From NCBI RefSeq assembly GCF_025398195.1, contig NZ_JAODNV010000004.1:248001-312000 (forward strand): a stretch of DNA of 64,000 nt, read 5' to 3'. The notes below the pieces were generated by a model, which was not told the origin of the DNA, searched no databases, and saw only the letters and a program-made list of their open reading frames with translations. Position numbers and translations under genes: made by a program. Shown piece by piece: positions 1 to 64,000 of the stretch. Each line of letters starts with the position of its first letter. The stretch's first letter is position 1. The stretch comes from Chelativorans petroleitrophicus (lineage in GTDB: Bacteria > Pseudomonadota > Alphaproteobacteria > Rhizobiales > Rhizobiaceae).

Positions 1-7
1 TTACCTT

Positions 8-292
8 ATGCCCGGCACGCTGAGGTTGGGGCACGGTTCGGAGGCTCACATATCCTGGAACGAACCGCCGCGCATAGTGCTGGACCTCGAACTGCGGCCG
101 AAGGGCGTGCGGGTCTATCTGAAACTCACGCTGAGCGCCGACGAGGCCAGCGTGGAACTCGGCTACGTGGCCTTCGACAAGCCTTCGGACGATCCCGAAG
201 CCAATACGCTCTTCCTGCAACAGGCGCTGGAGAATGCCCGCCTTCGCCGGACGCCGCCCTCGCGCGCGGGATGCGACACGCAGACGGGCTGA
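8..292 (+). CDS. Hypothetical protein, possibly the 3' end of a longer gene
   Basis: An open frame of 94 codons runs from an ATG close to the left edge and stays open back to the edge, so the true start may lie outside the window. The middle is a plausible soluble, beta-rich domain with alternating charged and hydrophobic residues (ILDLELRP, VYLKLTLS, VELGYVAF). The last 15 or so residues are basic and low in complexity, which suggests a weakly conserved tail. It lies 93 bp upstream of flhA on the same strand, where rhizobial flagellar operons carry small unnamed genes. I do not recognise a family, and the reading could still be spurious. Confidence 0.4.
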   Translation: MPGTLRLGHGSEAHISWNEPPRIVLDLELRPKGVRVYLKLTLSADEASVELGYVAFDKPSDDPEANTLFLQQALENARLRRTPPSRAGCDTQTG

Positions 293-385
293 CGGTAACT
301 GTTCAGCGCTTCGTCGCCGGAGAGCTGCCGGCGATCCCACCTTCGCGCAAGCTTCGCCGCCTATCCTGAGTGAAAGGGGGCGCGA

Positions 386-2470
386 ATGGCACTCAGCGAG
401 AGCATCGGCATCGAACAGCGCAAGCACAGCCGCGACATCGGCTTTGCCGTCGGCATTGTCATCATCCTGACGGTCCTGTTCCTGCCGATCCCGGCCTTCC
501 TCATCGATGTGGGGCTTGCCTTCTCGATTGCCTTCTCGGTCCTCATCCTGATGGTCGCGCTGTGGATCCAGCGGCCCTTGGACTTCTCCTCCTTTCCAAC
601 GGTCCTGCTCATCGTCACGATGCTGCGGCTGTCGCTCAACATCGCGACAACGCGCATGATTCTCTCGGAAGGGTATGAGGGGGTAAATGCCGCGGGCTAC
701 GTCATCGGCGGCTTCTCCCGATTGGTGATGAGCGGCGATTTCGTGATCGGCCTCATCGTCTTCCTCATCCTGATCGTGGTGAACTTCGTCGTCATCACCA
801 AGGGTGCGACCCGCATCGCGGAGGTCGGCGCGCGCTTCACGCTGGACGCCATTCCCGGCAAGCAGATGTCCATCGACGCCGACCTTTCCGCGGGCATCAT
901 CGACGAGAAGGAGGCCCAGCGCAGGCGGCGGGAGCTCGAAGAGGAGAGCGCCTTCTTCGGCGCCATGGACGGCGCCTCGAAATTCGTACGCGGTGATGCC
1001 ATCGCCGGCCTTATAATCACGGCGATCAACATCATCGGCGGGATCGCCATCGGCTATGCGCGCCACGGCATGAGCCTGGCAGAGGCGTCCGATGTCTTCG
1101 TGAAGCTTTCGGTCGGCGACGGTCTGGTGACGCAGATTCCAGCGCTGATTGTCTCGCTCGCGGCGGGCCTGCTCGTCTCCAAGGGCGGCACGCGCGGGTC
1201 GGCCGATCAGGCCGTCTTCGGCCAGCTGGGCGCCTATCCGCGCGCCCTCTTCGTTGCCGGTATGCTTCTCGGCGTGCTAGGGCTGGTTCCGGGCCTTCCT
1301 GCTCTTCCCTTCCTCGCGCTTGCGGGCACGATGGCAGGTCTCAGCTACATTCTTCCGCGCCAGCGGCGCCAGCAGGAGGAAGCCGCCGCCGAGGCGGAGC
1401 GCCAAAGGCAGCGCGAGGCAGCGGAAGAGGAACAGGAGTCGGTCAAGGCATCGCTGAAGACCGCCGAGATCGAACTGCTTGTGGGTAAGCAGCTCTCCAC
1501 GCGGCTCATCGCGTCGCATCGCGAGCTTGCCTTCCGCATGAACAAGATGCGCAAGAAGTTCGCGGCCCAGTACGGCTTCGTGGTGCCGGAGGTGCGGCTG
1601 GCGGACGATTTCTCGATACCGCCCAAGAGCTATCGCATCCGCATCCACGGCGCGGTCGTGGCCGAATATCAGCTCCGCGTCGGGGAACTGATGGTGCTGC
1701 TCGGAAGCAAGCCGCTGCCGAACCTGCCCGGCGAGGAGGTGAAGGAGCCCGCCTTCGGCATGCGCGCCTATTCCGTCTCCGAAATGTTTGCGGAGGAACT
1801 GAAGAACAGCGGCTACGCCTATGCCGACAACATGGCGGTGCTGCTGACGCACCTTTCCGAAGTCATCCGCAACAACCTGCCGCAGCTTCTGTCCTACAAG
1901 GACATGAAGGCGCTGATTGACCGGCTCGACCCCGAATACCGCAAGCTGGCCGACGAGATATGCTCCGCGCACATCACCTATCCGGGCCTACAGGCCGTGC
2001 TCAAACTTCTTCTGGCCGAGCGCGTGTCGATCCGCAACTTGCACCTGATTCTCGAGGCGATCGCGGAAATCGCGCCGCATATCCGCCGCACTGAGCAGAT
2101 CGTGGAACATGTGCGCATCCGCATGGCGCAGCAGATCTGCGGCGATCTCGCCGAAGGGGCCGTGCTGAAGGTGCTGAGGCTCGGGAGCCGCTGGGATCTG
2201 GCCTTCCACCAGGCCCTGAAGCGCGACGCCAAGGGCGAGGTGCGGGAGTTCGACATCGACCCGCGCCAGCTCGAGGAATTCGGCCAGGAGGCTGCAAAGG
2301 TGATCCGCATGCATCTCGATGCAGGCGAGCGTTTCGTACTGGTGACGGCGCCCGAGGCTCGGCCCTATGTGCGCATGATCATCGAGCGCCTCTTCCCCAA
2401 CCTTCCGGTTCTGAGCCATGTGGAGATCGCCCGGGGGGTGGAGCTCAGCGTGCTCGGATCGATCTCCTGA
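386..2470 (+). CDS. flhA: Flagellar biosynthesis protein FlhA
   Basis: FlhA is the large inner-membrane component of the flagellar type III export gate. It forms the ring that receives chaperone-substrate complexes. The 694-residue length is typical. The N-terminal half (about residues 20-320) holds the multiple membrane segments. Between them is the conserved cytoplasmic loop with [20 protein letters not shown] (about residues 147-166), the hallmark of the FHIPEP family. After a charged linker (about 325-360, rich in Q, E and R) comes the soluble C-terminal docking domain. The start ATG follows a GGGGG-containing ribosome binding site by about 5 bases. FliR follows 62 bp downstream, so both export-gate proteins are co-transcribed. 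Confidence 0.98.
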
Positions 2471-2532
2471 CGGCCATGCCGCCGCACCCGGTCTTCCCAT
2501 GCAGCCGCCTTTGCCGCACGGGCAGCTGAGCC

Positions 2533-3279
2533 ATGCTGGAAATGGCCGTTCTTGCCGCGTTTCTGGCCTTCTGCCGCATCGGTGCCTGCATGATGCTCAT
2601 GCCGGGGTTGGGCAGCGCGCGGGTGCCGATGCAGGTGCGGCTGTTTCTCGCCGTCAGCGTATCGCTGGCCCTGCTCGTGCATCTGTGGGAGGCGATCGCG
2701 CCGCACGTCTCGCGCCCGCCTTCCGAGCTTCTTCTTCTCATCGCCTCGGAACTTGCGCTCGGCGCTCTCATCGGCCTGGTGGTACGCTTTTACGTGCTCG
2801 CGCTGCAATTCATCGGATCGGCCATCACCATGCTGTCCGGCTTCGGCATGGCCGCCGCGGATGTCGCCGTGGAGGAGAACAATCCGCAACCCGCGATGGC
2901 AGCCATCATCTCCCTGGCGGCGCTGATGCTGCTGTTCGCGCTGGATTTCCACCATGCGATCTTCAGGGCGTTGATCGCATCCTACGAGCTCGCACCGGTC
3001 AGCGTGCTGTTCAATCCCCGCTCGGCGTTGATCGACCTGTCGGATACGCTGTCGGAAGCCTTCTTCGTGATGATCAGGCTCGGCAGTCCCTTCGTTGCCT
3101 ATGCTATCCTGGTCAATCTTGCGGTGGGCTTCCTCAACAAGCTCGCACCGCAGATACCTCTCTACTTCATCTCGCTTCCCTTCGTGATCGCGGGAGGCCT
3201 TATCCTCCTCTATTTCGGCATCGGCACGTTCCTCGCACTCTTTGCCGACGGCTTCATCCCCACCACCCTCGGGAGATAA
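2533..3279 (+). CDS. fliR: Flagellar biosynthesis protein FliR
   Basis: FliR is an integral membrane protein of the flagellar export gate and forms the core channel with FliP and FliQ. The 248-residue protein is almost entirely hydrophobic, with about six membrane helices. It shows family features such as ACMMLMPGLGSARVPMQVRL near the N-terminus, QFIGSAITMLSGFGMA in the middle, and the conserved LVNLAVGFLNKLAPQIPLYF stretch near residues 195-214. It lies between flhA and a small coiled-coil gene that starts 3 bp after its stop, as in rhizobial flagellar operons. Of the core, only fliR and flhA are present here; the rest of the regulon must lie upstream of the window. Confidence 0.97.
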   Translation: MLEMAVLAAFLAFCRIGACMMLMPGLGSARVPMQVRLFLAVSVSLALLVHLWEAIAPHVSRPPSELLLLIASELALGALIGLVVRFYVLALQFIGSAITMLSGFGMAAADVAVEENNPQPAMAAIISLAALMLLFALDFHHAIFRALIASYELAPVSVLFNPRSALIDLSDTLSEAFFVMIRLGSPFVAYAILVNLAVGFLNKLAPQIPLYFISLPFVIAGGLILLYFGIGTFLALFADGFIPTTLGR

Positions 3280-3282
3280 GCG

Positions 3283-3678
3283 ATGGGCCGGCCGAAACAT
3301 GAGAGGCTGAAAAGGCTGGTGACATTGCAGCAGCGGGTGAAGGCGCTCCACGATGCGCGACATGCCGCGCATCTCACCGAGGCACGCGTGGCTGAGCAGG
3401 AGGCGGCCGCGCTGATCGAAAGCCTCAACGATCCCAAAGGCGTCGCCGCGCTCTTCCCGGCGCTCGTCCATGCCCGCATTGAAAGCGCGCTCGCGCGGCG
3501 GGACGCAAGCTGGAAGGAAGCCGCCAGGGAGGCCGGTGAGAGCGCTGCCGCCCGCGCGCGCGTCGAGCGGGCCGGGCAGGCCTACAGGCAGGCGCTCGGC
3601 CAGCACGAGCGGGCGCTGGAGGCCAAGACGATTCTCGAACTTCTGGAGCAGCGCCTTTCGCGGAAAGCCGGGGGCTGA
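3283..3678 (+). CDS. Small coiled-coil protein of the flagellar operon (FliJ-like, tentative)
   Basis: This 131-residue protein is nearly all helix, rich in Ala, Arg and Glu, with heptad-like spacing from about residue 8 to 125 and no membrane segment. It starts three bases after fliR stops, so it is almost certainly translated from the same message. Small charged coiled-coil proteins in such operons often serve the export apparatus, as FliJ does with FliI, and the size fits, but the sequence carries no signature I would trust to name it FliJ. The role in flagellar export or chaperoning is inferred from position and predicted fold only. Confidence 0.75.
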   Translation: MGRPKHERLKRLVTLQQRVKALHDARHAAHLTEARVAEQEAAALIESLNDPKGVAALFPALVHARIESALARRDASWKEAAREAGESAAARARVERAGQAYRQALGQHERALEAKTILELLEQRLSRKAGG

Positions 3679-3741
3679 AGATCATCCGGAGCCAAGCAAG
3701 GCGGGACAAGCCTGCCGCAAGCTTCTGCTGCCATAGTCGGC

Positions 3742-4266
3742 ATGCAAACCAGAAAGGAGGCACGCGCCGCCGTGTCGATACTCCCGCCGGGCGACATATT
3801 GCTGGAAGTGACCAGGGCTGCCGACCCAGAGGCGGTTGCTGCGGCCCACGCGCGCCTTAAGGCGCAGGCCGTAGGGCGGTCGGACACCTTCGACGTGCCC
3901 GCCACGCAGGCCAAGACGGCACGGGCCGATACAAAGCCGCCGGAGCATTTTGTCCAGTTCGAGGCCATGGTGCTCCAGACCTTCCTCAAGAGCATGCTGC
4001 CGGAGGAGACGGGGGCCCATTACGGCAAGGGGCTTGCCGGCGAGATGTGGCGCGACCTGCTTGCCGATGCGCTGGGCATGGCCCTGGCGGAGCGCGGCGG
4101 AATTGGCATTGCCGAGCAAGTACTGGGCTCGCGTGGTGCGGAACTGGCCGGCGGGCAGGCCGCCTCCGAGGTGGACATGGCGACGGCGCTCGTGCAGGAG
4201 ATCGAGCGGAAGATGGCGAAGCGCCTCGACGGAGAGGACGATCCCGCCGCCCGCAAGCCCAGCTAG
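3742..4266 (+). CDS. FlgJ-type rod-binding protein without muramidase domain
   Basis: The 174-residue protein contains the rod-binding domain found at the N-terminus of FlgJ. The segment from about residue 72 (FVQFEAMVLQTFLKSMLP, then the GLAGEMWRDLLADALG and GIGIAEQVL stretches) matches the family pattern of short amphipathic helices. In enterics FlgJ caps the growing rod and carries a C-terminal peptidoglycan hydrolase. Here the hydrolase is absent, as in alphaproteobacteria, where a separate transglycosylase usually does that job. The C-terminal 30 residues are charged and probably disordered. The start ATG at 3742 is followed by a basic N-terminus. The gene sits 63 bp after the coiled-coil gene and 6 bp before the FlgN-like gene. 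Confidence 0.85.
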   Translation: MQTRKEARAAVSILPPGDILLEVTRAADPEAVAAAHARLKAQAVGRSDTFDVPATQAKTARADTKPPEHFVQFEAMVLQTFLKSMLPEETGAHYGKGLAGEMWRDLLADALGMALAERGGIGIAEQVLGSRGAELAGGQAASEVDMATALVQEIERKMAKRLDGEDDPAARKPS

Positions 4267-4272
4267 TTTTCC

Positions 4273-4695
4273 ATGGAAACGGAAGCACAGATGCGTGAGA
4301 CTTCGAGCGAAGCAGGCACAGCATTGGCCGGCGAAAAGGCAGTGAGACCGCGTGCGGAGGCCCTTCTCGCGCTGATCGGCCGCATCGAGGAAACGGTGGA
4401 GGCCGAGGTAGCTGGCATCCGCTCCAATGCCCGGTTCGACATTAAGGCCTCCAACGCGCGCAAGAGCCGCCAGCTCTACGAGCTCGGCCGGGCATTCGAG
4501 GGCCTTGATCCCGAGTCCCTCGACAGCGAGCATCGCGCTGCTCTCGCCCGCCTGCGCGAAAAGCTCGCCGTGAACGAGGCCGCCATCCGGGCGCATTTGA
4601 GCGCCGTCGGCGAGGTGGCGAGCCTCCTGCAGAAGGCGATCGAGGAGGTGCAAGCCGACGGCACCTATTCGATTAGCGCGTTCGGCCGGCCCTGA
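4273..4695 (+). CDS. FlgN-like flagellar chaperone
   Basis: The 140-residue helical protein resembles FlgN-type chaperones, which hold the hook-filament junction proteins before export. Diagnostic parts are the central FDIKASNARKSRQLYELGRA segment (about residues 55-74), the following helix with LARLREKLAVNEAAIRAHL, and the terminal EVQADGTYS motif that is common in rhizobial FlgN-like proteins. The gene begins 6 bp after the rod-binding gene, and its TGA overlaps the next ATG, so the three are translationally linked. A function as chaperone is inferred from family resemblance and operon position. I leave the symbol empty because the similarity is to the rhizobial branch rather than to enteric FlgN. 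Confidence 0.75.
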   Translation: METEAQMRETSSEAGTALAGEKAVRPRAEALLALIGRIEETVEAEVAGIRSNARFDIKASNARKSRQLYELGRAFEGLDPESLDSEHRAALARLREKLAVNEAAIRAHLSAVGEVASLLQKAIEEVQADGTYSISAFGRP

Positions 4696-5186
4696 TGATC
4701 AAGTTCGTTCTGGCCGCGCTGTGGGCAAGCATCGTGACCCTCGGGGCGGTGCTTTATTCCTATCAGTACGCCCGGGACGACGGCGATACCGTTGCTGCGC
4801 CGCCTTTCTTCGGCGGGCTCGACTACGTGCGCACGGGCGTGATTTCCGTACCAGTGGTGCGGGAAGGCGCGGTGAACGGCTACTTCCTCGCCAGACTGGT
4901 CTATACGGTGGAGCCAGACAAGGTGAAGCGGCTTTCCGTTCCGGCCGACATGCTTCTAGTCGACCAGGTGCACACCTACCTTTACGCCAATCCGCAGATC
5001 GATTTTTCCGACCGCTCCGCCTTTGATCTCAATGCGTTCCGCGCCAATTTGCGCGACAGCATCAATGAGCGGGTGGGCGAGCAGCTCGTCCATGACGTGA
5101 TCGTCGAGCAGATCGACTATCTCTCGAAGGCGGAGATTCGGGATCATGCGCGGCGCCGCGCCGCCTCCTCCGCTCAGGAAGGCTAG
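4695..5186 (+). CDS. Membrane-anchored protein of the flagellar operon, function unknown
   Basis: The start codon overlaps the stop of the FlgN-like gene (TGATG), so expression is coupled to the flagellar operon. Residues 1-20 form a single hydrophobic segment that would act as an uncleaved anchor. The rest (about 25-163) would be periplasmic. The second half, with LRDSINERVGEQLVHDVIVE, recalls the C-terminal helix of FliL, the stator-associated flagellar protein. The match is weak, and FliL is normally encoded elsewhere in rhizobial clusters. A role near the basal body is an inference from position. The protein ends in a basic tail, and the operon stops here, because the next gene is on the other strand. 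Confidence 0.7.
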   Translation: MIKFVLAALWASIVTLGAVLYSYQYARDDGDTVAAPPFFGGLDYVRTGVISVPVVREGAVNGYFLARLVYTVEPDKVKRLSVPADMLLVDQVHTYLYANPQIDFSDRSAFDLNAFRANLRDSINERVGEQLVHDVIVEQIDYLSKAEIRDHARRRAASSAQEG

Positions 5187-5221
5187 ATTCCACCCGTATC
5201 GGCCTTTCGGGAAGGTTCCCG

Positions 5222-6049
5222 CTATTCGTTCGCGCTGATGCGCGGGGAGGCGGTCGGCCAGGCAAGCTCGGTGGTTCGGGCAATCATCGCCTCGACAACG
5301 GCGAACATGGCCGTATTCGCGTCCCATGTCCGGTCGATAGAGACCCGGCACGGAAGCACCACCTTGGCGAAGCGCGAAATGGGCGAGATCCATTCGTCCG
5401 TCACCAGGATCACGAAGGCGCGCCGCTTGCGAAGCAGGCTTGCCGTCTCCAGCATCTCCGAATCGTAGCGGCGCATGTCAAAGAGCACGGCCGTATCGCC
5501 CGCCTTAATATCCAGGATCTGATCGGTTCTGGCCGCCATGCGGCCGTCGAGGCGCCGAACGCCAGGCCGTACCAGGCGCAGATGGGCCTCCATGTACATG
5601 GCAAGCGCGTCGGTAAAGCGCCCGCCCGCCAGATGGCAGGAGCGCTTCGGGTCCGCCAGTCGGCGGCAGGCGGCTTCGAACTCCGCTTCCGGTATGCGCG
5701 CGGCGGTGGCCGCGATGTTGGCGGCAAGCTGCGCGACGAAGCGGTCGAGGAAATTTCCGCCATCCTCGCGCGGCTTGTTGCGGCTGCGCTCAAGGGGAGA
5801 CTTCGTGCGCTCCTTGAGCTCCTCGCGCAGGGCGCGCTGAAACTCTGGATAGGACCCGAAGCCGAGCCGCGCGACGAAGCGCAGAACGGTGGCGGGGCTT
5901 GCGCCTGCCGATTTGGCGAATTCGGCAACGGGAGCGAGGCCGATCATCGGATAATTCGCAAGCAGGCCGCGCGCCGCCCGTCTTTCAGCGGACGTCAGGC
6001 GCTCGATCGTTTCATGGACCCGCTCTTCCACCGTCGCGTCCGCCATCAC
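5222..6049 (-). CDS. RpiR/MurR-family transcriptional regulator
   Basis: RpiR-type regulators bind DNA through an N-terminal helix-turn-helix and sense a ligand, often a phosphosugar, with a C-terminal SIS domain. Here residues 1-80 form the HTH_6 domain, with the typical AEFAKSAGASPATVLRFVARLGF recognition region (about 42-64). Residues 125-260 form the SIS fold (CHLAGGRFTDALAMYMEAHL, GDTAVLFDMRRYDSEM, FVILVTDEWISPISRFA). The length of 275 fits the family. It is divergent from the amidohydrolase gene, and the shared intergenic region carries a 16-bp palindrome 10 bp upstream of this start, so self-repression together with control of the catabolic cluster is likely. Two ATG codons in a row leave the first residue uncertain by one. 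Confidence 0.93.
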   Translation of the reverse strand: MMADATVEERVHETIERLTSAERRAARGLLANYPMIGLAPVAEFAKSAGASPATVLRFVARLGFGSYPEFQRALREELKERTKSPLERSRNKPREDGGNFLDRFVAQLAANIAATAARIPEAEFEAACRRLADPKRSCHLAGGRFTDALAMYMEAHLRLVRPGVRRLDGRMAARTDQILDIKAGDTAVLFDMRRYDSEMLETASLLRKRRAFVILVTDEWISPISRFAKVVLPCRVSIDRTWDANTAMFAVVEAMIARTTELAWPTASPRISANE

Positions 6050-6058
6050 TCCCCCATA

Positions 6059-6074
6059 TGAAACGTTCGTTTCA
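6059..6074. promoter_or_regulatory. Palindromic operator, probably for the RpiR regulator
   Basis: The sequence TGAAACGTTCGTTTCA has perfect 6-bp arms (TGAAAC and GTTTCA) around a 4-bp centre. It lies between the divergent regulator and amidohydrolase genes. It is 10 bp from the regulator start and directly abuts the TTGACA box at 6078. Binding there would block both directions. The assignment to this regulator is inferred from position and symmetry. Confidence 0.6.
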
Positions 6075-6077
6075 GTA

Positions 6078-6106
6078 TTGACAGAAATCCCGCTTCTGGA
6101 ATTACA
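6078..6106 (+). promoter_or_regulatory. Likely promoter of the amidohydrolase-TRAP-ligase cluster
   Basis: A perfect -35 hexamer TTGACA (6078-6083) is followed after 17 bp by ATTACA (6101-6106), a weak -10. Transcription would start near 6113, leaving about 25 bases before the GTG at 6138 with a GAGAGGGAAGG ribosome binding site between. The -35 abuts the palindrome at 6059-6074. Confidence 0.45.
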
Positions 6107-6137
6107 TCACCAGGTGGAGAGAGGGAAGGTGGGATCG

Positions 6138-6929
6138 GTGGACGGTTCTGCGGACAAGGCGGTGGAAGTGGTGAACACCCATGCGGCTTCGCCGTTTCTC
6201 CTCGTCTGCGACCATGCGTCGAACCGCTTTCCGGAGCGTTATGGCAATCTCGGCCTTGGCGAGGCGGAACGCATCAGCCATGCGGCATGGGATCCGGGGG
6301 CGCTCGCCGTCAGCCTGGCATTGAGCGGCCTTCTTGACGCGACGCTCGTCCATTCAACCATTTCCCGTCTCATAATCGACTGCAACCGGGCACTGGACGC
6401 GCCCGACCTGATCTGTACGCAGTCGGAGACGGTCCAAATCCCCGCCAATGCAAATCTGGACGACACGGAGCGCAGCTTCCGCATCGCCGCATATTATCAA
6501 CCGTTTCACGATGCCGTCGCCGCGGTAGTGGGGCGGCGCAAGGCGCAAGGCCGGGAGACGATCCTGGTCTGCCTGCACTCTTTCACGCCGGTCTATTTCG
6601 GGGTCAGCCGCCCATGGCCGATCGGCCTTATCCATGGCCATGACGCGCGCTTCGCGGCGGCGGTGGCGGATGCCCTGAAGGCGCGGATGTCGGACCTCGA
6701 ACTGGGCTGGAACCAGCCATATTCGGCCGCCGACGGTGTCACGCTGACGCTGGAGCGGCACGGAGATGCAAACGGGCTGGCATCAGTCATGATCGAGCTG
6801 CGCAACGATGAGCTCCGGACGCCCGCGGCGGTTTCGGCCTGGGCGGAAAGGCTTGCGTCGGCATTGATCGCCGCACGCGAGAGCGTGGATGCGCGGGAAC
6901 CGGCAGGGCTTGCAACTAGGGAAGGGTAG
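6138..6929 (+). CDS. N-formylglutamate amidohydrolase family protein
   Basis: Members of this zinc amidohydrolase family cleave N-acyl or gamma-linked glutamate compounds; HutG2-type enzymes act on N-formylglutamate. The protein shows the family motifs LVCDHASNRFPERYG near the start, the SRLIIDCNRALD stretch (about residue 75), VCLHSFTPVYFG (about 145) and IELRNDELRTP near the end. An open frame also begins at a TTG at 6078, but that TTG is the -35 box itself. The GTG at 6138, preceded by a purine-rich ribosome binding site, gives a normal 263-residue protein. No other hut genes are here. The neighbours are a TRAP transporter and a glutamine-synthetase-like ligase, so it may remove glutamate from a gamma-glutamylated intermediate. 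That last step is inference. Confidence 0.88.
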   Translation: MDGSADKAVEVVNTHAASPFLLVCDHASNRFPERYGNLGLGEAERISHAAWDPGALAVSLALSGLLDATLVHSTISRLIIDCNRALDAPDLICTQSETVQIPANANLDDTERSFRIAAYYQPFHDAVAAVVGRRKAQGRETILVCLHSFTPVYFGVSRPWPIGLIHGHDARFAAAVADALKARMSDLELGWNQPYSAADGVTLTLERHGDANGLASVMIELRNDELRTPAAVSAWAERLASALIAARESVDAREPAGLATREG

Positions 6930-6930
6930 G

Positions 6931-7443
6931 GTGCCGAAGCCGATCAGACTCTATGTCCATTATGTGGATTTGATGAACCGGCGCATCGGCCGGTTCGCAA
7001 TGCATATCCTTTTCGTATTGATGGCCGTTCTTCTCTATTCGACGGCTTCCCGTGTGTTTCTCGGAATTCCGGTGAACTGGTCGCTGGAGATGAGCCAGTT
7101 CCTCCTGTCTGCCTACTATCTTCTCGGCGGGGCCTATTCGCTGCAGCTCAACGCCCATGTGCGCATGGACCTCTTCTACAGCCGGCTTTCGCCGAAGCAG
7201 AAGGCGGCCACCGACGCGGTCACCATCGTATTCGTGCTCTTCTACCTGGCGGTGCTGTTCTGGGGCGGGCTGTCCAGCACGCAATACGCGATCGAATACA
7301 GCCAGAAGAACTATACCTCCTGGGCGCCGCTTCTGTGGCCCATCAAATCCATCATGACGTTCGGCATCTTCCTGATGCTGCTTCAGGCGATTTCCTGCTT
7401 CTTCAAGGATCTCGCGCTTGCCCGAGGGAAGCCGATCGCATGA
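6931..7443 (+). CDS. TRAP transporter small permease (DctQ family)
   Basis: This is the small membrane subunit of a tripartite ATP-independent periplasmic transporter. It couples to the large permease and a binding protein. I prefer the GTG at 6931, right after the amidohydrolase stop and 4 bases downstream of a GAAGGG ribosome binding site, over the earlier ATG at 6889, which would overlap the previous gene. The 170-residue product has four membrane helices with typical family features: SLEMSQFLLSAYYLLGGAYSL with the conserved acidic residue, and HVRMDLFYSRLSPKQKA in the cytoplasmic loop. The stop overlaps the start of the large permease by 4 bases (ATGA). Confidence 0.93.
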   Translation: MPKPIRLYVHYVDLMNRRIGRFAMHILFVLMAVLLYSTASRVFLGIPVNWSLEMSQFLLSAYYLLGGAYSLQLNAHVRMDLFYSRLSPKQKAATDAVTIVFVLFYLAVLFWGGLSSTQYAIEYSQKNYTSWAPLLWPIKSIMTFGIFLMLLQAISCFFKDLALARGKPIA

Positions 7444-8765
7444 GCTCGGAACTCATCACCCTCTTCATGTTCTCCACGATGATGGTGCTGCTGATCACCG
7501 GTCAGCGCGTCTTCGGTGTGATCGGATTCGTCGGCGCGGCGGCCGCGCTCTGGCTGTGGGGCAAGGGCTCGGCCGAGCTGCCGTTCAACGCCAGTTTTCA
7601 GGTGCTGAACTGGTATCCCCTGATCACGGTGCCGCTCTTCATCTTCATGGGATTCATGTTTTCCGAATCCGGCGTCGCCAACAGCCTCTACCGCATGTTC
7701 CACGTCTGGTTCGGCGGGCTGAGGGGCGGCCTGGCGCTGGGCACGATCGGCCTCATGGTGCTGATCGCCTGCATGAACGGTTTGAGCGTGGCCGGAATGG
7801 CGATCGGCGCCACGGTTGCCCTGCCGGAGCTGCTCAAGCACCGCTATGACAAGGTGATGGTGACCGGCGTGATCCAAGCGGGCAGCTCGCTTGGTATCTT
7901 GGTGCCGCCGAGCGTGGTTCTGGTGCTCTACGCGATGATCGCGCGCCAGCCGGTGCTGCAGCTCTGGCTTGCGGGAGCGATCCCCGGGCTTCTCATGGCA
8001 GCGCTTTTCGCCGCCTACATTTTCATCCGCTGCCGGATCAATCCTGACCTTGCGCCCGCCATGCCCAAGGAGGAGCGCGACGCGATCACGCTCGGCGAGA
8101 AGCTCCGCCTGCTGCGGGCGGGCATCCTGCCGCTTCTGGTCTTCGGCGTCATGATGGGGCTGTTCCTTTCAGGGATCACGAGCCTTGTGGAAAGCGCCGC
8201 CGTCGGTGCCCTCCTGTCGCTGCTTGCTGCCGTCTTCTCCGGCCGCTTCTCGCTCAAGGTCCTTGAGGAAAGCACGCGTAACACGCTGGGCATCAGCTGC
8301 ATGTTTCTTTGGATCATCCTGGCGGCGCTCTGCTTCGGTGCCGTCTATGATGGGCTCGGCGCGGTGCGGGCCATCGAGAACCTGCTTCTCAACCAGCTCG
8401 GGACGGACCGCTGGACGGTGCTGACCCTGATGCTTCTGTCCTTTATCGTCCTGGGCATGTTCCTGGACGATACGGCGATGCTGGTGATCGTGGCGCCGCT
8501 CTACATTCCGTTGGTGATCGCGCTTGACTTCAATCCGATCTGGTTCGGCGTCCTTTATACGATCACCTGCCAGATTGCCTACATCACGCCGCCATTCGGC
8601 TACAATCTCTTCCTGATGCGAGCGATGGCGCCGCCGGAGATCACGCTTGGCGACATCTATCGCTCCATCGTCCCTTTCGTCGGGATGATGGGGCTGATGA
8701 TCGTTATCCTCATGCTTTTTCCCGATCTCGCCCTCTGGCTTCCCGGCTGGTGGACGGCCCGATGA
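7440..8765 (+). CDS. TRAP transporter large permease (DctM family)
   Basis: The large permease carries the substrate path and uses a sodium or proton gradient. The start ATG at 7440 overlaps the DctQ stop; the open frame upstream of it (from 7335) is overlap with dctQ and is not used. The 441-residue protein is hydrophobic throughout, with about 12 helices. It has DctM signatures such as PLFIFMGFMFSESGVANSLY (about residues 62-81), IQAGSSLGILVPPSVVLVLY (about 145-164) and, near the end, the FGVLYTITCQIAYITPPFGYNLF stretch. Substrate class cannot be read from the permease. The surrounding enzymes suggest a nitrogenous compound or a carboxylate derived from one. Confidence 0.95.
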   Translation: MSSELITLFMFSTMMVLLITGQRVFGVIGFVGAAAALWLWGKGSAELPFNASFQVLNWYPLITVPLFIFMGFMFSESGVANSLYRMFHVWFGGLRGGLALGTIGLMVLIACMNGLSVAGMAIGATVALPELLKHRYDKVMVTGVIQAGSSLGILVPPSVVLVLYAMIARQPVLQLWLAGAIPGLLMAALFAAYIFIRCRINPDLAPAMPKEERDAITLGEKLRLLRAGILPLLVFGVMMGLFLSGITSLVESAAVGALLSLLAAVFSGRFSLKVLEESTRNTLGISCMFLWIILAALCFGAVYDGLGAVRAIENLLLNQLGTDRWTVLTLMLLSFIVLGMFLDDTAMLVIVAPLYIPLVIALDFNPIWFGVLYTITCQIAYITPPFGYNLFLMRAMAPPEITLGDIYRSIVPFVGMMGLMIVILMLFPDLALWLPGWWTAR

Positions 8766-8881
8766 AAGGCATGGCCGGCGCGTGAAGGAAGGAGGTGGTC
8801 GCAACGCAAAGAGAAGAAACCGAGCAGGAAGGGGACAGGTCGAGGACGGCCCGTCCCGTGCGCAAGAAAGGGGAACATGAC

Positions 8882-9949
8882 ATGAGCGACAGCAAAATCA
8901 CCAAACGCGACTTTATCCGCAATGCGGGGCTGGCAGCGGCGGGAACCGTTGGCGCGGCCACCCTCAGCACGCCCTATGTCGTCCGCGCCCAGACGCCGAT
9001 CCGCTGGCGCATGCAGACCTACGCCGGACCGGCGCTGGCCGAACACGTCATCAAGCCGGCCATCGACGCCTTCAACAAGGCGGCCAATGGCGAGATGGTC
9101 ATAGAGCTCTATACGTCGGACCAGCTTGTGCCGCAGGGCGAGCTTTTCCGGGCCGTGCAGCAGGGCACGATCGACGCGGCGCAGAGCGACGACGATTCCA
9201 TGGCGTCTCCCGTCGATGTCGCCGTCTTCGGCGCCTATTTCCCCTTTGCTTCCCGCTACAGCCTTGACGTGCCGGCCCTCTGGCACTGGTATGGGCTGAA
9301 GGAAATCTGGGAAGAAGCTTATGGCGAGGTCGAAGGGGTGACCTGGCTTTCAGCCGGCGCCTGGGACCCCTGCAATTTCGCCACCACCAAGCCGATCCGC
9401 AGCCTCGACGATCTGAACGGCCTGCGCGTCTTCACCTTCCCAACGGGCGGCCGCTTCCTGAGCCGCTTCGGCGTGGTGCCCGTGACGCTGCCCTGGGAGG
9501 ACATCGAGGTGGCGATCCAAACAGGCGAAATCGACGGCATCGCCTGGTGCGGCGCGACCGAAACGCACACGGTCGGCTGGGCGGATGTCACGAAATACTA
9601 TCTCACCAACAACATCAGCGGTGCGTGGGCCGGATCCTTCTTCGCCAACACGGAAAGGTGGGAGGCCGTCCCGGACCATCTGAAGACGATCTTCCAGCTC
9701 GCCATGGATTCCTCGCACTACTATCGCCAGCACTGGTACTGGTGGGGCGAGGCGCACTACCGCACGACGGGCGGCAAGCTGGAGCTCACCACGATACCGG
9801 AAAGCGAGTGGAAGAGGGTTGAGGACGAGGCGATGGTCTTCTGGGACGAAATTGCCGCGACCAGCGAGCGGAATGCCCGCGTGGTTCAGATCCTGAAGAA
9901 CTACGCCGAGACGATGCGCAAGGCCGGGGCTCCCTACCGCTACGCCTGA
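8882..9949 (+). CDS. TRAP transporter periplasmic substrate-binding protein (DctP family)
   Basis: The 355-residue protein begins with a Tat-like signal (KITKRDFIRNAGLAAAG followed by an Ala-rich segment and cleavage near VRAQ), so it is probably exported folded. The mature part shows DctP features: QGELFRAVQQGTIDAAQ, the LNGLRVFTFPTGGRFL segment that contains the conserved arginine used to hold a ligand carboxylate, and a helix with PWEDIEVAIQTGEIDGI. The start at 8882 follows an AAAGGGG ribosome binding site; the longer frame from 8795 has a non-protein-like leader. It is placed after the permeases, the reverse of the second TRAP system in this window. A GC-rich hairpin follows the stop. 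Confidence 0.94.
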   Translation: MSDSKITKRDFIRNAGLAAAGTVGAATLSTPYVVRAQTPIRWRMQTYAGPALAEHVIKPAIDAFNKAANGEMVIELYTSDQLVPQGELFRAVQQGTIDAAQSDDDSMASPVDVAVFGAYFPFASRYSLDVPALWHWYGLKEIWEEAYGEVEGVTWLSAGAWDPCNFATTKPIRSLDDLNGLRVFTFPTGGRFLSRFGVVPVTLPWEDIEVAIQTGEIDGIAWCGATETHTVGWADVTKYYLTNNISGAWAGSFFANTERWEAVPDHLKTIFQLAMDSSHYYRQHWYWWGEAHYRTTGGKLELTTIPESEWKRVEDEAMVFWDEIAATSERNARVVQILKNYAETMRKAGAPYRYA

Positions 9950-9957
9950 GGAGACAA

Positions 9958-9984
9958 GCCGGCCCCGTATCGGGCGGGGCCGGC
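9958..9984 (+). terminator. Intercistronic hairpin after the TRAP binding protein gene
   Basis: GCCGGCCCCG (9958-9967) and CGGGGCCGGC (9975-9984) form a perfect 10-bp stem with a 7-base loop, 9 bp after the dctP stop. No T-run follows, so it is more likely an mRNA-stabilising or partial attenuation structure than a full terminator. The next gene of the cluster begins 27 bp later. Confidence 0.7.
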
Positions 9985-10011
9985 CATCAACTTTGCCAAG
10001 GAAAACACTCC

Positions 10012-11373
10012 ATGACCGCCTACACGCTCGACGCGCTGAAGGCCGATGTCTCGGCGGGCAACATCGATACGGTGCTGGTTGCCTTCCCCGATATGCAGGG
10101 ACGCCTGATCGGCAAGAGATTCCAGGCCGAGTTCTTCCTCGACAGCGCATTGGAAGAAACCCACGGTTGCGATTATCTGCTGGCGAACGACATCGATATG
10201 GAGCCAGTGCCGGGCTATGCAGCGGCGAGCTGGGAGAAGGGTTATGGCGATTTCGTCATGAAGCCTGACCTTCCCACCTTGATGAAGGCCGCTTGGCTCG
10301 AGGGCACCGCGCTTGTGCTTTGCGATCTGGTCGATCACCATCACCACGAGCCCGTCGCGCATTCGCCGAGAGCCGTCCTGAAGAGGCAGCTTGCCAGGCT
10401 GGAAAAGCTCGGCCTCACCGCGAATTTCGCCTCCGAGCTCGAATTCTACCTGTTCGACGAGGATTACCGCACGATCCACGACAAGGGATACCGCGACCTC
10501 AAGCCCGCGGGCTACTACATCGAGGATTACCACATCTTCCAAACGACCAAGGAAGAGGCGGTGATGCGGGCGATCCGCCGCCAGCTTCAGGCCTCGGGCA
10601 TTCCCGTGGAGAACTCGAAGGGCGAGTGGGGGCCGGGCCAGGAAGAAATCAATGTGCGCTATGCCGAGGCCCTGACGATGGCCGACCGGCACGTGATCCT
10701 GAAGAATGCCGTCAAGGAAATCGCCCACGCTCAGGGCAAGGCGGTGACCTTCATGGCGAAGTGGGACTATGCGCTCGCCGGCTCATCGAGCCATATCCAC
10801 ATGTCACTTGCCAGACACGGCAAGAACGCCTTCGTGGATGAGAGCGATCCCCTCGGAATGTCCGCCCTCATGAAGCACTTCGTGGCGGGCCTCCTGAAAT
10901 ACGCCGCCGATATCACGGTGTTTCTCGCGCCCTATGTTAATTCCTACAAGCGCTTCCAGGCCGGCACCTTCGCGCCCACCACGATCACCTGGAGCGGCGA
11001 CAACCGCACGGCCGGCTTCCGGCTCTGCGGCGAGAAGACCAATGGCATCCGCATCGAGTGCCGCATAGGCGGGGCGGACCTCAATCCTTACCTTGCCTTT
11101 GCCGGCCTGCTTGCCGCCGGCATCAAGGGCATCGAGGACGAGCTTCCCCTCGACCCTCCGTTCAACGGGGATGCCTATGCCGGAAAGGAGCTGCCGCAGG
11201 TGCCGAAGACCTTGCGCCACGCCATCGCCGCGCTCAGGCAGTCGAAGATGCTGCGTGATGCGCTGGGGGCCGAGGTGGTCGAACATTATGCGCATACAGC
11301 CGATTGGGAGCAGTTCGAGTATGACCGCCGAGTGACCGACTGGGAGCTGAAACGCGGCTTTGAGCGGTACTGA
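10012..11373 (+). CDS. Glutamine synthetase-family ligase (gamma-glutamylpolyamine synthetase-like)
   Basis: Proteins of this branch join glutamate to an amine using ATP; PuuA (putrescine) and IpuC (isopropylamine) are characterised examples. The 453-residue length fits. Visible motifs are the metal-binding SELEFYLFDED (about residue 143), the ENSKGEWGPGQEEINVRYA segment (about 202), SSSHIHMSL (about 261), the NSYKRFQAGTFAPTTITW loop (about 306) with the arginine-containing DNRTAGFR, and ECRIGGADLNPYLAFA. It lacks the PII/adenylylation loop organisation of primary GlnA. Its neighbours (amidohydrolase, aldehyde and alcohol dehydrogenases) suggest that it primes a degradation route by glutamylation. 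Which amine it uses cannot be told from sequence. Confidence 0.88.
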   Translation: MTAYTLDALKADVSAGNIDTVLVAFPDMQGRLIGKRFQAEFFLDSALEETHGCDYLLANDIDMEPVPGYAAASWEKGYGDFVMKPDLPTLMKAAWLEGTALVLCDLVDHHHHEPVAHSPRAVLKRQLARLEKLGLTANFASELEFYLFDEDYRTIHDKGYRDLKPAGYYIEDYHIFQTTKEEAVMRAIRRQLQASGIPVENSKGEWGPGQEEINVRYAEALTMADRHVILKNAVKEIAHAQGKAVTFMAKWDYALAGSSSHIHMSLARHGKNAFVDESDPLGMSALMKHFVAGLLKYAADITVFLAPYVNSYKRFQAGTFAPTTITWSGDNRTAGFRLCGEKTNGIRIECRIGGADLNPYLAFAGLLAAGIKGIEDELPLDPPFNGDAYAGKELPQVPKTLRHAIAALRQSKMLRDALGAEVVEHYAHTADWEQFEYDRRVTDWELKRGFERY

Positions 11374-11410
11374 CGGTGGAGCGTCGCATGCGCATGATGA
11401 AGGTGAAGCC

Positions 11411-12793
11411 ATGACCGAGGCGGTGAAGATCATTTCTCCCATCGACGGCCGCGTCTATGCGGAGCGGCCCGTGGCCTCCGCAGCGGAAATCGAGACCGCG
11501 CTCGACCGCGCGCGGGCCGCGCAGCGCGCCTGGGCCGCGACGAGCCTTGCCGAGCGCACGGCGGCGCTCACGCGCTTCACGGACGCGCTGCTTGCCATGA
11601 ACGACGAGATCGTGCCCGAGCTTGCCTGGCAGATGGGCAGACCCGTGCGCTACGGCGGCGAACAGCGTGGCGTGGAGGAGCGCGCGCGCTACATGATCTC
11701 CATCGCGGAAGAGGCGCTCGCTCCGCTAGAAAAGAAGGACAAGCCCGGCTTCATTCGTTACATCCGCCGCGAGCCGCTCGGCCTCGTGCTGGTGATCGCG
11801 CCGTGGAACTACCCGTATCTGACGGCCATCAACTCCATCGTTCCCGCCCTCGTGGCGGGGAATGCCGTACTGCTCAAGCACGCGAGTCAGACCCTTCTGG
11901 TGGGCGAGCGTTTCCAGAAGGCTGCGGACGCGGCGGGCCTGCCGGAGGGCCTGTTCTGCAACATCGTCATGGACCATGAGAGCACGGAGAAGCTGATCGC
12001 TTCCCGCCGCATCGACCATATCTCCTTCACCGGCTCGGTCGAGGGCGGACGGCGCATCGAGAAGGCCGCCGCGGGCACCTTCGCCACGCTCGGGCTGGAG
12101 CTCGGCGGCAAGGACCCGGCCTATGTGCGCCGCGATACCGATCTCGACTACACGGTCGAAAATCTGGTGGACGGCTCGTTCTTCAATTCGGGCCAGAGCT
12201 GCTGCGGCATCGAACGCATTTATGTGGATGCCCCCATCTACGACGATTTCCTGGAGCGCTTCATCGAAACCGCGAAGGGGTGGACGCTGGGGAACCCGCT
12301 GGACCCTGAAACGGTGGTTGGGCCCATGGCCCGCGCCTCCTTTGCCGATCATGTGCGCCAGCAGATCGCCGAGGCCGTGCGGCAGGGCGCGAAGGCCCAT
12401 CTCGACATGAAGCATCCGGAGGACAGGAAGGGCTCGCCGTATCTCGCGCCGCAGGTGCTTTCGAACGTCAATCACCAGATGTCCGTCATGCGCGAGGAGA
12501 GCTTCGGGCCGGTTGTGGGTATCATGAAGGTCTCCGGCGATGAGGAAGCCGTCACGCTGATGAACGACAGCCCCTATGGCCTCACCGCCTCGATCTGGAC
12601 GAAGGATCTTGAGGCGGCCGCCCGCTTGGGCGACCGGATCGAGACGGGCACCGTGTTTGCCAATCGCTGCGACTATCTGGACCCGGCGCTGGTCTGGACA
12701 GGCGTAAAGGATACCGGCAAAGGCGGTGCGTTGAGCGAGATCGGCTACCACAATCTCACGCAACCGAAATCCTACCATCTGAAAGAAGTCTGA
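11411..12793 (+). CDS. Aldehyde dehydrogenase family protein
   Basis: The 460-residue NAD(P)-dependent aldehyde dehydrogenase shows the family core: the APWNYPYLTAINSIVPAL cofactor region (about residues 129-146), FTGSVEGGRRI, the general base in LELGGKDPAYV (about 225) and the catalytic cysteine in SGQSCCGIERIYV (about 262). The start ATG at 11411 has a GAAGGTGAAG ribosome binding site; an open frame from 11360 merely overlaps the previous gene. It lies 37 bp after the ligase gene and 7 bp before the iron alcohol dehydrogenase, so the two oxidations (alcohol to aldehyde to acid) are encoded side by side. The substrate is likely a glutamylated or amine-derived aldehyde, which is inference from context. 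Confidence 0.93.
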   Translation: MTEAVKIISPIDGRVYAERPVASAAEIETALDRARAAQRAWAATSLAERTAALTRFTDALLAMNDEIVPELAWQMGRPVRYGGEQRGVEERARYMISIAEEALAPLEKKDKPGFIRYIRREPLGLVLVIAPWNYPYLTAINSIVPALVAGNAVLLKHASQTLLVGERFQKAADAAGLPEGLFCNIVMDHESTEKLIASRRIDHISFTGSVEGGRRIEKAAAGTFATLGLELGGKDPAYVRRDTDLDYTVENLVDGSFFNSGQSCCGIERIYVDAPIYDDFLERFIETAKGWTLGNPLDPETVVGPMARASFADHVRQQIAEAVRQGAKAHLDMKHPEDRKGSPYLAPQVLSNVNHQMSVMREESFGPVVGIMKVSGDEEAVTLMNDSPYGLTASIWTKDLEAAARLGDRIETGTVFANRCDYLDPALVWTGVKDTGKGGALSEIGYHNLTQPKSYHLKEV

Positions 12794-12800
12794 TCCCCCG

Positions 12801-13961
12801 ATGACCACGCGCGCCAACTGGAACTATCCCACTGTCGTCCGTTTTGGGGCCGGCCGCATTGCCGAACTGCCCGAAGCCCTGAAGGCGGCAGGCATTTCAC
12901 GGCCACTGCTTGTGACCGACGCCGGTCTTGCGGGTCTGCCGGTCACCCGGCGCGTGCTCGATATCCTGCGCGAGGCGGGCTACGAGGCCGCCCTTTTCTC
13001 GGATGTGAAACCTAACCCGGTCTCGGCCAATGTCGAGGCGGGGATCGCTGTCTTGAGACAGGGCAATCATGACGGCGTGATCGCCTTCGGCGGCGGTTCC
13101 GGGCTCGATACGGCGAAGGTGATCGCCTTCATGGCAGGCCAAACGCGGCCCATGTGGGATTTCGAAGATATCGGCGACTGGTGGACCCGCGCGGACCCGA
13201 GCGGCATTCTGCCGATCGTCGCCGTGCCTACCACGGCAGGCACCGGTTCGGAGGTTGGCCGCGCGGGCGTGATCACCGACGAGCGGACGCACACCAAGAA
13301 GGTGATCTTCCATCCGCTGATGATGCCGAAGGTGGTGATCGCCGACCCGGAACTCACCGTAGGCATGCCGCGCTTCATCACCGTGGGAACGGGCTTCGAC
13401 GCCCTTGCCCACTGTCTGGAGGCTTATTGCGCACCCGGCTATCACCCGATGGCCGACGGCATCGCGGTGGAGGGCATAAGGCTCGCGCTGGAGAACCTGC
13501 CCAAGGTCGCCGTCGAGCCAGATGACATCGAGGCGCGCGGCCACATGATGAGCGCGGCGGCGATGGGCGCCACCGCATTCCAGAAGGGCCTTGGCGGCAT
13601 CCACGCCCTGTCGCACCCGATTGGCGCGCTCTATGACACGCACCATGGCATGACCAATGCCGTGTTCATGCCCTATGTGCTGGTGGCGAACCGCCCGGCG
13701 ATCGAAGATCGGATCAAGCGGCTCGCCGCCTATCTCGGCCTTGAGCCGACCTTCGAGGCGTTCCTGAAAGCCATCCTCGACCTGCGCCGGGAGCTCGACG
13801 TGCCGCACAGCCTCAAGGACATGAACATCGATGGGTCTGAGCACGAGCGCATAGCCGAGATGGCCATTGCCGACCCGACTGCCGGCGGCAATCCGGTGCG
13901 GCTTACCAAAGAGCTGGCCTTGCGGATATTCGACCGGGCCCTGGAAGGGCAGGTGGGCTGA
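12801..13961 (+). CDS. Iron-containing alcohol dehydrogenase
   Basis: The 386-residue protein belongs to the group III (iron-dependent) alcohol dehydrogenases. The nucleotide-binding GGGSGLDTAKVIAF segment is near residue 97, and PTTAGTGSEVGRAGVI is near 142. The metal-binding region has FDALAHCLEAYC near 200 and the histidine cluster HALSHPIGALYDTHHG near 267, all expected ligands being present. It ends the + strand catabolic cluster; the next feature is a decayed gene on the other strand. In the cluster it would oxidise an alcohol group, for example the hydroxyl of a glutamylated amino alcohol, and pass the aldehyde to the dehydrogenase encoded just upstream. Confidence 0.94.
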   Translation: MTTRANWNYPTVVRFGAGRIAELPEALKAAGISRPLLVTDAGLAGLPVTRRVLDILREAGYEAALFSDVKPNPVSANVEAGIAVLRQGNHDGVIAFGGGSGLDTAKVIAFMAGQTRPMWDFEDIGDWWTRADPSGILPIVAVPTTAGTGSEVGRAGVITDERTHTKKVIFHPLMMPKVVIADPELTVGMPRFITVGTGFDALAHCLEAYCAPGYHPMADGIAVEGIRLALENLPKVAVEPDDIEARGHMMSAAAMGATAFQKGLGGIHALSHPIGALYDTHHGMTNAVFMPYVLVANRPAIEDRIKRLAAYLGLEPTFEAFLKAILDLRRELDVPHSLKDMNIDGSEHERIAEMAIADPTAGGNPVRLTKELALRIFDRALEGQVG

Positions 13962-14027
13962 TCCCAATTGTCTCCTCGACCTCCAGGCGGCGCCCCCGAC
14001 GGTGCATCAAGAAGGGCTGTTTAACGT

Positions 14028-14500
14028 TTAACGCGGTTCTCTCTTCCGCGCCGAGATCAGAAGCATCATCGGCCGCTCGATCTCTTCGGCCAGTTCAGGC
14101 GACTGTTCAAGCTGCTTGCGCGTCGGGGCGAATTCCTCTACCCGGCGCAGCACGAAGCCAGCATCGATCAGTGTGTCGAGCGTGGTGCCCAAGGTCCTGT
14201 GGTACTTCAACACGCCTTTGACAAACCAGTCCGTGCGGCGTTCCCCCTTGGTCGAATAGCTGTTAACCGGCCAGGTTTTCCGCCGGTCCTCATCGACGAT
14301 CCGTATGCGCCGCCGCGGCCATGAAGATGGGATGCTCGGTCGTGAAGCCGCAGCCCAGATCGGCGACGCGCTTGCAGGTGCGCTGAGGTAGCATGGCCGG
14401 ATTGCAGGCTATTCGGGTGCGCCCTCCAGCCCGTGCACCTGCCGCGGCAACTGCGTGTAGGCGACGAAGAAATGGGATTGCCGTAGATATTCTGTGCCAC
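14028..14500 (-). pseudogene. Decayed SAM-dependent methyltransferase (deletion plus frameshifts)
   Basis: Pieces of one class I methyltransferase appear in order but in different frames. From a GTG at 14500 comes VAQNIYGNP. A frame change follows and gives FFVAYTQLPRQVHGLEGAPE, which ends at an in-frame TAG. A third frame gives the SAM-binding motif I (KRVADLGCGF), which runs straight into EHPIFMA, a motif that normally lies over a hundred residues further on. After another frame change comes RKTWPVNSYSTKGERRTDWF and then an intact 61-codon C-terminus (YHRTLGTTLDTLIDAGF, ending ERPMMLLISARK). So the gene has lost its middle and at least three reading-frame joints. It faces the same way as the TetR gene upstream and is surely inactive. 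Confidence 0.85.
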
Positions 14501-14543
14501 GGCTGACTCGAAGGGAGCGAGGGAGAGGGCGTTTCCGGCTGGG

Positions 14544-15260
14544 CTACACGCCGGCAGCGCTTTTAGCCGGATCGCAGCGGCCTACATCATCGTCTGGCGA
14601 TTTGAGCACGAAGCGCAGAACCAGTTCCACCGCGTGCCGGCGCAGCGCCTCCTGTCCTTCCGGCCGGTAGAGGCTGTCGCCGAAGATGCGTGAAAACGTT
14701 GCCCGGTTGGACACGTTGAAGAAGCTTAGCGCGCTGATTTGCCAGTGTAATTCAAGCGGTTCGACATCGTCGCGGAAAAGGCCGGCCTCACGGCCGCGGC
14801 GGCAGATCGCCTCGAGCTTCTCGATGGCGCCGGCGTTCATCCGGCCGATCAATTCGGACTGCTCCAGATAGGCCCCGTGATGGATGTTCTCTATCATGAC
14901 GAGCCTGATGAAATCAGGGTTCTGCCGGTGATGGTCGAAGGTGAATTCCACCAGCCGGGTCAGCGCCTCCACCGGCGGCAGATGATCGAGGTCAAGTCGC
15001 TGCTCACCCTCGCGCACCTTTCGGTAGGCTTCCTCCAGAACCCGGCGGTAAAGCCCCTCCTTGTCGCCGAAATAGTAGTAGATCATGCGCTTGGACGTGC
15101 GCGTCTTGGCGGCGATCTCGTCAATGCGAGCGCCCGAAAGGCCACTCTCGGCGAACTCGGCCATCGCAACAGCCAGGATATTTGACTGCACGCCGGCCGG
15201 GTCCTGCTTCCAGCCGCCGCGGCCGCCGGTCTTCTCAGTTGCCAGGTCCGGTTCGCGCAT
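14544..15260 (-). CDS. TetR-family transcriptional regulator of the quinate/shikimate cluster
   Basis: The 238-residue protein has the TetR DNA-binding domain at about residues 25-75, with ILAVAMAEFAESGLSGARID followed by TRTSKRMIYYYFGDKEGLYR as the recognition helix region. The C-terminal half is the variable ligand domain. The gene is divergent from the aroE-like gene and shares with it a 119-bp region holding two similar 17-bp sites, so it very likely controls the shikimate/quinate genes and itself. The natural inducer would be quinate, shikimate or a product such as protocatechuate; this is inference. The N-terminal 20 residues before the helix-turn-helix are charged and may be partly untranslated if a later start is used. 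Confidence 0.93.
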   Translation of the reverse strand: MREPDLATEKTGGRGGWKQDPAGVQSNILAVAMAEFAESGLSGARIDEIAAKTRTSKRMIYYYFGDKEGLYRRVLEEAYRKVREGEQRLDLDHLPPVEALTRLVEFTFDHHRQNPDFIRLVMIENIHHGAYLEQSELIGRMNAGAIEKLEAICRRGREAGLFRDDVEPLELHWQISALSFFNVSNRATFSRIFGDSLYRPEGQEALRRHAVELVLRFVLKSPDDDVGRCDPAKSAAGV

Positions 15261-15296
15261 CGCGTGCTCCTTACTTCGCGCCTTCTTCTAGACGAA

Positions 15297-15344
15297 TTAA
15301 CCGCCTCGTTCAAAGCGCTTGACTGAATTAACCAGATAGTTCAA
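15297..15344. promoter_or_regulatory. Two TetR-type operator sites
   Basis: Two 17-bp copies with the pattern TTAACC-N5-GTTCAA lie at 15297-15313 (TTAACCGCCTCGTTCAA) and 15328-15344 (TTAACCAGATAGTTCAA), 31 bp apart start to start, about three helical turns. Each is an imperfect inverted repeat. The second overlaps the presumed spacer and -10 of the aroE promoter, consistent with repression. Confidence 0.65.
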
Positions 15345-15347
15345 AAT
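15319..15347 (+). promoter_or_regulatory. Likely promoter of the quinate/shikimate operon
   Basis: TTGACT (15319-15324) and CAAAAT (15342-15347) are separated by 17 bp. Transcription would begin near 15354, about 26 bases before the TTG start of the aroE-like gene. The second TetR operator copy lies inside this promoter. Confidence 0.5.
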
Positions 15348-15379
15348 TAAAAGGTCGAGGCGCGAATGGGAGGAAGCGT

Positions 15380-16312
15380 TTGGAGCCCGCCAGGACCCAT
15401 CCATTGCCGGAAGGGCCGGAAGGCAGAGAGCCTCTGCCCTCGCAAAGCCGCGCGGTGCTGGTGGGCCTGCTCGGGCGCGGAATCCAGTTGTCGCGCACGC
15501 CGGCCATGCACGAAGCAGAAGCGCGGGCGCGCGGCATATCCTACGTCTACAGGCTCATCGATGCCGACCTTATGGGCGAGCCGGCCCCCTCGCTCGCTGA
15601 CCTTCTCCGGTTCGCGGAGTATCTCGCCTTCACCGGCTTCAACGTCACCTTCCCATTCAAGCAGGAAATCCTGCCGCTTCTCGATGAGCTTTCGCCCGCT
15701 GCTCGCGAGTTGGGTTCGGTCAACACCGTGGTCTTCCGGGATGGTCGCCGCTTCGGCCACAACACGGATGTATGGGGTTTTGGGGAAAGCTTCCGTCGCG
15801 AGATGGGCGAAGCGGCGAGGGATGCCATATTGCTGCTTGGCGCCGGCGGCGCGGGCGCGGCTGTCGGCCATGCCCTGCTTGAGAGCGGCGTCCACCGGCT
15901 GCGGATTGCTGACGTCGAGCCGGCAAAGGCCGCTCAGCTCGCTACGCGTCTTTCGCGTCGGTTCGGACCCGGACGGGCTGAAGCGGTTGCCGACGTCGCC
16001 ACCGCCGCATCGCGGAGCGACGGCATCGTCAATGCCTCGCCCGTCGGCATGGCGAAGCTACCGGGCATGCCGCTGCCTGCCGCCTGTATCGAGCCGCGCC
16101 ACTGGGTGGCCGATATCGTCTACTTTCCGCTGGAAACGGAACTGCTCCGCCACGCGCGGCGCCTCGGCTGCCGGACCATGTCGGGAGAAGGCATGGCGGT
16201 GTTCCAGGCGGTACGCGCCTTCGAGCTTTTCACCGGCGTCACGCCGGACGTCGATCGGATGAAGGCAGCTTTCGCCGCCTTCGACCGTGCGCCCACCAGA
16301 CAAACGGGCTAA
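15380..16312 (+). CDS. Shikimate/quinate dehydrogenase (AroE family)
   Basis: AroE-family enzymes interconvert shikimate and 3-dehydroshikimate, and some also oxidise quinate. The protein (310 residues) shows the substrate-binding LSRTPAMHEAEA near residue 37, the catalytic lysine in FNVTFPFKQEILP (about 90), the catalytic aspartate in HNTDVWGFGESF (about 129), the nucleotide loop LLLGAGGAGAAVGHALLESG (about 151) and the C-terminal SGEGMAVFQAVRAFELFTG. The start is TTG at 15380 behind a GGGAGGAAG ribosome binding site; no ATG fits. Being first in a catabolic operon with a TRAP transporter, a dehydroquinase and a dehydroshikimate dehydratase, it probably works in the oxidative, degradative direction rather than in aromatic amino acid synthesis. 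Confidence 0.9.
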   Translation: MEPARTHPLPEGPEGREPLPSQSRAVLVGLLGRGIQLSRTPAMHEAEARARGISYVYRLIDADLMGEPAPSLADLLRFAEYLAFTGFNVTFPFKQEILPLLDELSPAARELGSVNTVVFRDGRRFGHNTDVWGFGESFRREMGEAARDAILLLGAGGAGAAVGHALLESGVHRLRIADVEPAKAAQLATRLSRRFGPGRAEAVADVATAASRSDGIVNASPVGMAKLPGMPLPAACIEPRHWVADIVYFPLETELLRHARRLGCRTMSGEGMAVFQAVRAFELFTGVTPDVDRMKAAFAAFDRAPTRQTG

Positions 16313-16337
16313 CCAGGAAGCAACAGGGAGGATCCTC

Positions 16338-17324
16338 ATGACACACCATGCTACCCGCCGCCAGTTCCTTGCCGGAACCGGCATTCTCGCAGCCACCGCG
16401 GCCTTTCCGGCCCTCGCGCAGGACAAGCCGAAACTGCGCTTCTCGGCCGTGTTCTCCGAGCAGGACATCCGCGCGGAAATGATGAAAATGTTCGCCGACG
16501 CGATCGCCGACGATTTTGCCTTCGAAGGCTATTACGGCGGCAACCTGTTCAAGCAGGGCACCGAGCTCGTCGCGATTCAGCGCGGCAACCTCGAGATGGG
16601 CAACATCGCCCCGCAGGACATTTCCAAGCAGATCCCCGCCTGGTCGATCGTGACGGCCGGATACCTCTTCCGCGACGCCGCCCATGTGAAGACCTTCTTC
16701 AACAGCGACCCCGGCAAGGAGCTGAAGAAGATGGCCGAGGACCAGCTCGGCGTCGTCATCCTCGGCCCGACCTATTTCGGCGTGCGCCAGGTCGGCCTCA
16801 AGCCGGAGAAGGAGATCAAGACACCGGCCGACATGGCGGGCATCAAGCTCAGGATGCCCGGCGGCGATGCCTGGCAATTCCTTGGGGAGGCGCTCGGCGC
16901 CAACCCGACGCCGATGGCCTATGCCGAGGTCTATACGGGTCTCCAGACGGGTGCCATCGACGGGCAGGACAATCCGCTTCCCAATGTGGAGAACATGAAG
17001 TTCTACGAGGTGATGAGCCAGATCGTGCTGACATCCCACCTCGTCGGCTTCGACCTGCTCACCGTCTCCAAGAAGGTGTGGGACGAAATGGGCGCGGAGA
17101 AGCAGGCGAAGTTCCAGGCAGCAGCCGACGCGGCAATCGACTTCTCGACCGACAAACACCTTGCTCGCGAGCAGGAACTCATCGAGATCTTCAAGGAAAA
17201 GGGGCTGAAGATCTACGAGCCCGATGTCGAGGCCTTCCGCAAGCACGTGCAGGAAAAGTACCTGGCTTCGGACCTCGCCAAGGATTGGCCCGAGGGCATG
17301 GTCGACAAGATCAACGCCCTTTGA
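16338..17324 (+). CDS. TRAP transporter substrate-binding protein (DctP family), quinate/shikimate cluster
   Basis: The start ATG at 16338 follows an AGGGAGG ribosome binding site. The N-terminus is a clear twin-arginine signal (TRRQFLAGTGILAATAAFPALAQ region), so export is by Tat. The mature protein has the DctP pattern: LFKQGTELVAIQRGNLEMG, the ligand-carboxylate arginine in MAGIKLRMPGG, and the helix AEVYTGLQTGAIDGQDNPL. The length of 328 fits. With the permeases directly downstream it forms a complete TRAP system. Quinate and shikimate are monocarboxylates, so they fit the conserved arginine mode of binding, and the operon context supports one of them as the substrate. Confidence 0.95.
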   Translation: MTHHATRRQFLAGTGILAATAAFPALAQDKPKLRFSAVFSEQDIRAEMMKMFADAIADDFAFEGYYGGNLFKQGTELVAIQRGNLEMGNIAPQDISKQIPAWSIVTAGYLFRDAAHVKTFFNSDPGKELKKMAEDQLGVVILGPTYFGVRQVGLKPEKEIKTPADMAGIKLRMPGGDAWQFLGEALGANPTPMAYAEVYTGLQTGAIDGQDNPLPNVENMKFYEVMSQIVLTSHLVGFDLLTVSKKVWDEMGAEKQAKFQAAADAAIDFSTDKHLAREQELIEIFKEKGLKIYEPDVEAFRKHVQEKYLASDLAKDWPEGMVDKINAL

Positions 17325-17336
17325 TGCGAGCGAACC

Positions 17337-17368
17337 GCAGCAGCCGCTCTATGGCGGGCGGCTGCTGC
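17337..17368 (+). terminator. Intercistronic hairpin after the second TRAP binding protein gene
   Basis: GCAGCAGCCGC (17337-17347) and GCGGCTGCTGC (17358-17368) form a perfect 11-bp stem with a 10-base loop, 12 bp after the stop. No T-run follows. As with the hairpin at 9958, it probably gives the binding-protein message extra stability or reduces transcription into the permease genes. Confidence 0.7.
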
Positions 17369-17399
17369 TTCCGATCGGGAGGATGAGAGGAGGCATGGC

Positions 17400-17918
17400 A
17401 TGACGCCAGGCATTCAGCGATGGGGCTTGTGGCTCTACCGGCGCGCGGAAAACGTGCTCGCGGCCATGCTGGCGGTAATGTTCTTCTCCTTCCTCCTGCA
17501 GATATTCTTCCGCTACGTGCTCAACTGGCCGTCCGGATGGGCGCATGAACTGAGCTCCATCCTGTGGATCTGGCTCGTGCTCTGGGGTGCCGCCTTCGTG
17601 CTCACCGAGCAGGAGGAGATGCGCTTTGACCTGATCTACGCCTCCGTCGGCGAGAGGACGCGCAGCGCCATGTTCCTGATCTTCGCGGCAGCGCTCATCT
17701 TCCTCTATGGCTTCTCCTTCCCGGCGGTGTTCGACTACGTGACCTTCATGAAGGTGGAGAAGAGCGCCTACCTCAAAATCCGCTTCGATTGGCTGTTTTC
17801 GATCTATCTCGTCTTCGTCGTCGCCATCATCGTGCGCTACCTCTACCTCTCCTGGAAAGTGCTCAGAGGCCGCGCGCCCGACGAATATGATCCATCCAAG
17901 GCGGGGTCAGGCGTATGA
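17400..17918 (+). CDS. TRAP transporter small permease (DctQ family)
   Basis: The 172-residue membrane protein has four hydrophobic helices and the DctQ feature SGWAHELSSILWIWLVLWGA (about residues 41-60), with a conserved acidic residue at the membrane edge, followed by EMRFDLIYASVGERTRSAM. A strong GAGAGGAGG ribosome binding site lies ahead of the ATG. Its stop overlaps the next ATG by 4 bases. It is the second DctQ protein in the window and only distantly similar to the one at 6931, so the two TRAP systems are not a recent duplication. Confidence 0.94.
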   Translation: MTPGIQRWGLWLYRRAENVLAAMLAVMFFSFLLQIFFRYVLNWPSGWAHELSSILWIWLVLWGAAFVLTEQEEMRFDLIYASVGERTRSAMFLIFAAALIFLYGFSFPAVFDYVTFMKVEKSAYLKIRFDWLFSIYLVFVVAIIVRYLYLSWKVLRGRAPDEYDPSKAGSGV

Positions 17919-19216
17919 GCCTCGCCAGCCCCTTCTCGCTTTGCATCGTGACCATCACGGCACTGGCGCTGCTCGGTCTGCCGATCGGCCACGCCATGAT
18001 CGCCGGCTCGATCCTCTATCTCTGGCTCGCTGGCCTCGACATGGGCACAGCCGCCGAACAGTTCCTGAACGGGATGTATGTCAACTACATCATCCTCGCC
18101 GTGCCGATGTTCATTCTGGCGGCCGAACTCATGAATATCGGCTCGATGACCGACCGGCTGATGAAGTTCTGCAACGCGCTGGTCGGCCGCTTCCCGGGCG
18201 GGTTGGCGCAGGTCAACGTGCTTCAGTCGATCATCTTCGCAGGCATGAGCGGTTCAGCCATCGCCGACGCGGCGGGCTCCGGCAAGATCATGCAGAACAT
18301 GATGACGGCAGACGGGAAATACCCCGCCAGCTACGCAGCAGCACTTACGGCGGCAACCGCCGTGATCGGGCCGATCATCCCGCCGTCGATCCCGATGATC
18401 ATCTACGCCCTCGTGTCGGATGCCTCCATCGGCTATCTGTTCCTCGGCGGGGTCGTGCCGGGCTTGCTGATGGCGGCCTTCCAGATGATCCTTGTCGCCG
18501 TCCACGCCCGTTCGCGGAAATTCCCGGTCGAGCCGCCGACGCCGCTTCGTGCGCTGCCTAGAATAACCTGGCGTGCATTGCCGGCGCTGATGATGCCCGT
18601 CGTGCTTCTGGGCGGCATCTATTCCGGCATCACGACGCCGACCGAAGCGGCAGCAGTTGCTGCCGCTTACGCGCTCGTCATTTCGGTAGTGCTCTATCGC
18701 AGCGTTTCCTTCGCCGAGTTCTACCAGTCCGTACTGGCAAGCGCCCGCACCACCGCCTCGATCGGCATGCTGATCGCCGGTGCGCTCGTCCTCAACTACG
18801 TCGTGACGATCGAGAACATTCCGGATGCGCTGCGCGTCCTCTTGACCTCGTGGAACCTGTCGCCGACTGGCTTCCTTCTCCTCGTCAATGTCATCCTGCT
18901 CCTGCTCGGCTGCATCCTGGAAGGCACGACCATCATCCTGGTCATCCTGCCGGTCTTCATCCCGACAGCCAACGCGCTCGGCATCGACCTCGTGCATTTC
19001 GGCGTGATGTGCATCGTCAACATCATGCTCGGCCTGGTGACGCCACCCTATGGCCTGCTGCTCTTCATCATGACCCGCATCGCCAACGTGCCGCTGATCG
19101 ACATCGTGCGCGACGTTCTGCCGTTCCTCTACACCATGGTCCTGTCGCTACTCGTGATCACCTTCTTCCCCGACACCGTGCTCTGGCTGCCGCGCCTCTT
19201 CGGCTATCAGGGCTAA
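17915..19216 (+). CDS. TRAP transporter large permease (DctM family)
   Basis: The 433-residue protein is the channel-forming subunit. Family features include GLPIGHAMIAGSILYLWLAG near the N-terminus, MSGSAIADAAGSGKIMQNMM (about residue 110), GPIIPPSIPMIIYALVSDAS (about 151), TPTEAAAVAAAYALVISVVL (about 243) and, near the C-terminus, VHFGVMCIVNIMLGLVTPPY. The MSGSA-ADAAG and TPTEAA motifs place it in the common DctM group. It is translationally coupled to the small permease and followed 14 bp later by the dehydroquinase gene, so uptake and metabolism are on one message. Confidence 0.96.
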   Translation: MSLASPFSLCIVTITALALLGLPIGHAMIAGSILYLWLAGLDMGTAAEQFLNGMYVNYIILAVPMFILAAELMNIGSMTDRLMKFCNALVGRFPGGLAQVNVLQSIIFAGMSGSAIADAAGSGKIMQNMMTADGKYPASYAAALTAATAVIGPIIPPSIPMIIYALVSDASIGYLFLGGVVPGLLMAAFQMILVAVHARSRKFPVEPPTPLRALPRITWRALPALMMPVVLLGGIYSGITTPTEAAAVAAAYALVISVVLYRSVSFAEFYQSVLASARTTASIGMLIAGALVLNYVVTIENIPDALRVLLTSWNLSPTGFLLLVNVILLLLGCILEGTTIILVILPVFIPTANALGIDLVHFGVMCIVNIMLGLVTPPYGLLLFIMTRIANVPLIDIVRDVLPFLYTMVLSLLVITFFPDTVLWLPRLFGYQG

Positions 19217-19230
19217 GCAGGAGGACAAGC

Positions 19231-19677
19231 ATGGCCGCCAAGCCGATTTTCATCCTTAACGGACCTAACCTCAACCGCCTCGGCACGCGGGAGCCGGAAA
19301 TCTACGGCACGGTCACGCTGGCCGAGATCGAGGCCATGTGCCGCGAGGCGGCGGGTGAGACGCCCGTCCGCTTCCACCAAACCAATGCCGAGCACCAGCT
19401 CGTCGACTGGGTGCATGAGGCGATTGACGAGGGCTCGGGCATCCTCATCAATCCGGCGGGCCTCTCCTTCCGCTCCATTCCTCTGCTCGATGCGCTCAAG
19501 ATGTTTCCCGGGCCAATCATCGAGTTCCACATCTCGAATATTCACCGGCGCGAGGAGATCTACCACAAGTCGCTGGTCTCGACCGTGGCGACGGCCGTGC
19601 TGGCGGGTCTCGGCCCGTGTGGCTATCGCCTGGCGGTGGAGGCGCTGATCGGGATGATCGGCGAGGCGCCAAAATGA
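19231..19677 (+). CDS. aroQ: Type II 3-dehydroquinate dehydratase
   Basis: The enzyme dehydrates 3-dehydroquinate to 3-dehydroshikimate and forms a dodecamer. The 148-residue length is typical. Signatures are FILNGPNLNRLGTREPEIYG at residues 7-26, which includes the catalytic tyrosine of the mobile lid, the substrate loop FHQTNAEHQLVDWVHEA, the INPAGLSFRSIPLLDAL stretch in place of the usual NPGAYTHTS (a variation seen in catabolic paralogues), and EFHISNIHRREEIYHKS with the catalytic histidine. It begins 14 bp after the TRAP permease behind a CAGGAGGAC ribosome binding site and overlaps the next gene by 4 bases. The context and the altered substrate loop point to quinate breakdown rather than chorismate synthesis. 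Confidence 0.95.
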   Translation: MAAKPIFILNGPNLNRLGTREPEIYGTVTLAEIEAMCREAAGETPVRFHQTNAEHQLVDWVHEAIDEGSGILINPAGLSFRSIPLLDALKMFPGPIIEFHISNIHRREEIYHKSLVSTVATAVLAGLGPCGYRLAVEALIGMIGEAPK

Positions 19678-21575
19678 AAACTTCCATCGCCACCGTTTCG
19701 CTCAGCGGCGACCTGCGCGAGAAGCTCGCGGCGATCGCAGCGGCGAGCTTCGACGGGGTGGAGATTTTCGAGAACGATTTTCTTGCCTTCGATGGCACGC
19801 CCGCGGAGGTCGGCGCGATGATTCGCGACCACGGGCTGGAAATCACGCTGTTCCAGCCCTTCCGCGACTTTGAGGGGCTGCCGGAGCCGCAGCGAAGCCG
19901 GGCCTTCGACCGCGCTGAGCGCAAGTTCGACCTGATGCAGGAGCTCGGCACCGACCTGATGCTGGTCTGCTCCAACGTTTCTCCGGCGGCGCTCGGCGGC
20001 ATCGACCGCGCGGCGGCCGACTTCCACGAGCTGGGCGAGCGGGCGGCGAAGCGCGGCCTGCGGGTCGGCTACGAGGCGCTCGCCTGGGGTCGCCACATCA
20101 ACGACCACCGCGACGCTTGGGAAATCGTGCGGCGCGCCAACCATCCGAACATCGGGCTCATCCTCGATTCCTTCCACACGCTGGCACGCGGGATCGACGT
20201 CGAGACCATCCGGGCCATTCCCGGCGACCGCATCTTCATCGTGCAGCTTGCCGACGCGCCGCGCATGGAGATGGACCTGTTGCAGTGGAGCCGGCATTAC
20301 CGCAACATGCCCGGCCAGGGAGAGCTACCGATCACCGACTTCATGCGCGCGGTGGCGGCTACAGGCTACAACGGACCGCTGTCGCTTGAGATCTTCAACG
20401 ACCAGTTCCGCGGCGGCTCGCCGAAGACCATCGCCATCGACGGTAAGCGCTCGCTTCTCAATCTCATGGACGAGGTGCGCCGCGCCGAGCCGGCACTCGC
20501 CATCGACGTGCCCGCCATGCCGGACCGCGTGCAGGTTGAGGGCGTCGAGTTCGTCGAATTCGCGGCCAACGAGGAAGAGGCCGCCGAGCTCGGCATGCTG
20601 CTTTCGAGCATGGGTTTCTCGCCACAGGCCCGGCATCGCAGCAAGGACGTGGTTTTGTGGCGGCAGGGAGGGGCCGAGGGCGGCATCAACATCGTCATCA
20701 ATACCGAGCGGGAGGGCTTTGCGCACTCCTCCTACCTGGTTCACGGCACCAATGCCTATGCGCTCGGCATCCGGGTCGAGGACGCGCAGGCGACCGTGGC
20801 GCGCGCCCGCGCGCTGGGCGCGGAACCCTTCGAGCAGAAGCACCGGCCGGGGGAGCTCGCGATCCCCGCGATCAGGGGTGTGGGTGGCGGCGTCATCTAT
20901 TTCATAGACAGCCGCAGCGAGCTGGCGCGGGTCTGGGAGATCGAGTTCGAAGCCTTACCGGAGCGTGCGACAAAGAGCGCCGGCCTGGTCGCAGTGGATC
21001 ATGTGGCCCAGACGATGAACTACGAGGAGATGCTCACCTGGGTGCTGTTTTACACTTCGATCTTCCGGACCGAAAAATTGCCCATGGTCGACGTCGTCGA
21101 TCCAGGCGGACTGGTGCGCAGCCAGGTGATCGAAAGCGAAGACGGCGCGCTGCGCCTGACCCTCAACGGCGCGGAAAACCGGAAGACGCTGGCCGGCCAC
21201 TTCATCGCCGAGAGCTTTGGCTCCTCGATCCAGCACCTCGCTTTCCGATCCGAAGATATAGTTGCCACCGCCGCGGTGTTGCGCAAGCTCGGCTTCAAGC
21301 CGCTCGAAATCTCGCCCAACTATTACGACGACCTCGAGGCGCGCTTCGGCCTAGAATCGTCGCTGCTTGAAAAGCTCAAGGTGTTCAACATCCTCTACGA
21401 CCGCGACGAGGCTGGGGAATACTTCCAGCTTTACAGCACGAACTACGGCGAAGGTTTCTTCTTCGAGATCGTGGAACGCCGCGCGGGCTATCGCGGATAT
21501 GGCGCCGCCAACGCCCCGTTCAGGATCGCCGCCCAGAAGAGAGCGATCCGACCGCTGGGAATGCCCAAACGCTGA
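19674..21575 (+). CDS. quiC: Two-domain 3-dehydroshikimate dehydratase (QuiC type)
   Basis: QuiC-type enzymes convert 3-dehydroshikimate to protocatechuate. The 633-residue protein has an N-terminal sugar-phosphate isomerase-like barrel (about 1-280). Metal ligands are visible in VGYEALAWGRHINDH, IGLILDSFHTLARG, IFIVQLADAP and LSLEIFNDQF. A C-terminal 4-hydroxyphenylpyruvate dioxygenase-like half (about 285-620) keeps its own metal triad in VDHVAQTM, IQHLAFRSEDI and GFFFEIVERR. The start ATG at 19674 overlaps the aroQ stop (ATGA). Fusions of this type are known in pseudomonads and rhizobia, with the dehydratase activity in the N-terminal half; the role of the second half is less clear. It is the last gene of the operon. 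No protocatechuate ring-cleavage genes follow in this window. Confidence 0.9.
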   Translation: MKTSIATVSLSGDLREKLAAIAAASFDGVEIFENDFLAFDGTPAEVGAMIRDHGLEITLFQPFRDFEGLPEPQRSRAFDRAERKFDLMQELGTDLMLVCSNVSPAALGGIDRAAADFHELGERAAKRGLRVGYEALAWGRHINDHRDAWEIVRRANHPNIGLILDSFHTLARGIDVETIRAIPGDRIFIVQLADAPRMEMDLLQWSRHYRNMPGQGELPITDFMRAVAATGYNGPLSLEIFNDQFRGGSPKTIAIDGKRSLLNLMDEVRRAEPALAIDVPAMPDRVQVEGVEFVEFAANEEEAAELGMLLSSMGFSPQARHRSKDVVLWRQGGAEGGINIVINTEREGFAHSSYLVHGTNAYALGIRVEDAQATVARARALGAEPFEQKHRPGELAIPAIRGVGGGVIYFIDSRSELARVWEIEFEALPERATKSAGLVAVDHVAQTMNYEEMLTWVLFYTSIFRTEKLPMVDVVDPGGLVRSQVIESEDGALRLTLNGAENRKTLAGHFIAESFGSSIQHLAFRSEDIVATAAVLRKLGFKPLEISPNYYDDLEARFGLESSLLEKLKVFNILYDRDEAGEYFQLYSTNYGEGFFFEIVERRAGYRGYGAANAPFRIAAQKRAIRPLGMPKR

Positions 21576-21835
21576 TTGTGTAAGAGGGGAACGGGCTTCG
21601 GAACTGGATGGTGCGAGCGTCGCCCGGGCTCCATGCGAACTGCGAAACATCCACTCCCATTGCTACGACGGGCAGGCGCCGTCTGTTGTCAAAGTTCCGT
21701 TGCCCCTCTTTCAGATGTCCTTCGTCCCTTGGAGAAACGGGTGCTGATCCGCTCTACCACAGGCCGAAAAAGCGCCCAGTGCTGCGGGGCCAACACCCTC
21801 CCAATTATATATCTCCAGGTCAGTCGCACAGGCGC

Positions 21836-21863
21836 TAGACAGCTCGAATTCACATGCTATAAG
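21836..21863 (+). promoter_or_regulatory. Promoter of the tRNA-Phe gene
   Basis: TAGACA (21836-21841) and TATAAG (21858-21863) are separated by 16 bp, and a GC-rich discriminator (ACACGCGCC) follows. A strong promoter with a GC-rich discriminator is typical of stable RNA genes under stringent control. Confidence 0.65.
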
Positions 21864-21867
21864 ACAC

Positions 21868-21894
21868 GCGCCTTGCGACGGAACGGCAAGGCGC
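21868..21894 (+). other. Leader hairpin of the tRNA-Phe precursor
   Basis: GCGCCTTGC (21868-21876) and GCAAGGCGC (21886-21894) form a perfect 9-bp stem with a 9-base loop. It begins at the expected transcription start and ends 35 bases before the mature tRNA, so it would sit at the very 5' end of the precursor. Confidence 0.6.
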
Positions 21895-21929
21895 AGTCAG
21901 CTTGGAGGGGCGGATACCCGGCCAGGCAA

Positions 21930-22005
<76 letters not shown>

Positions 22006-22153
22006 ACAACATAAATGGCTTAGCGCCAATTTCTCTCGATTTCATGTTGCGCATGTTGCAAACCAGTTCCCTTGATTTCCAAGGGTTTCCTGTCGCACTC
22101 GGCTACTCCATGCGACGAGGACGCGATATGGGAGGGTGGGGATGTCATTTCAA

Positions 22154-22188
22154 GGAGGTGTAGGCTCACACAGCCAGCCTACACCTCC
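22154..22188. terminator. 13-bp inverted repeat at the end of the phage remnant
   Basis: GGAGGTGTAGGCT (22154-22166) and AGCCTACACCTCC (22176-22188) form a perfect 13-bp stem with a 9-base loop. It covers the last codons of the minus-strand remnant and may terminate transcription from either side, although no T-run follows. Confidence 0.5.
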
Positions 22189-22532
22189 ACTACATAGGTG
22201 ACGGACTGGTGCTTCCGTCCTGTGTCCACTAGCGGGTTGGCGGACTTCTTCAGCCTGGCCGCCAACGCGCCGGTGAAGGCGACCAGCCCCCACATGGTGC
22301 TGTCCGACCCGAACAGGTTTGCGATCTCACGGCCAATCTTTTTCAGCCGGTCCACCGCAGCTTCGGCAGCGCCGACCGATCTTGTGAACCCCTGGCTCAG
22401 CGAGGCGGACCAGCGGACCAGGGTTCCGTCCGCGTCCCGAGCGTCAATCTGATCGAGAAAATCGGCAAGCCGGTTCTTCCTCGAAAAAGCCGCCGCGTCC
22501 GACCCGGAGCTTGAGCTGGTCCCAGGCGTCAC
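22179..22532 (-). pseudogene. Phage-derived remnant, possibly the end of a virion morphogenesis gene
   Basis: An open frame of 117 codons has no ribosome binding site at its start and overlaps the integrase fragment upstream. The first 15 residues are serine-rich and not protein-like. From about residue 20 the translation looks genuine (helical, RKNRLADFLDQIDA, then AAEAAVDRLKKIGREIANLF). It ends in KKSANPLVDTGRKHQSVTYV, a pattern that resembles the C-terminus of phage tail-completion or gp10-like proteins (PL-DTG followed by SITY). I regard this family link as tentative. Together with the integrase fragment it looks like the scar of a prophage next to two tRNA genes. Confidence 0.4.
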
Positions 22533-22716
22533 CCAGGTTGCTGATCATGCCCTCCCACGTCTCACTGTGGCGGAGCATGCAGGATTTCGCTTCTCCCGGA
22601 TCACGAGTGCCAAGCGAGATTTTCTCTTCATCTTCCCCACCACCGAATGAAGGGCGTCGGGGACGCGCCGCCGGAACAAAAATCCCTGTTTTGGGGTGAC
22701 GGATCGGACGGGCCAT
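22444..22716 (-). pseudogene. N-terminal fragment of a phage-type integrase
   Basis: From an ATG at 22716 the translation starts MARPIRHPKTGIF and continues to KISLGTRDPGEAKSCMLRH. This is the recognisable start of tyrosine recombinases with the DUF6538-type N-terminal domain (usually MA-PIRHPKTG-Y...R-SLGTRDP-EAK). Between the two motifs the usual LR--VP-DL segment is replaced by a proline/arginine-rich stretch, which suggests internal damage. The frame ends after about 90 codons, far short of the 350-450 residues and the catalytic R-H-R-Y domain needed for activity. The gene is therefore a remnant, lying between tRNA-Phe and tRNA-Ser. Confidence 0.65.
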
Positions 22717-22817
22717 CCTCAAAACCATCGTGTGTACCGCCTTTGTGTACCAAAGAGGCGGCAGCAAATGCCTTGCTACACAAAGCTTTGAAGGTTTTCA
22801 ACGGCTTAGGGGCTAGA

Positions 22818-22907
22818 TGGCGGAGAGAGAGGGATTCGAACCCTCGATACGGTTTCCCGTATACACGCGTTCCAGGCGTGCGCCTTCAACCACTCGGCCA
22901 CCTCTCC
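22818..22907 (-). tRNA. tRNA-Ser (GGA)
   Basis: Read on the minus strand, the 90 bases give acceptor GGAGAGG paired with TCTCTCC, a D-arm with GGCCGAGTGGTTGAAGGC, anticodon stem-loop ACGCCTGGAACGCGT with GGA, a long variable arm (TGTATACGGGAAACCGTATC), T-arm GGTTCGAATCC, and an encoded CCA. The long variable arm is diagnostic for a serine tRNA. Confidence 0.98.
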
Positions 22908-22995
22908 GCAAGGGCAATGGACGCTGATCCTCATTGCCCGGGGTTCATCTAGTCGAATTGGCGGCGAATGCCAAGATGGGTGTATCCGCTCCAGC

Positions 22996-23146
22996 CAAAT
23001 CTCCGCCCACGCGCGGATAAAAGATTTATGGCGCCGGCCTGTCGGACGGAGAGTGGCAAATCTCCGCCCACGCGCGGATAAAAGTTCGCTTTTGCGAAAC
23101 GCAAGGCGGGACCGACGCAAATCTCGGTCCGCCCGTGGATCAAAAG
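22996..23146. repeat. Three-copy 28-bp repeat with a strict 61-bp period (CRISPR-like or structured)
   Basis: Copies lie at 22996-23023, 23057-23084 and 23118-23146. The first two are identical over 28 bp (CAAATCTCCGCC, then CACGCGCGGATAAAAG). The third is diverged (CAAATCTCGGTCCGCC, then CGTGGATCAAAAG). The two intervals are 33 bp each and differ from one another. The copies contain a short inverted repeat (TCCGC and GCGGA) followed by ATAAAAG, which recalls type I-E repeats, and the last copy is degenerate, as at a CRISPR end. Against this, the intervals fold onto the following copy (CGGAGA at 23047 with TCTCCG at 23061; GGCGGGACCGA at 23105 with TCGGTCCGCC at 23124). There are no cas genes in the window. 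I keep both readings open. Confidence 0.6.
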
Positions 23147-23220
23147 CGCGTGTCCTGATTGCTAATACCGGCGCGGGCACCTATGTCCTTCAAGCAAAAG
23201 TCGTGATCGCCAGGTTCGGT

Positions 23221-23544
23221 ATGCGTATCCTCTTTAGGCTGCTGTCGCTTTTCGCGCTGGCGATTTCCGTCATCATGGCCGTGGTCGATGCCACGCGCTC
23301 GGTCGCCGTATCCGCCTGGACCTTCACCCCACTGATGGAAAGCTGGCGGGCCACATGGCCGGACATGCTCGAAGCTGTAAGGCGCGCGATCGAGAGCCGC
23401 GCGCTACCCTTTCTCTGGGACCCGGTGCTGATTTATGTTCTCTCGTTGCCGGGCTGGCTGGTCTTTGCGGTCCTGGCGCTGGTCTTCCACGCGATTGGAC
23501 ATCGCCGCTACCGGCCGGGCGAATCGCTCGCGGCCCCTCTGTAG
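23221..23544 (+). CDS. Small conserved membrane protein upstream of msrA
   Basis: From the ATG at 23221 the product has 107 residues with two hydrophobic segments (about 3-22 and 70-92) separated by a soluble stretch with a conserved look ([20 protein letters not shown], then [20 protein letters not shown]). Proteins of this layout and size are widespread in rhizobia without known function. The open frame extends upstream to 23053, but that part runs through the 61-bp repeats and an implausible arginine-rich sequence, so I reject it. The gene ends 19 bp before msrA and may share its transcript. Confidence 0.8.
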
Positions 23545-23563
23545 ATGCCAAGGAGATGAAACC

Positions 23564-24220
23564 ATGTTCCTTGTCCCTGAAGCGAAGCTCAGGATGCCTG
23601 AGCCGGAGGAAGCCTTGCCAGGCCGGGCGCAGCCCATCCCAACCGCCCAGACCCATTTTGTGAACGGCAGGCCGCTTAAAGGCCCCTATCCGCAGGGCAC
23701 CGAAAGGGTGCTCTTCGGCATGGGCTGCTTCTGGGGCGCGGAACGCCTGTTCTGGCAGGTGGAGGGCGTGTGGGTCACCGCCGTGGGCTTTGCTGGAGGG
23801 CTGACCCCGAACCCGACTTACCGCGAAACCACGACGGGGCTCACCGGGCATGCCGAGGTGGTTCTCGTAGTCTACGATCCCAAGATCGTCTCTTTCGCTA
23901 CGCTCCTGAAGCTTTTCTGGGAAAGCCACGATCCCACGCAGGGCATGCGCCAAGGCAATGATGTGGGCACCTCCTACCGCTCAGTCATTTACACGACCAC
24001 CGAGGCACAGTTTGCCGAGGCGCGCGCCTCGCGGGAGGCGTATCGAGCGGCGCTGAAGGCAGCGGGCCGCGGCCCGGTGACCACAGAGATTGCCCCTGCG
24101 CCGGAATTCTACTTCGCCGAAGCTGAACACCAGCAATATCTGGCCAAGAACCCGGGCGGTTATTGCGGCCTCCAGGGCACCGGCGTTTCATGCCCGCTGC
24201 CGCGCGAGGCAGCGTCCTGA
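23564..24220 (+). CDS. msrA: Peptide-methionine (S)-S-oxide reductase MsrA
   Basis: MsrA repairs the S-form of methionine sulfoxide in proteins. The ATG at 23564 follows an AGGAGATG ribosome binding site; upstream codons in the same frame belong to the overlap with the previous gene. The catalytic cysteine is in [16 protein letters not shown] (about residue 54). Also visible are [18 protein letters not shown], the [13 protein letters not shown] segment, [22 protein letters not shown], and the C-terminal recycling cysteines in [14 protein letters not shown]. The protein (218 residues) carries an N-terminal extension of about 45 residues, as in the longer alphaproteobacterial MsrA class. It is convergent with the phosphodiesterase gene downstream. 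Confidence 0.97.
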
Positions 24221-24342
24221 GCAGGGTAGACCGGGAGAGCGCGAATTTACCGCAGGTCCCGATGAGGCCGGCTCGCATTTCAGCATGTCCGCTGGATACG
24301 GCACATGCAGGCCGTTGATCGTCCGGCGGATGAGGAAGGCCG

Positions 24343-25257
24343 CTACCTATTGACTCCGCCCGCCTGAACCCGGGCCCTATAGGCCCGCTCCGTGGCGATG
24401 GCCTCGTCCGTGGTGATCTGATCGGCGCCGAGTTCCAGCAGTGCGGAGAATTTTTCCCACTCCTCGTCGCTGAAGCCGGCCTCGGGATTGGCCGGGTTGA
24501 AGGTCCAGGCGTCGACCAGCGCGCCGTGATCGTGGCAGATGCCGATGAGGTCGATCCCGTCCGCCTTGGCAGGAAGAACAAGCTCCCACGATAGATAGAC
24601 GATGTGCGGCCGGGTCGGCCCCTTGAGTTCCTGCACGAGCTGGCCCGCGAGGTCGCTTTTCCGGCCAGCGCGATAGAGATCCAGAAGACGGAAGGAAGGT
24701 TCGAGCCCGCGCTCGATCCCCGGAAGCCGCTCGCTGATGGCTAGCGTCAGCTCTGTGCTGTCGCCGCTGACGACCAGCTTGCCCTCGCATCCCGCGAAGA
24801 ATGTTGCAAGCCGCTCCACCCCCGTCTGCCCGACGGCCGAGACGTCATCCTTCATGTCGAGCTGGAGCAGGGCTTCCGGATGTCCGGGGCCGAGCGCTTG
24901 CGCAAGGTCGCTCGCCAACAGCACGGGCCGCGGGGCGCCTGCGCTCCGATAATGCAGCGCACGAATCTCTTCGCCGGTGCACTCTGCCACGGCGCCGGTC
25001 CCATCCGTTTCGCGGTCCAGCGTGCCGTCATGCAGCACGGCGAAGTCGCCATCGCGCGTGACCCGCAGGTCAACCTCCATCGACGCCCCGAGCCTAAGCC
25101 CCTCCGCAAGGGTTTCGGCATCGAAGAGCGGATCCCGCCGCCTGCGACGAAGCCGGTGCCATTTGAGCCGCACGCGCCTGCCGCCATGGACGATGGCAAC
25201 GCCCGTACTGCTGCCGGCATGCCCGGCCTCTTGTCCTGATAAAGCCTGATGCGTCAT
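24343..25257 (-). CDS. Glycerophosphodiester phosphodiesterase family protein, variant active site
   Basis: The fold and several motifs match the GDPD family: ETLAEGLRLGASMEVDLRVT with its metal-binding acidic residue, DGDFAVLHDGTLDRETDGTG with the catalytic HD pair (about residue 81), QLDMKDD, and the C-terminal WTFNPANPEAGFSDEEWEKF and LGADQITTDEA. The canonical HRG near the N-terminus is replaced by WHRLRRRRRDPLF, so one catalytic histidine remains but the arginine-glycine context is altered. The ATG at 25257 is the first that does not run into the tRNA-Thr gene; it gives 304 residues, but there is no clear ribosome binding site. The substrate may differ from glycerophosphodiesters. It faces msrA convergently. 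Confidence 0.8.
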   Translation of the reverse strand: MTHQALSGQEAGHAGSSTGVAIVHGGRRVRLKWHRLRRRRRDPLFDAETLAEGLRLGASMEVDLRVTRDGDFAVLHDGTLDRETDGTGAVAECTGEEIRALHYRSAGAPRPVLLASDLAQALGPGHPEALLQLDMKDDVSAVGQTGVERLATFFAGCEGKLVVSGDSTELTLAISERLPGIERGLEPSFRLLDLYRAGRKSDLAGQLVQELKGPTRPHIVYLSWELVLPAKADGIDLIGICHDHGALVDAWTFNPANPEAGFSDEEWEKFSALLELGADQITTDEAIATERAYRARVQAGGVNR

Positions 25258-25280
25258 ACGGATGGTGTGATTGGAAGTGG

Positions 25281-25356
<76 letters not shown>

Positions 25357-25549
25357 ATGTTCGCCTTGCGCCGCCTGATACAGATATCCCGGGTGAAGAT
25401 CAAGTGACGTTCATTAGGCAATTCGCCGACAGGCGTCCCACGTGTCTTTCGACTTGGCGGTGGACTCTGCGAAACTCTCGGCTAAGCTATCGCCCGAACC
25501 GCCCTGAGAGGACGGGCGGCGTGCAACGGACATTCGCGAGGAGGACGCC

Positions 25550-26038
25550 ATGGCGGAAATCTCAATGACGGTGAACGGCCGCAAGGTCACGGCCACGGTG
25601 GAGGACAGAACCTTGCTCGTCCACTTCCTGCGCGAGCATCTGGGCCTGACAGGCACCCATGTGGGCTGTGACACGTCCCAGTGCGGCGCCTGCGTCGTCC
25701 ACCTCGACGGAAAGGCGGTGAAATCCTGCACCATGCTGGCCGCCCAGGCATCCGGCAGCGAGGTGCTGACCATCGAGGGGCTTGCCCAGGACGGCGAGCT
25801 GCATCCCGTCCAGGCCGCGTTCAAGGAGTATCACGGTCTGCAATGCGGTTTCTGCACGCCGGGCATGATCATGGCTGCCGTCGACATAATCAACCGCCAT
25901 CCAAACGGGCTCGACGAGAAGACGGTGCGCGAGGAGTTGGAGGGCAATATCTGCCGCTGCACCGGCTATCACAACATCGTGAAGGCGATACTCGCCGCAT
26001 CCGAAGCGATGAGAGGCAGGGCGGCAGAGGCGGCCTGA
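25550..26038 (+). CDS. coxS: CO-dehydrogenase-type small subunit, 2Fe-2S protein
   Basis: This is the iron-sulfur subunit of a molybdenum hydroxylase of the CO dehydrogenase/xanthine dehydrogenase family. It passes electrons from the Mo site to FAD. At 162 residues it is full length. The first 2Fe-2S site is in [21 protein letters not shown] with the partner cysteine in KSCTML (about residues 42-64). The second is in [12 protein letters not shown] and [13 protein letters not shown] (about 102-145). All eight cysteines are present. It is first in the order S-L-M, which is usual for form II (BMS-type) enzymes. The large subunit gene begins 122 bp downstream. Confidence 0.95.
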
Positions 26039-26160
26039 GGAAAGCAGCAATGCAACAGGTGAATGGAGGGCAGCGGCGCTGATGCCTTGGCATCCCGGCC
26101 CCCGGAACGGCCCCGTCCATTCACCTTCACCATTTACGCTTACGGCGGAGGAGGAACGTC

Positions 26161-28512
26161 ATGGGCATTGAAGGAATAGGCGCGCGGGTGACGCGCAAGG
26201 AGGACAGGCGGTTCGTCACCGGTCTCGGCCGCTATGTGGATGACATGGTGCTGCCGGGCATGAAGCATGCGGTGTTCGTGCGAAGCCCGCATGCGCATGC
26301 GAAGATCGCGGGCATAAGGACCGATCAAGCGAGGGCCATGCCAGGCATCATCGCCGTGCTGACGGGCCCGGAGTTGAAGGCTGACGGCATCGGCAATCTC
26401 ATCTGCGGCTGGATGATCCATTCCAAAGACGGCACGCCGATGAGGATGGGTGCATGGTCGCCGCTTGCGGTGGACCGCGTGCGCTATGTGGGCGAAGCGG
26501 TGGCGGTGGTTGTGGCCGAGACGCGCGGCCAGGCGCGCGACGCGGCAGAGAAGGTGGAGGTGGACTATGAAGAGCTGCCCGCCGTCACCGACGCTGTCGA
26601 GGCCTTGAAGCCGGGCGCGCCTCAGCTTCACCCGGAGGCGGAAGGCAATCTCATTTTTGACTGGGAGCTGGGCGACGCGAAAGCCGTGGACGAGGCGCTC
26701 GCCAGCGCGGCGCACGTAACGCGCATGAGGATCGTCAACAACCGGCTCATCCCCAATGCGATGGAGCCCCGCGCAGCGCTCGGCCACTACGACAGGGCGG
26801 AAGACCATTTCACACTGTGGACGACCAGCCAGAATCCGCATGTGGCGCGCCTCGTTATGAGCGCCTTCTACAATGTGGCGCCGGAGAATAAGCTGCGGGT
26901 CATTGCGCCGGATGTCGGTGGCGGCTTCGGCTCCAAGATCTACATCTATCCGGAGGAGATCGTCTGCCTATGGGCGTCGAAACGGACGGGCGTGCCGGTG
27001 AAGTGGACGGCCGACCGGACGGAAAGCTTCATGTGCGACGCGCATGGCCGTGATCACGTGAGCGAGGTGGCGCTCGGCTTTGACGCCGATCACCGCATGG
27101 TGGCGCTGAAGGTGGACACGATCGCCAATCTCGGCGCCTACATGTCGCTCTTCTCCTCCTGCGTGCCCACCTATCTCTACGCCACGCTTCTGTCAGGTCA
27201 GTATGTGATCCCGGCCATTCACTGCAATGTGCGCACAGTCTACACCAACACCGCACCGGTGGATGCCTATCGCGGCGCGGGGCGGCCCGAGGCCACCTAT
27301 CTGATCGAGCGCACGGTGGAGACGGCAGCCCGCGAGCTGGGGATTTCTCCGGCGAAGCTGAGACGCAGGAACTTCATCCGCGAGTTCCCGTACCAGACGC
27401 CCGTCATCCTGAACTATGACACCGGCGACTATGAGGCTTCGCTCGAGGCGGCCCTGAAGGCGGCGGACTATGCCGGCTTCCCCGCCCGCAGGGAGGAAGC
27501 GAAGCGGCGCGGCAAACTGCGCGGCATCGGCATGAGCTGCTATATCGAGGCCTGCGGGCTTGCGCCTTCCCAGGCGGTGGGATCGCTCGGGGCCGGCGTC
27601 GGCCTGTGGGAATCGGCCGAGGTCCGCGTCAACATGGCGGGCACCATTGAGGTGCTGACCGGCTCGCACAGCCATGGACAGGGGCACGAGACCACCTTTG
27701 CGCAGGTGGTAGCGGACCGGCTGGGCGTGCCGATCGAGCAGGTCTCGATCATCCACGGCGATACCGACAAGGTACAGATGGGTATGGGCACCTACGGCTC
27801 CCGCTCCGGTGCGGTGGGCCTGTCCGCCGTCGTCAAGGCGCTCGATAAGGTGGAAGCCAAGGCGAAACGCATCGCGGCTCATCTTCTGGAAGCCGACGAA
27901 AGCGACATCACCATCGAAAACGGCGAGGTGAAGGTCGCCGGTACTGACCGCAGCCTGCCCTGGGCACAAGTGGCGCTTGCCGCCTACACGGCGCACAATC
28001 TGCCCACGGGCATGGAGCCGGGCCTGAAGGAGAGTGCCTTCTACGATCCGGCGAACTTCACCTTTCCTGCCGGCTGCCATATCGCGGAAGTGGAGGTGGA
28101 CCCCGAAACGGGACACACCACTGTGGTGCAGTTCGTGGCGGCGGATGACTTCGGCAACATCATCAACCCTATGATCGTGGAAGGCCAGGTGCATGGCGGG
28201 GTGGCGCAGGGCATTGGCCAGGCACTGCTCGAAGGCTGCCGCTACGATCCGGCATCCGGCCAGCTCATCACCGCCTCCTACATGGACTACACCATGCCGC
28301 GGGCGGCCGACCTGCCTTCCTTTGCCGTAGCGACGACCAACACGCCCTGCCCGAACAATCCGCTCGGCATCAAGGGCTGCGGGGAGGCCGGGGCCATCGG
28401 CTCGCCGCCAGCGATCATCAACGCCATCACGGATGCGATCGGCACCAACGACCTTTCCATGCCCGCAACGCCGCAGGCGGTGTGGGAGGCAATCCGCAGA
28501 CAGGGCCACTAG
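26161..28512 (+). CDS. Form II CO-dehydrogenase-like molybdenum hydroxylase large subunit
   Basis: The 783-residue protein binds the molybdopterin cytosine dinucleotide cofactor and holds the active site. It begins IGARVTRKEDRRFVTGLGRY, as in CoxL-type proteins. Mo-cofactor motifs include PDVGGGFGSKIYIYPEE (about residue 250), GSHSHGQGHETTFAQVVADR (about 501) and the C-terminal GCGEAGAIGSPPAI with the catalytic glutamate (about 740). The active-site loop reads DAYRGAGRPEA (about 369), the form II signature, and not the AYXCSFR of true CO-oxidising form I. The substrate is therefore uncertain: CO oxidation is disputed for form II, and an aldehyde, purine or N-heterocycle is equally possible. 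A GGAGGAGGAACG ribosome binding site precedes the ATG. Confidence 0.93.
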   Translation: MGIEGIGARVTRKEDRRFVTGLGRYVDDMVLPGMKHAVFVRSPHAHAKIAGIRTDQARAMPGIIAVLTGPELKADGIGNLICGWMIHSKDGTPMRMGAWSPLAVDRVRYVGEAVAVVVAETRGQARDAAEKVEVDYEELPAVTDAVEALKPGAPQLHPEAEGNLIFDWELGDAKAVDEALASAAHVTRMRIVNNRLIPNAMEPRAALGHYDRAEDHFTLWTTSQNPHVARLVMSAFYNVAPENKLRVIAPDVGGGFGSKIYIYPEEIVCLWASKRTGVPVKWTADRTESFMCDAHGRDHVSEVALGFDADHRMVALKVDTIANLGAYMSLFSSCVPTYLYATLLSGQYVIPAIHCNVRTVYTNTAPVDAYRGAGRPEATYLIERTVETAARELGISPAKLRRRNFIREFPYQTPVILNYDTGDYEASLEAALKAADYAGFPARREEAKRRGKLRGIGMSCYIEACGLAPSQAVGSLGAGVGLWESAEVRVNMAGTIEVLTGSHSHGQGHETTFAQVVADRLGVPIEQVSIIHGDTDKVQMGMGTYGSRSGAVGLSAVVKALDKVEAKAKRIAAHLLEADESDITIENGEVKVAGTDRSLPWAQVALAAYTAHNLPTGMEPGLKESAFYDPANFTFPAGCHIAEVEVDPETGHTTVVQFVAADDFGNIINPMIVEGQVHGGVAQGIGQALLEGCRYDPASGQLITASYMDYTMPRAADLPSFAVATTNTPCPNNPLGIKGCGEAGAIGSPPAIINAITDAIGTNDLSMPATPQAVWEAIRRQGH

Positions 28513-28631
28513 GAGAACCAGCGGGCAGGAAGGAGCAGGCAGCAGCAGGAGGGCGGCGAAGGGATCTTGCCCTATCCGCCACGAAACACCCGGCACCTTG
28601 CTCCTTTCCGCCGCTCAGTGAGGAGAACCCC

Positions 28632-29432
28632 ATGTATCAGACCACCTATCACCGCGCTTCCTCGGTTGCAGAAGCCGTGAAGCTGCTCGCCGATTCCGGG
28701 GATGGAAAATTCGTTGCCGGCGGGCAGACGCTTATCCCGACCATGAAGCAGCGTCTGGCGGCGCCGACGGATCTGATCGACCTGCGCCACATATCCGAAC
28801 TCAAGGGTATTTCCTTCTCAGGCAATGAGGTGCGCATCGGCGCGGGCACCACCCATGCGGAAGTGGCCTCCAATGCCGCTCTCGCCGGCATCTGTCCGGC
28901 CATTTGCCATCTGGCCGGCCACATCGGAGACCCGCATGTGCGCCACATGGGCACGATCGGCGGCTCCCTCGCCAACAACGATCCCGCGGCGGACTATCCG
29001 GCGGCCGTGCTGGCACTCGGGGCAACAGTGCATACCAGCAAGCGGAGCATTGCCGCGGATGATTTCTTTGCCGGCCTGTTCACCACCGCGCTCGAGGAGG
29101 ACGAGATTATCACCGCCGTCTCTTTCACCGCTCCGGAAAAGGCAGGCTATGCCAAGTTTCCCAATCCCGCCTCGCGTTACGCGCTCACAGGCGTGTTCGT
29201 CGCAAAGCGCCCGGATGGGGTTCGCGTTGCGGTGACCGGAGCGGGCGAGGATGGCGTTTTCCGCGCGGAAGCGCTCGAGCAGGCCCTTTCCACCTCTTTC
29301 GATCCATCGGCGCTCAACGGCATTTCGCTTCCATACGATGGCCTGTTGTCCGACATTCATGCCTCGGCGGAGTACCGCGCCCATCTCATAGTGGTGATGG
29401 CCAAGCGGGCGGTGGAAGCCGCCAACGCCTGA
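28632..29432 (+). CDS. CO-dehydrogenase-type medium subunit, FAD-binding
   Basis: The 266-residue flavoprotein subunit completes the S-L-M set. FAD-binding motifs are KFVAGGQTLIPTMKQRLA (about residues 25-42) and HMGTIGGSLANNDPAADYPA (about 104-123), both in the usual places. The CO-dehydrogenase C-terminal domain follows. The start ATG at 28632 comes after an AGTGAGGAGAACCCC leader with a good ribosome binding site; the long upstream frame through the intergenic gap is not protein-like. A 119-bp gap separates it from the large subunit. No cofactor insertion genes (coxD, coxE, coxF or coxG type) follow; a perfect terminator lies 50 bp downstream, so the operon ends here. Confidence 0.94.
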   Translation: MYQTTYHRASSVAEAVKLLADSGDGKFVAGGQTLIPTMKQRLAAPTDLIDLRHISELKGISFSGNEVRIGAGTTHAEVASNAALAGICPAICHLAGHIGDPHVRHMGTIGGSLANNDPAADYPAAVLALGATVHTSKRSIAADDFFAGLFTTALEEDEIITAVSFTAPEKAGYAKFPNPASRYALTGVFVAKRPDGVRVAVTGAGEDGVFRAEALEQALSTSFDPSALNGISLPYDGLLSDIHASAEYRAHLIVVMAKRAVEAANA

Positions 29433-29483
29433 GCATCCGCTGGGAGCGGAAGGCTACAGAGCCATTCCTGCAAAACGATTCCT

Positions 29484-29513
29484 GTAAAAGGCCGCCTTCG
29501 GGCGGCCTTTTAC
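29484..29513. terminator. Strong bidirectional terminator after the coxSLM-like operon
   Basis: GTAAAAGGCCGCC and GGCGGCCTTTTAC form a perfect 13-bp stem closed by a TTCG tetraloop. The A-run and T-run inside the stem ends allow termination in both directions. Confidence 0.92.
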
Positions 29514-29713
29514 TGTTAAGCCGTACTCTTTCTGATCTTTCTGACCCGGAGGACAGGCACGCAGGCAGCTGCCTTGCACCCAGGCTCTGCGAAAGCCGTA
29601 CTGGCAGCCTCTTCTCCTTGTATCAAAGCGAGAAGGGGCCTCGCGGAATTGTCACAATTCGTTATGTGCAGAAATATCTCGTTACAACTATATTGAAGCT
29701 GTCTGTAGGTTGG

Positions 29714-30673
29714 ATGCTGTTTCGCAGCGAGGGGCTGAAGCCGTTGAAAAAACAGGAGACTGTACCCGCGGTGCCGGAGCGCCGCCGCCTGTTCCCTGTG
29801 TCCCGCAAAACCGCGGTCCGTTCCGTGGCGGCTCTGCTTGCCTTGCTTACGGTGGGCCTGGTGGTGGCGGTGCGCACCATTCCGGAATTCATCCTTTACC
29901 GCGAACGGCTGGTCTTCAACCTGTTGGAGATCAACAGCGACATCGAGCTCAAGCCGCTGGATATCAAAACGCATGATGGTCTGACGCTGCGCTCCTGGTA
30001 CCATCGTCCGGCCGAGGGCAAGCCGGTCATCGTCTATTTTCCCGGGCGGCTTGAGGATTTGATCCGTCGGCCCGCGCATCTGTTCCATCTGGCCGAGCAG
30101 GGCTATGGCCTCACCCTTGCGGGCTATCGCGGCTATGGCGGCAATCCGGGCTATCCGAGCGAGCACCTGCTTTACCGTGACGGAACAGCGCTACTAACCA
30201 AGCTCACCCATGAGGGGCTCGCGCCGGATGGCATCGTGCTTTACGGCTATTCGATGGGCACGGGCATCGCGAGCTACGTTGCAACGGCAACCAGGCCGCG
30301 GGCGCTGATACTGGAGGCGCCCTTCACCTCCTTCCCCGATGCGGTGCGCCAACAGGCGCCATCGGTGCCCATCTGGCTCGTGCGCAGCCGCTTCGATACC
30401 CGTTCGCGCATAAGCAACATCGATGCGCCCATCCTGCTTCTTGCTGGGGAGCAGGACCGCATCACGCCGCCCGATTTCGCCAAGGCGCTGGCCGCGCTCA
30501 GCCAGGGTGTTGCCAAGCTGGAGATCCTGCCGGAGGCGAACCACGTCAACATGGCCCGACGCGGGGCGCTGGAAGCCGTCTCGAGCTTCCTTGTCAGCAT
30601 CGCAGGCGGCGGCGTGGAGCATGCCGCCGCGCAGCAGGACCCGGATGTGTTGCCGGCCGTGATGGAGAACTGA
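29714..30673 (+). CDS. Membrane-anchored alpha/beta hydrolase
   Basis: The product (319 residues from the ATG at 29714) has one hydrophobic anchor near residues 36-55 (VRSVAALLALLTVGLVVAVR) and then an alpha/beta hydrolase domain. The nucleophile serine is in VLYGYSMGTGIASY (about residue 182), the acid in LLLAGEQDRITPPDFA and the histidine in LPEANHVNMARRG. The oxyanion region has the IVYFPGRLEDLIRR and LAGYRGYGGNPGYPS pattern seen in the BEM46/YfhR group. An earlier TTG start at 29618 is possible but would add an unlikely leader. The C-terminal 25 residues are rich in Gly, Ala and Gln. The substrate is unknown; it stands alone, convergent with the dpp operon. Confidence 0.88.
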   Translation: MLFRSEGLKPLKKQETVPAVPERRRLFPVSRKTAVRSVAALLALLTVGLVVAVRTIPEFILYRERLVFNLLEINSDIELKPLDIKTHDGLTLRSWYHRPAEGKPVIVYFPGRLEDLIRRPAHLFHLAEQGYGLTLAGYRGYGGNPGYPSEHLLYRDGTALLTKLTHEGLAPDGIVLYGYSMGTGIASYVATATRPRALILEAPFTSFPDAVRQQAPSVPIWLVRSRFDTRSRISNIDAPILLLAGEQDRITPPDFAKALAALSQGVAKLEILPEANHVNMARRGALEAVSSFLVSIAGGGVEHAAAQQDPDVLPAVMEN

Positions 30674-30675
30674 TC

Positions 30676-30715
30676 TGGATCCTTTTCGTGTTTCCGGAAA
30701 CACAAAAAGGATCCA
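30676..30715. terminator. 40-bp near-perfect palindrome between convergent genes
   Basis: The two 20-bp halves (TGGATCCTTTTCGTGTTTCC and its complement) meet at 30695/30696 with one mismatch and no loop. It begins 3 bp after the hydrolase stop. With T-rich and A-rich arms it could end transcription from both sides; as DNA it could extrude a cruciform. Confidence 0.75.
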
Positions 30716-30733
30716 AGTTATTGTTTTGCCCAA

Positions 30734-30769
30734 TTCCGGGCGGAAAACCGGAAACCGCTTTTCCCGGAA
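30734..30769 (-). terminator. Likely terminator of the dpp operon
   Basis: Read on the minus strand just after the dppF stop, TTCCGGG pairs with CCCGGAA, and inside it GGAAAA-CGG pairs with CCG-TTTTCC around a TTT loop. A tract with several T bases (CAAAACAATAA on the minus strand after GGG) follows at a distance, so termination may be only moderate, but the 40-bp palindrome beyond it backs it up. Confidence 0.6.
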
Positions 30770-30775
30770 ACTGCG

Positions 30776-31606
30776 CTAGGCGGCGCGCCTCCGGGCCAGC
30801 CTCCTGCGAATGCTTTCCACATCCGCGCGCGGCGTGGCGGCGAACAGCGTCTTCGTGTAATCGTGCTTTGGGCTTGAGAAGACCTCGTCGCGCGTGCCAT
30901 ATTCCACCGCCTCGCCGAAATACATCACCATCACCTCGTCCGCGATATAACGGACGACTGAAAGGTCGTGGCTGATGAAGACGTAGGTGAGGCCGAATTC
31001 GTCCTGTAGGTCGGCAAGCAGGTTGAGGACCTGCGCCTGCACGGAAAGATCGAGAGCGGAAACCGGCTCGTCAAGCACCAGAAGCTGCGGGTTGAGCATG
31101 AGCGCCCGTGCGATGGCGATGCGCTGGCGCTGTCCGCCGGAGAACATGTGCGGATAGCGGTTGAAGTGCTCGGGCCCAAGCCCGACCTTCTTCAGCATTT
31201 CCATGGCGCGATCGCGCCGCTCCGAGGCCGGAAGCTTCGCGTTTATGATCAGCGGCTCCATCAACACGTCGCCGATCTTCTGCCGCGGATTGAGCGAGCC
31301 ATAGGGGTTCTGGAACACGATCTGCACCTTGCGGCGCAGCTCTGGCGTGAGCTTCTGACGCGCGATGTCCACCTTTTCGCCGTCGATGAAAAGCTCGCCC
31401 CCGGTGGGGGCGTCGATCATGGTGATCATGCGCGCAAGCGTGGACTTTCCGCAGCCGCTCTCGCCGACGATGGCGAGCGTCTTGCCCTTTTCGAGCTTCA
31501 GGCTCACGCCCTTTACGGCGTGGACCGTGCGGGCCTTGCGGAAAAGCCCGCCCCCCACCACGTAATCGCGCCGGATGTCGCGCGTTTCCAGCACTATGCG
31601 GCTCAT
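30776..31606 (-). CDS. dppF: Dipeptide ABC transporter ATP-binding protein DppF
   Basis: This is the second ATPase subunit of a peptide importer of the Opp/Dpp type. The 276-residue protein shows Walker A GESGCGKSTLAR (about residue 49), the Q-loop region IVFQNPYGSLNPRQKIGDVL, the ABC signature FSGGQRQRIAIARAL (about 156), Walker B LLVLDEPVSALD and the H-loop YVFISHDLSVVRYIAD. The C-terminus carries the peptide-transporter extension (EYGTRDEVFSSPKHDYTKTL). It is last in dppABCDF and overlaps dppD by 4 bases. Confidence 0.95.
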   Translation of the reverse strand: MSRIVLETRDIRRDYVVGGGLFRKARTVHAVKGVSLKLEKGKTLAIVGESGCGKSTLARMITMIDAPTGGELFIDGEKVDIARQKLTPELRRKVQIVFQNPYGSLNPRQKIGDVLMEPLIINAKLPASERRDRAMEMLKKVGLGPEHFNRYPHMFSGGQRQRIAIARALMLNPQLLVLDEPVSALDLSVQAQVLNLLADLQDEFGLTYVFISHDLSVVRYIADEVMVMYFGEAVEYGTRDEVFSSPKHDYTKTLFAATPRADVESIRRRLARRRAA

Positions 31607-32457
31607 GGCTGGCCTCCCGTATAGGGCGCCTCTTCAAGCGCGAAGTCGGTCACGGTGGGCAGCCGGTCGCCAACCGCATTTTCCGGAAGGGCCGAAAGCA
31701 GCGCCTTCGTATAGGGATGCTTCGGCGCCTCGAAGAGGGAGAGCACGTCGGCTTCCTCCATCTTGCGCCCCTTGTATTGCACGACCACGCGGTCGGCCGT
31801 CTCCGCCACCACGCCCATGTCGTGGGTGATCAGGATCATGCCCATTCCGGTTTCCGTCTGCAGCCTGAGCAACAGGTCGAGGATCTGCTTCTGGATCGTC
31901 ACGTCGAGCGCCGTCGTCGGCTCGTCGGCGATCAGAAGCTTCGGATTGCAGGCAAGCGCGATGGCGATCATCACGCGCTGGCACTGGCCGCCCGACATCT
32001 GATGGGGGAAGGAGCGCAAACGCTCTTCCGGCTCGGGAATGCCCACGGCCTGCATGAGCTCCACCATGCGCCGACGCCGCGCCGCCCGGTCGAGATTGGT
32101 GTGCCGGCGCAGCGTTTCCTCGATCTGGAAGCCGACGGTGAAGCAGGGATTGAGGCTGGCGATCGGCTCCTGGAAGATCATCGAGATGTCGTTGCCGATG
32201 ATCCGCCGCCGCTCGGCGGGCGAGATGTTGAGAATGTCCCGCCCCTCGAAGCGGATGTAGTCTGCCGTCACCGTCGCCGTCCACGGCAGGAGCCCCATGA
32301 CGGCGAGCATCGAGACGGATTTGCCGGAGCCGGACTCGCCGACGATGGCGAGCACCTCACCCTTGTCCACGGAAAGTGAAACGCCATCGACGGCGCGCAG
32401 CTTGCCGGCGGCGGTGTCGAATTCGACCGTGAGGTTCTTGATCTCAAGCAGGGCCAT
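31603..32457 (-). CDS. dppD: Dipeptide ABC transporter ATP-binding protein DppD
   Basis: The first ATPase subunit of the importer (284 residues) has Walker [17 protein letters not shown] (about residue 39), the Q-loop [20 protein letters not shown], signature [15 protein letters not shown] (about 149; note the Cys in place of the usual Arg in GGQRQR), Walker [15 protein letters not shown] and the H-loop [19 protein letters not shown]. The C-terminal part has [12 protein letters not shown], typical of the oligopeptide subfamily that may carry an iron-sulfur site in its tail; here the tail has no cysteine cluster. It lies 4 bp after dppC. Confidence 0.95.
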
Positions 32458-32461
32458 GGTC

Positions 32462-33397
32462 TCAAGACCTCTTCAGCTTCGGGTCCAGCGCATCGCGCAG
32501 GCCATCGCCCATGAGGTTGATGGCGAGCACGGTGATGAGAATGGCCAATCCGGGGAAGGTGACGACCCACCAAGCGCGCAGGATGAACTCACGGGCCTCC
32601 GCCAGCATCGTGCCCCATTCCGGCGTCGGCGGCTGCGCACCCATGCCGAGGAAGCCGAGCGCGGCCGCGTCCAGAATTGCATTCGAGAACGACAGTGTCG
32701 CCTGCACGATCAGGGGCGCGGTGCAGTTGGGCAGGATGGTCTTAAACATAAGACGCAGATCGCTGGCGCCCGCCACTTTTGCGGCGGTCACATAGTCCCG
32801 GCCCTTTTCCGCCATGACCGCGGCGCGCGTCAGCCGCACGAAGTGAGGCTGCAGCACCAGCGCGATGGCGATCATCGCGTTCGTCAGGCCCGGACCCAGT
32901 ACCGCCACCAGCACCAGAGCCAAAAGCAGCGACGGGAAGGCCAGGATGATGTCCATAAGCCGCATGATGATGGTATCCACGGCACCACGGAAATAGCCGG
33001 CGATCAGGCCGACGATCACCCCAACCGTGACCGCGAGCGCGACCACCACAAGGCCGATGAAGAGCGAAAACCGCGCTCCATAGAGGATGCGGGAAAGGAT
33101 ATCCCGGCCGACCGCATCGGTACCCAGGATGAATTCCCAGCTTCCGCCCGCCTCCCAGACCGGCGGCACGAGAAAGGAGCCGCGCACCTGCATGGCGGGG
33201 TCGTGCGGCGCAATCAACGGCGCAAAAATCGCGACCAGAACGATGAGCAGGAACACGACGAGGCCCATCACGGCGCCGCGGTTCTGGCGGAAATAGTACC
33301 AGAACTCGGCCAGCATCGCCCTGCGCGTTGCTGCGACGGTCGGCCTGCCTTCCAGGCCGGTCGCGGCATTTGGGTCTTTGACGTTGGTGGTGGCCAT
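32462..33397 (-). CDS. dppC: Dipeptide ABC transporter permease DppC
   Basis: The 311-residue permease has a cytoplasmic N-terminus with an extra charged segment, a first helix (AVMGLVVFLLIVLVAIFAPL), a periplasmic loop with HDPAMQ and FILGTDAVGRDILSRILYGA (the family signature around residues 90-110), and five further helices. The EAA-type cytoplasmic loop that contacts the ATPases is YVTAAKVAGASDLRLMFKTI (about residue 190). It begins 3 bp after dppB ends and is followed 4 bp later by dppD, so the four membrane and ATPase genes form a compact unit. Confidence 0.95.
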   Translation of the reverse strand: MATTNVKDPNAATGLEGRPTVAATRRAMLAEFWYYFRQNRGAVMGLVVFLLIVLVAIFAPLIAPHDPAMQVRGSFLVPPVWEAGGSWEFILGTDAVGRDILSRILYGARFSLFIGLVVVALAVTVGVIVGLIAGYFRGAVDTIIMRLMDIILAFPSLLLALVLVAVLGPGLTNAMIAIALVLQPHFVRLTRAAVMAEKGRDYVTAAKVAGASDLRLMFKTILPNCTAPLIVQATLSFSNAILDAAALGFLGMGAQPPTPEWGTMLAEAREFILRAWWVVTFPGLAILITVLAINLMGDGLRDALDPKLKRS

Positions 33398-33399
33398 GG

Positions 33400-34404
33400 C
33401 TAATGCCTGATCCTTGGGTTCACCAGACCGTAGAGTACGTCCACGATCAGGTTCACGAGCATGATGATGCCGGCGATGAGCAGCAGCCCGCCTTGCACAA
33501 CGGCGTAGTCACGCCTGAACACGCTGTCGACCATCCACTTGCCGATGCCCGGCCAGGAGAAGATGGTCTCGGTGAGAATAGCGCCCGCCATGAGCACGCC
33601 CACCTGAAGCCCGATAGTGGTGATCACCGGGATGAGGGCGTTGCGCAGCGCGTGCAGGCCGATCACGCAGCGCGGCGGCAGGCCCTTGGCCCGGGCCGTG
33701 CGCACATAGTCCTCGCCCAGCACCTCCAGCATGGCCGAGCGCGTCTGCCGCGCGATGACGGCGAGCGGAATGGTGGCCAGCACGATCGACGGCAGGACGA
33801 GATGCGATACGGCGGACCGGAAGGCACCTTCCTGCCCCGACAATAGGCTGTCGATCAGCATGAATCCGGTAACCGGCGGGAAGAAATAGAGAAGCGAAAT
33901 GCGGCCTGAAACGGGCGTCCAGCCGAGCACACCGGAAAACAGGATGATGAGCAGGAGCCCCCACCAGAAGATGGGCATGGAATAGCCGACGAGCGCAAAG
34001 CCCATGATCGATTGGTCGAGCCATGAACCGCGCCGGATCGCAGCGACAATCCCGAGCGGCACGCCGAGAAGGACGGCGATGAGGATCGCGCAGAGCGAAA
34101 GCTCGAGCGTGGCGGGGAAGAGCGAGAAAAACTCGCTGAGAACGGGCCGGCGCGTGACGATGGAATTGCCGAGATCGCCGGTAAGCACACCGCCCAGGAA
34201 GTCCAGATACTGCACCCATAGCGGCCGGTCGAAGCCAAGCTGGTGGGTCAGTTCCAGATATCGCTCTTCCGACATGACGCGTTCGCCCGACATCAGCATC
34301 ACCGGGTCTCCCGGCAGAATGCGGATGAAGGTGAAGGCGATGATGGACACGCCCAGGAAAGTCGGTATCAGGACGGCAAGCCGTCCCAGGATGAATCGAA
34401 GCAT
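33400..34404 (-). CDS. dppB: Dipeptide ABC transporter permease DppB
   Basis: The 334-residue permease matches DppB: first helix with LAVLIPTFLGVSIIAFTFIR, periplasmic LPGDPVMLMSGERVMSEERY, LGFDRPLWVQYLDFLGGVLTGDLG, and the EAA loop YVRTARAKGLPPRCVIGLHA (about residue 225) followed by LRNALIPVITTIGLQVG. Six membrane helices are expected. It is separated from dppA by 116 bp containing a transcription terminator-like hairpin, so it is probably made at a lower level than the binding protein. Confidence 0.95.
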   Translation of the reverse strand: MLRFILGRLAVLIPTFLGVSIIAFTFIRILPGDPVMLMSGERVMSEERYLELTHQLGFDRPLWVQYLDFLGGVLTGDLGNSIVTRRPVLSEFFSLFPATLELSLCAILIAVLLGVPLGIVAAIRRGSWLDQSIMGFALVGYSMPIFWWGLLLIILFSGVLGWTPVSGRISLLYFFPPVTGFMLIDSLLSGQEGAFRSAVSHLVLPSIVLATIPLAVIARQTRSAMLEVLGEDYVRTARAKGLPPRCVIGLHALRNALIPVITTIGLQVGVLMAGAILTETIFSWPGIGKWMVDSVFRRDYAVVQGGLLLIAGIIMLVNLIVDVLYGLVNPRIRH

Positions 34405-34465
34405 AACGAGATCGATCTCCGGCGGCTGACGACCTTGGCGTCTACCACCGCCCTGATTTCAATGC

Positions 34466-34494
34466 AAAACAAGACGCGCCGGTTGCCCGGCGCG
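34466..34494 (-). terminator. Attenuator hairpin between dppA and dppB
   Basis: On the minus strand, CGCGCCGG and CCGGCGCG form an 8-bp stem with a GCAA loop (34475-34494), followed by TCTTGTTTT. It lies 26 bp after the dppA stop and would stop a share of transcripts, leaving more binding protein than permease. Confidence 0.8.
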
Positions 34495-34520
34495 CCTCCT
34501 TTTCTATTCGGACCATCAGG

Positions 34521-36116
34521 TTATTCGACGAGGTCGACGCCCTCGAAGGCGAAGTCGCCGAGCGGGCTCTGGACGAAGCCCTCGACTTCCTTGCGCATCG
34601 GCACGACCGACACCGAGTGCACAAGGGTGGCCCACGGCGCTTCACGCTTGAAGACTTCCTGCGCCTGCCGGTAGAGCTGCGTGCGCTCCTCCTGATCGGT
34701 GGTCTGCTTGGCGCGGTTCACAAGGTCTTCGAACTCCTCGTTGCACCACTGGGCACGGTTGTTGCCACCCACGGCGTCACAGCCGAGCAGGGTGTGGAGG
34801 AAGTTGTCCGGATCGCCGTTGTCGCCCGTCCAGCCGAGGATCACCGCGCCGTCACGGTCCACTGCCTTGGAGCGCTCGAGATATTCCGCCCACTCATAGG
34901 AGACGATCTCGACATTGACGCCCACCTTGGCGAAGTCGGCCTGGATGAGCTCGGCCGCGCGCCGCGCGTTCAGCATGTAGGGCCGGGAGACGGGCATTGC
35001 CCAGACCTTCATGGAAAGGTTGGTCACGCCGGCTTCCTCGAGCATCTTCTTCGCCTGCTCGGGATCGTAGGGATCGTCCTCGATGTCGTCATTATAGGAC
35101 CACATCGTCGGCGGGATCGGGTTCTTGGCAGGGGTCGCCTGGCCTTGGAACACGGCCTCGACAATGGCCTCCTTGTTGATCGCCATGTTGAGCGCCTTGC
35201 GGACCTTCGGATCGTCGAACGGCTCCTGCTGGGTGTTGTAGCCCAGATAGGCGACGTTCAGGCCTTCCTGCTCCATAACCTTCAGGTTGGGGTCCGCCTT
35301 CATGGACTCCACGTCCGCCGCGTTCGGATAGGGCATCAGGTGGCACTCGCCGGCCTGGAGCTTTTGGTAGCGCACGGAGGCATCGGGCGTGATGGCGAAG
35401 ACCAGATCGTCGATCTTCTGCTTGCCGTTCCAGTAATCCTCATGCGCGCGGTAGCGGATGACGGCGTCGGTCTGATAGGCGACAAACTCGAACGGGCCGG
35501 TTCCCAGAGGCTGCTGGTTCAGCATCTGCATGTTGCCGTCGGCCTCGAGCTTGTCGGCATATTCTTTTGACATGATCGAAGCGAACGGCATCGCCACGTT
35601 GGCGAGGAACGGCGCTTCCGGGCGCTTCAGCGTGAAGCGCACGGTCATGTCATCCACCTTCTCGATGGACTCTATCAGGGTAGGGAAACCCATGCCGTTG
35701 AAATATTCCCAGTTCGCGCCGGCCACGTACTGATGCCAGGGATGATCCTTCTGCCACTGACGCTCGAAGGAGAAGATCACGTCATCGGCGTTGAGATCCC
35801 GCGTGGGCGTGAAGAAGTCCGTGGTCTGGAACTTGACGCCGGGCCGCAGGTGGAAGGTGTACTGCAGGCCGTCGTCGGAAATCTCCCAGCTTTCCGCGAG
35901 GCCCGGAACGGTCTCCGTCGTGCCCGGCTTGAACTCGAGGAGACGGTTGTAGACCGTATGCGCGGCCGCGTCGAAGGTGGTGCCGGCCGTATAGAGACCG
36001 GGGTCAAAGCCTTCCGGCGAACCTTCCGAGCAATAAACGAAGGTTTTCGCACTTGCCGTGCTGCAGATTGCGGTGGCAGCCAGCAAGGCAGCCGCGCATG
36101 TCAGTGTCGTTTTCAT
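34521..36116 (-). CDS. dppA: Dipeptide ABC transporter substrate-binding protein DppA
   Basis: The 531-residue protein has a Sec signal (MKTTLTCAAALLAATAICSTASA, cleavage near residue 23) and a mature part closely patterned on E. coli DppA: VYCSEGSPEGFDPGLYTAGT at the start, YNRLLEFKPGTTETVPGLAE, LNADDVIFSFERQ, RPEAPFLANVAMPFASI, PLGTGPFEF, ITPDASVRYQKLQAGECHLM, KNPIPPTMWSYNDD and GWTGDNGDPDNFLHTLLGCD. It captures dipeptides, and related proteins also bind haem or aminolevulinate. It is first in the operon and read from a promoter in the 199-bp gap shared with the divergent DUF924 gene. Confidence 0.97.
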   Translation of the reverse strand: MKTTLTCAAALLAATAICSTASAKTFVYCSEGSPEGFDPGLYTAGTTFDAAAHTVYNRLLEFKPGTTETVPGLAESWEISDDGLQYTFHLRPGVKFQTTDFFTPTRDLNADDVIFSFERQWQKDHPWHQYVAGANWEYFNGMGFPTLIESIEKVDDMTVRFTLKRPEAPFLANVAMPFASIMSKEYADKLEADGNMQMLNQQPLGTGPFEFVAYQTDAVIRYRAHEDYWNGKQKIDDLVFAITPDASVRYQKLQAGECHLMPYPNAADVESMKADPNLKVMEQEGLNVAYLGYNTQQEPFDDPKVRKALNMAINKEAIVEAVFQGQATPAKNPIPPTMWSYNDDIEDDPYDPEQAKKMLEEAGVTNLSMKVWAMPVSRPYMLNARRAAELIQADFAKVGVNVEIVSYEWAEYLERSKAVDRDGAVILGWTGDNGDPDNFLHTLLGCDAVGGNNRAQWCNEEFEDLVNRAKQTTDQEERTQLYRQAQEVFKREAPWATLVHSVSVVPMRKEVEGFVQSPLGDFAFEGVDLVE

Positions 36117-36315
36117 CGGGTTTCTCCCTGAATATTATTGTCGAGCCGTTCCCACGAGCTCGTTGAAGGCCGCATATAAGCAAAGTTCTTCCTGAGAGGG
36201 AACTCCCGGCGCGCGTCCATGTAACAGATTCGCGCGCCGTGAGCGTATGGCGGTGGACGTGCGACGCGCCGCCGCGCACAGTGGAATCTGAACGTACAAC
36301 GCAACGGAGGCGCCC

Positions 36316-36867
36316 ATGGCGGAAAACTGGATCGATGAGGTGTTGTCATTCTGGTTCGAGGAGGTGGGGCCGGAACGGTGGTTCGAGAGCTCGCCGGAAC
36401 TCGACGAGACGATCCGCCAGCGTTTCGGCGCGCTGCATGACAAGCTCGCTTCCGACCTTCCGCACGAGGTGGTTGCCTCGCCGCGCGGCGCGCTTGCCGC
36501 CGCGATCGTCCTGGATCAGTTCCCCCGCAACATGTATCGCGGCACCGCAAAGGCGTTCGCCACCGATGATCTGGCGATCCGCCTGGCCCGCCAGGCGATC
36601 GAGAACAAGGTCGACGAGCATCTCACCCCGGCCGAAAGGCTGTTCCTCTACATGCCTTTCCAGCATTCGGAAATTCTGGCGGATCAGGAGCATGCGGTAA
36701 TGCTGTTCAAGGCGCTCGGACAGGAGAATGCGCTGCGCTATGCCATCGAGCATCGGGATATCATTGCACGCTTCGGACGCTTCCCCCACCGCAACCGCGC
36801 GCTCGGCCGCCAAAGCACGCCGGAGGAGGAGGTCTTCCTCCAGGAGCACAAGGGGTTCGGACAATAG
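36316..36867 (+). CDS. DUF924 family protein
   Basis: The 183-residue protein belongs to DUF924, a helical TPR-like family of unknown biochemical function that is common in proteobacteria. Signatures are VLSFWFEEVGPERWFESSPE at the start, VLDQFPRNMYRGTAKAFATD (about residues 66-85), YMPFQHSEILADQEHAV (about 112) and FGRFPHRNRALGRQSTPEE near the end. A GGAGG ribosome binding site lies 7 bp before the ATG. It stands alone, divergent from dppA. The product is cytoplasmic, since it has no signal or membrane segment. Confidence 0.93.
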   Translation: MAENWIDEVLSFWFEEVGPERWFESSPELDETIRQRFGALHDKLASDLPHEVVASPRGALAAAIVLDQFPRNMYRGTAKAFATDDLAIRLARQAIENKVDEHLTPAERLFLYMPFQHSEILADQEHAVMLFKALGQENALRYAIEHRDIIARFGRFPHRNRALGRQSTPEEEVFLQEHKGFGQ

Positions 36868-36996
36868 CGCCGGGCCTTGCCCTGGCGGATGGTATCACCA
36901 TAGATTCGGCATGCCGCCGTATGGAGGGAGTTCGTTGCGGAGACGCTGACCAAGCGGAGCGGAATGCGGCCCGGCGCGCTTTCATGGGAGGATCAA

Positions 36997-39102
36997 TTGG
37001 CCAAGGCAAGCAGCAAGGAGAGGGTAAGGGAAAAGGCTGGAACGGTGCGCAAGGCCAGTAAGGGCTCCGCCAAGCCTCCGAAGGAGGCCCCAGCGAAAAC
37101 CAGCGCGGAAGAGGTAGAGGCGGCTAGGGTCAAGTCCGCGAGCAACGGCAAAAGGAGCGCGAAAAAGGCAGCCTCTTCCGAAACAGCAGCTTCCAAGACC
37201 AGCGCGCGTAAGGCCGCAGCCGCAGCCAAAACCACCGCCAGGACGGCGGCGAAGGCGGGGGCCGCCAGGGGCAAGAGCGCGTCGAAGAAAAGCTCCGCCA
37301 CGCAAGACGCTGCAACCAAGAGCACCGGCAGCAAGGCAGCCCGCAAGACATCAATCGCCATGACGAGCGCAAAGGCCGCAGGCACCAAGCGCGCGACGGC
37401 CGCCGCGAAGCCGGCCCCGTCGAGGCGGCGTGGCAGTGCTGCCGAAAAGCTGTGGCTCAAAAGCTACCCGAAAGAGATACCTGCGGAGATAGAGCCCTTC
37501 CGGCACAGCTCGCTTGCCGATCTGCTGCTTGAATCCTGTCGCAACTTCGCAGACCGGCGCGCCTTCACCTCGATGGGCGTTTCCCTGACATTCGCGGAGC
37601 TCGAAAAAGCATCCCGCGACTTCGCCGCGTATCTTCAGTCGCTGGGGCTGAAGAAGGGCGCGCGCCTCGCCATCATGATGCCCAACGTGCTCCAGTACCC
37701 GGTTGTCATCATGGCGGCGCTACGCGCGGGCTACGTCATCGTCAACATCAACGCTCTCTATACGGCGCGAGAGCTCCAGCACCAGCTTGTCGATTCCGGC
37801 GCGGAGGCCATCGTGATCCTGGAGAATTTTGCCAGGACACTCCAGACCGTGATCAAGGAAACCCCCGTCAGGCATGTGGTCGTGGCAACCTTGGGCGACA
37901 TGATGGGGCTTAAGGGCCATCTGGTGAATTTCGCCGTGCGCCGCATGAAGAAGCTGGTGCCGGCTTGGAGCCTGCCGGGCCACGTGCCGTTCCGGCAGGC
38001 GATCCGCCAGGGCGCGGCGGCGCGCTTCTCGCCTCCCGAGGTGACGCTCGATGACGTGGCTTTTCTGCAATATACCGGGGGCACCACGGGTGTGGCCAAA
38101 GGCGCGATTCTGCTTCACCGCAACGTTCTTGCCAATGTGATGCAGAACGAGCTCTGGCTGCAAACGGCCTATCTCAACCAGCCGCGGCCGCAGCGCCCGG
38201 TCTATATCTGTGCGCTGCCCCTCTGCCATATCTATGCGCTGACGGTGAACGCGCTGATGGGCATCAAACTCGGCGCTGAGAATGTGCTGATCGTCAATCC
38301 CAAGGACATTCCGGGCCTGGTAAAGGAGCTCGGCAAATACGATTTCAACGTCCTCCCCGGGGTCAATACCCTGTTCAACGCGCTGCTGAACAACGAGCAG
38401 TTCCGCAAGCTCTCTTTCAAAAGTCTCAATCTGACACTGGGCGGCGGCATGGCGGTGCAGCGCTCGGTGGCAGAACGCTGGAAGGAGGTTACGGGGCGTA
38501 CGATTTGCGAGGGCTACGGCCTTTCGGAAACCTCGCCGGTGGCGGCAGCCAACCGCTTCGACATTACGGAGTTCACCGGGACGATAGGGCTGCCGCTGCC
38601 TTCGACCGAGATCGCCATCCGCGACGAAAACGGCCGTGATCTCAAGCCCGGCAAGGTGGGCGAGATCTGCATCCGCGGCCCGCAAGTTATGGCAGGTTAC
38701 TGGAACAAGCCGGAGGAAACCAAAGAGGCATTCACGCCGGACGGTTTCCTGAAGTCGGGCGACATGGGCGTCATGGACGAAAGCGGCTACATCCGCATCG
38801 TCGACCGCAAGAAGGACATGATCTTGGTTTCCGGCTTCAACGTCTATCCGAACGAGATCGAGGAGGTGGTGGCCGAGCACCCCGGCGTTCTCGAAGTGGC
38901 CGCCATTGGCGTGCCTGACGAGCATTCAGGCGAGGTCCCCAAGATCTTCGTGGTGAAGAAGGACCCTTCGCTTGCCGAGCAGGACCTCCTGAATTTCTGC
39001 CGGGAGCGGCTGACCGGGTACAAGCGGCCCCGGCATGTCGAATTCCGCAGCGAACTGCCGAAGTCCAATGTCGGAAAGATCGTCCGGCGCGAGCTGAGAT
39101 AG
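36997..39102 (+). CDS. Long-chain acyl-CoA ligase with histone-like N-terminal tail
   Basis: The catalytic part (from about residue 150 to 701) is a normal FadD-type ligase: LQYTGGTTGVAKGAILLHRN (P-loop), YGLSETSPVAAANRF, LKSGDMGVMDESGYIRIVDR, KKDMILVSGFNVYPNEIEEV and the C-terminal catalytic lysine in LPKSNVGKIVRREL. Before it lie about 145 residues made almost only of Lys, Ala, Ser, Thr and Arg (for example SARKAAAAAKTTARTAAKAG), like the tails of histone H1 or of some HU proteins. I prefer TTG at 36997, five bases after GGGAGG, over the ATG at 36964, which has a weaker site; both keep the tail. No good internal start exists near the catalytic domain, so the tail is probably translated. Usual FadD length is about 560. 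Confidence 0.88.
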   Translation: MAKASSKERVREKAGTVRKASKGSAKPPKEAPAKTSAEEVEAARVKSASNGKRSAKKAASSETAASKTSARKAAAAAKTTARTAAKAGAARGKSASKKSSATQDAATKSTGSKAARKTSIAMTSAKAAGTKRATAAAKPAPSRRRGSAAEKLWLKSYPKEIPAEIEPFRHSSLADLLLESCRNFADRRAFTSMGVSLTFAELEKASRDFAAYLQSLGLKKGARLAIMMPNVLQYPVVIMAALRAGYVIVNINALYTARELQHQLVDSGAEAIVILENFARTLQTVIKETPVRHVVVATLGDMMGLKGHLVNFAVRRMKKLVPAWSLPGHVPFRQAIRQGAAARFSPPEVTLDDVAFLQYTGGTTGVAKGAILLHRNVLANVMQNELWLQTAYLNQPRPQRPVYICALPLCHIYALTVNALMGIKLGAENVLIVNPKDIPGLVKELGKYDFNVLPGVNTLFNALLNNEQFRKLSFKSLNLTLGGGMAVQRSVAERWKEVTGRTICEGYGLSETSPVAAANRFDITEFTGTIGLPLPSTEIAIRDENGRDLKPGKVGEICIRGPQVMAGYWNKPEETKEAFTPDGFLKSGDMGVMDESGYIRIVDRKKDMILVSGFNVYPNEIEEVVAEHPGVLEVAAIGVPDEHSGEVPKIFVVKKDPSLAEQDLLNFCRERLTGYKRPRHVEFRSELPKSNVGKIVRRELR

Positions 39103-39132
39103 CGTGCGTGCTCTCCGGCCTCCGGGGCGCTT

Positions 39133-39151
39133 CCGCCTCGGGCGGGTTTTT
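39133..39151 (+). terminator. Terminator after the acyl-CoA ligase gene
   Basis: CCGCC and GGCGG form a short 5-bp stem with a TCG loop, followed by GTTTTT. It lies 31 bp after the stop codon, the expected place for an intrinsic terminator. Confidence 0.7.
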
Positions 39152-39338
39152 GCAGCTCCTGCACGGAGATCATTCGGCCGCTAGCAAGAGTTAACTGCTT
39201 GTTTACCACGTTTGGCGAAACTCCACCCATCGGAATGCCATCCGGCTTTCCGGCGGGGGAAAGAATCGCGCGGTCCCGAAAATTTCGCGTGCATTCCAGG
39301 GGCGGCGGCCAGTAGCCGCTTCAGAAGCGGGCAAGTCG

Positions 39339-42300
39339 ATGAACACCAAGCGGTCGTATCTGGAGAACCTGAACGCGGGGCGGCAGCGCAGGTCCGGCAA
39401 CGCCCTTGAAGAGATCAACCGTACGCTCGACCAGCTTCAGCATCGACTGGAGCGCGCGCTGGAAGGGCGGGAGCGCGGTTCCTCAGTCGAAGACGATATT
39501 GCCCAGCGCATGGAGCGCCTTTCAGACCGCGCCGGAATGCGCGGATACTCGCATCGGGCAGCAAGCGGCGAGACCGGATGGTCTAGACGGAGGGCCGAGA
39601 CGCCTCCACTCCGCGGATACGGACCGGACAGAACGGCCGTAGACCCAGAAGGCATGCACGGGGCTGTGAACGCGGGAATCCGCCAGGAATTCGCCGCCCT
39701 GCGCGAGGAGATGAACAGGCTCACCGCCGCCGTTCCGCACTCGCCTGCGGCCGACGGTCTGAAGCAGGAGCTGGACCGCCTTTCCGATGCCGTTTCGCGG
39801 CTGGCAGAGCGCAGCGACGACAGGAGTATCAAGCTGCTGCGTCTGGAACTGGAACAGCTCAAGCTCTCCCTGGCAAAGCTCGCGCGAGAGGAGACGGTGC
39901 GCGCGCTTGATCGGCGCTGGGACGCTCTGGAGGACCGGCTTTCGCGGCCCGACCCGATGGTGGAACGGCTGGCCGCGCGCCTGGAGGAGATCAGCGCCGC
40001 CGTCGATAACCTGCCCCAGTCGCTTTCGCTCCGCTCTCTGGAGGAGCGGATTCGCGCCTTGGCCGGGTCGATCGACCAGCTCGCCGGACAGCAGAGCAGG
40101 CCCGATCTCTACGCGATGGTGGAGGAACGGCTGGACGAGATTTCGCGCGCCATTACCGCATCCGCGGCAATGGCGCATTCACCCAGCTTCGATATTTCGG
40201 CGCTGGAGCGGATCGAGGCGCGCATCAGTTCCCTCTCCAGCCAGATAGACGAGGTGGTGCAGGACCGCCCCGGCGGCCTGATCGTGGAACGCCTCAATGC
40301 GCTCTCGGAGCGGGTGGACGAGATCGCCCGGCGCATCGAAATTCCCGAGCAGGTGGTGGAGCGGTTTGCCGCGCACATCGCGCGCATTTCCGAACGGCTC
40401 GACACCGTTCCGGCGGCACCGGATACAGACCATCTCTTCCGCGGTCTTGAAGACCGATTCGCCCATCTGGCAGAACTTGTGGAGCGGCGTCAGGAGGACG
40501 CCATCCAGGAGGGGCGCAGCCTCTTCCACGATCTGGAGCGGCGGCTGGAGGAAATCGCCGGGCGTTTCGACTCGCCAGACGGCGCAAGCGCCTTGCGCGC
40601 GCTGGAGGCCCGACTTGAGGACATTACCGGCCGGCTCGACGATGCGGCTTCCGCCAGCCCTGTCGTCGATCCGGAGCTGTTTAGAAATCTCGAAATCCAG
40701 CTTGCCAACCTCTCCGCCCAGCTCGCACAGCCCGAGCGCGAACCGGCCGGGTTGCACGATCTCGGCCCTAGGCTCGACAGCATCGAGCGCTCGATCAGCG
40801 AAAGCCACAACGCGATCCTTGAAGCGGCCCGGCAGGCGGCTGCCGAGGCGGCGGAGCGGTTCGCTGCGGCAGCCTCAAATGCGGGCGATGACGGGCTGCT
40901 GAGAGAGGAGATCGAAAAGCTCCACGCCCTTACACGCAAGGCCGACGAGCGCAACACTAAGACCTTCGAAGCCATCCACGACACGTTGCTCAAGATCGTT
41001 GACCGTCTTGGCGCGCTGGAAGCCGGTATCGAGGAAACACCCGGCAAGATCAGTCTCGATCACACGCCGCCCCTTGAGACCGAGATTACTGGGTTCGGCG
41101 GCGACGCGCAGGAATCGCGGCGGCGGCGGACGCCGGCGGAGGCTGCTGCTGCGGCGGCGGAAGCCGCTCTGAAGGACGAAATCCCGGATAATGAGCCGGC
41201 CGGGCGGTCCATGCTGAGCCAGTTCTCACGCGCTTTTTCCGGCCGGCGGCGCGAGGAAGTCGAGCTGGGTGAGCGCGAGGAGCCCATGCTTTCGGCAGAT
41301 GAAGAGACCGAACCGGCAATCGAGCCCGGACGTCTTAACGAGCCGCTGGAACCCGGCTCGGGAGCGCCCGACCTCAACGCCATCATGCGCCGGGTGCGCG
41401 ACACGCAGGAGGCACACAGCCGGGAAGAGGAGGCGGCGAGGGCGGATTTCATCGCCGCCGCACGCCGCGCCGCGCAGGCTGCGGCGGCGGAAGCGAGCGC
41501 CCTGCGGGACCGCCGCGAAAATCCTGCGGGCAAGCCCCGCAAATCGGGGCGGGGCGGGCTGCTTGGCCGGAACAGGAAAAAGCTTCTCGCGACGGTTGCC
41601 GCAGGCATTGTGATCATCGGCAGCCTGCTATTCGCGCGGACGCTGCTTCAGGACCCGGAGCCCGCGCTTGTGGCGGAACCGGTTCAGTCCGGCGCTCCCG
41701 TCGATGGGGAAAATATCGCAGCTGAACCCATGGCGGGCGCCGAACCCGCGGCAGGCGAAGTTGCCGCAGAGGCGCCCGCGGCGGAGGCCGGTTCTCCGGC
41801 GAGGATCGCCGGCAGCCAAGCCCAGGAGGATCCAGGTGCCGACACCACCGCCGAGGCGGAGGCTCCTGTGGAAATCCTGCCGGATGCGGACGAAAACGCC
41901 CAAACTGCCGAGGCGCTGCCGCCCTCTGAGATAACGACGTCGGCTCTTTCCGCCGATGCTCTGCCGGACGCAGATATTGATGACCCCGCCGGTCCGGCCA
42001 CGCTTCAGATACCGGAGATTCCTGCGGAAATAGAGCCGGACGCCCTGCGCGAAGCGGCGGCTGAAGGCGATCCGGAAGCGCTCTTTGAAATCGGACGCCG
42101 CTATGCGGAAGGGCGCGGCGTGGAACCGGATCTGGCTAAGGCCGCCCGATGGTACGAACTCGCCGCCGAGCAGGGGCTTGCGCCAGCGCAGTACCGCATC
42201 GGCAATTTCTACGAAAAAGGCACGGGCGTCGAGCGGGACATCGCCAAGGCCAAGATGTGGTATCAGCTTGCCGCGGAGCAGGGGAACGCCAGCGCTATGC

Positions 42301-42878
42301 ACAATCTTGGCGTGCTCTATGCCATGGGCGCGGACGGAACCGCCGACCATGAAACCGCCGCGCGCTGGTTCCGCCGGGCGGCGGAGCTTGGGGTCGCCGA
42401 CAGCCAGTTCAACCTAGGCATTCTCTCGGCCAAGGGCGCGGGCGTGCCGCGCGACCTCGGCGAAGCCTATATGTGGTTCGACATCGTCGCCAGAACCGGC
42501 GATGCGGACGCGGCTGCAAAACGCGACGAGATCGCAGCGGCCATGGCGCCGACCGAGCTCGTCAAGGCGCAGGACCGGGCGAGGGCGTGGGAGGCGCGCC
42601 AGCCGGTGCCCGAGGCCAATATGGTCGACATTCCGGCCGAGTGGACGAGCGATGCCTCGATTACCACCGGCAGCGTGGACATGCGCAAGGCGATCACCAA
42701 CGTCCAGCTTATCCTGAACAAGAACGGGTTTGATGCGGGACCGGCCGATGGGGTGTTGGGCGATAGAACCCGGGCGGCGATTCGTGCGTTCCAGAAGGCC
42801 AACGGCCTGCCGGAGACAGGCGAAATCGATGATGCGCTCGTGCGCGCGCTTCTCAAGAAGAACGAAAGCACCGGGTAG
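39339..42878 (+). CDS. podJ: PodJ-like polar localisation protein (coiled coil, membrane segment, Sel1 repeats, PG-binding domain)
   Basis: The 1179-residue protein has the architecture of PodJ, which in Caulobacter and Agrobacterium marks the new pole and organises division factors. Residues 1-600 are cytoplasmic coiled coil with many heptads and repeated LE-RL motifs. An acidic and Ala-rich linker follows, then one membrane helix (about 747-766, LLATVAAGIVIIGSLLFART). A long periplasmic linker rich in Ala, Glu and Pro runs to about 890. Four Sel1-type repeats follow (about 905-1050; AAEQGLAPAQYRIGNFYEKG, AAEQGNASAMHNLGVLYAMG), and a peptidoglycan-binding domain ends the protein (about 1114-1175, ILNKNGFDAGPADGVLGDRT). 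The length is close to rhizobial PodJ. The upstream 230 bp hold the promoter region. Confidence 0.88.
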   Translation: MNTKRSYLENLNAGRQRRSGNALEEINRTLDQLQHRLERALEGRERGSSVEDDIAQRMERLSDRAGMRGYSHRAASGETGWSRRRAETPPLRGYGPDRTAVDPEGMHGAVNAGIRQEFAALREEMNRLTAAVPHSPAADGLKQELDRLSDAVSRLAERSDDRSIKLLRLELEQLKLSLAKLAREETVRALDRRWDALEDRLSRPDPMVERLAARLEEISAAVDNLPQSLSLRSLEERIRALAGSIDQLAGQQSRPDLYAMVEERLDEISRAITASAAMAHSPSFDISALERIEARISSLSSQIDEVVQDRPGGLIVERLNALSERVDEIARRIEIPEQVVERFAAHIARISERLDTVPAAPDTDHLFRGLEDRFAHLAELVERRQEDAIQEGRSLFHDLERRLEEIAGRFDSPDGASALRALEARLEDITGRLDDAASASPVVDPELFRNLEIQLANLSAQLAQPEREPAGLHDLGPRLDSIERSISESHNAILEAARQAAAEAAERFAAAASNAGDDGLLREEIEKLHALTRKADERNTKTFEAIHDTLLKIVDRLGALEAGIEETPGKISLDHTPPLETEITGFGGDAQESRRRRTPAEAAAAAAEAALKDEIPDNEPAGRSMLSQFSRAFSGRRREEVELGEREEPMLSADEETEPAIEPGRLNEPLEPGSGAPDLNAIMRRVRDTQEAHSREEEAARADFIAAARRAAQAAAAEASALRDRRENPAGKPRKSGRGGLLGRNRKKLLATVAAGIVIIGSLLFARTLLQDPEPALVAEPVQSGAPVDGENIAAEPMAGAEPAAGEVAAEAPAAEAGSPARIAGSQAQEDPGADTTAEAEAPVEILPDADENAQTAEALPPSEITTSALSADALPDADIDDPAGPATLQIPEIPAEIEPDALREAAAEGDPEALFEIGRRYAEGRGVEPDLAKAARWYELAAEQGLAPAQYRIGNFYEKGTGVERDIAKAKMWYQLAAEQGNASAMHNLGVLYAMGADGTADHETAARWFRRAAELGVADSQFNLGILSAKGAGVPRDLGEAYMWFDIVARTGDADAAAKRDEIAAAMAPTELVKAQDRARAWEARQPVPEANMVDIPAEWTSDASITTGSVDMRKAITNVQLILNKNGFDAGPADGVLGDRTRAAIRAFQKANGLPETGEIDDALVRALLKKNESTG

Positions 42879-43040
42879 TAGCGCCGTTTACCCTGTCGAG
42901 CGGCATTTCCCGCGCATTTTCAAAGTTTTCCGCTCGGCGCGTTTGACTTCGCCGCATTGTCGGCGCAAAGAACGGAACCATCGGTTGAGGCGTGCGACGT
43001 TCCCCGTACGCCGGTGCACAAATTAAGCTGGTGTCGGCGG

Positions 43041-43958
43041 GTGGGTATCTATCTTCCCATCGCGGAAATATCCGTCAACATGGTGGTCCTGCTCGCCATG
43101 GGGGGAGCGGTCGGCTTTCTGTCGGGCATGTTCGGCGTCGGCGGCGGCTTTCTCATCACGCCGCTGCTCATCTTTTACAACGTGCCGCCCGCGATCGCGG
43201 TCGCAACGGGCGCCAACCAGGTCATAGCCTCTTCCTTTTCCGGCGCTCTAGCCCACTTCCGGCGCGGATCGCTGGACGTGAAGCTCGGTCTTATGCTTCT
43301 GGCTGGCGGCGTCGTCGGCTCCTCCGCCGGCATCTACGTCTTTGCCTTTCTGCGCCGGCTAGGCCAGCTCGATCTCATCGTTTCGCTGCTCTACGTGGTG
43401 TTCCTGGGCGCGGTTGGCGGCCTGATGCTGGTGGAAAGCGTACGTGCCATCCGGCGGGCGCGCAGCGGCCAGCCCGCCACGGCGCGCCCCGGCCAGCACA
43501 ACTGGATCCACCGCCTGCCGCTGAAGATGCGATTCCGCACCTCGAAGCTGTTCGTCAGCGTCATTCCCGTGCTGGGGATTGGCGCCATGATCGGCTTTCT
43601 GGCCTCCATCATGGGCGTGGGCGGCGGCTTCATCATGGTGCCCGCGCTCATCTATCTGCTCAGGGTGCCAACCAATGTGGTGGTCGGCACCTCGCTGTTT
43701 CAGATCATCTTCGTCGCGGCCTTCACCACGATCGTGCATTCCACCGCCAATCAGACCGTCGATGTGGTGCTTGCTTTCCTCCTGATGGTCGGCGGCGTGG
43801 CCGGCGCCCAATATGGCGCACGCGTCGGCCAGAAATTGCGCGGCGAGCAGTTGCGCGCGCTTCTGGCGCTTCTCGTATTGGCTGTCGCGCTCAGGCTTGC
43901 CTATGACCTTTTCGTGCGGCCGGCGAGCGTCTACTCGCTCGTCATAGGAGGCGTCTGA
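43041..43958 (+). CDS. TauE/SafE family sulfite exporter
   Basis: TauE/SafE proteins export sulfite, sulfoacetate or related anions. The protein has eight hydrophobic helices with the duplicated signature of the family, FLSGMFGVGGGFLITPLLIF near the N-terminus and FLASIMGVGGGFIMVPALIY in the second half, each with the glycine-rich turn. An open frame starts at 42957, but its first 28 codons do not look like protein; the GTG at 43041 gives VGIYLPIAEISVNM, the usual beginning of this subgroup, and 306 residues. The TIGR02186 gene starts 2 bp after the stop, an arrangement seen across alphaproteobacteria. Confidence 0.92.
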   Translation: MGIYLPIAEISVNMVVLLAMGGAVGFLSGMFGVGGGFLITPLLIFYNVPPAIAVATGANQVIASSFSGALAHFRRGSLDVKLGLMLLAGGVVGSSAGIYVFAFLRRLGQLDLIVSLLYVVFLGAVGGLMLVESVRAIRRARSGQPATARPGQHNWIHRLPLKMRFRTSKLFVSVIPVLGIGAMIGFLASIMGVGGGFIMVPALIYLLRVPTNVVVGTSLFQIIFVAAFTTIVHSTANQTVDVVLAFLLMVGGVAGAQYGARVGQKLRGEQLRALLALLVLAVALRLAYDLFVRPASVYSLVIGGV

Positions 43959-43960
43959 CT

Positions 43961-44755
43961 ATGCGCCAGGCTCGCGTCGCGCCCCTTCTCCTGCTTGCGA
44001 TGCTCTCCTTCACGGAGCGGGCGACCGCACAGCTTACGGATTCCACGCCGGAAAGCATCGAGATCGGCCTTTCGACCGACACCATTTACATTACCTCCGA
44101 CTTCGCCGGCGCGAATCTCACGATCTTCGGCGCGCTCGACAATGCCGATCCGCTGATCAGCCGCCAGGGCGGCTATGACGTGATCGTTGTTCTGGAGGGG
44201 CCTCGGCGCACCGTTGTTGTGCGCAAGAAGACGCGGGTTCTGGGAATGTGGATCAACACGGATTCGATGGCGTTCCAGGATGTCCCCGCCTCCTACTCGG
44301 TCGCCATGACCCGGCCACCGCAGGACATTACCCACTCGGAAAGCTACGAAAGGCTGGCGCTCAGGGCGCAGAACATTCACCTGCGGCCGATGGATACGGA
44401 CGGAAATCCCGCGTCCATCGAGGAGTTCACGGCAGCCCTGCGCGAACGCATGCAGTCCAGCGAGCTTTATTCGGAACTGGTGGGTGGCGTGCAGTTTTTA
44501 TCGCGCAGCCTGTTCCGCGCCACGCTGCATCTGGCGCCGAACGTGCCGGTTGGAACCCACCGGGCTCGCGCCTTCCTCTTCCGCAACGGCATCTTCGTGA
44601 AGGAGACGTCGGCAGCGCTCAACATCCGCAAGGCGGGCGTCGAGCAGCGCATCTACGAATTCGCGCATCAGGAGAGCCTGATCTACGGCGTGCTATCGGT
44701 GCTCCTGGCAATGCTGACGGGCTGGCTCGGCCGCCTTGTCTTCCGCAGGGACTGA
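43961..44755 (+). CDS. TIGR02186 family membrane-anchored periplasmic protein
   Basis: The 264-residue protein has a Sec signal (residues 1-23, cleaved near RATAQ), a periplasmic beta-rich domain and a C-terminal membrane helix (about 240-258, SLIYGVLSVLLAMLTGWLGR). Recognisable parts are ESIEIGLSTDTIYITSDFAG, VVLEGPRRTVVVRKKTRVLG, MWINTDSMAFQDVPASYSVA and GVEQRIYEFAHQESLIYG. These match the conserved alphaproteobacterial family TIGR02186, which is nearly always next to a TauE-like exporter. Its role, perhaps as a periplasmic partner of the exporter, is not established. A dispersed palindromic repeat lies 30 bp downstream. Confidence 0.9.
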   Translation: MRQARVAPLLLLAMLSFTERATAQLTDSTPESIEIGLSTDTIYITSDFAGANLTIFGALDNADPLISRQGGYDVIVVLEGPRRTVVVRKKTRVLGMWINTDSMAFQDVPASYSVAMTRPPQDITHSESYERLALRAQNIHLRPMDTDGNPASIEEFTAALRERMQSSELYSELVGGVQFLSRSLFRATLHLAPNVPVGTHRARAFLFRNGIFVKETSAALNIRKAGVEQRIYEFAHQESLIYGVLSVLLAMLTGWLGRLVFRRD

Positions 44756-44784
44756 CGCACGCTGCATGGTGCATGCCACACCCT

Positions 44785-44873
44785 CGTCATCCCGGAAGCC
44801 GCGAAGCGGCTATCCGGGACCCAGCAGCGCCATCGCCTCGCTGGGTCCCGGCTCTCGCTTCGCCGGGATGACG
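44785..44873. repeat. Dispersed palindromic repeat of the alphaproteobacterial CGTCATCCCGG type
   Basis: The 89-bp element has perfect outer arms CGTCATCCCGG (44785) and CCGGGATGACG (44863) and inner arms CCGGGACCCAGC and GCTGGGTCCCGG. Elements with these ends are scattered in many alphaproteobacterial genomes between genes. Here it lies between convergent genes and can fold into one long hairpin, so it may also stop transcription. Confidence 0.85.
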
Positions 44874-44888
44874 TAGGAGGCAGCTGCC

Positions 44889-45599
44889 TTACGCCGGCCG
44901 CAGCATGCCGCCCGCAATGGGATAGACGCGGTCTCTGCCCAGCATGTAGGCCGTGAGGTGCTCCCGGCGGAAGAGGCCGGAAAAGGCACGGTCGAGCACG
45001 TTGAGATTGCCAGTCAGGCTGCCGAAAGCGGGCATTACGAGCCGCGCCCCGTCGCAGGCGAAGCAGGCGCGGCGCACGGAACGCCCCCGGCGCACGATGC
45101 GCGCGCCGGGGTGAAGGTGCCCGGCAATCTCCCCTTCCCCGCCGGGCTCCGGTTTGTGACGGAAAACGAGATTGCCCAGTGCCAGCTCGCTCACCCAGTC
45201 GCCCGGCAGCCCCTCTGGCGGCGCGGGGTCGTGATTGCCTGCCACCCAGAACCAGGACCGCCCGTCCATGAGGGCCAGAAGATGCCTGCGGAACGCATCG
45301 GGCAGACGCGCCGCGCCCCCGCCGTCATGAAAACTGTCGCCCAGGCTTATGACGGCATCGGGCCGAAGGCGGGCGATGACCTTGTGCAGGCGTTTCAACG
45401 TGGCGGCCGTATCGTAAGGCGGCAGGAACGCACCGCGCCGCGCGTAGGAAGAACCCTTCTCCAGATGGAGGTCGGAGACGACCAGCAGGCGGTCTGCGGG
45501 AAGAAAGAGCGCGCCGGAGGGATCGCACAGCGCGCGCTCCCCAGCGATTACCACTTCCGCCGCCTCCGCAAAGGCGGCCATGCCGTTCATCACGTTCAT
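44889..45599 (-). CDS. pdeM: Ligase-associated DNA damage response endonuclease PdeM
   Basis: PdeM is a metallophosphoesterase that belongs to a four-gene repair set with a helicase, an exonuclease and an ATP-dependent ligase. The 236-residue protein shows the calcineurin-like motifs in order: VVSDLHLEKGSSYARRG (about residue 41), VISLGDSFHDGGG (about 84), FWVAGNHDPAPPEGL (about 117) and GEIAGHLHPGARIVRRGRSV (about 155). The C-terminal MPAFGSLTGNLNVLDRAFSG is also typical. Its start overlaps the helicase stop by 4 bases, so the two are translated together. Confidence 0.94.
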   Translation of the reverse strand: MNVMNGMAAFAEAAEVVIAGERALCDPSGALFLPADRLLVVSDLHLEKGSSYARRGAFLPPYDTAATLKRLHKVIARLRPDAVISLGDSFHDGGGAARLPDAFRRHLLALMDGRSWFWVAGNHDPAPPEGLPGDWVSELALGNLVFRHKPEPGGEGEIAGHLHPGARIVRRGRSVRRACFACDGARLVMPAFGSLTGNLNVLDRAFSGLFRREHLTAYMLGRDRVYPIAGGMLRPA

Positions 45600-48118
45600 G
45601 TGCGCGCAAGGGCCTCCTCGATCAGGGCGTCCGCCGCCTCGCCCAGCAGCGCCTCATGCGCGCTGCCTGCTACCGGTTCCCGGCCGATCTCCAACATCAC
45701 CGGGACGGCGAGCGGTGAAACCCGCTCCAGGTCCTTATGCACGATTCGGCCCCGGATGCGCGACAGCATCTCGCCAAGCCGGGCAATATCGAGCAGGCCA
45801 ACTGCAGCATCCTGCCATGTGGCCTGAAGCAGGATGTGATCAGGCTCATGCTCGCGCAGCACGTCATAGATCAGATCGGCTGAGACGGTAACCTGCCGCC
45901 CGGTCTTCTCCCTGCCGGGATGGCGCCGCTCCACGAGGCCCGAGATGATCGCGCAGTTGCGGAAGGTGCGCTTTAGCATCCAGGAATCCGCGAGCCAGCT
46001 CTCCAGATCGTCTCCCAGCATGTCCTCGTCGAACAGCCGGTCGAGCGAAAGCGCGTCGGCGCGGATCATGCCGCCCATGTCGCCAAGGCTCCAGACCGCC
46101 AGCGAATAGTCGGTGGCGACAAAGCCGAGTGGGCGCGCCCCGGCCCGCTCCAGCCGGCGCGTGAGCAGCATGCCGAGCGTCTGGTGCGCAAGCCTGCCCT
46201 CGAAGGGATAGGCCACCATGTAGAAGCGGCTGCCGTGCGGGAAGGTCTCGACCAGAAGATCGTCCCTGCGCGGCAGCAGAGACCGCTCCTCCTGTATGCG
46301 CAGCCAGTCGGATACCTGCTCCGGCAGCGCGCTCCAGCGCGACCGGTCGGCAAGCATGGACCGCACCTCGCCTGCCAGATAGGTGGAAAGCGGAAACTTG
46401 CCGCCAGCGTAGGCGGGCACCATCGCGTCCTCTCCAGCGGCGGAGGTCACATACGCCTCGTTCTCCCGGATGCCTTCGAAACGCAGCGTGCGCCCGGAAA
46501 AGAAGAAGGTGTCGCCCGGCGTGAGAGTCTCGAGGAAATATTCCTCCACCTGCCCCAGAACCATGCCGCCACGCGCCATCCCGTTCGGGCCGCGGTGGCG
46601 GATAAGCCGCACATTTAGCAGCGGCTCCTCCACGATGGTACCGACGTTGAGCCGGTATTGCTGCGCGACGCTGGGATGGGAGATGCGCCAGCGGCCGTCC
46701 TTCATGCGGCGGATGCGGGCATAGCGCTCGTAGGTCCTCAGCGCATAGCCGCCGGTGGCAACGAACTCGACCACGCGGGAGAACGTGGCCCGGTCGAGCC
46801 AGGCATAGGGTGATGCGCTGCGCACCTCGTTAAAGAACTCGTCCTCGTCGAAGGGACCTGCGCAGGCGCGGCCCAGAACATGCTGCGCCAGCACGTCGAG
46901 CGTTCCATTCCCCAGGGGAGGGGTATCCTGCGCGCCTAGATAGTTCGCCTCAAGCGCCGCCCGGCACTCCATCACCTCGAAGCGGTTCGCGGGCACAAGG
47001 ATGGCGCGGCTCGGTTCGTCCATCCGGTGGTTGGAGCGGCCGATGCGCTGGGCGAGGCGGCTCGCCCCCTTCGGCGCGCCGACATGGATGACGAGATCGA
47101 CATCGCCCCAGTCGATGCCGAGATCGAGCGTGGAGGTGGCGACGATGGCGCGCAGGCTGTTCGTCTCCATCGCCTTCTCCACCTTGCGCCGCTGTGCCAC
47201 ATTGAGCGAGCCGTGATGGAGGGCGATCGGCAGATTGTCGTCGTTGATGTGCCAGAGCGCGCGGAAGAGCATCTCGGCCTGGCTGCGTGTGTTCACGAAG
47301 AGCAGCGTGGTCTTGTGCTTCTTGATCGCCTCGTAGATGGCGGGCATGGCGTAGAGCGCCGAATGCCCCGCCCATGGCACATGCTCCTCCGTCTCGAGTA
47401 TCGTGATCTCCGGTTTGGCCCCGCCGCTCACGGTCACGATGTCTGCCATCGCGCCGGGCGGGTTCTGGTCCACGAGCCAGCGTCTCAGCCCGTCCGGATC
47501 CGCCACGGTGGCGGAAAGGCCGATGCTGACCGGATTGCCCGAGAGGCGGCGCAGCCGCGCCAGGCCCAGCGAAAGCAGATGCCCGCGCTTGGACGTGACA
47601 AGGGAATGCAGCTCATCGAGCACCACATATTTGAGGTCTGCAAAGAACCTCTCCGCCCCGGGGGCAGCGATGAGAAGCGCAAGCTGCTCCGGCGTGGTGA
47701 GCAGGATGTCGGGAGGAACGAGCCGTTGCCGCTGGCGCTTGTGGGCGGGCGTGTCGCCCGTGCGCGTCTCGATGCGGATATCAAGCCCGATCTCCTCGAC
47801 GGGTTTGGACAGGTTCCGCTCAATGTCCACCGCCAGCGCCTTGAGCGGCGAGATGTAGAGCGTGTGGATGCCGCGCGACGCCTGTCCCAGCACGTGCTTC
47901 GGCCGTGCTGCTAGGTTCGTCAATGAGGGCAGGAAGCCTGCCAGCGTCTTGCCTGCGCCTGTGGGCGCGATGAGAAGCACCGAGCGCCCCTCGCTGGTGC
48001 GCCGCAGCAGTTCAAGCTGATGGGGGCGCGGCGACCATCCGCGCGCGGCGAACCATTCCTGGAACGCGGCAGGCAAGAGGGCGGCGCGGTCGCCAGTCAT
48101 GACATCCAGCTCAGTCAA
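45596..48118 (-). CDS. Ligase-associated DNA damage response DEXH helicase (Lhr-like)
   Basis: The 840-residue superfamily 2 helicase has Walker A LLIAPTGAGKTLAGFLPSL (about residue 50), the motif II box VVLDELHSLVTSKRGHLLSL (about 170), motif III IGLSATV, and motif VI QRIGRSNHRMDEPSRA (about 360). An Lhr-core C-terminal extension follows, including the region with TFFFSGRTLRFEGI. It belongs to the bacterial Lhr group that occurs with PdeM, the exonuclease and the ligase, a set linked in Pseudomonas putida to repair of DNA damage such as crosslinks and alkylation. It is divergent from the exonuclease gene, sharing a 77-bp promoter region. Confidence 0.95.
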   Translation of the reverse strand: MTELDVMTGDRAALLPAAFQEWFAARGWSPRPHQLELLRRTSEGRSVLLIAPTGAGKTLAGFLPSLTNLAARPKHVLGQASRGIHTLYISPLKALAVDIERNLSKPVEEIGLDIRIETRTGDTPAHKRQRQRLVPPDILLTTPEQLALLIAAPGAERFFADLKYVVLDELHSLVTSKRGHLLSLGLARLRRLSGNPVSIGLSATVADPDGLRRWLVDQNPPGAMADIVTVSGGAKPEITILETEEHVPWAGHSALYAMPAIYEAIKKHKTTLLFVNTRSQAEMLFRALWHINDDNLPIALHHGSLNVAQRRKVEKAMETNSLRAIVATSTLDLGIDWGDVDLVIHVGAPKGASRLAQRIGRSNHRMDEPSRAILVPANRFEVMECRAALEANYLGAQDTPPLGNGTLDVLAQHVLGRACAGPFDEDEFFNEVRSASPYAWLDRATFSRVVEFVATGGYALRTYERYARIRRMKDGRWRISHPSVAQQYRLNVGTIVEEPLLNVRLIRHRGPNGMARGGMVLGQVEEYFLETLTPGDTFFFSGRTLRFEGIRENEAYVTSAAGEDAMVPAYAGGKFPLSTYLAGEVRSMLADRSRWSALPEQVSDWLRIQEERSLLPRRDDLLVETFPHGSRFYMVAYPFEGRLAHQTLGMLLTRRLERAGARPLGFVATDYSLAVWSLGDMGGMIRADALSLDRLFDEDMLGDDLESWLADSWMLKRTFRNCAIISGLVERRHPGREKTGRQVTVSADLIYDVLREHEPDHILLQATWQDAAVGLLDIARLGEMLSRIRGRIVHKDLERVSPLAVPVMLEIGREPVAGSAHEALLGEAADALIEEALART

Positions 48119-48195
48119 GGTGGCTAGAACTAATCCAGAACGGCGAGAGCGCCAAGCTGCCTTTCGCCTGCGCGAAAAACACCTATCTTGGTCTC

Positions 48196-49206
48196 ATGAA
48201 TGCGCGCCAGTTGCTCCGCTCCCGCCCAGAAGGGCTTTATTGCCCGTCGGGAGACTTCTTTATCGACCCGGTACGACCCGTGGAACGGGCCTTGATCACC
48301 CACGGGCACTCCGACCATGCGCGCGCCGGGCACGGTGCGGTGATGGCCACGCGGGAAACGCTGGACATCATGGGTCTGCGCTACGGCACAGGCTTCGCGG
48401 GCAGGATGCAAGAAGCGCGCCTAGGCGAAACGGTTACCGTCAACGGAGTGCGCGTCACTTTCCATCCCGCCGGGCATGTGCTGGGCTCGGCGCAGATCTC
48501 AGTCGAGGCGAACGGCCTGCGCATCGTGGCATCCGGCGACTACAAGCGCAGCCGCGACCCGACCTGCGCTGCCTTTGAGCCGATCACCTGCGACGTGTTC
48601 ATCACCGAGGCGACCTTTGGACTGCCCGTCTTCACCCATCCGGACCCGGCGCACGAGATCAGTCAGCTCCTGACTTCGCTCAAACAGTTCCCGGAACGCA
48701 CACACATCGTCGGCGCCTACTCCCTGGGCAAGGCCCAGCGGGTGATCGCGCTGCTGCGCGAGGCGGGCTATGGCGAGACCATCTATATCCACGGCGCGCT
48801 GGCCAGGCTCTGCGCCTATTACGAGGAAACCGGCGTGCCGCTGGGCCCCCTGCAGCCCGCCACCGTGGAGGGGAAGGCCGACGCACCGCCCGCCGGTGCC
48901 ATTGTGGTGGCGCCGCCTTCTGCTATGGACGACCGCTGGTCACGCCGCTTTGCCGACCCGCTTTCCTGCTTCGCCTCCGGCTGGATGCGCATCCGCCAGC
49001 GGGTGCGCCAGCGCGGCGTGGAGCTGCCGCTCATCATCTCCGACCACGCGGACTGGGACGAGCTCACCGCCAGCATCCGCGACACCGGCGCTTCTGAGGT
49101 CTGGGTCACGCATGGCCGCGAGGAGGCACTCGTGCGCTGGTGCGAGCTCAACGGCATCTCCGCAAGGCCCCTGCATCTGGCCGGGTACGAGGACGAGGCT
49201 GAATAG
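48196..49206 (+). CDS. Ligase-associated DNA damage response exonuclease (metallo-beta-lactamase fold)
   Basis: The 336-residue protein is of the CPSF/SNM1-like metallo-beta-lactamase group. The metal site is in LITHGHSDHARAGHGAVMAT (about residue 34), PAGHVLGSAQISVE (about 92) and VASGDYKRSRDPTCAAFEPI with the metal-binding aspartate (about 113), plus LIISDHADWDEL near the C-terminus. Family members trim DNA ends before sealing. Its TAG overlaps the GTG of the ligase gene by one base, so the two nucleases and the ligase lie in two tightly coupled pairs that read away from each other. Confidence 0.94.
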   Translation: MNARQLLRSRPEGLYCPSGDFFIDPVRPVERALITHGHSDHARAGHGAVMATRETLDIMGLRYGTGFAGRMQEARLGETVTVNGVRVTFHPAGHVLGSAQISVEANGLRIVASGDYKRSRDPTCAAFEPITCDVFITEATFGLPVFTHPDPAHEISQLLTSLKQFPERTHIVGAYSLGKAQRVIALLREAGYGETIYIHGALARLCAYYEETGVPLGPLQPATVEGKADAPPAGAIVVAPPSAMDDRWSRRFADPLSCFASGWMRIRQRVRQRGVELPLIISDHADWDELTASIRDTGASEVWVTHGREEALVRWCELNGISARPLHLAGYEDEAE

Positions 49207-50804
49207 TGGAGCGCTTTGCTGAACTGCTCGACCGGCTGGTGCTGACGCCTTCGCGCAACGGCAAGCTGCGGCTCATCATCGATTATTTCTCCACCGTGCC
49301 GGACCCGGATCGCGGCTATGGCCTTGCGGGGCTGACGGGTGGCCTCGATTTCCCGGCGATCAAGCCCGCCATGTTGCGCACGCTGGTGATGGAGCGCGTG
49401 GACCCGGTCCTGTTTGACTATTCCTACGATTATGTGGGCGATCTTGCGGAAACCGTCTCGCTTATCTGGCCCTCGCGGGGCGGCGGCACCGCAGCTCCAA
49501 CGCTTTCCGAAGTGGTCCGGCGGCTTGCGCAGGCCAGCCGCTCGGACGCGCCGGCCGTGATGGGGGGCCTGCTCGACGATCTGTCGCCCTCAGGCCGCTT
49601 TGCCGCAATCAAGCTGGCGACGGGCGGGCTTCGCGTCGGCGTTTCGGCGCGGCTCACCAAACAGGCGCTGGCCGCCTTCGGCGAAGTGGACGTGCATGAG
49701 ATCGAGGAATTGTGGCACGGGCTTGCACCGCCTTATGAGCCGTTCTTCGCGTGGCTCGAAAAGCGTGGGCCCCGGCCGCAGAACGCAGCCCTGGCGCCCT
49801 TCCGCCCGGTCATGCTGGCTCATGCCGTCGCTGAGGCCGACTTTTCGACGATCCGCTCGGAAGACTATGCGGCCGAATGGAAATGGGACGGCATTCGCGT
49901 GCAGGCCGTCAACCAAGGTGGGGTGCGGCGGCTCTACTCGCGCACCGGCGACGACATTTCCGGCGCATTCCCCGACCTTCTGGAGGCGATGGATTTCGAG
50001 GGTGCGCTCGACGGAGAGCTCCTGGTGGGAGACCCCCAGCAGCGCACCGGCACATTCTCCGATCTTCAGCAGCGGCTCAACCGCAAGACCGTCTCCCGCA
50101 CGATGTTGAGGGACTATCCGGTCTTCATGCGCTGCTACGATGCGCTTACGCTCGATAAGCGCGATATACGGGCCTTGCCCTATGTCGAGCGTCGTGAATT
50201 GCTCGAGGCTTTCGTTAGCAGGCTCTCGCCCGAGCGTTTCGATCTTTCGCCCAATATCGCCTTTGCTACATTGGAGGAGCTCGACGAAAAGCGCTGCAAC
50301 CCGCTGCACCCGGTGATCGAAGGGGTGATGCTGAAGCGCAAGGACTCGCCCTATCTTCCCGGCCGCCCGAAGGGCCCCTGGTTCAAGTGGAAACGCGATC
50401 CTTACACGGTCGATGCGGTACTGATGTATGCCCAGCGCGGGCACGGCAAGCGGTCGAGCTTCTATTCCGACTATACCTTTGGCGTCTGGTCGGGCCCTCC
50501 GGAGGATCCCGTGCTGGTGCCCGTCGGCAAGGCCTATTTCGGCTTCACTGACGAGGAGTTGAGGCAGCTCGATAAATATGTGCGGGAGAACACCATCGAG
50601 CGTTTTGGCCCAGTGCGCGCCGTACGCGCCGACCGCAACCACGGGCTCGTGCTGGAAGTCGCCTTCGAGGGGCTTCAGCGCTCCACCCGTCACAAATCGG
50701 GCGTCGCCATGCGCTTCCCGCGCATTTCACGTTTGCGCTGGGACAAGCCTGCGCATGAAGCCGATCGGCTGGAAACCCTGGAGGCGATGCTGCCCCCGTC
50801 GTGA
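49206..50804 (+). CDS. Cisplatin damage response ATP-dependent DNA ligase
   Basis: The 532-residue enzyme belongs to the bacterial ATP-dependent DNA ligases that accompany the helicase, PdeM and exonuclease. The nucleotidyl lysine is in YAAEWKWDGIRVQAV (about residue 223). Other ligase motifs are YSRTGDDISGAFPDLLEAM (motif Ia region), FEGALDGELLVGD (motif III), HPVIEGVMLKRKDSPYLPGR (motif IV) and GPWFKWKRDPYTVDAVLMYA (motif V). An N-terminal helical DNA-binding domain of about 180 residues comes first and an OB-fold follows. The start is a GTG that overlaps the exonuclease stop. Confidence 0.95.
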   Translation: MERFAELLDRLVLTPSRNGKLRLIIDYFSTVPDPDRGYGLAGLTGGLDFPAIKPAMLRTLVMERVDPVLFDYSYDYVGDLAETVSLIWPSRGGGTAAPTLSEVVRRLAQASRSDAPAVMGGLLDDLSPSGRFAAIKLATGGLRVGVSARLTKQALAAFGEVDVHEIEELWHGLAPPYEPFFAWLEKRGPRPQNAALAPFRPVMLAHAVAEADFSTIRSEDYAAEWKWDGIRVQAVNQGGVRRLYSRTGDDISGAFPDLLEAMDFEGALDGELLVGDPQQRTGTFSDLQQRLNRKTVSRTMLRDYPVFMRCYDALTLDKRDIRALPYVERRELLEAFVSRLSPERFDLSPNIAFATLEELDEKRCNPLHPVIEGVMLKRKDSPYLPGRPKGPWFKWKRDPYTVDAVLMYAQRGHGKRSSFYSDYTFGVWSGPPEDPVLVPVGKAYFGFTDEELRQLDKYVRENTIERFGPVRAVRADRNHGLVLEVAFEGLQRSTRHKSGVAMRFPRISRLRWDKPAHEADRLETLEAMLPPS

Positions 50805-50857
50805 TTGCGGCCGATGAGGAGTGATTCGCCGGGTGCACAGCAGGCTCCGCGCCTAGC

Positions 50858-51931
50858 TTAATTGAGGACGGAGACCCGCAGCGAAAACACCTCCAGCACC
50901 CGCCCCTGACCTTCCATATCGGGGACAACGGAAATCGTGCCCCCCGCGGCCGGCCGGGCGTTGGGGAACTCGACCTCGAACAGATAGTCCGACGGCAGCA
51001 GGCCCACCGTGTAGCGCGTGCGCCCGCAGTCTCCGAGCGCGCCGAAATCGCAGGTTACGGAAATCTGTGTCTCTTCTCCATCCTCCGCGCGTGCGGTGAG
51101 ATTGAAGACGGCGCGTTTTCCGGCCAGCGTCTCGAGCACACCCTGCCCCACGGCGAAGGAGACGGCGGCCTCCGCCGATTCCGCGCTGATCTGCAGGAAG
51201 GTGTCGCCCTCCCGCGTCATCACTTCGGCGCTCGCGCCCGGTGACGTGCTGACCGTAGTCGGGTCCGTGGGCGTAAAAATGGTGATCCAGTTGCCCGGTT
51301 CCTCTGCACTGTCCTCGCCTGAGCGTGCGGGCGCTGTATCGCCGGAAGCGGATTCCTCATTGCGGGCAGGCTGGGAGATGTCCGGGCCGCCTGCACTATC
51401 GCCCGCCGGCTGACCGTCCCCAGCAACTATCCACCACAAGGTCAGCCCGACGGCGGCAGCCACCGCGATGACCGCAAGAAGCAGGACAATGCGGCCGATG
51501 CCCCGCCTTCTTCGGGGAGAGGACGCGCGCCTCTCGCCTTCAGGCGAGTAGGCCGCCTGCGAGCCCTCCTCGAAGGCGAGCCGGTCTTCGCGCGCCACGC
51601 GCGGCGCAAAATCGGAAGCCTGCTCCGAAGCCTGAGCCGGCGGTTGCTGGGCTGCGGGCGGCTGTTGAGCGACGGTCGGCTGCGGCGCGGAAGCGGCGAG
51701 ATATTCCCGCTCGATCTCCACGATGACGGCCTTGGCCTGCTCGCGCCGGCGGCGCACCTCTTCCGCGGAAATGCCGGGCCGCCCTTCGAGCGACCGATCG
51801 AGCGCGACAAAGAGCTGCCGGTAGACCTTCTCGCGGAATGCCTTGTCGCTTGCGTTGCCCTTCTGCAGCGCGCTGGTGATCGCTTTCTTGATGGCGTCCA
51901 ACACCGCCCCCTGAAATTGAAGCCTACGCAT
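50858..51931 (-). CDS. Hypothetical membrane protein with N-terminal helical domain
   Basis: I do not recognise the family. The N-terminal 65 residues are helical and charged (LDAIKKAITSALQKGNASDK, VYRQLFVALDRSLEG), then comes a Pro/Gln/Ala-rich linker, a basic stop-transfer (RRRRG) and one membrane helix (about 152-174, IVLLLAVIAVAAAVGLTLWW). The C-terminal 180 residues would be periplasmic and look like a beta-sandwich (AVSFAVGQGVLETLAGKRAV, EDGEETQISVTCDFGALGDC) with two cysteines that may form a bond. I use ATG at 51931; a GTG at 51904 or TTG at 51901, each behind AGGGGGC, fits the usual start of the domain better. It is divergent from the dgcN-like gene. Confidence 0.78.
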   Translation of the reverse strand: MRRLQFQGAVLDAIKKAITSALQKGNASDKAFREKVYRQLFVALDRSLEGRPGISAEEVRRRREQAKAVIVEIEREYLAASAPQPTVAQQPPAAQQPPAQASEQASDFAPRVAREDRLAFEEGSQAAYSPEGERRASSPRRRRGIGRIVLLLAVIAVAAAVGLTLWWIVAGDGQPAGDSAGGPDISQPARNEESASGDTAPARSGEDSAEEPGNWITIFTPTDPTTVSTSPGASAEVMTREGDTFLQISAESAEAAVSFAVGQGVLETLAGKRAVFNLTARAEDGEETQISVTCDFGALGDCGRTRYTVGLLPSDYLFEVEFPNARPAAGGTISVVPDMEGQGRVLEVFSLRVSVLN

Positions 51932-51964
51932 CGTTAAACGCAGGCGCGCGCGCAATCAACGTTG

Positions 51965-51993
51965 TTGACGGAAGCGGATAGCGCAACAATAAG
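51965..51993 (+). promoter_or_regulatory. Likely promoter of the dgcN-like gene
   Basis: TTGACG (51965-51970) and AATAAG (51988-51993) have a 17-bp spacing and point at the dgcN-like gene, giving a 5' untranslated region of about 100 bases. Confidence 0.4.
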
Positions 51994-52103
51994 GCAGCAA
52001 ACCGTCAGCAGACCCTCTTGCCGTGCCTGGCGGGCAGGCTCCTGCTGCCTGATCTTCTGAACTTTAATCGCGTTATTGCACAACTGGATTTTGGGGAGTT
52101 GCC

Positions 52104-53102
52104 ATGCTGAAGACGCCTTATCTGCTTTTTCTCGGCGACGCGCCGGACCAGCTTGCCGCCAAGGTGGCGCAAGGCATCAGGCACTGGCGTCCCGAATCCT
52201 GCGTGGGGCAGCTCCGGTTCCCCGGCTGCAATGCCGATGTCGGCCTGCCGGATATGACGGTGGAGGAGGCGCGCAAAGCGGGGGACCAAACCATGGTCAT
52301 CGGCACGGCGAACCGCGGCGGTGTCATTTCGCCCGCTTGGCTTGAAACGCTGGTTGCCGCCGCCGAGGCGGGTATGGATATCGCCTCGGGCCTGCACAAC
52401 CGGCTGACAGCACTGCCTACCCTGGTCGAAGCGGCGGAGCGCGCGGGTACGCGTCTCATCGATGTGCGGGTGCCGCAGCAGGAGTTTCCCATAGCCGACG
52501 GCAAGCGCCGGACCGGCAAGCGCTGCCTTGCCGTAGGCACGGATTGCTCGGTCGGCAAAATGTACACGGCGCTGGCCATAGAACGCGAAATGCGAAACCG
52601 CGGCATGAAGGCGACCTTCCGCGCGACCGGCCAGACCGGCATTCTGATCACGGGCTCGGGCATCCCGCTGGATGCGATCGTGGCGGATTTCATGGCCGGG
52701 GCGGTTGAGTGGCTCACGCCCGACAACGATCCCGACCATTGGGACCTGATCGAGGGGCAGGGCAGCCTGTTCCATCCGTCCTTCTCCGGCGTCACCATGG
52801 CGCTCATCCATGGCGGGCAGCCGGATGCGCTGGTGCTCTGCCACGAGCCGACACGCAGTCATATGCGCGGCCTGCCCCATTATGCGCTTCCCTCGCTCGA
52901 GGCCTTGCGGAATCTGGCGCTTGAGACAGCGCGCATCGTCAATCCCGATGTGCGAGTGACCGGCATTTCCGTCAACACAGCCGCCCTTGCGGAAGAAGAC
53001 GCCCGGAAGTGCCTGGAGGAGATCGAGGCGTGCATGGGCCTGCCTGCAGTCGATCCGTTCCGCCAGGGTGCCGGGCGGCTGGTGGATGCACTCAGCGCAT
53101 AG
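52104..53102 (+). CDS. dgcN: DUF1611 family protein, DgcN-like (D-glutamate/D-amino acid related)
   Basis: The 332-residue protein belongs to DUF1611. A nucleotide-binding loop is visible in CLAVGTDCSVGKMYTALAIE (about residues 143-162), followed by FRATGQTGILITGSGIPLDA and the EGQGSLFHPSFSGVTMALIH segment. Recent work named members of this family DgcN, an N-acetyltransferase that acts on D-glutamate before racemisation by the dipeptide-epimerase-like DgcA. Here no dgcA lies next to it; thiolase and FadB genes follow 155 bp downstream. The name therefore rests on the family and should be read as likely but not certain. A start ATG with GGGGAG ahead supports the frame. Confidence 0.82.
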   Translation: MLKTPYLLFLGDAPDQLAAKVAQGIRHWRPESCVGQLRFPGCNADVGLPDMTVEEARKAGDQTMVIGTANRGGVISPAWLETLVAAAEAGMDIASGLHNRLTALPTLVEAAERAGTRLIDVRVPQQEFPIADGKRRTGKRCLAVGTDCSVGKMYTALAIEREMRNRGMKATFRATGQTGILITGSGIPLDAIVADFMAGAVEWLTPDNDPDHWDLIEGQGSLFHPSFSGVTMALIHGGQPDALVLCHEPTRSHMRGLPHYALPSLEALRNLALETARIVNPDVRVTGISVNTAALAEEDARKCLEEIEACMGLPAVDPFRQGAGRLVDALSA

Positions 53103-53257
53103 CGCCGGCCCAGAGATGACCCGGTTGAACGGCATGGCCTTTTGAGTTGGCTTCGCGGTCGCTTTCTGCTCTGTTGAAGCAAACATGAGGCGACTGAACA
53201 TTTCACCCGAAGCAGCGCGGCGGAGAACCGCCTGCGCCCGGATAGGGAGACAGCAAC

Positions 53258-54466
53258 ATGGCTGAGGCCTACGTCTTTGACGCCGTGCGGACGCCGCGCG
53301 GCCGCGGCAAGAAGGACGGAGCGCTGCACGAAGTGCCGGCCGTGCGCCTTGCGGCAAAGGTTCTGGAAGCCGTGCGCGATCGCAACAGCCTCGATACGCA
53401 GCTGGTGGACGATATCATCTTCGGTTGTGTCGATCCCGTGGGCGAGGCGGGCTCCGTGATCCCGCGCGCAGCCGCTTTCGAGGCGGGCTATGATCTCCAT
53501 GCCCCGGGCATGCAGATTTCCCGCTTCTGCGCCTCGGGTCTCGATGCCATCAATCTGGGCGCGGCCAAGATTGCCGCAGGCTCCGATGAGATCGTGATCG
53601 CAGGCGGCGTGGAGAGCATGTCGCGCGTCGGTATGGCCGCTTCGGGCGGTGCGTGGTTCATGGACCCCTCCATTGGCTTGCCTGCCTATTTCATGCCTCA
53701 GGGCGTCTCCGCGGATCTGATCGCCACGAAATACGGCTTCTCGCGCGACGATGTGGATGCCTACGCGGTCGAGAGCCAGAAGCGGGCCAAGAACGCTTGG
53801 GACAAGGGTTATTTCAAGAGCTCCGTCATCCCGATCAAGGATCAGAACGGGCTCACCATCCTCGACCGCGACGAGCACATGCGCCCCGACACCGACATGC
53901 AGGCGCTCGCTTCGCTCAATCCGTCCTTCGCGGCGGTGGGCGAGATGGGCGGCTTCGACGCCGTGGCCGTGCAGCGCTACCCCGAGCTTGAATCCATCAA
54001 CCACGTGCATCATGCGGGGAACTCTTCGGGCATCGTTGACGGGGCAGCGGCCGTACTCCTGGGTTCTCGCAGGGCGGGCAAAGCCATCGGCGCAAAGCCG
54101 CGTGCCAAAATCAAGGCTTTCGCGAGCATCGGCTCCGAACCGGCTATCATGCTGACCGGGCCGATAGACGTCACGGAGAAGCTTCTGAAGAAGGCCAGGA
54201 TGAAGCTTTCCGACATCGATCTGTTCGAGCTCAATGAGGCCTTCGCCTCGGTCGTGCTGCGTTACATCCAGGCCTTCGACATCGACCCCGACAGGATCAA
54301 TGTGAATGGCGGCGCCATAGCCATGGGCCATCCCCTGGGCGCCACCGGCGCCATGATCTTCGGCACGGTTCTGGACGAGCTGGAGCGGCGCGACCTCAAC
54401 ACGGCTCTGGTCACGCTCTGTATAGGCGCCGGCATGGGCACGGCGACGATCATCGAGCGCGTCTAG
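53258..54466 (+). CDS. fadA: Acetyl-CoA C-acyltransferase (thiolase)
   Basis: The 402-residue thiolase carries out the last step of beta-oxidation. The acyl-cysteine is in [20 protein letters not shown] (about residue 91), followed by [12 protein letters not shown]. The histidine is in [20 protein letters not shown] (about 353) and the second cysteine in [15 protein letters not shown] (about 389). The sequence from [19 protein letters not shown] at the start is typical of the group that partners FadB-type multienzymes in alphaproteobacteria. A GGGAGACAGC ribosome binding site precedes the ATG. The FadB-type gene follows after 13 bp. Confidence 0.95.
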
Positions 54467-54479
54467 AGGGGAGGAGGGG

Positions 54480-56702
54480 ATGATGGCTGACTACACCAAC
54501 TTCACCGTCGAGACCGACGCCGACGGCATCGCGCTCATCACTTGGGACATGCCCGGCCGCTCCATGAACGTCTTCACCGAAGAGGCGATGGACGAGCTTG
54601 ACCGGGTTATCGACCAGGTCGCAGGTGATGCCGGCATCAAGGGCGCTGTCTTCACGTCGGGCAAGAACACGTTCTCCGGCGGCGCCGACATCTCCATGCT
54701 GCACAAGATAATGACGCGGTTCCATGAGGAAAAAGCCCGGGACCGCGAGAAAGCCGTCCGGCAGCTCTTCGAGGAGGCAGGCCGCATGAGCTGGCTCTGG
54801 CGCAAGCTGGAGACGAGCGGCAAGCCCTGGGTATCCGCCATCAACGGTACCTGCATGGGCGGCGCCCTGGAGCTTTCGCTCGCCTGCCACGGCCGCGTCG
54901 TCGCGGATGAGGAGGCTGTCAGGCTTGCATTGCCCGAGGTGAAGATCGGCATCTTTCCCGGGGCGGGCGGAACGCAGCGCGTGCCGCGGCTGACGGGTGC
55001 CGAGGAAGCCCTGCGGATGATGACCAGCGGCCAGAACCTTTCGCCGCAAAAGGCGAAGGCCGTGGGTCTCGTGCATGAGGTCGTGCCGCGCCGCAGGCTG
55101 ATCGAAGCGGCCAGGAAGATGATCCTGGACGGCCTCCGCTCCGTGCAGCCCTGGGACGAGAAGGACTTCAAGGTGCCCGGCGGGCCGGTCTATTCCGCGG
55201 CGGGCGCCAATCTCTGGCCAGCGGCCATCGCCATCCTGCGCCGCGAGACCTATGGCAACTATCCCGGCGCCGCCGCGATCCTGAAATGCGTCTATGAAGG
55301 CCTGCTCGTGCCCTTCGAAACGGGCCTCAGGATCGAGCAGCGCTATTTCGCCCAGATTCTTCAGACGCGCGAAGCGGAAGCGATGAGCCGCTCCATGTTC
55401 ATCTCCCTGCAGGAGCTGAACAAGGGCGCCCGCCGCCCGAAGGACGTGCCTGCGCGCAAGCTTAAGAAAGTCGGCGTGCTCGGCGCTGGCTTCATGGGCG
55501 CGGGCATCACCTATGTCACGGCGAAAGCCGGTATTCCCGTGGTGCTGATCGATCGTGATCAGGAAACGGCGGACAGGGGCAAGGCCCATTCCGCCCGGCT
55601 GATGGACGACCTCATCAAGAAGGGCCGCGCCACGGAGGCGGAGAAGGAAAAGCTTCTGTCCCTCATCACCGCAACGCCGGATTACGCGGCGCTCGAAGGA
55701 GCCGATCTCGTCATTGAGGCGGTGTTCGAGGATTCGGACGTGAAGAAGGAGGTGATCCAAAAGGCCGAAGCGTTCCTCAAATCCTCCTCTATTTTCGCCT
55801 CCAACACCTCGACCATCCCGATCAAGGGCCTGGCGAAGAATTCAAAGCGCCCCGGGAATTTCATCGGCATTCACTTCTTCTCGCCTGTGGAGCGCATGAT
55901 GCTGGTGGAGATCATCCAGGGCAGAAAGACAGGCGAGAAGGCGCTGGCCGTGGCGATGGACTATGCTCGCGCCATCCGCAAAACGCCGATCGTGGTCAAC
56001 GACACGCGCGGCTTCTATGTGAACCGCTGCGTGCTGCGCTACATGCAGGAAGCCTATTCCATGCTGGCCGAGGGCGTGCCCGCGCCCATGATCGAGAATG
56101 CGGCCAGGATGGCCGGCATGCCTGTCGGCCCGCTGGCGCTGACCGACGAGACGGCCATTGATCTTGCACAGAAGATTATGAGACAGACCGTCCGCGATCT
56201 TGGCGAGAAGGCCGTCGACCCGCGTCACATGGAGCTGATCGACACGATGGCCGACAAACATGGGCGCCTGGGCCGCAAGAACGGCAAGGGGTTTTACGAA
56301 TATCCGCCGAAGCCCGCGAAGAAATACCTCTGGCCGGGCCTGAAAGAGCTCTACCCGCAGCAGGCCCCGGAAAAGATCGATGTCGAAGAGCTCAAGGCCC
56401 GCTTCCTCTATGTCATCGCGCTCGAGGCCGCGCGCGTCATGGAGGAAGGCATCGTGACAGACCCGCGCGAGGCGGATGTGGGCTCCATCCTCGCCTTCGG
56501 CTTCGCGCCCTATACAGGCGGCGTGCTGTCCTTCATTGACGGTGTGGGCACGGGCGAATTCGTCCGGCGCGCGCAGGACCTGCAGAAGAAATACGGCAAG
56601 CAGTTCAAGCCGCCGAAGCTGCTTCTGCAGATGGCCGAAAACGGGGAAAGCTTCTACGAGCGCTTCAGGCCGGAGACAGGTCAACTGGTAAAGGCTGCCT
56701 GA
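54480..56702 (+). CDS. fadB: Multifunctional enoyl-CoA hydratase/3-hydroxyacyl-CoA dehydrogenase (FadB/FadJ type)
   Basis: The 740-residue protein joins two beta-oxidation steps. The crotonase half (about 1-300) has VFTSGKNTFSGGADISMLHK, INGTCMGGALELSLACHGRV and PEVKIGIFPGAGGTQRVPRL with both catalytic glutamates. The dehydrogenase half begins with the NAD loop VGVLGAGFMGAGITYVTAKA (about 330) and continues with DLVIEAVFEDSDVKKEVIQK, FIGIHFFSPVERMMLVEII and a second 3HCDH domain near the C-terminus (FAPYTGGVLSFIDGVGTGEF). Two ATG codons (54480, 54483) leave the first residue uncertain. With the thiolase upstream it forms the usual fadBA-like pair; the order fadA-fadB is common in rhizobia. 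Confidence 0.95.
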   Translation: MMADYTNFTVETDADGIALITWDMPGRSMNVFTEEAMDELDRVIDQVAGDAGIKGAVFTSGKNTFSGGADISMLHKIMTRFHEEKARDREKAVRQLFEEAGRMSWLWRKLETSGKPWVSAINGTCMGGALELSLACHGRVVADEEAVRLALPEVKIGIFPGAGGTQRVPRLTGAEEALRMMTSGQNLSPQKAKAVGLVHEVVPRRRLIEAARKMILDGLRSVQPWDEKDFKVPGGPVYSAAGANLWPAAIAILRRETYGNYPGAAAILKCVYEGLLVPFETGLRIEQRYFAQILQTREAEAMSRSMFISLQELNKGARRPKDVPARKLKKVGVLGAGFMGAGITYVTAKAGIPVVLIDRDQETADRGKAHSARLMDDLIKKGRATEAEKEKLLSLITATPDYAALEGADLVIEAVFEDSDVKKEVIQKAEAFLKSSSIFASNTSTIPIKGLAKNSKRPGNFIGIHFFSPVERMMLVEIIQGRKTGEKALAVAMDYARAIRKTPIVVNDTRGFYVNRCVLRYMQEAYSMLAEGVPAPMIENAARMAGMPVGPLALTDETAIDLAQKIMRQTVRDLGEKAVDPRHMELIDTMADKHGRLGRKNGKGFYEYPPKPAKKYLWPGLKELYPQQAPEKIDVEELKARFLYVIALEAARVMEEGIVTDPREADVGSILAFGFAPYTGGVLSFIDGVGTGEFVRRAQDLQKKYGKQFKPPKLLLQMAENGESFYERFRPETGQLVKAA

Positions 56703-56707
56703 CCTCC

Positions 56708-57256
56708 ATGTATGTCTGGTTCCGGCTACTGCGCGTTGCCGCCACTCGCAATCGCCGCGGTCCATTCCAGATCGGCGGAGAGAGCCGGCTTTCCTTCCGC
56801 TGCCTGCCGACTGACGTCGATATGAATCTCCATCTCAACAATGCCCGCTACATGATGTTGGCCGACCTCGGCCGGATGGACATCTTCTTTCGTTGCGGAC
56901 TGATGAGATTGGCGCGTAAGAGAGGCTGGGCCCCCTTGCTTGGCGGTCTTCAGACGGCCTTCGTGCGCGAAATCCGGCTCTGGCAGCGTTTCGAGATCGT
57001 CTCCACCATCGAGACATGGGCAGGAACGAATGTAATCGGCCGGCACCGTTTCCTGCTGGATGACGGCACCACCGCCGCCATCATCCTGACCACGGCCGGG
57101 GTCTATGACTTCCGCAACCGGGGCTTTCTCAAGATGGAGGAGGTCATGGCCGAAATCGGCCACACTGCGCCGCCGCCCAGAGAGCCCAGCGAAGAAGAGC
57201 GGGCCTTCACGGCTGTGCATCGCGATCTGCGGCGGATTGCGAAGAATGGCCGTTGA
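56708..57256 (+). CDS. Thioesterase (hotdog-fold) family protein
   Basis: The 182-residue protein has the hotdog-fold thioesterase pattern: RLSFRCLPTDVDMNLHLNNA (the D-N-H-NN motif that holds the catalytic acid, about residues 28-47), RYMMLADLGRMDIFFRCGLM, FVREIRLWQRFEIVSTIETW and RHRFLLDDGTTAAIILTTAG. It resembles the THEM6/YbgC-like subgroup that is frequent in alphaproteobacteria. It starts 5 bp after the FadB-type gene, so it may release acyl-CoA intermediates during beta-oxidation or rescue CoA; this role is inferred from position. No signal peptide is evident. Confidence 0.9.
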   Translation: MYVWFRLLRVAATRNRRGPFQIGGESRLSFRCLPTDVDMNLHLNNARYMMLADLGRMDIFFRCGLMRLARKRGWAPLLGGLQTAFVREIRLWQRFEIVSTIETWAGTNVIGRHRFLLDDGTTAAIILTTAGVYDFRNRGFLKMEEVMAEIGHTAPPPREPSEEERAFTAVHRDLRRIAKNGR

Positions 57257-57445
57257 GCGCAGCCAGTCGGGCTGCATAACGCGGCTGATCGCCCGGCTGC
57301 CCTGATGAACTAAGGGTTAGAAGGGCCGTGCAGTGTATACACAAGCCGAGTCACGGCGAATCAAAACGTGACCTCCGCGGCCGGGCGTCCGCCCGATTTC
57401 CCCTATAGGCGTTAACGGAATTGCAAGCCTTCGGGGGACGTCAAA

Positions 57446-57805
57446 ATGAAGTTTTTCTATCGCCGGTCCGCGGCGCGCACGTTCGTTGGCGCCGTCATGC
57501 TGGCTCTCCTTCCCGCGATAGCCTATGCCCAGTGCGGCGGCGCCTCATGGTATGCGCTCACGTCTAAGACCGCCTCCGGCGAGCGGATGAACCCAGCGGC
57601 ATTCACCGCCGCCCACCGGAGCCTACCCTTTGGAACAAAGGTCAAGGTGATCAACCGCAGGAACGGCCAGGCGGTCACTGTGCGCATCAATGACCGCGGC
57701 CCCTTCGTGAAAGGCCGCATTCTGGATCTGTCGAAGGCGGCGGCGGAGAAGCTCGGTTTCCTGAGGGCCGGGCTTACCCAGGTATGTCTGGAGGCTTTGG
57801 ACTGA
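57446..57805 (+). CDS. rlpA: RlpA-like septal/peptidoglycan protein (double-psi beta-barrel)
   Basis: The 119-residue exported protein has a Sec signal (residues 1-28, cleaved at AYAQ) and then only the double-psi beta-barrel of Rlp[61 protein letters not shown] and [20 protein letters not shown], with the catalytic aspartate in NDRGPF. The SPOR domain of longer RlpA proteins is absent, as in many alphaproteobacterial versions. Such proteins bind or cut glycan strands lacking stem peptides. Two cysteines (about 30 and 115) could form a disulfide. It ends 18 bp before a duplicated scrap of the SMP-30 gene. Confidence 0.92.
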
Positions 57806-57822
57806 GGCCGCCTGCAGAAGCA

Positions 57823-57871
57823 CAGAAGCACGGCGGGTGGAGCCGACCTTCCACCTCCAGATCGGCCAAGG
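57823..57871 (-). pseudogene. Duplicated 3' scrap of an SMP-30 lactonase gene
   Basis: On the minus strand the segment reads LADLEVEGRLHPP, nearly the C-terminus of the intact SMP-30 gene (LIDLEVEGRLDPP). At the DNA level about 49 bp match 58649-58697 with few differences (AGAAGCACGG, then CTCCAGATCG, shared). Only the last 17 codons or so remain. It marks either an old duplicate of the lactonase gene or one end of an inserted segment. Confidence 0.75.
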
Positions 57872-57920
57872 AGCCTCCGGCCCGCGATCAGCTCTGCGTT
57901 ACGTGGCCTGAGAATCGAAT

Positions 57921-57944
57921 GTCTGCCGGCAAAGGCCGGCAGAC
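57921..57944. terminator. Terminator between the rlpA-like gene and the 110-codon gene
   Basis: GTCTGCCGGC and GCCGGCAGAC form a perfect 10-bp stem with an AAAG loop, followed by ATTTTGCTCATTTTT on the + strand. It would end transcription coming from rlpA and may also act on the minus strand gene that ends 40 bp to the right. Confidence 0.85.
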
Positions 57945-57983
57945 ATTTTGCTCATTTTTCGCTGATCTTAAATCCCGCTTCCA

Positions 57984-58316
57984 TCAGACCGGGTCCTGCT
58001 TCGGGTCCGGAAACAGCGCCTGAAGTTCTTCCAGAGAATTTATCTCGGTCGAGAATGCGTGCCTTTCGATGTTCCTCTGATTTTCCTGAATTACCGACTG
58101 CAGGCTGCTCCTTCCGACGGATTTCAGCTGCTCCCGGATGAAGTCCTTCGTTCCCGGGCTGAATTCCGAGCTCGTGTCTTCAAGGTCTAGGATGGCCAAT
58201 GCGGGGATCAGGGAGGTTTCCATGTAGTTGGGCGCGCGATAGTCCTCGAGGTGGCGCCGCTCGCTAGGGGTAAGCTCTGCCTTTTCCTGAAGATAATTGT
58301 GCAGCCTGTCGGCCAT
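57984..58316 (-). CDS. Hypothetical protein of 110 residues
   Basis: I do not recognise the family. The product is hydrophilic, helical and acidic, with no signal or membrane segment. Notable parts are SERRHLEDYRAPNYMETSLI (about residues 18-37), a short hydrophobic ALAILDLE, and QLKSVGRSSLQSVIQENQRN. Codon use is less GC-extreme than in the neighbouring genes. The gene lies between the SMP-30 scrap (57823-57871) and the intact SMP-30 gene, that is, within a segment flanked by direct repeats, which suggests acquisition. I see no clear ribosome binding site on the minus strand before the ATG. It could be an orphan antitoxin, an effector or a simple regulator, but nothing in the sequence decides. 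Confidence 0.6.
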   Translation of the reverse strand: MADRLHNYLQEKAELTPSERRHLEDYRAPNYMETSLIPALAILDLEDTSSEFSPGTKDFIREQLKSVGRSSLQSVIQENQRNIERHAFSTEINSLEELQALFPDPKQDPV

Positions 58317-58645
58317 ATGGCCTCTCAGCCGAAGATCAGATGGATGCGGCCGGCCACCGTGCCCCCTGTTTGATGCGAGCGCACTTCAAGTGCTGCAAAC
58401 GCTACTCTGCTGCGGCTTGAGGACAGCGCGGGTTTTTGCCAGCGAAAACGGGCCGCTCCCTTACACGATACTTTTTGGCAGGCTCTGCTCGGGCCTGATC
58501 CGGCTTTGCTTCACCCGTGCGGATTTTCCTTTCGGGGGATATAAATATCGAGCTAGCCGCCCCGCCGCGCGATGGCGCCTGCTTACTTGAAACGCGGGCG
58601 ATGCCGCGGCTCTAACATCATGGCAACGGCGGCGGGTCCGGGTGC
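58317..58645. other. 329 bp without a recognisable gene
   Basis: This gap lies between the 110-codon gene and the SMP-30 gene. The sequence includes a T-rich run near 58480, an AT-rich near-palindrome GATATAAATATC near 58539, and no convincing protein frame. It may hold the promoter of the 110-codon gene at its left edge. The right edge joins the direct repeat copy that is the SMP-30 3' end. Confidence 0.5.
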
Positions 58646-59524
58646 CTACAGAAGCACGGGCGGATCGAGCCGGCCCTCCACTTCCAGATCGATCAGGAAG
58701 GTTTTCCCGGCATGGGGATCGGCCTTGCGTGCTTCCTCATCCATGCCGGAGAACGCCGAGGTCGCCACGAGACGGCGCGCATCGCGGCCGATGAAGGCGG
58801 GGCAGGAGATCTGCCGCGCTGGCATGCGGATCGAGCGGATCAGCTCGCCCCGCGGACTCCAGGCGTCGATCCGCGCCCCGCCCCAGCGGGCATTCCAGAT
58901 CGTGCCCTGAGCGTCGGTTACCGAGCCATCGATGCCGCCCGGCATCTGGTTGCCGTCGACGGTGAGCACCGGTTCATCTACGGGCAGGCCTGTTTCCGGG
59001 TCGCAGGCCACGCGATAGAGCCGGTTCTCGCGCGTATCGGCAAAATAGCCGATGGCGCCGTCGGGCGAGAAACAGATCGAATTGGGCACGGTGATGTGGG
59101 AGAAGAGCCGGCGCACCTCGCCTTTGAAGAACCAGTAGATCGTGCCTGCCCGCTCCTCGCTCGTCTTGCTCATCGTGCTGAACCAGAGCGCGCCGCAAGG
59201 ATGAGGCCGCGCGTCGTTGGACCGGGTGTCGGGGCGGTCCGCCTCTACCTCCGCCAGCATCGTCAGCCGGCCGGTGGCGCGGTCGCGTATCTGCAGGCCC
59301 GTTTCCGTGACGAGAAGTTGGCGCTCCTCGTCGATATCGGCCAATGCGCTCGCCATCAGTGGCAGCTCGTGCACCCGCGTTTCGCCGCCTGAAAGGGGAT
59401 GCTCAAGAAGCTTGCATTCCACGATGTTGAACCAAAACAGCGTGTCGATGCGCGCGTCATAGGTCGGCCCCTCGCCTAGGCGGCAGGCTATATCCGACAA
59501 TACCGAAACCTCGATCTCACTCAT
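58646..59524 (-). CDS. SMP-30/gluconolactonase family sugar lactonase
   Basis: SMP-30 family lactonases are six-bladed propellers that open sugar lactones with a divalent metal. The product (292 residues from the ATG at 59524) has CRLGEGPTYDARIDTLFWFN at the start with the metal glutamate, NDARPHPCGALWFSTMSKTS (about residue 105), ITVPNSICFSPDGAIGYFAD (about 149) and QMPGGIDGSVTDAQGTIWNA with the metal aspartate (about 199). The frame continues far upstream (to 59932), but that part lacks protein character. The SDR dehydrogenase on the same strand at 62126 would be its natural partner in sugar oxidation, yet they are separated by an unrelated + strand cassette. Confidence 0.93.
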   Translation of the reverse strand: MSEIEVSVLSDIACRLGEGPTYDARIDTLFWFNIVECKLLEHPLSGGETRVHELPLMASALADIDEERQLLVTETGLQIRDRATGRLTMLAEVEADRPDTRSNDARPHPCGALWFSTMSKTSEERAGTIYWFFKGEVRRLFSHITVPNSICFSPDGAIGYFADTRENRLYRVACDPETGLPVDEPVLTVDGNQMPGGIDGSVTDAQGTIWNARWGGARIDAWSPRGELIRSIRMPARQISCPAFIGRDARRLVATSAFSGMDEEARKADPHAGKTFLIDLEVEGRLDPPVLL

Positions 59525-59752
59525 GATGCCTCTTCTCGTCATGCGAGCAGCGCGGCCGATCACTGGCCGCCGCAAGCCTACAGGCTTCGACCCCGAATAG
59601 GAACTGCCTGCCATGGCGCCCGACTTCCCGGCGCCTTTCCTGGAGCGCGCCAGCCACGCGCCGATAGCAACAAGCGAATTCGGCATAGGCGCTGTGAACA
59701 ATAGGATGTTGCCATCTGTCAATCCATCCGCGGCGAAAGGTGAACCAGACAA

Positions 59753-60562
59753 ATGCCCGCCTCGATTTTCGGCCCACGAGCAGGCCATGCACCCGCCACA
59801 AGGCACATAGGCGCTGACCTGCCCGCTGTTCCTTTCTCTTCGGCGCCGCAACGGGCGGATGTCAATTTGCGATCCTCCCTGCTGGGCGGCGGTCTCGACA
59901 GCAAAGCCGCCGGGAATGCGGCTGCCGTCCATGCTCCGGCCTGCGCGCGGTCAGCCACGGGGGTGGTTTACCGGCTCGTCAATGGCCGGCCCGCCGCTGC
60001 CAGCGGCTCACGCTTCGGGCGTGAATGCAAGAAATTGGCGGCAACGCTCACGACCGATGAAGCAAAACTGATCGAAAACGGCATATTCCGCGGCAGCGAA
60101 GCGACCGAGGCGATCGAGCATCTCCTTGAAGGGGGTCACGGCAACCACCCGGAAGCTGAAGAATTCGAAAGCTCCGCCTCGGAGCTGTCGGAGGATGACG
60201 ACTTTTCGGACGTGGATGATTTCGCATCGAGCGACGACGAAGCCGCCGAGGCGAGCGAACTGGCGGAGATGTCAGGTGCCGATAATCTTTCCGAGGCAGG
60301 CGAGCCGGCCGAAGGCATGGCATGGGAGAGCGGCGAGCATTCCCATGCCCATGAAGCACCCGAGGCACCGGAATTTACCGACATCTTCGGCCTTGCGCTG
60401 GGTCCTGCGCGGTGGGTCAGCGCCGTCTTCCGGGCAGGGCTTGCCGGAAAGGATACGATAGAGGCACTTGCGGCCTATCGACAGAGGAAAGCCGAGGTTT
60501 TCGCCCTCGAAAGGGAGATGATCGCGAAGCTCGGCGCGTGCGGACTTCCCGCGCATGTGTGA
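59753..60562 (+). CDS. Unrecognised acidic protein, first gene of an unknown pair
   Basis: I do not recognise the family. The product (269 residues) is probably translated from ATG 59753, which has an AAAGGTGA site 10 bases ahead; ATG 59859 is an alternative. Residues 60-125 look folded (VYRLVNGRPAAASG, KLAATLTTDEAKLIENGIFR). Residues 130-210 are strikingly acidic and low in complexity (ELSEDDDFSDVDDFASSDDE, then many Glu, Ala and Ser). Residues 215-269 return to a helical domain (TDIFGLALGPARWVSAVFRA, DTIEALAAYRQRKAEVFALE). The stop overlaps the next ATG (ATGTGTGA), so the two genes are co-translated. No signal peptide. The acidic belt may mimic or bind a basic partner; that is conjecture. 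Confidence 0.72.
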   Translation: MPASIFGPRAGHAPATRHIGADLPAVPFSSAPQRADVNLRSSLLGGGLDSKAAGNAAAVHAPACARSATGVVYRLVNGRPAAASGSRFGRECKKLAATLTTDEAKLIENGIFRGSEATEAIEHLLEGGHGNHPEAEEFESSASELSEDDDFSDVDDFASSDDEAAEASELAEMSGADNLSEAGEPAEGMAWESGEHSHAHEAPEAPEFTDIFGLALGPARWVSAVFRAGLAGKDTIEALAAYRQRKAEVFALEREMIAKLGACGLPAHV

Positions 60563-61793
60563 GGAGATCGAACAAGCGCTTAAGGAAGCGCGGCACCCGA
60601 AGAACTTCGCCCGTCGCCGCGCGCTGATAGGCGACGTTGCCGCCAGGATCAGCCGGCTGGCGCTGAACGCCACGGCGCGTTCCCACGCCGGCGTCACGCT
60701 CGCGGAGCAGCTGGCCGGAGGGTTGGCGCACCGGGCCGAAGAGTATCGGCGCATGGCAAACGCCGAATTCGTGGCGGCGGTAAAGTTCGGCAGCAGATGT
60801 GCCGAAATGCTCGGGTCACTCGTCGCTGTCGGCGGCGCGCCGGTCCACATGGCGAAAAACGCAGCCGGGATAGCGGGCGCGGAGGCTGCAAAGCACGCGA
60901 TCGAAACAGTTCTCGGCGGTCTCACCATAGCTGAATCGGGACTTTCGATCGCCGCGGGCGGTATGGATTTTTGGGCAGATTTCGAGCGCCTGAGAATGAA
61001 TGAAGAGAACCTTCGCGTGGTTCAGAAGAGCGAATCCATTCTGAAACCCGATACGAAGGAGACGCTGGGGCAGAAGTTCCGCCAGCAGGGGCGCTACATC
61101 AAGCGTCAGATGGCGGGAACGGGCGTAAATATGGCCGGCGACGCCATCAAAGTGGGCGGCGGGGCTGCGCTGGCCACTGCTGCCGGCGCGGCTGTCGGCG
61201 CGCCCATGCTCGCGGCCGGTGCGGGTCTGGGCCTGGCGGGCGATCTGTTTCGGGGCCTAGCAGTACGGAAGGAGGCTGTATCACAGGGCAGCGAGGCGTC
61301 CGAAATGGCTAAGCGGAAGCTAAAACGCCGACATGTCGCGCATCTGGTGGACCGTCTGGGTCTGCCCGCCGCCATCCGCGCCACTGAGGCAGAGATGGAC
61401 CGCGCACAGGTCACCGTTGCCCAGGCGAAGCTCTTCCGGGTGATCGACAAGGTTCTGAAGAAGGAAGGCCGGACAGGGCGGCCCCGCAGCCCGCACCAGC
61501 GGTATCGATCGGTCGTCAAGGCGCTCGACGATCTCAAGCGCGGGCGCAAGACGACTCTCGTCGGCAGGGATGTCGATCGCATGCGGGATATTCTTGCCGA
61601 GCTCGTTGCATCTAGGCCGGGTGCAGGCGGGCCGGATGTCTCCGCATTTGAGGGAAGGGCGGGCGAGATCCGCTCCAGATTTTACGCCCTGCTTCTTGAA
61701 GGCGAACGGGCCACGCGCTCGCGGCGTTGGAGTTCGTCCGCCAGCAAGCCGGGGACACGTTCGGCAGGCGCATCTACCGCGAGCTCAAGATGA
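60555..61793 (+). CDS. Unrecognised helical protein with glycine-rich hydrophobic hairpin, frame broken near the end
   Basis: This is the second gene of the pair. The reading frame gives 412 residues. The N-terminal part is helical and charged. A first weakly hydrophobic region (about residues 95-135, AGIAGAEAAKHAIETVLGGL) and a strongly glycine/alanine-rich one (about 195-235, GGGAALATAAGAAVGAPMLA) look like membrane-inserting or oligomerising helices of the glycine-zipper kind. After about residue 240 it is basic and helical (KRKLKRRHVAHLVDRLGLPA, FRVIDKVLKKEGRTGRPRSP). From about residue 387 the frame turns into an Arg/Ser-rich nonsense tail. The natural continuation lies in another frame (61715-62104), so one base has probably been lost near 61705-61716. 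I do not recognise a family. Confidence 0.7.
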   Translation: MCEEIEQALKEARHPKNFARRRALIGDVAARISRLALNATARSHAGVTLAEQLAGGLAHRAEEYRRMANAEFVAAVKFGSRCAEMLGSLVAVGGAPVHMAKNAAGIAGAEAAKHAIETVLGGLTIAESGLSIAAGGMDFWADFERLRMNEENLRVVQKSESILKPDTKETLGQKFRQQGRYIKRQMAGTGVNMAGDAIKVGGGAALATAAGAAVGAPMLAAGAGLGLAGDLFRGLAVRKEAVSQGSEASEMAKRKLKRRHVAHLVDRLGLPAAIRATEAEMDRAQVTVAQAKLFRVIDKVLKKEGRTGRPRSPHQRYRSVVKALDDLKRGRKTTLVGRDVDRMRDILAELVASRPGAGGPDVSAFEGRAGEIRSRFYALLLEGERATRSRRWSSSASKPGTRSAGASTASSR

Positions 61794-62104
61794 AGCTCTT
61801 GCCGCGAGGCCTTCGCCAGAATCCGGAGAGGTGCTTGGTAAAGCGCGTCGCCAAACAGATGAAGGCGGACGGCAAATATGAGCTCTGGCAAATCCAGAAG
61901 GACTTTCCGCCGCTCCTCAGCGCGGAGATCAGCCGGCGCTCCCGCCTGCCGGTATGGAAGGTGCTGAGGGTGCAGCGCACCGATGCCCGGCCGGGGCCGG
62001 ACGTCCGCGCGCCTGTTTCTCGGTCCGATCAGGAAAGGACAGGAAAGAAACCGGTGGTTACCGTCGATGCCGATCTGGTTACGCGGATAGACATCGACCT
62101 GTAG
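61727..62104 (+). pseudogene. Frameshifted C-terminal part of the preceding gene
   Basis: In the shifted frame, ALAALEFVRQQAGDTFGRRI follows smoothly on RFYALLLEGERAT of the previous gene if the base lost near 61715 is restored. The segment then continues as a helical, basic domain (IYRELKMKLLPRGLRQNPER, CLVKRVAKQMKADGKYELWQ) and ends VVTVDADLVTRIDIDL. No ribosome binding site precedes the TTG at 61727, so separate translation is unlikely. The intact protein would have about 515 residues. A sequencing error or a recoding event are alternatives to gene decay. Confidence 0.65.
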
Positions 62105-62125
62105 CGGTCAGGCCGCGAAGCGATT

Positions 62126-62893
62126 TTAGAGCACGCCTCCGTCCGCGATCAGCACCTGTGCGGTGATGGCGCGGGAAAGGTTTGAAGCCAGGAACAGGCA
62201 TGGACCGACCATGTCCGCTGGCTCAAGCTCTCTTTTGAGGCACTGCCGGGCGATAAAGGCCTCCAGCCCCTCCTTGGTTACCCAGAGCTTGCGCTGGCGT
62301 TCCGTCAAAACCCAGCCCGGTGCGATCGCGTTGACGCGGATACCGTAGGGGCCGAGTGCGCCCGCCAGGCCTTTGGTGAGTCCTACGACGCCGCCTTTTG
62401 CCGTCGTATAGGACGGCATGCCGCCTTCGTTGATCATGTAGGAGATGGAGGTGAAATTGATGATCGAACCACCGCCCAGGGATTTCATGCCCGGGATCAC
62501 CGCCTGTGCGGCGAAGAAGAGCGGGCGCAGATTGATCGCCTGATTGTTGTCCCAATATTCGGGCGTTACGTCCTCGATTGCGTGGCGGTCATCGCGCGCG
62601 GCATTGTTGACGAGCACGGAAATGGTCCCGTGCGCCTCTGCGGCCTCTGCAACGGCCTTGCGCAGCGCAGAGATGTCGCGCAGGTCGGCATGAAGGAAGA
62701 GCGGCGCCCTGTGGACGGATTCGCGCAGGCTTTCGCAAAGCTGCCGGCTTTCCTCCTCCGCGATGTCGATAAAGGCCACCCGGGCGCCCTGCCGCAGAAA
62801 GCCTTCTGTGAGCGCCGCGCCGATGCCTGATCCGCCCCCCGTAATCAGGACGGAAGCGTTTTCGAGATCCGGAAAGCGTTGGGTCGGCATCAT
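62126..62893 (-). CDS. SDR family oxidoreductase
   Basis: The 255-residue NAD(P)-dependent short-chain dehydrogenase shows the cofactor motif SVLITGGGSGIGAALTEGFL (residues 14-33), VLVNNAARDDRHAIEDVTPE (about 91), and the catalytic residues in INFTSISYMI (Ser) and MPSYTTAKGGVVGLTKGLAG (Tyr-x3-Lys, about 159). The end IRVNAIAPGWVLTERQRKLW and VLIADGGVL are normal. The pattern resembles sugar 1-dehydrogenases (arabinose, xylose, fucose group). The SMP-30 lactonase on the same strand supports a sugar-to-lactone-to-acid route. The substrate is not certain. Confidence 0.92.
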   Translation of the reverse strand: MMPTQRFPDLENASVLITGGGSGIGAALTEGFLRQGARVAFIDIAEEESRQLCESLRESVHRAPLFLHADLRDISALRKAVAEAAEAHGTISVLVNNAARDDRHAIEDVTPEYWDNNQAINLRPLFFAAQAVIPGMKSLGGGSIINFTSISYMINEGGMPSYTTAKGGVVGLTKGLAGALGPYGIRVNAIAPGWVLTERQRKLWVTKEGLEAFIARQCLKRELEPADMVGPCLFLASNLSRAITAQVLIADGGVL

Positions 62894-63042
62894 TGGCGGA
62901 CGTTCCTTCTTCGTTCAGTAGGGGCAACCTTAACGGCGTACGGGCATCCTGCAAGACGGAAGGTGGCCGACCGGTATGCCGCCGGTTGGGCAACGATCCG
63001 GACGGCACCGGTCCGTGCGGAAAACGGCGCAATCGTCCGCAG

Positions 63043-64000
63043 TCAGTGTACCGGGCTTTGCCAGGCCTGGCCGCCGCCGCGGCGCAGATAGACGAGCGTC
63101 CGCTCCGCATCGCAGGGCCGGCCGAACAGGTAGCCCTGTCCACCCTGACAACCGAACTCCACAAGCCGGTGCACCTGCGCTTCTTCTTCGATGCCCTCGG
63201 CCACCGCTTCCATGCCCAGGCCCTCGCACATGGCGAGAATGGCGCGGATGATGTGTTCGGAAGGCCGGTCGTCCAGCACCGATGAAACGAAGGCGCGGTC
63301 GATCTTCAGCTTGTCGAAGGGGAAATCGCGCAGCCGCCCCAGACTCGACTGTCCGGTACCGAAATCGTCGAGCGAGACGCGTATCCCGACGCGCCGCAGA
63401 TCCGCGATGATCCGGGCGGCGGAGGCGGGGTCGCTCATCAGGCCGCTTTCGGTGATCTCGATCTCCAGCCGCCTCGGGCTGAAACCCGTGCGCTCAAGGA
63501 TGGAGAGGATCTGCAGTCCCGTGTTCTGGTCCACAAGCTGCGAGGGCGAGAGATTGAAAGACAGGAACAGCCCATCCGGCCAGTCCTGCGCGGCTTCGGC
63601 CGCCTTGCGCAGAATGAGCTGGGAGAGCTGGCTGATAATCCCGCGCTCTTCCGCGATCGGAATGAAGACTGCCGGCGAAACTTCGCCCAAATCTCGGTCT
63701 GTCCAGCGCGCGAGCGTCTCGAACCCGACCACGCGCCGCGTGGCCAGATCGACGATGGGCTGGAAGTGCGGCTCGACCTCGCCCGCGGCCACGGCACGCC
63801 TCAGCGCCTGCTCGATCCGGGTGATCCGCTTGGCGGCCTCCTCCATCTCGCGAGTGTAGACGACGACAACGCCGCGGCCTGCGCGCTTGGCTTGATAGAG
63901 CGCGGTTTCGGCTTTGTTCAGGAGAAGCTCCGTGGTGTCTTCCTCCGAGTAGAACAGCGAGCAGCCGGCGGACGCCGAAAGTCTGGCCGTGCGGTGGCCG
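63043..64000 (-). CDS. GGDEF-EAL domain protein, 5' end outside the window
   Basis: The gene enters from the right edge. The first visible residues (ARLSASAGCSLFYSEEDTTE, LLLNKAETALYQAKRAGRGV) are the end of a GGDEF domain, and the rest is a complete EAL domain of about 250 residues that breaks down cyclic di-GMP. EAL residues needed for activity are present: the metal glutamate in VGFETLARW (here ETL in place of EAL), NLSP, EIEITES, DDFGTG, FDKLKID, VAEGIEEEAQ and GQGYLFGRP. The catalytic A-site and I-site of the GGDEF domain lie outside the window, so whether it also makes cyclic di-GMP cannot be told. The C-terminus ends shortly after the EAL domain. Confidence 0.93.
   Translation of the reverse strand, partial: GHRTARLSASAGCSLFYSEEDTTELLLNKAETALYQAKRAGRGVVVVYTREMEEAAKRITRIEQALRRAVAAGEVEPHFQPIVDLATRRVVGFETLARWTDRDLGEVSPAVFIPIAEERGIISQLSQLILRKAAEAAQDWPDGLFLSFNLSPSQLVDQNTGLQILSILERTGFSPRRLEIEITESGLMSDPASAARIIADLRRVGIRVSLDDFGTGQSSLGRLRDFPFDKLKIDRAFVSSVLDDRPSEHIIRAILAMCEGLGMEAVAEGIEEEAQVHRLVEFGCQGGQGYLFGRPCDAERTLVYLRRGGGQAWQSPVH

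Follow-up and report, generated by a model that had tools for sequence, protein, structure and literature searches.

Described routes of ethanolamine glutamylation

Ethanolamine derives from membrane lipids, and a pathway for its use is known from Chromohalobacter salexigens, for which Vetting et al. 2015 is said to be the source. Our account of this pathway is drawn from passages of PMC10132767, PMC6529630, PMC5812351, PMC4646407 and PMC9397018, where it is graded as "demonstrated" (PMC10132767) and as "predicted in silico" (PMC6529630). Csal_0678 is the ethanolamine-binding TRAP protein of this bacterium (PMC4646407), and Table 2 of PMC9397018 lists the families PF00120 (ligase), PF00465, PF00171 and PF05013 for C. 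salexigens. In Phaeobacter sp. MED193, the operon MED193_10021-10056 comprises an RpiR regulator, GGAH, EtoV/W/X, ETAGA, GAADDH and GETADH. With phosphoethanolamine, five of its eight proteins increase in level, and the Kd of EtoX for ethanolamine is 7.9 uM (passages of PMC10132767).

The GlnA4 (SCO1613) route of the actinobacterium Streptomyces coelicolor has an equal reaction scheme with SCO1615, an enzyme of the formylglutamate amidohydrolase family; a TRAP transporter is not mentioned in the passages of PMC6529630 that describe it. Release of the amino acid by a PF05013 enzyme has been proposed in print for C. salexigens and Streptomyces (passages of PMC6529630 and PMC9397018), and the glutamylation route is described as proceeding without free acetaldehyde (PMC6529630, in part). 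The Puu route of E. coli (PuuA/PuuD) also consists of gamma-glutamylation, then oxidation, then hydrolysis, but it differs in its substrate putrescine, in the oxidase PuuB that stands for the alcohol dehydrogenase, and in PuuD that stands for the PF05013 enzyme.

Gene content and predicted pathway of the cluster

The window, a stretch of 64,000 nucleotides from Chelativorans petroleitrophicus, contains a cluster with the gene order RpiR / amidohydrolase-DctQ-DctM-DctP-ligase-ALDH-ADH (Table 1). We compared its gene content, gene order, similarity to published proteins and co-occurrence in other genomes, and the conservation of a candidate operator. In a profile search of the ORFs of the window all eight proteins exceeded the curated Pfam cut-offs, which bears out the gene families and positions of the first-pass annotation to within start-codon choice. 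The four enzyme families of the Eto/GGP pathway (PF00120, PF00465, PF00171, PF05013) are all present above these cut-offs and equal those given for C. salexigens in the cited part of PMC9397018. All eight genes are shared with the MED193 operon, the order is equal by locus tag, and the gene content is without difference to that in the passages describing it. We consider the cluster to be an ethanolamine gamma-glutamylation operon (probability about 0.9); it is an ordinary copy of the published, already known pathway.

Table 1. Features of the cluster (positions in the window; starts as revised in the text).
Feature	Position	Strand	Remarks
RpiR-family regulator (HTH_6+SIS)	5222..6049	-	divergent from the operon; counterpart of MED193_10021; HTH_6 34.0 bits, SIS 52.7 bits
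Candidate RpiR operator TGAAACGTTCGTTTCA	6059..6074	.	7-bp arms, 2-bp spacer
TTGACA, candidate -35 element	6078..6083	+	3 bp past the palindrome; read from sequence
PF05013 (FGase) amidohydrolase, predicted gamma-glutamylglycine hydrolase	6138..6929	+	GGAH counterpart; FGase 140.9 bits
TRAP small permease DctQ	6931..7443	+	EtoV counterpart; PF04290 80.7 bits
TRAP large permease DctM	7440..8765	+	EtoW counterpart; PF06808 222.7 bits
TRAP binding protein DctP, ethanolamine type	8882..9949	+	counterpart of EtoX / Csal_0678
Glutamine-synthetase-like ligase, predicted ethanolamine gamma-glutamylase	10012..11373	+	counterpart of ETAGA / Csal_0679; Gln-synt_C PF00120 345.2 bits
Aldehyde dehydrogenase	11411..12793	+	GAADDH counterpart; Aldedh PF00171 411.9 bits
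Iron-containing alcohol dehydrogenase (Fe-ADH)	12801..13961	+	GETADH counterpart; PF00465 174.4 bits, PF25137 143.6 bits

Comparison with homologues makes likely starts of GTG 6138 for the amidohydrolase (mechanical ORF start 6078), GTG 6931 for DctQ (6889), ATG 7440 for DctM (7335), ATG 8882 for DctP (8795) and ATG 11411 for the aldehyde dehydrogenase (11360). The mechanical TTG start at 6078 is unlikely, since it is overlapped by the TTGACA candidate -35 element.

The solved structures that match the binding protein and the ligase best are Csal_0678 and Csal_0679 of C. salexigens. A sequence search with DctP gave an E value of 1.2e-153 for 4uab/4xf5 (Csal_0678, 65-66% identity), and superposition of the DctP model on 4xf5 resulted in Z 34.4 and an rmsd of 2.6 over 313 aligned residues (66% identity). 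Phe213 in ORF numbering (Phe184 when counted from the revised start) aligns with an Arg of 4yzz, which is taken to be the conserved carboxylate-binding Arg; for the meaning of its absence from a TRAP binding protein we follow the relevant passage of PMC4646407. DctP is thus of the Csal_0678/EtoX kind, without the carboxylate-binding Arg. For the ligase, the model aligned to 5dm3 (Csal_0679) with Z 46.4 and an rmsd of 2.3 over 370 residues (60% identity). The amidohydrolase exceeded the Pfam cut-off for FGase clearly (140.9 versus 28.9 bits), and its closest solved relative is Atu2144 (2odf, E 3.8e-59). An alignment with eight relatives has 35 invariant columns, among them H46, H68, H167 and E240. 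A second copy with 36% identity is encoded in the same genome.

The substrate and every reaction step are predicted from the published homologues. The TRAP system would import ethanolamine, and the ligase would join it to glutamate with ATP to form gamma-glutamylethanolamide. Two oxidations, first by the iron alcohol dehydrogenase and next by the aldehyde dehydrogenase, would turn the hydroxyl into a carboxylate and so yield gamma-glutamylglycine, from which the PF05013 amidohydrolase would free glycine and recycle glutamate. Control of the operon is probably exerted by the divergent RpiR regulator, at TGAAA-N6-TTTCA beside the promoter. Glutamylation of an imported amino alcohol, double oxidation and amide hydrolysis had already been proposed in the first-pass annotation, and this chemistry equals the ethanolamine scheme of the cited passages; the binding protein narrows the predicted amino alcohol to ethanolamine. 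The further claim of a distinct new variant, with a PF05013 enzyme replacing PuuD, fails because the passages cited above already describe this replacement in C. salexigens, S. coelicolor and Phaeobacter. Such a route would use ethanolamine without a microcompartment. Public entries named glutamine synthetase family protein or N-formylglutamate amidohydrolase are likely enzymes of this pathway with vague or wrong names, and the same is probably true of PDB entry 11zs.

Occurrence in other genomes and alternative readings

The neighbourhood of the ligase was analysed in 80 loci, the best of at least 588 confirmed matches; these are the closest relatives and no fair sample, and several contigs end early. 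Neighbours were counted at E<=1e-8 within about 9 kb, with identity floors of 27% for RpiR, 30% for FGase and PuuD, 35% for DctQ and 45-50% for the others. Among these best 80 loci, the alcohol dehydrogenase was found near the ligase in 75, the aldehyde dehydrogenase in 70, the amidohydrolase in 59, an RpiR relative in 51, and all eight genes in 10; PuuD was found in none of the 80. The expected co-occurrence of ligase and amidohydrolase was thus confirmed for close relatives, and also at the genome level (amidohydrolase relative in 18 of 22 genomes with ligase versus 76 of 168 others, Fisher p=0.0013, a count that takes in paralogues), but in the wider class sample they were neighbours at only 5 of 22 ligase loci, which counts against the pathway reading. 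Eight genes in identical order and on identical strands are annotated on plasmids of Ruegeria sp. B32 (L146) and Paracoccus denitrificans PD1222 (L147), and are found again in 3 of the 24 further TRAP loci in the class sample (L028, L038, L047). Since this arrangement recurs in other genomes, the cluster is not due to chance. Three loci (L029, L035, L039) combine RpiR, amidohydrolase and TRAP genes in genomes where a search for a close ligase found none (best match 33-35% identity), which also counts against the pathway reading; the ORFs listed for these loci offered no explanation.

The same chemistry could serve another amino alcohol as main substrate, e.g., 2-amino-1-propanol (alaninol), to yield alanine and glutamate. 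The second solved structure of Csal_0678, 4xf5, is presumably an alaninol complex, and therefore other amino alcohols should fit too; the analogy to IpuC drawn in the first-pass annotation points in this direction as well. Ethanolamine is, however, an abundant natural compound. Moreover, a micromolar Kd for ethanolamine and an operon response to phosphoethanolamine are published for the homologue (PMC10132767, in part), and another amino alcohol is improbable as main substrate. A glutamylation route for polyamines or simple amines of the Puu/Ipu type is decidedly less probable still. PuuA and the ligase are both members of the broad PF00120 family, but the ligase reached only 214.5 bits against a cut-off of 650 for the gamma-glutamylputrescine synthetase (GGputSyn) equivalog, by which identity with PuuA was rejected, and it is 31% identical to PuuA in the alignment. 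The lack of PuuD in the best 80 of at least 588 loci and a binding protein of the ethanolamine type also argue against such a route, as does the alcohol dehydrogenase, since its presence implies a hydroxyl on the substrate.

The automatic names in public records would fit a true GlnA (nitrogen assimilation) and a true HutG (histidine degradation) adjoining by chance, a reading to which we attach almost no probability. Both scores are far below the equivalog cut-offs (254 versus 429.15 bits for GlnA; 33.4 versus 278.75 bits for HutG), and co-occurrence is conserved among the best 80 of at least 588 ligase loci. The amidohydrolase was accordingly rejected as HutG N-formylglutamate deformylase, and the ligase as type I glutamine synthetase. 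With the roles of the GlnA active-site residues as we assume them, the catalytic Glu327 is replaced by Phe320 and N264 by A256, while eleven other residues are kept; the position of the ammonium-site Asp50 holds Asp or Glu in three family members compared.

EutB marks a different ethanolamine pathway, that of the ammonia-lyase EutBC. No PF06751 match (E<=0.001) was found in the genome of C. petroleitrophicus (completeness 99.97); among 14 control genomes the search detected PF06751 in E. coli. This result favours the glutamylation reading. Even without an EutB match, the bacterium is predicted to draw nitrogen from ethanolamine. Of 25 genomes that encode the binding protein, 13 have a close ligase (at least 52% identity) and none of these has EutB, which was found in 3 of the other 12 (Fisher p=0.096). 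At this p value it is no more than suggestive that the TRAP protein supplies one of two pathways, glutamylation or EutBC.

Related operons replace the TRAP system by single permeases, a modest addition of this analysis. Of the best 80 of at least 588 ligase loci, 12, all lacking this TRAP system, have a permease that shares 55-100% identity with the one of locus L096. The L096 permease, the one of these twelve scanned against equivalogs, was nearest to the ethanolamine permease family TIGR00908, at 358.5 bits below the cut-off of 381.75. Another permease occurred in 39 of the same best 80 loci; its scanned representative (L073) had no equivalog match above cut-off. The nearness of the L096 permease to TIGR00908 speaks for ethanolamine as substrate, its score below the cut-off and the second permease type against it.

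A candidate operator of the RpiR regulator

The exact site TGAAA-N6-TTTCA occurs once in the window versus 0.03 expected, and a search of 3.96 Mb found the motif at 4 places and its reversed control at none. We scored homologous intergenic regions in 50 of the 80 ligase loci, in which the RpiR and FGase genes are divergent and within 400 bp. A score of at least 9/10 was reached in 34 of the 50 regions versus 0.9% of shuffles, which were done in blocks and preserve pairs of adjacent bases; this rate overstates independence because many loci are close relatives, and the motif was chosen after four of the 50 regions (L066, L068, L069, L070) had been inspected. Against the operator, 16 of the 50 regions score below 9, and among the ten loci that hold the complete gene set (within the best 80 of at least 588) only 4 reach 9 (L066, L068, L079, L127). 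A promoter scan listed no promoter at 6078. A narrow literature search for a published description of an RpiR operator found none, PMC10132767, seen in part, being the one match.

As a modest addition of this analysis, TGAAA-N6-TTTCA is likely the RpiR operator. When counted by eye, TTGAC followed within 18 bases of the best site in 35 of the 50 homologous regions. It appears an evenly balanced matter whether RpiR is a dedicated regulator of the ethanolamine pathway, acting at TGAA(A/G)-N6-TTTCA beside a TTGACA promoter. The site would then be common to many Hyphomicrobiales operons with differing transporters (TRAP, ethanolamine-permease-like, amino-acid-permease-like), and would therefore mark the pathway in those lineages whichever transporter is present.

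The gene cluster and its published counterparts

The cluster represents an already known pathway. The first-pass annotation had proposed a glutamylation route for amines or amino alcohols, with an N-formylglutamate amidohydrolase-like protein in place of PuuD as a distinct variant. The gene set it described is real, as all members score above the Pfam cut-offs, and the outline of the chemistry matches a published pathway. According to PMC10132767, an operon of Phaeobacter MED193 comprises these eight genes and, by locus tag, has them in the order of the cluster; the products are named RpiR, gamma-glutamylglycine amidohydrolase, EtoV, EtoW, EtoX, ethanolamine gamma-glutamylase and two dehydrogenases; phosphoethanolamine raises five of the eight proteins, and EtoX binds ethanolamine (7.9 uM). 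For Streptomyces GlnA4 an identical series of steps has been proposed, involving an enzyme of the formylglutamate-amidohydrolase family (PMC6529630), and a review table lists PF00120, PF00465, PF00171 and PF05013 for Chromohalobacter salexigens (PMC9397018). The distinctive point was thus already in print and the claim of novelty does not hold. Two of these sources give the C. salexigens pathway a different standing (predicted in PMC6529630, demonstrated in PMC10132767). Paracoccus denitrificans PD1222 and Ruegeria sp. B32 were both seen directly to have the arrangement of the cluster, on matching strands.

Features of the cluster (5222-13961) and its surroundings, in window positions
Feature	Position	Strand	Remark
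Flagellar genes (FHIPEP, Bac_export_1, rod-binding)	386-4266		just upstream of the cluster
RpiR-type regulator		-	divergent from the operon
Palindrome TGAAACGTTCGTTTCA	6059-6074		between regulator and operon, directly 5' of TTGACA
Likely operator plus promoter	6059-6083		palindrome and TTGACA (to 6083)
PF05013 amidohydrolase		+	first in plus-strand order
DctQ, DctM, DctP (TRAP)		+	in this order
PF00120 ligase		+	after DctP
Aldehyde dehydrogenase		+	after ligase
Iron alcohol dehydrogenase		+	last
Second TRAP set (DctP, DctQ, DctM), then barrel-HPPD fusion	16287-21575

Identity of the ligase, amidohydrolase and binding protein

The predicted structure of the ligase (pLDDT 79.7) best matched 5dm3, the C. 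salexigens ligase Csal_0679 (Z 46.4, rmsd 2.3, 370 residues, 60% identity). The model of the binding protein (mean pLDDT 74.4) best matched 4xf5 (Z 34.4, rmsd 2.6, 313 residues, 66% identity), followed by 4uab (Z 34.1, rmsd 2.5, 311 residues, 65% identity); among solved chains 4uab/4xf5 gave an E value of 1.2e-153, and the next chain 6e-20. Both 4xf5 and 4uab are structures of Csal_0678, and, going by their consecutive locus tags, the genes for Csal_0678 and Csal_0679 seem to be adjacent. Csal_0678 binds ethanolamine, and the carboxylate-binding arginine of other TRAP proteins is missing from it (PMC4646407). A Phe of the window's binding protein aligned to an Arg of 4yzz.

Assignment of the ligase to GlnA (254 bits, cut-off 429.15) or gamma-glutamylputrescine synthetase (214.5 bits, cut-off 650) was rejected, as was that of the amidohydrolase to HutG (33.4 bits, cut-off 278.75). 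When aligned to E. coli GlnA, the ligase keeps Glu129, Glu131, Glu212, Glu220, His269, His271, Arg321, Arg339, Arg344, Glu357 and Arg359, and differs at Glu327 (Phe) and Asn264 (Ala), positions at which PuuA has Tyr and Ala. Among the matches listed, the eight closest relatives of the ligase come from six Devosia, one Hyphomicrobiales and one Alphaproteobacteria assembly, which marks the genome as Hyphomicrobiales-like. The nearest solved sequence is PDB 11zs (E 3.2e-201), titled glutamine synthetase from Brucella melitensis, which is probably a relative of the ethanolamine glutamylase and not a housekeeping glutamine synthetase. A second PF05013-type protein of the same genome (L063:7903-8700) shares 36% identity with the operon's amidohydrolase, and scored 24.7 against the HutG model, far under its cut-off.

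Distribution in related genomes

A profile scan of named genomes retained the closest ligase loci, the best 80 of at least 588 confirmed. In these 80, an alcohol dehydrogenase was near the ligase in 75, an aldehyde dehydrogenase in 70, the amidohydrolase in 59, the regulator in 51, the TRAP genes in 14 and all eight genes in 10; PuuD was found in none. Other transporters lie between amidohydrolase and ligase or alongside: a permease like that of locus L096 in 13/80 (L101 weakly, at 35%) and an unlike one in 39/80. The nearest family of the L096 permease is ethanolamine permease (358.5 bits, under the cut-off of 381.75). About 17 of the 80 loci, many from Pseudomonas, have the ligase and at least one dehydrogenase without a nearby amidohydrolase (14 with both dehydrogenases, two with alcohol dehydrogenase alone, one with both plus TRAP), so that the hydrolase there is located elsewhere or is a different one. 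In L073 and other Pseudomonas loci an amino-acid-type permease adjoins the ligase and both dehydrogenases, with no PF05013 enzyme nearby.

Across 190 genomes sampled more widely from the class, the pattern is less tidy than in these closest loci. The binding protein occurred in 25 genomes (E<=1e-60) and the ligase in 22 (E<=1e-100). Among 24 TRAP loci besides the window, six had the ligase (>=50% identity) alongside, six the amidohydrolase and three all eight genes; L036, one of those without the full set, is cut by a contig end. The amidohydrolase was near the ligase in 5/22 loci (the window, L028, L038, L047 and L050). Genome-wide, a relative of it (E<=1e-30) was present in 18/22 ligase genomes versus 76/168 others (Fisher p=0.0013, genome size and paralogues uncontrolled). 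Loci L029, L035 and L039 group RpiR, amidohydrolase and TRAP genes, and no close ligase was found in their genomes (best match 33-35% identity).

No EutB, the ammonia-lyase by which ethanolamine could alternatively be used, was found in the genome that carries the window. EutB was present in 3 of the 25 binding-protein genomes, all three without the close ligase; this pattern is suggestive and, at p=0.096, not significant.

Candidate operator and neighbouring genes

The palindrome is probably the RpiR operator in those lineages that have it, and together with TTGACA it likely forms an operator and promoter. The window holds a single exact match to the pattern (expectation 0.03), and the genome has four places with one (reversed control, 0). 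Of 50 homologous intergenic regions, 34 contain a site that agrees in nine or more of the ten arm bases, versus 0.9% of shuffles, a count from regions that are related to one another and four of which had been viewed beforehand. The remaining 16 score under 9; six of them come from the ten loci that carry the complete gene set, and the site is therefore not universal. The operator is the sole part of the cluster for which a limited literature search found no published account.

Several ORF starts of the cluster are mechanical only, and we infer corrections for them. The mechanical TTG start of the amidohydrolase (6078) is itself part of TTGACA. Homologues, together with purine-rich sequence ahead of GTG 6138, suggest that this GTG is the likely start.

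Downstream of the cluster, the second TRAP set is followed by a xylose-isomerase-like barrel fused to an HPPD-like domain, which we take to be the make-up of QuiC-type 3-dehydroshikimate dehydratases; this set is perhaps used for shikimate or quinate.
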